From Priapulus caudatus (lineage: Eukaryota > Priapulida > Priapulimorpha > Priapulimorphida > Priapulidae): 28,727 nucleotides of DNA. The notes beneath the pieces were generated by a model. It ran no database searches, had not been told where the DNA came from, and was given only the letters and a program-made list of their open reading frames with translations. The translations under genes and the position numbers were made by a program. Positions 1 to 28,727 of the stretch are shown piece by piece (positions within the stretch are counted from its first letter, which is position 1; the number at the start of each line of letters is the position of its first letter). The DNA lies in NCBI RefSeq assembly GCF_000485595.1, contig NW_014578753.1:1-28727 (forward strand), written 5' to 3'.

Positions 1-3000
1 GAAACGCAGTCGTGTGCTCGTCTCGACCATACAAAAGTTTGTCCTTGCTGAGTGAGAATGGTCACATGTGTGCGGCAATATCAGCATGCCCTTAAGTAAA
101 CTTAGCGATAATAATTGCGCTGATCCTAAAAACTGTCCGGAAGCTAGATAGGCGTGGTTGGCGCAGGGGCCCAATTTGCACCGCCAGAGATCTTCTCTGG
201 TCGGGGCGGACGCCGGCCTGGGGTTATAACGTTCGTCCCAGGTGTTAATTGACTGGCCGTACAAAGACGCACATTTACTGGGGCGCATCTGAGGTTGGAC
301 CGCGTGAATCTGGCAAAAACCTCGGCCTAAGTCGGACCATGTGAGTTTCAAAGTCCGGAGAGTAAATGCACCACGCGTCGATATAAAGCCAGTGACATTT
401 GTGACGGAGCTCCTTAGCAGGACGTAACTCCGAGGAGTACGCCTGAAAGGGTGCGCGGTGGCATTCTTTTGGGCCATATGGTGTCCTAAAGTATTACATA
501 CAACTCGCAGCAGAGGAGATGACAAAAACAAGTTTTCGAGATATCCCTTCCTCTGGCCATGGGCGATTTGATATGTATAGCCACTTTTAAGGTCGAGTGG
601 CGTAAAAATGTAGGCCTGACTTGTTTGTAGACATCCTCGATAACTGGTAAGGATAGGTGTCTCCCCACTGTGACCGAGTTTTAACCGTCGGATAGTCGAA
701 CACATGCGAATACGCTCGCCAGTCTTTTTTCTTAACCAAGGGAGTACGCCAGATGAACCAAGTTGACAGTAGACGGGTCGGCGAATTATCCCATTCCTAA
801 CAGCTTTGTCGCACGGGTTGCTGGCGACGATGCATCTTGTTTGGCTCTGGAGCTCTACGATAGCGGTCGCGTTTTGAATGCATGGGAATTCACCAGTATT
901 TTATCTGAAATTCACAGAGCGTGCGTACACCCTAGCATGAGCGGTCTGTATTCGCAAAGTGAGTCGTCATGCGGCCAAAAGAAATTTGAGAAGCATGTGC
1001 CCCTGGCCGGGGGAATCTTTAATGTGGTCTAGCGCAGTGAGATTATACTCGAATAGCGCGGGGGGCATTAATCGGCGTGATTGCCGTGGTAAAGTCGCTA
1101 GGGTGGACGCAATGACCTGCTAATGTGGGTGAGGGTCGGTGTGTTCGATATTATAGGCAACTACAGCATATTCATGAGTCATCGAGATAGGCTCTGATCT
1201 GAGGCGATATGTCGAACGCAGCAAAGAATTCAGTGTGCCTTCGATGTGACTTCGATTATGAGGAGGCAGCTACGCATAAGGTGGGTTGCTAGCGGAAACA
1301 ACTTAAAGGCCGGGAGATCTCGCTGAACAAAGAAAGCGTACCCGGCGAAAATGGCGCGGACGCGACAGTAGCAATGATTGGCCAGAATGAGGGGGGCAAG
1401 ACAGTTGAACCGGTCCATGAATATGGCAAGTTTGAGGGTGCGGAAAGACTTAATCGCTGTACCTTGAGCGACAGTTTTCAAAAGGCGACCCAGCACTATT
1501 GGCCTAGTGCAGCACAAACCGCGGTACAATCGATGGTGACTCTATTAGCCCGAAGAGAATCGTCGGCTTTCCTATTATTGACCTGCTGCTTTAAATTCGA
1601 ACTACGTAGCATCTATGGGAGGTGGCTGATACCGTCCTAGCTAAATGCCGCAGAGTGGCGGTCGCCTGCAAGGTGCAGTCTATCGCCGTGTGACGGAAAG
1701 AAGCGTGGGCATCCATTGCTGCAAGACGGCATTGAAATTTGCACGTCGCGCGTATTGTGCGAGACGGATAGGCGGAGGGCCCATGCAGCATATCTAAGTT
1801 GTAACAATCGCTAGCCGCTGTCAATGAGTCGCGAGAACAAAAAGTAGCAATTGTGACACTGCACGGTTGGTGGCCGGAGACCCAGCGATTCGGGATCCGC
1901 TCACAGCAGACTACACTATGCTTGCTTACAAGTGTGGGGATACGGCCGGTCGCGATTGCGTCGCGAGGCGCGGCCGCCGAAAATCCATTCAAATGATTGC
2001 GAAGAGGGCAACACACACACACACTCCAACGACGGCGCTAAGTGACCTGGTTCGCCACACGCAAAACAACGAAGTGTCCGTTGTTGTTGCGTAGGGCGCC
2101 GTCGGCCGAAGGATTGAAGATGGCGCACGTTGGCGCGAAGCGATGGCCGATAAGACCTGATTCCGAACGGGTGGACGTTGATCGCGCTCCATGCGTGAGG
2201 GGGGTTGCCATCGTGGCGCGGAACGTAGGCAAGCTCTCAAGAGAGGGCGCGCGGGAAGCCTATTGGTAAACGTGTTTGGCGGGCGGTGGGCCGCCGTGTC
2301 GCGTGTCTCGGGTGTCTCATGCGGTCATGGCTGCCGACACCCTTGACAGCGACCTTGAGTAACTGAGGTGGCGCAAACTGCGCAACCCTCTCTAATGACA
2401 TCCGATGGCGGGCGTCGCATCGCGTCAACGTCCAGTAGCGTTCCGTCGTGTATTAGGTGGTCAGTGAACGCGTTCTATCGCCGACGGTTGTGTCGCCGTG
2501 CCACTAGAATGACTCTAGTACGTGTGCAGTCCGCCGCCAAGACGATACGTGCGTCGGCTTAGGCGTTGAGAGTGAGGCGATGAGCAGCAATCGCGATGTG
2601 TATGCATAACCGATCTCAAACCATCCAAAAAAAATATCGACGATGACGGCTCGAGTCTAGTGTCGATAGTAGCGGCTGGAATCGCTCGCCAATGCCGAGA
2701 GGCAGCAGCCCTGTCGCCATATGGGCGAATGTTCGCCATTATACTTGCTGGAAATTTTTAGCAGCGCGTTTCCTGGCGCATCGACCTCTCTGAGGCGCGA
2801 TCGCGGACTAGGCTATAGTTTGACAGCCTGTTCGGTAATCTCGTTCCCACAAGCAGTAGACGTGGACCTTCGACTCAAGAAGGAGGCGGCGAGAATAACT
2901 CCAGGCATGACCATGACCTCCAAGGCGTCGACAGTCCAAAAATCGCGTAACGAATCGGACTAGCGTCGCAGACACCAATTCCAACTGTCTCAATCTAAGC

Positions 3001-3470
3001 GAGACTACAGGCAAGTCTCGTCGTATGTTAATCGGACAGTGTAGCGCGTTATCGCCAGTACAATCGGCGGGACGGAAAGTCCGAGCTTCCGCGACTACGT
3101 AACCCGATGCTGTATATGTAGCTGCTGCCGATTCAACCGTATCTGGCCGCGTCAACGATTCGCTATAATAAGCGTGGGGGCCAAATCGGCTATGCTCGTA
3201 CTTGATGAGGTGCGGGCGGTGGTAGTCATAAGAAACCGCGGAGTTAAGAGCTCGTCCCCGACATGATCACAGTGTGCCGTTAAACGGCAGGACACCCAAG
3301 CGCTGCGTTCGCGTCCGCGCACCACAGCGCTCGCGATTATCAGAGCGGCCCGCACGACACCGACCGCGTCCACTGCCGTCACGGACGCCTCGTTGACTAC
3401 TACTGATACACGCAGGTACTGTAGTGTATACGATGAGTGATCGTAACTGCTGATTACCCGAGGTCCTAAG
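1..3470. other. Random-like sequence, no gene recognised
   Basis: Base composition is close to even, CpG is not depleted, and no repeat, splice-site series or protein-like frame could be recognised on either strand. The open frames present are 60-143 codons, overlap on both strands and show no known motif, as expected by chance. A short (CA)n run near 2010 and an A run near 2627 are the only simple repeats. This contrasts with the AT-rich sequence right of 5900. It may be unpolished contig-end sequence, a decayed satellite or foreign DNA; the sequence alone does not decide. Confidence 0.5.
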
Positions 3471-4789
3471 CGCATATGGGACGGAGGAGGGGCGACGGAG
3501 GATGTGGAGGATGGTTACTGAACGTCTTGCCTAGGCACGTTCCTCGGTATCTGTTGCGACCCATTCTGACGTTCGTACCCGACGCGCCGCTAAGGCATGG
3601 AAAGGGTCTGGACAGTATATGGATTGAGATAATCAACAGTCGAACTATTCACTCTCAGCGTGTAAACACCCAGCTAATACTCATTCTTCGTTAAATAGTA
3701 CCAGTCACTCCTCTCCCTCTCATGCATACAGTACACAGCTAGTGAGTGCAGTACTTAGCTACACTAACCTTATATTCTCGGGTATAAGTCTAACAATCGG
3801 CACAGCGTGTGCTTCTCAGCTACTTCTCAGCCGTGGACGTCTTGTCAGCTCGCTCTCGTGCGTGTAATCCGGCTGATTCGTCAGTCAGAATCAGTAGACG
3901 CTGAAGTAGACAGCTCGCCCTATGGCATTCGATGCGCTTTATGGCCGAGGGGTGAATCAAGCCTGTCCGAGCCTCCTGTTGAGCTTGTCCTGCCCGGTCC
4001 GTCGACGTCGTTCAGCTTACCCAAGGGCGCTTCGCTTCTATCTTGTCCTGCCCAGCACTCACGTGTATCAGTAGATCGCCTCGTCTCTACCCCAGATCCT
4101 TTCCTCGCATCCAATCCTATATTCTATTCTCGCTACGTCTTTTAGTTTTATCTAAACCGCTTCTATGTCTTCCCTTGGTCCCCTCTCTGTTGCTGTCACG
4201 GGTCTCATGCTTGTTATAACCCTGTTCTATGGGGTCCTCGGATGAGTGGCGCTGTATTGTGTAATGCAACAACATCTCGCAGTTATGACCACTTGAAATT
4301 AAGTCATTCGTTCCTATCTTCCTTAGTCCTCCGCCTGTATTGGCACTTAAGAACGCGCTAGATCTTCTTTCTTTTTTATTCTCTTCGGCCTTGTGATACG
4401 CCGTTACGAGGATCTTGGTTCTTCATCTCATGTGGCTCGTCTCCGCTCCCTAACCGTTCCTGGTTTCCTTACGTTTTCTGTTCGTGCCGCCTCGTGCCGC
4501 CGGTCTGCCTTCGAGTCTCGCGATCGTCTTGCCCTTCCTCTCCGCTGCTGCGCGCGATCATAACCGCTTCCCTTCGGCTCTCCCTCGCTCTTGCCTGGTG
4601 TGTTCTCTATACCCACAGCGGCCTGACCTTGCTCGCGCTCCTGTCCTTCCCGCGCTCCTGCGGTCGCTGCGTCTCCGTACTGTGCCCATACTTTTGTTGC
4701 ACTCAATCCCCCTCGGGAATCATGTGTGTTTGCTTAGTGCCCCGCGTCTATTTTTGGGTGTCCAACAGTTCCTCCATATTTATCTAACG
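3471..4789. other. Pyrimidine-rich transition zone, no gene
   Basis: The + strand becomes strongly C/T-rich, most clearly at 4340-4720. A 12-base word, CTTGTCCTGCCC, occurs at 3984 and again at 4042, 58 bases apart, close to the period of the tandem repeat that follows. A 112-codon frame at 3807-4145 has no recognisable domain and is probably chance. Confidence 0.4.
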
Positions 4790-5400
4790 ATTAAGGTCAC
4801 TCCACCTCCGGTCATACCCTCTTCACGGACGTCACAGGCAATTCATAAGCGTTAACGGTCACTAAACCCCGGTCTCCACCATCAGGCGTCAACAAACCAA
4901 TACAAAACCGTATTAAGGTCACTAGACCGCCGGCTTACACGCGCAGGCATTGTACCATGCCTTCGTGACTGTGAAGCCGTGCCCCAATTGCGTCCCTCAT
5001 GTGTGACGCACTAATATTCCAGATATGAAAGCAATACCGCTGCCCCTCTAATTGGACCCTCACGTGTAGCGCACAGTACTGCCAGGATATGAAGCGAATT
5101 TGAAGCCGCCACTCTAATTGGCCGTCCCTCATGGTGCCGCGCCAACATTCCAGATATTCAAACGCGTCAGGCGCAATACCTGGATGCGGATGGCGTCGCC
5201 ACACCATCGGGCCCATATCGGCTGCGCCTCACAATATCGCGCTGATGAATATCCTTCATACGCTATGCGCCTACACCTAATTAGGCCGCCATATTAGCAG
5301 GGCATATTGCGCCGTAATATCTATGCGCTATGCCCGCCACACTTAATTAGGCCCGTATAGGCAGGGGCATATTGCCGCGTTGAATATCTATGCGCTATTA
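4790..5400. repeat. Degenerate ~60-66 bp tandem repeat
   Basis: GGTCAC recurs at 4795, 4857 and 4917 (62 and 60 bases apart). AATTG followed by a CCCTCA-type word recurs at 4986, 5050 and 5116 (64 and 66 apart). TAATTAG followed by a GCATATTGC-type word and ATCTATGCGCTAT recurs at 5278 and 5344 (66 apart). The units are diverged, and the similar spacing suggests one minisatellite family that changes along the array. No protein is supported here. Confidence 0.65.
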
Positions 5401-5459
5401 CCTCCGTACTGCGCTCGGCAGGGGGGTGGAATTAGTCGAGCATCTATTAGCCTGTAACG

Positions 5460-5771
5460 CTTGTGCACGTTACATATGTGGGCTGCGTGTGGTGCACGCC
5501 ACATGTACGTTCACGCGCATGCACGCAGCACACGCATGCACACATTCACGCCGTAACGTGCCACTACGCTCCACGTCCACCACGCACGCCACAACCGCCC
5601 AGCCAACACACCACGACGCACATGCGCGCCACACACACACACACTACACACACTAACACACACCCGAACACATTTCACACACACTCATACCACTTAATTC
5701 ACACTCACACACACACCACGCGCGCGCGCGACGCACACAACACACACTACACGCGCGCGCCCACAACACAC

Positions 5772-5802
<31 letters not shown>

Positions 5803-5895
5803 ACGACACACACACACACACACACACACACAGGCACACACACGTACACACACGCCGCACACACACACATACACACACACACACACATCACCACA
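5460..5895. repeat. (CA)n microsatellite with CG-rich interruptions
   Basis: Purity rises from left to right: scattered CA and CACG words at 5460-5620, then nearly pure CA runs at 5774-5890, including alternating CG runs near 5718-5730 and 5750-5760. It ends sharply near 5895. The long frames here on both strands (His/Thr-rich on +, Cys/Val-rich on -) are translations of the repeat, not genes. Alternating purine-pyrimidine tracts like this can adopt Z-DNA. Confidence 0.9.
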
Positions 5896-6400
5896 TCACA
5901 CGCAGATACATTAGCACAACTTTTACAGCATTACATACTCGTTTACAGTTTTACATGCCAAATCTCTGTTGTATGTTGCTACCAGCGATTATCGCTACAC
6001 ACTCGTGCTTCGCGAGTGTGAATGACGATTCTGAACACTCCTAATGGAGCGTGAGCCATACGCATTGAGTCAAGTGTTTTTGGGTACGGTGCAAATTACT
6101 GTGCATCGATGTGCCACATGCTATCGGAACTCGTTTTCTTCGTTTTCGGAAACGTACTAATACATAATTACTCGCAACACGCGTAGGACTACGTAAATCG
6201 GTGCATAGTACAATTCATTGCATTCATGGTTAATAGTTACACAAACCTTTGTCATACTCTCAGTGAGGTTTGAACAAAATTATTTTCCAATAACACGCCA
6301 CGATAACAGCCAAGCGTTTTTAATTACAAAAAGCTCTTATTTCATGGTTAGATTGTGCGAATTTTGTATTTTTTATGCCGGTTTTTATACACCAGTGTAG
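5896..6400. other. Unique AT-rich spacer
   Basis: Ordinary AT-rich sequence between the microsatellite and the first inverted-repeat element. I saw no splice-site series, RNA gene or recognisable protein. A 60-codon frame at 6218-6400 has no motif. Confidence 0.5.
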
Positions 6401-6595
6401 AGCGCTCCGCTAAGATCTTAGCACTGCTAAGGAGCTCGCCGCTTAACAGTTGTTCCGCTAAAGTGCGGTAAAAAGCGAGCGACTTTAGCGAACGGAGATT
6501 CGTGAAACGCGTCCTCCGCTATTTAGCGGACAACTCGGGAGTTAGCGGAGGAGATAGCGGAAAATATAGCGAACGGAGCTTCGTGAAACGCGCCC
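6401..6595. repeat. Small palindrome-rich repeat next to the left TIR
   Basis: Rich in TCCGCTA and TAGCGGA words that pair with each other, for example a 7-base stem with a 2-base loop at 6515-6530. The sequence AGCGAACGGAG-A/C-TTCGTGAAACGCG occurs twice (about 6487 and 6569). The block ends where the TIR subrepeats begin. It resembles a small non-autonomous insertion, but I could not define matching ends or a target duplication. Confidence 0.5.
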
Positions 6596-6882
6596 CTGAT
6601 AACAGCAGGCGACTGCTAGCTTCCTGCTAAAACTCCCCGTATGCAGACCACCAACCGGTTTTATGAGGGCTGCATTATAGCAGCCCTGATAACAGCGGGC
6701 GACTGCTAACTTCCTGCTAAAACTCCCCCTATGCAAATCACCAACAGGGTTTTATGAGGGCTGCATTATAGCAGCCCTGATAACATCGCGCGACTGCTAA
6801 CTTCCTGCTAAAACAGACTGTTTCCTTGCCCCATGCAGTCACAAGATCAACGTTAAAAATGCTTGCTATGGAAACGATAAAC
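6596..6882 (-). repeat. Left terminal inverted repeat
   Basis: Holds about two and a half units of the ~90 bp subrepeat in reverse orientation relative to the right end (CTGATAACAG... AACTCCCC... CCAACCGGTTTTATGAGGGC). These are followed by an inner segment from about 6812 to 6882 that pairs with 18101-18172. The match ends at GATAAAC. A translated frame across these repeats (6542-6736, -) is not a gene. Confidence 0.8.
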
Positions 6883-6898
6883 AGCACGCGTAAAAAAC

Positions 6899-6904
6899 TT
6901 TATT
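6899..6904 (-). promoter_or_regulatory. Possible poly(A) signal for the leftward gene
   Basis: AATAAA on the - strand, just inside the left TIR and downstream of the last recognised exon of the leftward gene. Position and orientation fit, but the hexamer is short and could be chance. Confidence 0.35.
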
Positions 6905-7139
6905 GATTTTAAAAGCATATTTGTTTATAACCGCGAGAATATTGTGTACGATAAGTTGCTGAACTTGCATGAATTAAGTGGCAAAAGTGAGAACTGAAAC
7001 GTAATTTACAGTACGTACTATAAAAGCTCATATAAACCTCCTACATCTTCGTACTGCATATTTTTCTTACAGTTCATGGCCAAGTTGAGCACGCACACAC
7101 ACGCACACAAATGTATAGTACTGTATACTATAAACATAC

Positions 7140-7377
7140 TTCTTTGAATACGTTGAGTTCAACCAGCAAGAATGCCATACTGATCACATATCTGTTTTTG
7201 TTTTCACGTGATGTATGTCCATCTGTATGTGTAGTCTATCTCTCAGTTTGTCCTTATTGGTGACAAGTACTTCCAGAATCAGGTTTATTGTTAGGTTCGA
7301 GTCATGTGGATACTGGTTGACATCGATGAAGACATGGAGCCTAATACCTCCTTCAGTGTTTGCGTGGAACAGGCATC
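7140..7377 (-). CDS. PHDSN / RENKN exon of transposase-like gene
   Basis: Encodes LHVFIDVNQYPHDSNLTINL and LRDRLHIQMD, then, after a one-base frameshift near 7217, SRENKNRYVISMAFLLVELN ending VFKE before a GTATGT donor. The QMDN..RENKN block holds the likely second catalytic Asp. The incoming phase (1) matches the previous exon. No following exon was found in the ~250 bases before the TIR, so the C-terminal third of the protein is missing or unrecognisable. Confidence 0.82.
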
Positions 7378-7465
7378 CTTACTTTGTAAAAACGAAATAC
7401 ATAGTATTATTATCTAGTAATACAAGGTTACGTTTGTAGCTACGCATGGTCTGTATGAAACTCTT

Positions 7466-8237
7466 AAGCCTTGTCTATACGAAGTTTTTCTTATCCCGGG
7501 TTACACAGTCTCGGGTTAGCTTAATCCTAGTTAAGACATGCGCAGCGTCTATACGAGCACCACCCGCTCAATGCTTGAGCGGTTCTGACACGTAAGTATC
7601 GCATTGTATATACGCATCGATGTAAATACGCAGTTACTATTGCCGCATATCGCAGGGTTAAGGAACTATGCGCTATCTCAGGTTAACACCGTCTGTAGCG
7701 ACGCTATTCCGAGACAGATCTTAACTCGGGTTAGCTTAGCCCCCCTCACATCACGAGGTTAAACTAACCCGGGTTAAGGCTTAACCGTGGCTCTCTTAAC
7801 CTGAGATTAGCACGCGTGTAAATGCTTATACCGCGATAAAAATCCTCGTATAGACGAGACTTTACATCATCTACACGAAGAAATTTGTCTCGGCTTAAGC
7901 GTCTTGTTACATCGTCTACACGAGGAAATTTGTCTCGGCTTAAGCGTCTTATTACATCGTCTACACGAGGAAATTTGTCTCGGCTTAAGCGTCTATACGA
8001 GGTCTTAACTCGGGTTAAGCTAACCCAGGTTAAGCTAACCCGGGTTAAGCTTTAATCCGAGTTAGCTTCACCCCGCTCGATAAGGGGGTTATGCTAACCC
8101 GAGATAAGACTCGGGTAGACGCGCGCGAAATCGTTAACTCGAGTTAAGCGGTAGTCGCATACCGCAGTCAACACCGCCTCCCGCTAGCTGCCGTTAACTT
8201 AACTCGGGTCAAGACAAACTCCGTGTAGACGAGGCTT
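7466..8237. mobile_element. Nested non-autonomous inverted-repeat element (MITE-like)
   Basis: The two ends pair over about 37 bases (7466-7502 with 8201-8237, about 30 matches). The interior is packed with TTAACCCGGGTTA-type palindromes and GTCTAYACGAGG words, some in tandem. No coding potential. It lies in an intron of the leftward gene. No target duplication is clear. I cannot assign a superfamily. Confidence 0.7.
7862..7996. repeat. Three tandem copies of a 45 bp unit
   Basis: TTACATC followed by CTACACGAGGAAATTTGTC and CGGCTTAAGCGTC begins at 7862, 7907 and 7952, an exact 45-base period. The second and third copies are almost identical, and the first has two or three substitutions. The unit contains the same end-like words as the TIR of the surrounding element. 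Confidence 0.85.
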
Positions 8238-8252
8238 CTATATATTTCGTAC

Positions 8253-8422
8253 CTGTCAAATGTGTGCCCAGTTTGTATAAATTGCTGGTGACTTTGTCAT
8301 CTTGTGCAAAGTGTGGAATGTCCGTTTTTGATTGGTCCATTCCATCAATAATTAGGCAGTTTTAATCTGAATCATTTTGCCTTGCGCTGCTCCTTGCTCG
8401 ATGATAGTATTTTCTCATCCAG
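8253..8422 (-). CDS. DGMDQ exon of transposase-like gene
   Basis: Acceptor TTGTTTTAG, donor ACAG|GTACGA, 170 bases. Encodes RKYYHRARSSARQND, then a TAA stop at 8362-8364, then NCLIIDGMDQSKTDIPHF and NLYKLGTHLTG. IIDGMDQSKT is the most diagnostic motif of the family and probably contains the first catalytic Asp. The open frame on both sides of the stop and matching phases at both ends argue that the stop is a lesion, not an exon border. Confidence 0.85.
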
Positions 8423-9391
8423 CTAAAACAAATTTTTACTAGGTTTATTGTTGGAATACATTATGCATATATACCGATCACTAGATGCACACTTAGAATT
8501 ATTTTTTGCAGAATAATAAAATTGTATGCTGTACGTGTGTCACTGTTGCATATCAACAGACATTTACAATATAGCAAATGGCCTGCGCGTAACGAGTTCT
8601 TTTGTTGTGAAACAAGTTTGGTATCTAAACGTTGCTGCTGCGTTCCGCTGCTGCACCCTTAAACTTGACGTACGTCGTCTATATGCGTGGATACGCTATT
8701 TTTAAACGTGCGTTCACGCAATACAAATAATATTAGGGCAAGCCAGTCGAGGCTACCAGCCAAAATTGAAACTAGGTAGCAATTAAGCTTAGAGATAGTG
8801 AATATGGGGATTAAGTTATCCAATAACCTAGAGAACTGTGTTTTCTATAGCTACTCATGTAATGAAATAAACGTACCATAAATATCATATAGCACATCAT
8901 GTTATATGATATCTATGTAAACGTACACTGGGCCGTTCGTTACGCCAGAAATGCATGGCAGATTTCCGTTTTGTACTCCGCGTACAGACTGCATTTGATA
9001 TTGTATTAAAGTAGCGCGCGCCAAATTTTCGCAGTGTATACACGTTATTCCGCTCTCTCTATGCAGTCTGTACGCTACGAGTTGGCGCGCGCCAGTTTAA
9101 TACCATATCTAATTTTGCAGTCAGGTGTTATAGGTAGTGTTTCTTAATTGCCAATGACTCAGTTCTACATGTGAGATTGAGAAAGTGCAACAGTGTTAGT
9201 GCAGCAGTAAAGATACTATTTACTGTTTGCACGTTTTGACTCAAAAACAAACTGACTCAAAAGCAAATCTGCTTTTAAATGTATACCCAATCCCACGTAT
9301 ACTTTCAGTAGATCTACATGTACCGGTATTCTAGCAAGGAGGGTGCGAAGTGAGCGACAGGTCCACTATAGTCAAGTTTATATTTACTTAC
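8423..9391. other. Intron of the transposase-like gene
   Basis: AT-rich, with no open frame resembling the neighbouring exons. It contains the interleaved inverted repeats at 8980-9108. Confidence 0.55.
8980..9108. repeat. Two interleaved inverted repeats
   Basis: GCGTACAGACTGCAT (8980-8994) pairs perfectly with 9061-9075. A 27-base arm (8998-9024) with core GCGCGCGCCAA pairs with 9082-9108 at 24 of 27 positions. The order is A-B-A'-B', so both stems cannot form as simple nested hairpins on one strand. Confidence 0.8.
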
Positions 9392-9513
9392 TCCACTTGA
9401 AGCTTGTGTTGAGCTATTACTTCACCAAATGCTTGTCTCTGGTGCGTTGTGGCAGATGCTTGACAGTCAACCTTCAACTTCACGCAGGTATTGCATACAG
9501 CAAAAGTTGATGG
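9392..9513 (-). CDS. Zinc-ribbon-like exon of transposase-like gene
   Basis: Acceptor TTATTTCAG, strong donor GTAAGTA. It is 122 bases, open throughout, and begins PSTFAVCNTCVKLKVDC. The C-x2-C-x2-L-K arrangement is the recognisable Cys motif of the family, followed by a helical His/Gln-rich stretch ending QHKLQV. It leaves phase 2, which the exon at 8253-8422 accepts. Confidence 0.8.
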
Positions 9514-9665
9514 CTGAAATAATAGACATTGAAAAAAAGAGTATGTAGATTGTAGATTAATCACACTAAATACCGTAACACAAAGCTATCAACATACCAT
9601 AAGCTTTGACGATAAATTGGTATCAGCTTTAGATCAGCTTAGAAAGACTAGAAAGTTTTGATTAC

Positions 9666-9976
9666 CTTGCCAATCTTATACTGGGGAAAGTCTTTTTCCA
9701 TATATCTCTAGCAGATATTCATATGCGATGTGGTCCTTGATATTCTTCTGTTCCATCTCATCTTTGTACTTCTTCCACAAGCTCAGTTTTGTATAGCAGT
9801 AAGGCAGATAAATAGTATCATCATTTGGCATGTAATCACCCATCCTTTTAAAAGTTTTTGCCATCCACGCATTTGCTTTTGTTGTTTTCCTTCTGCATTT
9901 TCCCTTGCCAACGTTTTCATGAATTACGGTGACTAGTGGTGTGTCATTTCTTACCCTCCTCAAGCAGTCATCGTAT
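9666..9976 (-). CDS. Exon of transposase-like gene
   Basis: The acceptor GTCACAG ends at 9977 and the donor AAG|GTAATC begins at 9665. It encodes YDDCLRRVRNDT, then VIHENVGKGK and MGDYMPNDDTIYLPYCYTK, the conserved block upstream of the zinc ribbon in this family. The frame shifts by one base in the five-A run at 9693-9697. With that base discounted, the exon ends with a FPQYKIGK-like sequence, which is what relatives show, and in phase with the next exon. A homopolymer miscount is therefore a likely cause. Confidence 0.75.
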
Positions 9977-10100
9977 CTGTGACTTTAAACGCTGTGACTT
10001 TAAATGCTGTGCTTTAATGCTGTGCTTTTAAGCTTAAATGCTGTGCTTTAATGCTGCGCTTTAAATGCTTTAGACGCGTGACTTTAAATGCTGTGCTTTT
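9977..10100. repeat. Short tandem repeat filling an intron
   Basis: Repeats of a ~13-17 base unit around TTTAAATGCTGTGC with length variants. On the - strand the unit includes AAAGTCACAG, which is also the 3' splice site of the exon ending at 9976, so the array appears to have grown at an intron/exon border. Confidence 0.75.
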
Positions 10101-10102
10101 CG

Positions 10103-10310
10103 CAAAAAGCATGCGAACATAGTTTCTTGGCACACAGACAGAGTTGTGTGTTTAGAACCGGCTTGTCTAATTTCCAGTCATATGCTGCATTTGAGCAATC
10201 CTTTATAACAGTCACCAAGTGCTGTAACTGAGCTGCTTCAGAGTTATAGTGGACAGAAAGAGCTGCTTGAGAGAAAGCTGCATGATCATTATACGCTAGA
10301 ATAGTCAGCA
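10103..10310 (-). CDS. Upstream exon of transposase-like gene (tentative)
   Basis: An open - strand stretch encodes residues including NSEAAQLQHLVTVIKDC and LNTQLCLCAKKLCSHAFCEK. The Cys-rich end sits where this family usually has a short Cys motif before the R-Y-D-D segment. The start has not been fixed. The exon runs into the short tandem repeat at 9977-10100, which occupies the intron. Another - strand piece near 10509-10570 with Cys residues and a GTAATG donor could be an earlier exon, but support is weak. Confidence 0.45.
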
Positions 10311-10429
10311 GTTCTGACCGTTATGTGTTCATGCGCATTCTTGTACGCACCAGTTACAATAATACCTAACCAGTAAATAACCATGCAGTTCTAGATCTAT
10401 TGTTTGACGGCCAGTTTCGCCCCCGCTAT

Positions 10430-10911
10430 TTACGGGTTCTATGTAGCATCACAGGCACAATCTATTCAGTCAAGTTTTGAAAGCATTGTTTAAACAGCGA
10501 TCATTACCAGGCTGCTGACGCAGCCGATTCGGGTCATTCTCGCACCTGCAACAACTACTAGTGTAACGGGATTGCCGTTTCCGCTATTCACGAAGTGTGG
10601 AATGTTAGATGAGCTTTGTTTTTCTAAGTGGGTTGAATAAATCAAACAATGTCCGCCTTAATCCTTCCTTTTGAGACGAGCAAATTATCAAGCAACATCG
10701 GCAATTCTCTGTAGTTTTTTCCGGGGTGAAAGATGTACAATGGTTCACACGAAATCGGCTGCCTTATAATCCTTCTGCATAAGTAAAAATTGAATGGAAA
10801 GTTAGGCAAGCGAATATCACACCTAACAGGTGCGTTTTGCTAGGTAAAAATTGCTAAGATGCGTAGATCTGCATAAAAGGCTAGCCTGGAGATTGATCAC
10901 AAACATTCAAA
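10430..10911. promoter_or_regulatory. Divergent intergenic region of the element
   Basis: This lies between the most upstream leftward exon signals and the rightward start codon. It contains a TATA-like GCATAAAAGG at 10871-10880, about 32 bases before the ATG at 10912 and well placed for a short leader. No equally good leftward TATA box was found. Confidence 0.45.
10871..10880 (+). promoter_or_regulatory. TATA-like box of the ParB-methyltransferase gene
   Basis: GCATAAAAGG lies 32 bases upstream of an ATG in an A-rich start context (AAAATGA). The spacing fits a core promoter with a very short leader. Confidence 0.45.
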
Positions 10912-10996
10912 ATGACGCAGCCAAAGAAGTGGTACATGGAAGAGGAGGAACGCACAGGGAAACTGTTCATATGGCTACAGCACGCAGATAATAACG
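10912..10996 (+). CDS. First exon of the ParB-methyltransferase gene (probable)
   Basis: ATG at 10912, then MTQPKKWYMEEEERTGKLFI followed by WLQHADNN, and a good donor G|GTAAAC. The 85 bases leave phase 1. The start was chosen for its context, the upstream TATA-like box and the open frame up to a donor. No domain is recognised; it is an acidic and basic N-terminal stretch. Confidence 0.6.
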
Positions 10997-11190
10997 GTAA
11001 ACGTGTTTACAAACGAATTGTCTAATTGTCAAACGATCGCGACTTCCTCTGCGACCACACAGCTGTCTAAATTTTCCAGGCGGGAGGGGGGCATGATCCC
11101 GAACCACTCTAGCGCCGCATGCCTTCGGCACGCCTTCACTCAAATATCGTCCCCGTCTCCTAAAAGCTAGATCTATCCCTGTATAATTAT

Positions 11191-11258
11191 ATCAGGAGTG
11201 AATAGTAGAGTCTATTATTATTATTATTATTTTTATATCTCTATTATTCACTCCTGAT
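11191..11258. repeat. 20-base-arm hairpin with TCAGGAG ends
   Basis: ATCAGGAGTGAATAGTAGAG (11191-11210) pairs with 11239-11258 at 19 of 20 positions across a loop rich in TAT triplets. It lies in the first intron of the rightward gene. Confidence 0.8.
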
Positions 11259-11372
11259 TATATCCATCAAGAAGAAAGATATGTTAAGTCTCAGTTTGTC
11301 TGGTTTTAACAATGACATTTTCATTATTATTAACTTATGTATGTAAAATAGTTTTGCATGTGCCTGTTTTAG

Positions 11373-11523
11373 GACTAGCACACCGGTGTATAAACGAAAA
11401 AAGGGAGCCGTCCAGAATCTGATGTGACAGTTGTCCCAGTCATCAAAAAGAGGAAACGACTTGTGCCAAAGGAATTGATCCAAACACATATCATCCAGAA
11501 ATCAGTTAGAAGCAAACTTATAG
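11373..11523 (+). CDS. Second exon, basic N-terminal region (frame uncertain)
   Basis: Acceptor CTGTTTTAG, donor ATAG|GTAGAG. One frame gives STPVYKRKK. After the six-A run near 11398-11403 a second frame gives ESDVTVVPVIKKRKRLVPKE and IIQKSVRSKLI. A one-base miscount in the A run would join them. The KKRKR cluster could be a nuclear localisation signal. The phases to the exons on either side do not match as drawn, so a further exon or another indel is needed. Confidence 0.45.
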
Positions 11524-13302
11524 GTAGAGAAATTATTAGTGCGTGTGTATAATTCAGAGACTAGTCGTCACGTTACATATGAGTTGTTAAGTCATTCTAA
11601 CATTTAATTACTGATTTCAAATGTGTGATGTTTGTAATTCATGTAGCATTGTTGAATCATTGCATTAGTTAGGTGTCTTTTCTATTCCAAGGTACATTTA
11701 AAGGCCTTCTTTAGTGATATCTCTAAACTGTCAAATTTTTACAATTATTTGAAGCTAGTATCAACACGTAAATAACGAAAGCATTCGTATATTTTTTGGT
11801 TGCCTCTGTGATATTTAAAACACGTCTTGATGTTGGGTCTATGAATGTTGAAAATCATTTATTCTGCCAAACCGGCCACCAGGTGGGAAAACGGCCTGTG
11901 ACGTCAGGCTAGGTTCTCCCCGCGTTGCGCCGCACACAAAGCCTGCATCAGTGCATGAGCACAAAGCTATCCTCGGCTGTAACTTATATTGGGCATAAAC
12001 ATCCAACTGCCATATTAATCATCATGAGCATGATATATATATATATATACATATATGCATTGTAGACTTTACTACCGGATTAAACCACATTAATACTCAG
12101 ACAATAAAATCGGTTCCACCATATTTCCATATGGCTTTACTCAGCTCATTGCCATCTGCAGTGAACAATGTATACGCAATACGTTTTTGTTCTACTTCTG
12201 TTGTTGGCGACCCGGTTAGTTTCAGTTACAGCTGACCTCAGGGTTAAACACTACATGATATATGATTATTAACTCGTACTGTATACACTGAGTTTCTTAC
12301 GATACAAGTACTAAATGCACATTACACGTGAAATAACATTGTTACTATTATCATGTGCATAAATTCTACGTATTAAGTCCTGTCATAATTTCCACTACCG
12401 GTACGCTAAAACATTTACTATTGACTATTGTCAGCTTTGCTTTTCTTTAGTCAGGCCTACTGTACTGTAGTACTGAGGACCTCTTTAGAAAATTAGACAG
12501 TACTTGTAGAATGGGAAATCGACAGTTGCATTATCTGTTGGAAAAACTTAGCTATTTAGCTATTTAGCTTGCTACCGAAACAAAACATTTCATTATGTCA
12601 GGAGCGTATAATGTCAGTATACGCTCCTGATTATGTACACCTAGTACCTACAATGAAATACTGAGCTAAACTCACCATTCAGCAGTCTTCCTCTGCTGGT
12701 CGACGTTGCCTTGAACATTGGCAACGAACATGAACAAGGCATCACACGTTTCCTTGGCACGGTTGCCTTAAACTATGCCTGGGTAATCGTATGCTCCAAG
12801 AAACGTATTGCGAGGATTAGAATATCATTCCGTCCGTTGTATAAAACAAAATCGTCTGCACAGCCTGGTCGGCTAGCGTTAATCGTTGGCCAACGTTCAA
12901 ACATGTACGCAGCTGCATGGAATACAACTATCTCAACATGTTCAATTCATTGTCTATGTCTACTTCATTTCATTTTATCAATGCTGATGACTGCTCATCC
13001 GTATCGTACGAAACTGATATTAGTCTAGAGCGACTCTGAATCGGTGTCACATTGTACATTGTACAGGCTCCATTGTACCACGCTTGGCAACAGGTAAACA
13101 AGCGAGAGCTAGTGCTAGCCTGACGTCACCTACGTCATGCGCCAAAGTAGGTGGCGCCTTTGCGTTCCGCAAATCTTAACATTGTGTTCATCAAAAATGC
13201 TTTGTTCTCAATACACCCGAAAACCATTCAACCTGTAAATTTCTTAGTAGTTGTACAAAACATAGTTAATTTGATATATGTAACTATTTTTCATCACTAA
13301 AG
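11524..13302. other. Long intron or intergenic stretch
   Basis: AT-rich, with a (TA)n run at 12032-12050 and a hairpin at 12598-12630. A - strand piece near 12673-12745 has an ATG and a GTGAGT donor and might be an unrelated exon. A + frame at 12711-13028 shows no motif. A possible missing exon of the ParB-methyltransferase gene was not located here. Confidence 0.45.
12598..12630. repeat. 13-base perfect hairpin with TCAGGAG ends
   Basis: TCAGGAGCGTATA (12598-12610), a 7-base loop ATGTCAG, and the exact reverse complement at 12618-12630. It has the same terminal heptamer as the hairpin at 11191-11258. Confidence 0.85.
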
Positions 13303-13473
13303 GAGGCCTTTAAGATCAGTATTATTGCACTGAAGCTACAGAGGCAGTTGAGAAACATAGATGACGTGTTCCTGACGAGGCTAAAGGCTGACATGCAAGA
13401 GTTTCCAGATGAAGCATATCAGCCACTTGTAGCAACAGTTTCAGTATCGAACACTGAATTTAATGCTGCAGTT
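13303..13473 (+). CDS. ParB-like domain, first half
   Basis: The acceptor CACTAAAG precedes 13303 and the strong donor GTT|GTAAGT begins at 13474. It is 57 codons in phase 0, reading EAFKISIIALKLQRQLRNID, then LKADMQEFPDEAYQPLVATV. A helix leading to a (Y)QPLV strand is the ParB/sulfiredoxin-fold opening. It joins in phase to the exon at 13865. Confidence 0.75.
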
Positions 13474-13585
13474 GTAAGTTACATGCATAGTTTTTAAGTG
13501 ACCTCGCTGAATTACCGAGTGAAAGATAGCTTTATCTTGCCAGAGTTTAATAGTAGCAGTTAATATCAGCTAGCTGGCTGGCTAG

Positions 13586-13604
13586 AGCGGTGTGTGTGCG
13601 CGTG

Positions 13605-13640
<36 letters not shown>

Positions 13641-13660
13641 TGTGTGTGTGTGCATGCGAG
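13586..13660. repeat. (TGCG)n / (TG)n microsatellite
   Basis: About ten TGCG tetramers flanked by TG repeats in the intron between the two ParB-domain exons. Confidence 0.95.
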
Positions 13661-13864
13661 TGTGTTTGCTATGCTATACCACTGCTGTGATCTACTCCAA
13701 TCAGACATGTGAGTTTAGGTAACACGTTTGTCGCAACAAAGCAAATGGAAAAACCAGTTTAGATAGCAGTAAATAAATTACATAAACATTGATGAAACGA
13801 ATTGAAATGTATGTTATATTCAGTATCATTATTTGTGAAAACGTTTGCGATCCTATATTTGTAG

Positions 13865-14059
13865 TTCAATGGCTACAGCTATCAAGTGATTGGAGGCCAG
13901 CACCTGGTAACAGCGGCGAAAAACGCGGCTGATGGGTACAATTATAATAAACTATTCTGCGTGGTTTATTGAGCGTTGACATGTGAAGAGTCCATGTGGT
14001 TAGCCAGCAGACATAACCAGACCGGAGGGAATCGCCATAAAATGACGTGCCTTGACAAG
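13865..14059 (+). CDS. ParB-like domain, second half, with in-frame TGA
   Basis: Acceptor TTTGTAG, donor GACAAG|GTATTA, 65 codons in phase 0. Reads FNGYSYQVIGGQHLVTAAKN, then NKLFCVVY, a TGA at 13970-13972, then ALTCEESMWLASRHNQTGGN. Y-x-V-I-G-G-Q-H is the signature (GxHR-like) loop of ParB domains. E-x-LASRHN follows in the same family. Matching sequence on both sides of the TGA shows that the stop interrupts an exon. Confidence 0.8.
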
Positions 14060-14257
14060 GTATTATATAAATCTGAGCATCACATATGTAATGTATTAAA
14101 TTAGCCAACATTTCATTGATAAAGCAACAAAAAATCGTATAATAAGTACACGAGTATCACATACAGTAAATACACACAGTAGTAAATTTCAAGCTTGTAT
14201 GCAACAACTCGCAAACACCGTTTTAATACCTATATCATGTCATGTGTTATTTTTTAG

Positions 14258-14359
14258 GTTAGGTTCTGTCATACATGGCAAATACAACAGCGCACGTCAG
14301 GGGGACGAGACAGTTATTTAAGATGGAAGGAGTGCTGCCGAACAATACTCAATGAAAAG
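14258..14359 (+). CDS. Linker exon of the ParB-methyltransferase gene
   Basis: Acceptor TTTTTTAG, donor AAAAG|GTATGA, 34 codons in phase 0. It begins VRFCHTWQIQQRTSGG and ends RWKECCRTILNEK. It joins without phase change to exons on both sides. No separate domain is recognised. Confidence 0.7.
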
Positions 14360-14604
14360 GTATGAAATGAACTATATAATGACGTTTGGTACAACAATTG
14401 GCTCATTTGGGTACATTCATAGTTAGTCATAGTAGACCACTATGTGTTATATTCTGTGCTGTAAAAATTCTTAGCGGTTCCTGCTAATTTTCAAATAATG
14501 ATCAAGTAAATACCTGCGAAATATTGGAATATGTTAGCCGTCAATTTTAATAAACAAATTCAACGCTGATTGTTTCAATATTCCATTATTTGTTATATAG
14601 AAAG

Positions 14605-14889
14605 ACATGTTATGCGTTAGACATCATGACAAGCCTTGCGTGCATGTCGAACGAAACATTTCAAGTTTTCGACGAGGCCATGGAAATGTACGAAGAAGGG
14701 AAACTGAGCGGTCAGAAGGAGGTAACTGGCTTGGAGACCAAGAGGGACATCACGTTCAGCACGTTTAGATTTGTTCTGGAATTGGATGAAGCTGCGATGA
14801 GAGACATCTGGCAAGACTAATTATTAAAGAATGGCGAAATGACCATCGAGCAGATGACGAAAGAAACAGAAACAATAAAGAAGCTGCAG
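14605..14889 (+). CDS. Helical exon between ParB and methyltransferase domains, with in-frame TAA
   Basis: The acceptor is AGAAAG at 14599-14604, chosen over TATAG at 14600 because it keeps phase 0. The donor is CTGCAG|GTTTGT. It reads TCYALDIMTSLACMSNETFQ, then FRFVLELDEAAMRDIWQD, TAA at 14818-14820, then LLKNGEMTIEQMTKETETIK. The acidic, helix-like character continues past the stop. CAA to TAA is one possible origin. Confidence 0.72.
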
Positions 14890-15097
14890 GTTTGTTGTTT
14901 AAATACTAGAAATTGACTGAAATTTAAGGCTTTTATTTGTAGATTTTGATTAGTCTGTTGATGTGTGTTTTAGTTTCCTCCATGTCTACCTTGTTTCAGT
15001 CTGTATATATCTTTTTTTAAACTCACATCACTTAAAATCGTTTAGAACATGCGTTTATACACGTATTGTGAAGAGTTGTTGTGCTGTATTTTAACAG

Positions 15098-15427
15098 ATA
15101 ATTCAGGTGAAGTTGTTACAACTACTGAAGATACGATCGTGGGAGGAAGCATGCAGAGACTTCCCTACTCTCACCAGTAGAGACTCTCTGTTTGCTTTCC
15201 GGGACTGCTCATTCAGAAATAAAATCCCAGAAGAGTTTTCCCGCTACGTGATGTCTGCAACGACAAAACAATGGGGTTCACCATCCTGCGGCGAGGATGT
15301 AATATCATTCAACAATGCTACGGGGTTCGTACTCGAAGGTGACGCAACTGATGTTGGGACTGCCCAAATAGTTGCAACGTTCAGCTCATTTGAAGGAGCA
15401 GCGCTTGTTATCGTCGACCCGCCAGAT
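15098..15427 (+). CDS. Methyltransferase exon with motif IV (DPP)
   Basis: Acceptor TTTTAACAG, donor GAT|GTATCA, 110 codons in phase 0. It includes DFPTLTSRDSLFAFRDCSF and ends FSSFEGAALVIVDPPD. A hydrophobic strand followed by DPP is motif IV of amino-methyltransferases. The fourth residue, normally Tyr, Phe or Trp, is Asp at the exon border (GAT where TAT would give Tyr). If no splicing occurs, the frame stops at 15440, and an AATAAA near 15520 could then end a short transcript. Confidence 0.75.
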
Positions 15428-15760
15428 GTATCATATATCTGAAAATTACTATTTTACAGTGGAAAATGACAGTTGATGTACACAATTCATAGAGTTTTTC
15501 GTGTTTTTATTTTGGTGTGAATAAAGCAGGAAACTGAGCTTTGATTATTAACTCCGTGTGACGTGGTACAAATTATGTTCTCAGATATCTCAAGAGAAAG
15601 AAACCTGTGACTCTAGGAATCGTGCTATCGATCGTGTATTTTTGTTGTACTAGAATAGTACCTAGGATTGCTTTGTAGCTTGTTTATTTTGTGACAATCT
15701 CCAAGACGCGAGCACTGTGGGGTCGCCCTCTTTTGTAAACCGCTTTGTTTGTTTTTTCAG

Positions 15761-15950
15761 AACTGGACTACCTTGGAATTGTCAAAATTCTGTCTCGCTG
15801 TGTGATCAATGAATTTGGACGCGGAAGTACGGGCGTTCACCTTAGTGGTCATATGCCAATCGGCTCATGAGGAGGTCATCAAAATGCTGGAGGAAGATGG
15901 ATTTGCGACAGAGATCGCATACGCATATTACAGCAGACGGCTAGTAAAAG
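15761..15950 (+). CDS. Methyltransferase exon after motif IV, with in-frame TGA
   Basis: Acceptor GTTTTTTCAG, donor AAAAG|GTGAGA, 190 bases leaving phase 1. It begins NWTTLELSKFCLAV, TGA at 15803-15805, then SMNLDAEVRAFTLVVICQSA and EVIKMLEEDGFATEIAYAYY. The W-x3-EL helix, a hydrophobic strand ending in C, and L-x3-GF follow motif IV in beta-class methylases. CGA to TGA is a possible origin of the stop. Confidence 0.75.
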
Positions 15951-16332
15951 GTGAGATGTTCTGACAGCAAAACATGTTGTAAAGCTATCGATATTGAAAT
16001 GTACTTTAAAGCAAACAAGAAATTTTTTGTATGAGATATATATATATATGGGCGATTTTTCTGCTAATACGTACCTTTAAGCAATGTCATCCTCTGTTTC
16101 AATATAAGGGTTTATACAATATTGATTGCAACGATTCGGCAAGGTGCAATTAAAGTTGTGTTAATAACAAAATATAGATAGCAGCAGCTATAATACAGCT
16201 TTGAACCGGCTCTTTAGGTAGTCCATAACAAATTCTATAATTTGTTCATTGTGTAGAGCAAGACCGGCAGTAACAAACCTAACCCCGAATACAAACAATA
16301 GAAACTTAATCGCTATTTTATTTTATTTTAAG

Positions 16333-16583
16333 GAAAGCAAAACCTTACGAATATGCTCCAGCATATAGTGGTTGGCCAGTGGCATACAGGGGAGCAGGAG
16401 AGGTGCAGCAACCTTGTTCAGCCCCATAGAAATGTCTTTCTAACAGACATGGTAGAGAGACCGGAGAGAGACGAAGACGGAGACATTGTCAACGCAGAAC
16501 AGCGACCAGAAAACTTTTACGCCGCAATAATAGAAGCGTATAGCATGAGAACGACACCGTGATCGATGCTTGCTCTGGGACAG
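16333..16583 (+). CDS. Methyltransferase exon with motif X-like block and motif I
   Basis: Acceptor ATTTTAAG; it accepts phase 1. Encodes NMLQHIVVGQWHTGEQERC, RNVFLTDMVERPERDEDGDI and NAEQRPENFYAAIIEAYS. After a one-base shift near 16559 it reads VIDACSGTG up to the donor ACAG|GTATAT. N-x-E-Q-R-P-x6-I-I-x-A-Y-S followed by V-I-D-x-C-S-G-T-G matches the C-terminal QKP... VLDxFxGTG block (motif X to motif I, the SAM-binding loop). Confidence 0.8.
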
Positions 16584-16835
16584 GTATATAAGTACATTAC
16601 TCACCATATATTGTTATAAAGAAGGGAAGGAAGAAACGAAGTTATTTTGTCTAATACAAGAGTAAATTATCATTTGGCTTTCGTTTACGTAATTGTGCAT
16701 GATACTTCTTTTAAAAGACGATCATGTGAAATCTCAATTCCCAATTAATAGAAATTTTGTTTTAAGGGTGCAATGTTACAATACATTTTTCAGAAAAAAA
16801 CATCTTTTAATAAATAGTGAAATCTATTTTTACAG

Positions 16836-16956
16836 GTACAGGTACAGGATAACAGTCGCAATGAGATTGACGAAAAATTGTGTTGCAGTAGAAAACGACA
16901 TCAAGCAGGTCGAAGCCATCAAGAAGAGACTAATACGCCTACAGTGTGACTTGTAA
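16836..16956 (+). CDS. Last exon of the ParB-methyltransferase gene
   Basis: Three alternative AG acceptors lie in the repeated GTACAG at 16833-16847. The reading ends RITVAMRLTKNCVAVENDIK followed by QVEAIKKRLIRLQCDL and TAA at 16954-16956. ...A-x-R-L-x-K-N-x-V-A-V-E-x-D is the strand-helix-strand that follows motif I, where an acidic residue contacts the SAM ribose. The frame needs an incoming phase 2 while the previous exon offers phase 1 in the motif I frame, so another one-base error or lesion is likely. Confidence 0.72.
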
Positions 16957-18100
16957 ATGCTGTTTTGGGGAAAAATTGTAGTCACGCTAATTTTGCCTAT
17001 TTGGAACCCATTTTTAACATTAATCAGAGGAAAACTTTATATATTTTTAACAGTGATTTTGTATATAAAAAGTTGTATCTAAATAGTTTATTGTATTTTT
17101 ATGTTTTTGTGTATGTCGCTCATTGTGTAAATAGTGCATAAAACTAGTCCCTTTTAAACGTTTGCGAACAAAAATATCTCTGTCTTATGAAGGTTATACT
17201 TGGACTAGTAAGGCATTGCATTTCAAGTGTTTAGATATAAAAATTATTATTATCGGTATTGCTAATAATTATAAGCTGTGATTAATTTCAACCTGTATAC
17301 GTAGTAGTTTTTCTGAATAAGTCATACAATAACAATGCTTAGTACATTTATCCGTCTCTCAAGTATGTAATACATAAGCTATGATTGAAACTTTTAGGCG
17401 AATATTAACGTTTACTACATTGGTATAAATAGTTTACTATATTTTCATGTTTTTGCGTATGTTGCTCATTATGTAAATATAGTGCATAAAACTAGTCTTT
17501 TTTAAACGTTTGCGAACAAAAAGATCTGTCTTAAAGGACCAGGGTCGTCATTTGCGGTTAACTAAATTGTGTAAGTTATGATTTTTGACCGCATGATGGA
17601 GCCACTGTGCAGTTTTTAAATACACCGCTGTCAGACGATGGCGCTCTACTGCGCAACGTTATACTTGGACTAGTAATGCATTGCATTTCAAGTGTTTGCA
17701 TAAAAAATTATTATTACCGGTATTGCTAATAAGCTGTGATTTCAACCTGTACACGTAGTATAGTTTTTCTGAATAAGCCACACAGTAATAATTCTTAGTA
17801 CATGTAACCGTGTCTCAAGTGTGTATAATACATAATCTATGATTTAAACTTTTAAGCGAATTTTAACTTTTACTACATTAGTATATTGAAGCATGTTTAA
17901 CATTGATTTTGTGACTGGTGCAAGGAAATATAGTACGTCAAAAAATTAGATTTTCACAATAAAGTAGTGTCACAATATTTATCTATTTGATTATACTGGC
18001 ATGCGGCTTTAATAAGCAGCTTCAAATGTTATGAAGTATATCATTAATCAACGATTCTATCACGACCTTAGTCTATTCCCAAACTTAGCAGTCGCGCAAT
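16957..18100. repeat. 3' region with a ~346 bp direct duplication
   Basis: The sequence starting AAATAGTTTAYTRTATTTT at 17081 repeats from 17427. The second copy (to about 17885) contains an extra block at about 17533-17657. No gene is seen. An AATAAA at 17958-17963 could serve the rightward gene. Confidence 0.7.
17533..17657. mobile_element. ~125 bp insertion in the second duplicate copy
   Basis: The two flanking copies read straight through this point (CTGTCTTA then GTTATACTTGG). The extra block starts AAAGGACCAGGGTCGTC and ends CTACTGCGCAAC. It is short and GC-richer than its surroundings, as expected of a small SINE or MITE. I found no clear terminal repeats. Confidence 0.5.
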
Positions 18101-18553
18101 GTTTATCGTTTCCATAGCAAGCATTTTTAGCGTTGATCTTGTGACTGCATGATGCAAGGAAACAGTCTGTTTGACTTGGCAGTCGTTGTTATCAGGGTTG
18201 CTATAATGCAGCCCTCATAAAAACCGGTTGGTGGTTTGCATACGGGGAGTTTTAGCAGGAAATTAGCAGTCGCGCGATGTTATCAGAGCTGCTATAATGC
18301 AGCCCTCATAAAAACCGGTTGGTGGTTTGCATACGGGGAGTTTTAGCAGAAATTAGCAGTCGCCCGCGGTTATCAGGGCTGCTATAATGCAGCCCATAAA
18401 AACGCGTTGGTGGTTGCATACGGGGAGTTTTAGCAAGAATTAGCAGTCGCCCGCTGTTATCAAGGGCTGCTATAATGCAGCCCTCATAAAAACCGGTTGG
18501 TGGTCTGGCATACGGGAGTTTAGCAAGAAGTTGCAGTTGCTCGCTGTTATCAG
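18101..18553 (+). repeat. Right terminal inverted repeat
   Basis: The inner part, 18101-18172, is the reverse complement of the left TIR inner part. The outer part, 18189-18553, is four tandem units with starts at 18189, 18280, 18370 and 18457. Each unit contains GGGCTGCTATAATGCAGCCC or a close variant (a 7-base stem with loop TATAAT) and AACCGGTTGGTGG. A - strand frame at 18306-18572 is only translated repeat. Confidence 0.8.
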
Positions 18554-19250
18554 AAATGGATTCTAAATTCATGGTGTTAAAGCAATGTCTTATAGCAGGT
18601 GTAGGGCCCGTATACCAGCTAAATTATAAGTAAAATAGTCACGCATAGCTTTTTGAAAAGCTCGAAACTTTACTTCTGCTCGATTCTAAAATTCTTCTCA
18701 CCCATAGCTTGTATATAAAATTACAGCAACGTAAAAGTAGTTACGCCTGTTATCTGGCAGAAATTCTCATTTCCAAGAATTCGAAAGTATTCCAATGGTG
18801 TTATATGCACAAACGCACACATACACTGTCATCCACATGCTGTAATTTACGTGCTGTACCTGTTCAATGTTGCACAATAATGATGAACTGAATAATATGC
18901 GATCAGTGATCATAATAATGCGCCCAGGTACTGATTAAAGTGAAATTAGGCCCCAGTTGATTTTAATGACTCTTTTGTAAATTTCACAGATAAAAAAACA
19001 GCCAACCGAAAATGAAACAGATGAACACAGATCCATACGCTACAATAAATTATACATTATCATACTCATTCCTCATATATCATACCTCATTATCATATCG
19101 CGGAACAATATTTTCCTCGGCTGACGCCTCGGAAACATTGTTACTCGGGGAGACAATCGGCAATGTCACCGTACAGGCCAGGTCGTCAATTTTTACAGTG
19201 ACACGCATTGCGGCATGTTGACATTAACCCAAATTTCCCAGGAGAAAATT
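18554..19250. other. Right flank of the element, shared with a later copy
   Basis: No gene is recognised. It is nearly collinear with 26196-26890 apart from single-base gaps. It may include the worn 5' part of the LINE fragment that follows. Confidence 0.5.
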
Positions 19251-19755
19251 ACAATATGCCTACAAATGCAAACCTACACGATATATATACACTGCACTAC
19301 GATATGACACACTAAACTGAAAGCCCACATGTTCAAGATCGGGCAAGTGATAGTCCCTATGCGACTGTGGCCTTGCCAATGAGACCGTTGAACACAAGTT
19401 ATTACATTGTCACGACTCAGGGTTAGCAGGGAGAAGATGACTGACACGATCGAACTGGGTATGTGAAGATCCAACACAACCTCAAGCCATCGACAATTGA
19501 CATTGCCACCCTTACTGGGGAAAACAGGAATCTAACACCAGAGATGGATGCCACCATCAAACAGGCCCTCTCCAGATTCCTGTCTGAGTCCATCCCAGTA
19601 ATCTAGCCACAGACACTCCGTTGTTACAAATTTAAAAAACAACAACAACCAATTACTATATGAGGAAACACTGGTAGCAAACGATACAAAGAGGGTATAC
19701 ATTGTGACCATGACCTCGTGAAGCAGGAGGATAAACGAATAACAACAACAACAAA
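19250..19755 (+). mobile_element. Non-LTR retrotransposon 3' fragment, copy 1
   Basis: This is the C-terminal end of a LINE ORF2 with worn frame. The Cys/His knuckle region is frame-shifted in this copy but clear in copy 3 (C-x-C ... H-x4-C). It ends TLTGENRNLTPEMDATIKQA then SRFLSESIPVI and TAG at 19604-19606, followed by a ~150 base 3' UTR ending in an (ACA)n tail at 19737-19755. The knuckle after the reverse transcriptase/RNase H region is typical of Jockey/I/R1-like elements. No reverse transcriptase domain is present. Confidence 0.7.
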
Positions 19756-20577
19756 TACACCATATGTATATAATGCCATTGTATTTATTAAGTAAGTAAA
19801 AACTAACTGCCGGTAAAGCATTTTAAGTGCAGACCCAATGAATTTGTACAGTATCGTGGCCTAGATGACTATCACAACCCCAGCTATCGCATCCTGGCTG
19901 TAGAAGAAAAAAAGAGGTAGCGACGATCATTGCCCCAGCCATTAGTGAAGGCTTTAATTTCCATTTGGGCCACTGTAGTACAGACCTATCTTGTGCATGG
20001 CCGTCGCAGATTTATACAAAATTTATCTGGTAATTCTGTGTTGCACAGTCGAACGATGAGGCAGAGCCGAATGCGTTGGAGCGAGAGGGACAGCTGCGGT
20101 TCGTTTCCCACGTTCCCGCTCCCTCGCAGAAAGAAGTAAGCTTCCACTGCGGCATCGCTCGTTACCCCATCGTTTGTAAACTTGTTGTTTATTGCTGCAT
20201 CACTTTTGGCACAGAGAGCGGTAAGCTGGCACTACACATCACGACAGTACCTTGTTGCGCGGACCTAACATGATGCTGAATTAGATGAGCGAGATGATGA
20301 TCGTTGAGTGATACTGTCGTGTTAACCACATACGTCTCGTGTTGTTCGCATGATCTCACATGCTTTTCGCGTGTGCGCATGTGGAGGCAGCCCTCATCCG
20401 GAACTGCCGGAACTGCCGGAACTGCTGGGGAAATATACGAGTGAGACAATGAAAGAGCAAAGCGCCGAGGCAACGACTTTGCTAGGCCTGTAGGCACCAC
20501 GTGTGTGTAAAATGATTTGATATATACATGAGTTATTCAACCATTTACCATTAAATAATTTTTGTTAAACCTTTCAG
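19756..20577. other. GC-richer block upstream of the PR/SET exons
   Basis: Contains CGG-AACTGC triplicate words at 20398-20425 and several purine-rich words. It could be the promoter or 5' part of the PRDM-like gene. No reliable exon was found: a - strand frame at 20189-20500 and a + frame ending near 20490 both break in the two other copies. An earlier PR-domain exon must exist but is not recognised here. Confidence 0.4.
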
Positions 20578-20747
20578 TATTTAAAGGATATATATCCATG
20601 ACTGACTGCATCATTTTTTATTACGTTATTAATGGTAACAAGACCATTTCACTTCAAATAGACATCGAGAATAAGTGCAATTGGATGTGTCTCGTTCAGC
20701 CTGCAACTTGTTCAGATGAACAGAATATCATGGAATTGCAGATGAAG
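20578..20747 (+). CDS. PR/SET domain exon A
   Basis: Acceptor CCTTTCAG, donor AAG|GTATAC. Encodes ISMTDCIIFYYVINGNKT and NKCNWMCLVQPATCSDEQNI. The N-W-M and E-Q-N anchors are characteristic of PR domains. Copies recur at 25081-25248 and 28240-28401 with indels. Confidence 0.8.
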
Positions 20748-21211
20748 GTATACATTTATGAATTGTATACATAAATGTAAATGCTCTATTTTGCTGAGAT
20801 TACTGACAATATTTAAGCATGGATTATGTTATGAGACAAAACATGAATTAATGTAAGCTCATACTGATCATTATACTCATGGAAATATAATGAGAATTAT
20901 ACACGTGACCAGAAAAAAGACCGATTAGGAAAATGTGAGAAACATGAATTTTATTTAATAAAGATAATAAATTTTAGTTCTGCCTTGTGCCTATATATAT
21001 CCACTATACACACATTATTTAAACATTTGACGATATGTAACTTTCTGAAAGCCTTGGATACATATTAATGTCGATAAGGAAACTTAGAGCACTATAAGAA
21101 CTTCAATTGACACTAGAGCAGCATGTGTGGTCCTGCACCATAGAGGCTGCAGTATTTCCATGCTAAATTACTTAGCCAGTAGATTTGAATGTATTTATTC
21201 TCTCAATACAG

Positions 21212-21317
21212 GATGACATATTCTATATAGCCATACGAGACATCTCCGCAGGAGCGCAGTTGAAGGTTTGGTATGCACCTGCATATGCTGGAAAGCTCCA
21301 GAAATCACCAAACCCAG
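21212..21317 (+). CDS. PR/SET domain exon B
   Basis: Acceptor AATACAG, donor CCAG|GTACTG, 106 bases leaving phase 1. Encodes DDIFYIAIRDISAGAQLKVW followed by YAPAYAGKL. The I-x-x-G-x-x-L-x-V-W-Y block closes the PR domain. A second copy lies at 25726-25835. Confidence 0.82.
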
Positions 21318-21482
21318 GTACTGTTTACTTATGATTATTGGTTAACTAGTTAGAAGACCCCTCCAATTCTTAAAGTTTAACTGGCTTTAGTGGATCATGT
21401 ATCAATCTATGATTTATCTTACATGTTACTGCATTTCTATTTAGGTACAGATTTGTTTATTTTACATTTTTTGTTTCTGCAG

Positions 21483-21836
21483 AACCATTACCTTTGACAT
21501 TGCCAGATACCAGAAAGATACCTAAGAGTGCAAATACTGGTAAGTAAAATGTGACAGCAGTAGCTATAAAAGATGTATTTTCTACCGTATACGTTAAAGA
21601 ATGTATAGACTCAATATGGCTGTTAAGTAGACATAGGTTTTCCATTATGTGTATGGTTAAAATTCATTTATAATACGTATTTATTTAATTCACATTTTAT
21701 ATATAAATGTGGATCGTGTAATCATTTCAGTGAAGAAAGCCCCACGCCCGAAATCTCATCTTCATCAGTTCAACATTCACTGCAAGAAATGTAATGTGGT
21801 TTCTCCAACAAGGCCTGATTTTGTTGCTCACCTCAG
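21483..21836 (+). CDS. Two post-SET exons (21483-21539 and 21731-21836)
   Basis: The first is 57 bases (EPLPLTLPDTRKIPKSANTG), between TTTCTGCAG and GGTAAGT. The second is 106 bases between ATTTCAG and CTCAG|GTGTT and encodes FNIHCKKCNVVSPTRPDFVA followed by HL. That is a C-x2-C-x12-H start of a zinc finger, as expected after a PRDM SET domain. Splice phases match. Confidence 0.7.
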
Positions 21837-22018
21837 GTGTTACGAGCAATTTTTAATCATACAAGGATAATAATAGTATAGTAATGGTATTCTACTTGAT
21901 TGTTTACAAAGGAACACGCCTACACGGTAGTTTTATATTTGGCTTCTGAGTTTCAATCTGAATTACTGCAACATTTTATGTTTTACTCAAACACTAATCG
22001 AACTATTTTATGTAACAG

Positions 22019-23382
22019 AAGAACCCTGAGGTTGATGAATGCTCTGAACATCCATCTGCAGCGGATACAGAATTGGATAACTCTCCAGCAGTGAGCGAAG
22101 AGGCAAAACCGACTGACCCCTAACACCTGAGCAAAGTAACTCTACTGTTGATAGCTCTGAAGCTCCCTCAACTAGTTATATTCCAAGGTCCAGGCGCAGA
22201 AACGTGAAACCAAAACGGTTCTTCGACGAAGACACGTAACGTTTCGAGCGGAGTGATTCTGCAAACTTTACTCCGGTGCTCTCAATGTGTGACCTCGACG
22301 ACAAAGGCGTCAACGAAGTAGGAGTAATCTCAGAAGTTAAGGATAGAAAAGTAATGGACGAGGAAGGTGAGAAGAACGACTCTACTGAAGAACTCGTACC
22401 AAACTCAGGACGCCTCGGTGATAACACGGCGGATGTGAATTGGACGTGTAACATCTGTGATGCAACAATGAGACCCAGGACCAGCTGCGAGTGCACATCT
22501 TCGATAATCACGCCGTGGAATTCACCTGTGCCGACGGCCAGCTCACGTTCCTATGCCAGGAGAAGTTGCAGAACCATCTGTGCGAGGTCAGCGCCAGTTC
22601 GGGGTCGTTCTTCTGCGCCGACTGCCCGAAGACGTTTGCGAATCAGCGGCTGCTCAATTGCCACGACGCGTCGGCCGCGTACTACTGCGAGACGTGCCAC
22701 GCGTGTTTCGCGACGAGACCCGCGATGACGGACCACTCCTGCCGCTGTGAAGACGGCCAGGCTTTTCGCTGCGAGATCTGCGGCGATCGCTTCGTGAACG
22801 AGCTCTACCAGCTGCGCCACCTGGCGGCGACGCACGAGCGGAAGTACGCATGCGCCACCTGCGAGAAGACGTTCGTTCTCGAGAAGCGGTTGACGGTGCA
22901 CGTGGTCGTATGCGAGGGCCTGCGCTCGATCGCGCAGAACGCGGCCGCGCAGTACCGCCGCTGCCTGCAGATATTCACGGACGGGACGGCGTTCGAGCGG
23001 CACGCGTCCTCGCACACGCACCCGCACGAGTGCGCGCGCTGCTGCCGCCGATTCGCGAAGTCTCTCAGCCAGTTGCTGCACGCGTGACAGCGGCGCGGGC
23101 GCGGCGGGGGAGGCAGCGTCGCGTGCGGGCGCGTTTTCGACGACGCTTCGAAGCTGGAGCGTCGCGCCCGTGCACGAGTGTACACCGTTCGCGTGCGTGT
23201 ACTGCCGTCACGTGTTTGCGCGCAAGGACCTGCTGCTGCGGTACGCGTGCGCGGCGTCGGGCACGGCGGCGCGCGTGTACCGCATCCAGGGCCGCGAGTA
23301 CTTCGTCGAGCCGCGTGTCTGCGAGACGTGCAGCGTCTCGTTCACGAGAAAGAGCGTGCTCGGCATCCACGCGAAGACGCAT
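22019..23382 (+). CDS. Linker and C2H2 zinc-finger array, frame-shifted
   Basis: An acidic linker (VDECSEHPSAADTELDNSPA) and a basic patch (PRSRRRNVKPKRF) precede fingers. These start WTCNICDATM... (finger split by a shift near 22472), FFCADCPKTF, YYCETCHACF, FRCEICGDRFVNELYQLRHL, YACATCEKTF, HECARCCRRF, a frame-shifted ACGRVFDDASKLE, FACVYCRHVFARKDLLLR and RVCETCSVSFTRKS. Several have atypical last His/Cys spacing. GC content and CpG are far above the neighbouring introns. Confidence 0.75.
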
Positions 23383-23926
23383 GTGAGTCATTATTCACAC
23401 GACCTGCACGCGAAATTCCTACGCATAGCGTGCGTAACTCACAACGGACGCCGTATACGAGAGTACGAGTGGGAACGTAACGGTCAGTTAGGCTTCGAAT
23501 TGCGCGCGAGACGGGTGTCGAGGCACAGGTACTGGACCAAGGTAAATTTATGTGTTGTATTACTCCACATAATAGTTATTATACGAGTTTCTCTGGTTAT
23601 AAGCAAACTCGATGTGTTTTCGTACGAAATTTAAACAAAAGGCAGCTACTAACGCTCGGCGATGCGGTGTGACTCGCTGGGAGATTGGACATCGACGCAA
23701 CACTCGGCGAGATAACCTTTGACCCGGCATACAGCTACATACCGCATACCGGCATACAGGCATACAGCTGGTATGCCCCCCACGCACGCCCGCCCGCGAG
23801 TATCTTTTTCCCAGTCGACATAGAATTTAGCGCCTTCTGATTGGCTGCTTCGATTTGCTTTGCCTTTGACAAGAGAACAAACGCCCATTTGTAACATAGC
23901 GAAGAATTGCAATTATTTTGCAATAA
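23383..23926. other. Sequence after the zinc-finger exon
   Basis: Begins with a GTGAGT donor. No acceptor-exon pair or gene was recognised. Short GGCATACAG repeats occur at 23727-23765 and an inverted CCAAT box (ATTGGCT) lies near 23841. Confidence 0.5.
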
Positions 23927-23984
23927 TAACCCTAACCCTAACCCTAACCCTAACCCTAACCCTATCCCTAACCCTAACCCTAAC
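23927..23984. repeat. Interstitial telomeric repeat (CCCTAA)n
   Basis: About nine and a half CCCTAA units with one variant (CCCTAT). It ends nine bases before the left border of segmental copy 2. This is the TTAGGG type used by most animals. The - strand Leu/Gly-rich frame across it is not a gene. Confidence 0.97.
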
Positions 23985-23992
23985 AGACCAAT

Positions 23993-24270
23993 CACCAACC
24001 TAAGCATCGACAATTGACATTGCCACCCTTACTGGGAAAACAGGAAATCTAACACCAGAGATGGATGGCCACATCAAACAGGCCTCTCCAGATTCCTGTC
24101 TGAGTCCATCCCAGTTAATCTAGCCACAGACAACTCAGTTGTTACAAATTTAAAAAAACACAACAAATACTTATATGAGGAAACACTGGTAGCAAACGAT
24201 ACAAAGAGGGTATACATTGTGACCATGACCTCGTGAAGCAGGAGGATAAACGAATAACAACAACAACAAA
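23993..24270 (+). mobile_element. Non-LTR retrotransposon 3' fragment, copy 2
   Basis: Only the last ~35 codons of the ORF and the 3' UTR with the (ACA)n tail are present. It is nearly identical to copy 1 from ATCGACAATTGAC onward. Because the flanking 2 kb is also shared, this is part of a segmental duplication and not an independent insertion. Confidence 0.7.
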
Positions 24271-25080
24271 ATCACATATGTATATAATGCATTGTATTTA
24301 TTAAGTAAGTAAAAACTAACTGCGCGGTAAGCATTTAAGTGCAGACCATGAATTTGTACAGTATCGTGGCCTAGATGACTATCACAACCCCAGCTATCGC
24401 ACCTGGCTGTAGAAGAAAAAAGAGGTAGCGACGATCATTGCCCAGCCATTAGTGAAGGCTTTAATTTCCATTTGGGCCACTGTAGTACAGACGCTATCTT
24501 GTGCATGGCCGTCGCAGATTTATACAAAATTTATCTGGTAATTCTGTGTTGCACCAGTCGAACGATGAGGCGAGCCGAATGCGTTGGAGCGAGAGGGACA
24601 GCTGCGGTTCGTTTCCACGTTCCCCGCTCCTCGCAGAAAGAAGTAAGCTTCCACTGCGGCATCGCTCGTTACCCATCGTTTGTAAACTTGTTGTTTATTG
24701 CTGCATCACTTTTGGCCACAGAGAGCGTAAGCTGGCCTACACATCACGACAGTACCTTGTTGCGCGGACCTAACATGATGCTGAATTAGATGAGCGAGAT
24801 GATGATCGTTGAGTGATACTGTCGTGTTAACCCCCATACGTCTCGTGTTGTTCGCATGATCTCACATGCTTTTCGCGTGTGGCGCATGTGGAGGCAGCCT
24901 CATCGAACTGCCGGAACTGCCGGAAACTGCTGGGGAAATATACGAGTGAGACAATGAAAGAGCAAAGCGCCGAGGCAACGACTTTGCTAGGCCTGTAGGC
25001 ACCACGTGTGTGTTCAAAGATTTGATATATACCTGAGTTATTCAACATTTACCATTAAATAATTTTGTTAAACCTTTCAG

Positions 25081-25835
25081 TATTAGAAGGATATCATATC
25101 CTGACTGCTGATCATTTTTTATATAACGTTATTAATGGAACAAGACCAATTATCACTTAATAGACTCGAGATAATAAGGGCAATTGGATGTGTCTCGTTC
25201 AGCCTGCAACTGTGTTAATGAACAAATATCATGGAATTGCAGATGAAGGTATAACATTTATGAATTGTATACATAAACTGTAAAATGTCTATTTTGCTGA
25301 GATTGACTGACAATATTTAAGCATGGATGTTGTTATGAGAGCAAAAACTGATTAATGTAAGCTTCATACTGATCATTATACCATGGGAAATAAATGAGAT
25401 TATACCGTGACCAGAAAAGAAGACCGATTAGGAAAATGTGAGAAACATGAATTTTAATTTAATAAAAGATAATAAATTTTAGTTTCTGTCGCTTGTGCCT
25501 AATATATCCACTATAACACAGCATTATTTACATTTTGACGATATGTAACAATTCTCGAAAGGGCTTGGCCTACATATAATTGTCGATAAGGAAACTTAGA
25601 GGCACTATAAGAACTTCAATTGACACTAGAGCAGCAATGTGTGGTCCTGCAACCATAGAGGCTGCAGTAATTTCCAATGGCTAAATTACTTAGCAGTAGA
25701 TTTGAATGTATTATCTCTCATACAGGATGACAATATTCTATATTAGCCATACGCGACATCTCGCAGGAAGGCGCAGTTGAAAGGTTTTGGTATGCACTGC
25801 ATATGCTGAAAGCGTTCACAGAAATCACCACCCAG
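25081..25835 (+). pseudogene. Duplicated PR/SET exons in copy 2
   Basis: Exon A (25081-25248) and exon B (25726-25835) keep their AG and GT borders, but internal single-base gaps break both frames. The following post-SET exons are absent because the copy ends at 26006, so no complete protein can be made. Confidence 0.65.
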
Positions 25836-26889
25836 GTATCTGTTTACTTATGAATATTGGTTAACTAGTTAGAAGACCCTCCAATTTCTTAAAGTTAACT
25901 GGCTTTAAGTGATCATGTATCAATCTATGTATTTATCTTACATGTTAGCTGCATTTCTATTTAGGTACAGATTTGTTTATTTTAACATTTTTTTGTTTCT
26001 GCAGAATTATCAGGGCTGCTATAATGCAGCCCTCATAAAAACCGGTTGGTGGTTTGCATACGGGGAGTTTTAGCAAGAAATTAGCAGTCGCCCGCTGTTA
26101 TCAGGGCTGCTATAATGCAGCCCTCATAAAAACCGGTTGGTGGTCTGCATACGGGGAGTTTTAGCAAGAAGTTAGCAGTTGCTCGCTGTTATCAGAAAGT
26201 GGATTCTAAATTCATGGTGTAAAGCAATGTCTTATAGCAGGTGTAGGGCCCGTATACCAGCTAAATTATAAGTAAAATAGTCAACGCATAGCTTTTTGAA
26301 AAGCTCGAACTTTACTTCTGCTCGATTTCATAAAATTCTTCTCACCCCATAGCTTGTATATAAAATTACAGCAACGTAAAAGTAGTTACGCCTGTTATCT
26401 GGCAGAAATTCTCATTTCCAAGAATTCGAAAGTATTTCCAATGGTGTTATATGCACAAACGCACACATACACTGTCATCCACATGCTGTAAATTTACGTG
26501 CTGTACTGTTCAATGTTGTCACAATAATGATGACTGAATAATATGCGATCAGTGATCATAATAATGCGCCCAGGTACTGATTAAAGTGAAATTAGCCCAG
26601 TTGATTTTAATGACTCTTTTGTAAATTTTCACAGATAAAAAAACACCAACCGAAAATGAACAGATGAACACAGATCCATACGCTACAATAATATTATACA
26701 TTATCATACCTCATTCCTCATTATCATACCTCATTATCATATCGCGGAACCAATATTTTCCTCGGCTGACGCCTCGGGAAACATTGGTTACTCGGGGAGA
26801 CAATCTGCAATGTCACCGTACAGGCCAGTCGTCATTTTTACAGTGACACGCATTGCTGCATGTTGACATTAACCCAAATTTCCCAGGAG

Positions 26890-27404
26890 AAAATTACAAT
26901 ATGCCTACAAATGCAAACCTACACGATATAATACACTGCACTACGATATGACACACTAAACTGAAAGCCCACATGTTCAAGATCGGGGCAAGTGATAGTC
27001 CCCTATGCGACTGTGGCCTTGCCAATGAGACCGTGGAACACAAGTTATTACATTGCTCACGACTCAGGGTTAGCAGGGAGAAGATGACTGACACGATCGA
27101 ACTGGGGTATGTGAGATCCAACACAACCCAAGCCTCGGACATCTGACATTGCCACCTTACTGGGGAAACAGGAATCTAACACCAAATGGAATGCTAGCCA
27201 TCAAGACAGGCCCTTCCGCAGATTTCCTGTCTGAGTCATTCCCAGGTAATCTAGCCACAGACAATGACTCCGATTGTTATACAAATTTAAAAACACCAAC
27301 ATAACCATTATCAATAGGAAACACTGTAGCTAAACGTACAAAGGTATACATTGTGACCAGACCTCGTGAGCGGAGGCATAAACGAATAACAACAACAACA
27401 AAAA
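26890..27404 (+). mobile_element. Non-LTR retrotransposon 3' fragment, copy 3
   Basis: Best-preserved copy of the C-terminus. It reads LKAHMFKIGASDSPLCDCGL, then ETVEHKLLHCSRL and MTDTIELGYVRSN. C-D-C-x8-H-x4-C is the zinc-knuckle that ends Jockey/I/R1-type ORF2 proteins. The stop TAG is near 27252, and the 3' UTR ends in an (ACA)n tail. A TGA upstream near 26949 and missing RT sequence show that it is a dead fragment. Confidence 0.75.
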
Positions 27405-28239
27405 CACATAGTATATAATGCATTGTATTTATATAAGTAAAGTAAAAAACTAAGCTGCGGTGTAGCATTTTAAGTGCAGACCATGAATTTGTACGTATCG
27501 TGGCCTAGATGACTATCACAAGCCCCAGCTATCGCATCCTGGCTGCTAGTAAGAAAAAAGAGGTAGCGCGATCATTGCCCCCATATAGTGAAGGCTTTTA
27601 TTTCATTTGGGCACTGTATACAGACCTATCTTGTCGCATGGCGTCGCAGATTTATACAAAATTGTGATCTGGTAATTCTGTGCTTGCACAGTCGAACATG
27701 AGGCCGAGCGAATGCGTTGGAGGAGAGGGACAGCGCGTTCGTTTCCACCGTTCCCCGCTCCCTCGCCAGAAAGAACGTAAGCTCCACTGCCGGCATCGCT
27801 GCGTTACCCAATCGTTGTAAACCTTCGTTGTTTATTGCTGACATCACTTTTGGCCACAGAGAGCGGTAAGTGGCACTACACATCACGACAGTACTGTACT
27901 TTTTATGCGCGGGACCTAACATGATGCTGAATTAGATGAGCGAGATGATGATCGTTGAGTTGAATACTGTCCGTGTTAACACACATTACTCTCGTGTTGT
28001 TCGCGATGATCTCACACTGCTTTTCGCGTGTGCGGCTGTGGAGGCAGCCCTCATCGGAACTGCCGGAAACTGCCGTAAAACTGCTGGGGAAATATACGAG
28101 GAGACAAATGAAAGAGCAAAGCGCCGAGGCAACGACTTTGCTAGGCCTGTAGGCCACCAGCTGTGTGTCAATCAATGATTTGATATATACACTGAGTTAT
28201 TCAACATTTACCATTAAATAATTTTGTATAAACTTTCAG

Positions 28240-28401
28240 TATTTAGAAGATATATATCCATGCTGCTGCATCATTTTTTTATAACGATTATTATGGAACA
28301 AGACCGATTATCACTTAATGACTCGAGAATAGTGCAATTGGATGTGTCTCGTTCAGCTGCAACTGTGTTTAAGAGAAAGATATATGGAATTGCAAGATGA
28401 G
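28240..28401 (+). pseudogene. Duplicated PR/SET exon A in copy 3
   Basis: Acceptor AACTTTCAG and donor-like GTATAA are kept, and the middle still encodes a CNW-like patch (CAATTGGATGTGTC). The frame is broken by gaps. Exon B would lie beyond the window. Confidence 0.6.
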
Positions 28402-28727
28402 GTATAACATTTAATGAATTTGTATACATAAACTGTAATGTCTATTTTGCTGAGATTACTCGACAATATTTAAGCATGGATCGGTTATGAGACAAAACTG
28501 AATTAATGTAAGCTCATACTGATGCATTATACCATGGGAAATATAATGAGATTATCCTGTGACCAGAAAAAAGACGCGATTAGGAAATGTGAGAAACATG
28601 AATTTTAATTTAATATAAAGATAATAATTTTAGTCTCTGGCTTGTGCCTAATATATCCACATATAACACACATTATTTTAAACATTTTGACGATATGTAA
28701 CTTTCTGAAAGCCTTGGTCATACATTT

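What the first reader, a model, noticed from the sequence alone, without database searches (positions are those of the whole stretch)
6596..18553. A eukaryotic TIR transposon that carries a ParB-DNA methyltransferase fusion beside a transposase-like gene
Seen: matching inverted ends about 12 kb apart enclose two divergent spliced genes, one with DGMDQ and RENKN motifs, the other with IGGQH, DPP and VIDACSGTG motifs in that order. Known: ParB plus PF01555 methylase fusions occur in bacteria and phages, and beta-class enzymes place motif IV before motif I. Inference: an animal mobile element captured a self-modification enzyme that could mark its own DNA with N6-methyladenine or N4-methylcytosine, to guide transposase binding, silencing or escape from it. 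I do not know a named superfamily with this pair.
Basis: partly seen in the sequence, partly recalled or inferred. Interest (0 to 1): 0.92.

Follow-up and report, generated by a model that had tools for sequence, protein, structure and literature searches.

The report
Animal jumping gene carrying a methylase
In an animal genome, probably that of a marine priapulid worm, an old family of DNA transposons carries a worn-out gene resembling a bacterial DNA-modifying enzyme beside its transposase-like gene; similar pairings are known from seaweeds, so the animal version is a new variant rather than a new kind.

Summary
The inverted ends and two divergent spliced genes are real and recur in this 385-Mb genome: methylase-like exons lie on 8 contigs, 7 of them within 1.2 kb of an inverted-repeat array; of 11 contigs examined, 4 hold both genes.

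Corrections. (1) The ~91-bp repeats are subterminal arrays with a palindrome; the true terminal repeat is a 46-47 bp sequence further out. The window's right terminus is 18802; its left terminus is missing. (2) This copy is dead: three in-frame stops, two frame breaks, a truncated transposase. (3) Sibling copies in frame pass PF01555 (41-45 bits, cut-off 26.7), but the ParB part has no profile support. (4) Catalytic motif IV is DPP[DE] or DPSE here and DKPQ in a sea-cucumber homologue, not (D/N/S)PP(Y/F/W), so methylation is doubtful.

A ParB-like/methyltransferase gene opposite a transposase is in print for a brown-algal Sola1 transposon, citing green and red algal cases. Here the partner is a DUF7869 gene and the host an animal. 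Likely role: an accessory protein acting on the element's own arrays. Verdict: new variant of a known kind.

The parts
6596..6814 (+). left subterminal array, about 2.4 units of ~91 bp; inverted relative to the right array
   Evidence: 62 matches to 6596-6890 in the host genome
6815..6890 (+). inner inverted repeat shared with the stretch just inside the right array
   Evidence: (arms 6800-6890 / 18093-18183, 88%)
7137..7378 (-). transposase-like gene, DUF7869 domain (positions 15-93 of 192 only), with RENKN motif
   Evidence: PF25273 44.4 and 26.6 bits on two pieces, cut-off 26
8251..8361 (-). transposase-like gene, piece with DGMDQ motif
   Evidence: recurs in L017, L018, L022
9391..9513 (-). 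transposase-like gene, piece T2
   Evidence: recurs in L009, L017, L022, L028
9682..9984 (-). transposase-like gene, piece T1
   Evidence: recurs in L009, L015, L017, L018, L022, L028
10912..10999 (+). ParB-like/methylase gene, probable first exon A
   Evidence: start resembles that of the sea-cucumber homologue P0002 (by eye); no copy in fetched loci
11415..11522 (+). ParB-like/methylase gene, possible exon B, basic (limits uncertain)
   Evidence: no copy in fetched loci
13303..13473 (+). ParB-like/methylase gene, exon C (N-terminal part of the ParB-like region)
   Evidence: aligned with P0002; no copy in fetched loci
13865..14059 (+). exon D: ParB-like core, IGGQH and WLASRHN; one in-frame stop
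14258..14359 (+). exon E
   Evidence: 85% identical in L020
14602..14889 (+). exon F; one in-frame stop
15098..15427 (+). exon G, ends in the motif IV region VIVDPPD
15761..15949 (+). exon H; one in-frame stop
16332..16585 (+). exon I, with SAM-binding motif I VIDACSGTG; one frame break in this copy
16849..16956 (+). exon J, C-terminal exon; frame break at its start in this copy
18093..18183 (-). inner inverted repeat, right copy
18195..18553 (-). right subterminal array, 4 units of ~91 bp, with palindrome GGGCTGC-N6-GCAGCCC at 18376 and 18464
18554..18802 (+). right terminal region ending in the true 46-47 bp terminal inverted repeat
   Evidence: 27 full or partial matches in the host genome

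Best explanation
The window holds a decayed copy of a multi-copy TIR DNA transposon family of an animal, probably a priapulid. A full element would have a 46-47 bp terminal inverted repeat, end-specific spacers (249 bp right, about 550-630 bp left), inverted subterminal arrays of ~91-bp units carrying a 20-bp palindrome, a DUF7869 transposase-like gene reading toward the left end, and a ParB-like/beta-class aminomethyltransferase-like gene reading toward the right end. Shown: anatomy, recurrence, homology of the C-terminal SAM-binding half, decay. Inferred: the transposase-like protein binds the ends and moves the element; the ParB-like protein is an accessory that recognises the element's own arrays and marked them, or helped assembly or control at the ends. 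Because motif IV is eroded, binding or SAM-dependent control without efficient methylation is about as likely as self-methylation.
For: Arms 92% complementary. 62 array matches in the host genome, which I grouped into 33 clusters on 23 contigs. Methylase-like exons: 31 matches on 8 contigs; 7 of the 8 lie 200-1147 bp from an array, while positions within 1.5 kb of an array make up 0.029% of the genome. The same 7 carry the right-end region over 245 or more of its 249 bp. In the window plus the 10 contigs fetched, in the stretches held: both genes on 4, methylase only on 2, transposase only on 2, neither on 3. PF01555 2e-10 and 1.5e-11 on two sibling copies. Sea-cucumber homologue colinear over 512 columns, E 7.2e-37, its C-terminal part nearest DpnA and CcrM among solved structures (E 7e-4 to 8e-4). 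Palindrome perfect in 29 of 52 near-full units.
Against: No target-site duplication found: the one pair with both termini (C688:121764-131239, a rearranged copy) shows none. No copy with all exons open was seen; the transposase match stops at position 93 of 192. Motif IV is DPPD, DPPE or DPSE in three copies and DKPQ in P0002. No ParB profile match. Selection signal weak: pooled pN/pS 0.58 (5 loci) and 0.62 (6 loci), single dN/dS 0.09 to 1.40. C1575 has the methylase exons without an array in the 3.8 kb read. No protein-array binding shown.
Confidence: 0.62

Rival explanations
1. Accessory protein without methylation: the methyltransferase half has lost catalysis and the protein is a DNA-binding (possibly SAM-sensing) factor for the arrays, used for end pairing or repression.
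For: Motif IV lacks the aromatic residue in the three copies of the family that show it and is DKPQDW in the sea cucumber, while motif I is kept in both. Palindromic arrays at both ends.
Against: A W stands at the sixth position in both (DPPENW/DPPDNW, DKPQDW), so a shifted but working site is not excluded. Binding not shown.
Confidence: 0.4
2. Passenger: the methylase-like gene was captured by an ancestral element and is carried without a role.
For: No copy with all exons open was seen; two fetched contigs with arrays carry only the transposase in the stretch held; 16 of the 20 DUF7869 matches lie on contigs with neither array nor methylase match (the counts are lower bounds).
Against: Same divergent arrangement of both genes on 4 contigs; colinear homologue in an echinoderm; a similar pairing in algae (PMC12477816).
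Confidence: 0.2
3. Contamination or assembly artefact joining a bacterial gene to an animal repeat.
For: The window is noisy: its right third holds repeated blocks 91-92% alike, differing largely by small indels (by eye).
Against: About ten exons split by introns, two junctions kept in siblings, copies on 8 contigs, an 88% match in a Priapulus caudatus gene model.
Confidence: 0.02
4. Two unrelated decayed elements nested by chance rather than one composite transposon.
For: Nested and rearranged copies occur (C688).
Against: Both genes and arrays together on 4 contigs; 7 of 8 methylase loci adjacent to the same right end.
Confidence: 0.05

Closest known systems
Sola1-1_Ec32 of Ectocarpus with ParB-like + N4/N6 DNA methyltransferase accessory gene (PMC12477816; passage read, abstract)
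   Same: Large DNA transposon; gene on the strand opposite the transposase; ParB-like plus 4mC/6mA-type methyltransferase in one protein; authors suggest it may bind and modify its own transposon.
   Different: Brown alga, 21.5 kb, Sola1 transposase, 1104-aa protein. Here an animal, about 12.2 kb preserved, DUF7869-type gene. The sequences were not compared.
ParB-methylase proteins of green and red algal transposons (Iyer, Abhiman and Aravind 2011; Petroll et al. 2025)
   Same: Cited in PMC12477816 for similar proteins in algal transposons.
   Different: Neither paper is held; known here only through that citation.
N4CMT of bdelloid rotifers (PMC8885841; passages read)
   Same: Animal gene with a PF01555 permuted methyltransferase domain, related to bacterial enzymes.
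   Different: N4CMT is a host gene with a chromodomain and SPPY motif; the paper says it has no eukaryotic homologs. The present gene lies in a transposon, shows no chromodomain match and no canonical motif IV.
Uncharacterized protein of Apostichopus japonicus (P0002)
   Same: Colinear homologue over 512 columns, PF01555 36.9 bits.
   Different: 28% identical; motif IV DKPQ; genomic context not available here.

Membership tests
TIR DNA transposon | terminal inverted repeats shared by dispersed copies | tested here: met
   47-bp terminus at right ends of 4 fetched loci and the window, and inverted at left ends of 2. Genome search with 18554-18802: 27 matches, of which 10 span it nearly whole, 11 only its last ~46 bp (left ends) and 6 other parts. 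In the window only the right terminus is present.
TIR DNA transposon | target-site duplication | tested here: inconclusive
   One pair with both termini, C688:121764-131239, shows none, but that copy is rearranged; no other complete pair was available.
TIR DNA transposon | intact transposase (for an autonomous copy) | tested here: not met
   Only positions 15-93 of 192 of DUF7869 found in the window; the 4 DUF7869 matches on array-bearing contigs are all partial.
DUF7869 (PF25273) proteins | profile match above the curated cut-off | tested here: met
   44.4 and 26.6 bits on two exon pieces, cut-off 26. That DUF7869 proteins are transposases is recalled, not tested.
N6_N4_Mtase (PF01555), beta class | profile match above cut-off | tested here: met
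   Two sibling copies 41.4 and 45.1 bits, cut-off 26.7; the window copy reaches at most 24.8 and is below.
N6_N4_Mtase (PF01555), beta class | motif IV before motif I | tested here: met
   DPP[DE] at the end of exon G, DACSGTG in exon I.
N6_N4_Mtase (PF01555), beta class | catalytic (D/N/S)PP(Y/F/W) | tested here: not met
   DPPD, DPPE, DPSE in three copies; DKPQ in P0002. Usual motif forms as in PMC8885841. So not filed as a working methylase.
ParB-like nuclease / ParB_N (PF02195) | profile match | tested here: not met
   No PF02195 match; best is DUF6551 at E 0.0074.
ParB-like nuclease / ParB_N (PF02195) | G-x-H core motif within the fold | tested here: inconclusive
   IGG-x-H and WL-x-x-RHN conserved between the family and P0002; that this is the ParB pattern is recalled. 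The P0002 model was unusable, pLDDT 37.5.
Algal ParB-methylase transposon accessory genes | Sola1-type transposase partner | not testable with these tools
   No Sola1 profile or sequence at hand.

The most novel reading that the evidence does not exclude
A lineage of animal DNA transposons, spread over at least ecdysozoans and echinoderms, carries its own bacterial-type ParB-like DNA aminomethyltransferase that acts on palindromic subterminal arrays, so that the element writes or reads a private mark (6mA or 4mC) on its own ends. It would be convergent with, or inherited alongside, the algal cases.
Probability: 0.3. Interest if true: 0.85.

Novelty: new variant of a known kind. Interest (0 to 1): 0.58.

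Why it matters
A transposon-borne DNA methyltransferase-like gene is on record for algae; here it is tied to dispersed ends and a second gene in an animal genome, with a colinear echinoderm homologue. It points to a possible source of the disputed amino-methyl marks (6mA, 4mC) in animals, and suggests that the rotifer N4CMT is not the only animal gene with this domain. It gives a simple test: native-DNA kinetics at the 91-bp arrays. The eroded catalytic motif is a caution against reading every such gene as a working methylase.

Tried and rejected
Led nowhere: protein search with the window's own spliced translation (7871 candidates, none at E <= 1e-3) and with two exons (none); viral-contig scans with both genes (4 and 13 stretches matched a pattern, none confirmed); phage searches with the window gene (none); solved-structure searches with the window copy (only chance-level) and with the ParB-like region of P0002 (none), while a sibling copy gave only weak DpnA/CcrM matches (E 0.011 to 0.021); structure prediction of P0002 (mean pLDDT 37.5, not used); search for a ParB_N protein in one fetched plasmid record as a yardstick (0 of 1); three phage/plasmid methylases fetched as possible ParB fusions are annotated at only about 245-250 codons. 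A search of the host genome with P0002 found only two exons of the window. A 75-aa open frame in the left terminal spacer of L028 was rejected as coding because its counterparts in L017, L018 and L027 have stops. Papers not held. Literature searches: (titles and abstract starts seen); none of the listed titles or abstract starts named an animal case, which is no proof that none is in print, since most subscription papers are not held.

Not answered by the busy machine: whole-genome searches for the transposase pieces, PF01555 and the left-end region of L028. Those counts are missing. The homologue search that found P0001 and P0002 scored only the 7999 best candidates, so other animal homologues are not excluded.
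Full report
What was checked. The arms 6659-6788 and 18184-18313 are 92% complementary over 130 nt. The transposase-like gene on the minus strand matches DUF7869 (PF25273) at 44.4 and 26.6 bits against a cut-off of 26, but only positions 15-93 of 192. The plus-strand gene can be followed over about ten exons from 10912 to 16956; exons A, B and C had no copy in the fetched loci, so their limits rest on the window and, for C, on the alignment with P0002.

Host. The window is a whole contig of a 385-Mb assembly in 2952 contigs. The closest public protein is a Priapulus caudatus gene model, P0001 (200 aa), 88% identical over 36% of the query and at best 91% identical to any copy found in this genome. 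The host is therefore probably a priapulid; the species is not settled.

Recurrence. The left end finds 62 matches in the host genome, grouped by me into 33 clusters on 23 contigs. The methylase-like protein finds 31 matches on 8 contigs: C1650 (the window), C850, C688, C231, C143, C801, C570 and, at 45% identity, C1575. In 7 of 8 an array lies 200-1147 bp away; positions within 1.5 kb of an array make up 0.029% of the genome. C1575 is a badly damaged copy of the same gene, and no array was found in the 3.8 kb read. In the window plus the 10 contigs fetched, in the stretches held, both genes are present on 4 (C1650, C143, C688, C570), the methylase alone on 2 (C801, C850), the transposase alone on 2 (C209, C631) and neither on 3 (C91, C1541, C796). 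DUF7869 has 20 matches in the genome, 4 of them on array-bearing contigs (C1650, C209, C2133, C2453); the other 16 lie on contigs without array or methylase match. All these counts are lower bounds by the tool's own statement. The pairing seems to belong to this family, not to DUF7869 genes at large.

True ends. Sequence beyond the right array is shared with 6 fetched loci and in 4 of them ends at window 18802-18803. The outermost 47 bp recur at right ends of 4 fetched loci and, inverted, at left ends of 2. A genome search with 18554-18802 gave 27 matches: by my count 10 span it nearly whole, 11 cover only its last ~46 bp (left ends) and 6 cover other parts. In L028 the left terminus lies 569 bp outside its array; setting side by side, other left ends lie about 550-630 bp away (C2453, C2113, C631, C191, C796) and farther at C209 and C1541. 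The window has no such terminus on its left; its left flank resembles, among the ends compared, only a different repeat at C1541. The ~91-bp units are thus subterminal. Of 52 near-full units from 15 loci (window included), 29 carry a perfect 7-bp-arm palindrome; the exact pattern GGGCTGC-N6-GCAGCCC occurs 6 times in the window and averaged 0 in 200 base-composition shuffles.

State of the copies. The window's methylase-like gene has one in-frame stop in each of exons D, F and H, and frame breaks within exon I and at the start of exon J. C143 and C688 have lost a similar middle stretch (window 10577 to 15847 and 10561 to 15899), joining transposase-side sequence to the 3' part of the methylase gene, as expected of non-autonomous derivatives. 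No copy with all exons open was seen. Exon comparisons with the window give pooled pN/pS 0.58 for the methylase (5 loci) and 0.62 for the transposase (6 loci), with single dN/dS values from 0.09 to 1.40; the alignments come from a protein search, which favours conserved stretches, so this is weak evidence of past selection.

What the plus-strand gene is. The window translation alone is weak: PF01555 E 0.017 to 2.4e-5 depending on how the broken exons were joined, below the cut-off. Two sibling copies read in frame are clear: 2e-10 (C231) and 1.5e-11 (C688), 41.4 and 45.1 bits against 26.7, with CcrM the best NCBIfam match, far below that model's own cut-off. A sea-cucumber protein of 769 aa, P0002, is colinear over 512 columns with E 7.2e-37, has PF01555 at 36.9 bits, phage methyltransferase families down to 5.8e-11, and DpnA and CcrM as nearest solved structures (E 7e-4 to 8e-4). 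The order motif IV then motif I fits the beta class.

Motif IV is DPPD in the window, DPPE in C231, DPSE in C850 and DKPQ in P0002; known enzymes have SPPY, DPPY, NPPY, DPPF or DPPW (PMC8885841, passages). And no ParB profile matched: only DUF6551 at E 0.0074, with no PHROGs match to the region. The ParB-like label rests on the conserved pattern IGG-x-H followed by WL-x-x-RHN, which I recognise from recall, and on the architecture reported from algae.

Prior knowledge. Ectocarpus Sola1-1_Ec32 carries, opposite its transposase, a 1104-aa protein with a ParB-like and a 4mC/6mA-type methyltransferase domain; the authors cite green and red algal cases and suggest that such proteins bind and modify their own transposon (PMC12477816, passage read, references). 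The cited sources were not held. The animal element is therefore best called a new variant: different host kingdom, different transposase-like partner. Whether the proteins are of one descent was not tested.

How it may work. The simplest account is that the DUF7869 protein moves the element and the ParB-like/methylase protein acts on the palindromic arrays at both ends, marking or bridging them. No binding, methylation or movement has been shown, and no target-site duplication was found in the one complete, rearranged pair.

Noticed in passing
window 18554-28727: Overlapping near-copies of one stretch (18554-21063 again at 26197-28725, 91%; 19477-21484 again at 23996-26006, 92%), differing largely by small indels (by eye); looks like unpolished tandem copies or unmerged haplotypes.
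   Followed up: partly
window 22461-23087: Open frame of 208 aa with C2H2 zinc-finger-like repeats (by eye).
   Followed up: no
window 23926-23985: Interstitial run of CCCTAA telomere-like repeats near the junction of two of the repeated blocks (by eye).
   Followed up: no
window 6463-6593 and L025 from 3284 on: Another repeat, with a unit like TAGCGAACGGAGCTTCGTGAAACGCGC, abuts the array in two unrelated loci at about 67% identity; it may be a frequent insertion partner or an alternative end.
   Followed up: partly
G000 C2133:28161-34235: Right end of a copy appears split by about 5.8 kb of other DNA, with a 3-base overlap of the two query parts.
   Followed up: no
G000 C1006:26551, C1871:17877, C433:225987: DUF7869 matches in open frames of 759, 469 and 499 aa without stops inside: other, apparently less decayed DUF7869 genes in the same genome.
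   Followed up: no
L018 and L015: Two copies (C688, C143) have lost almost the same middle stretch (window about 10570 to 15850-15900), suggesting recurrent or shared internal deletion.
   Followed up: no
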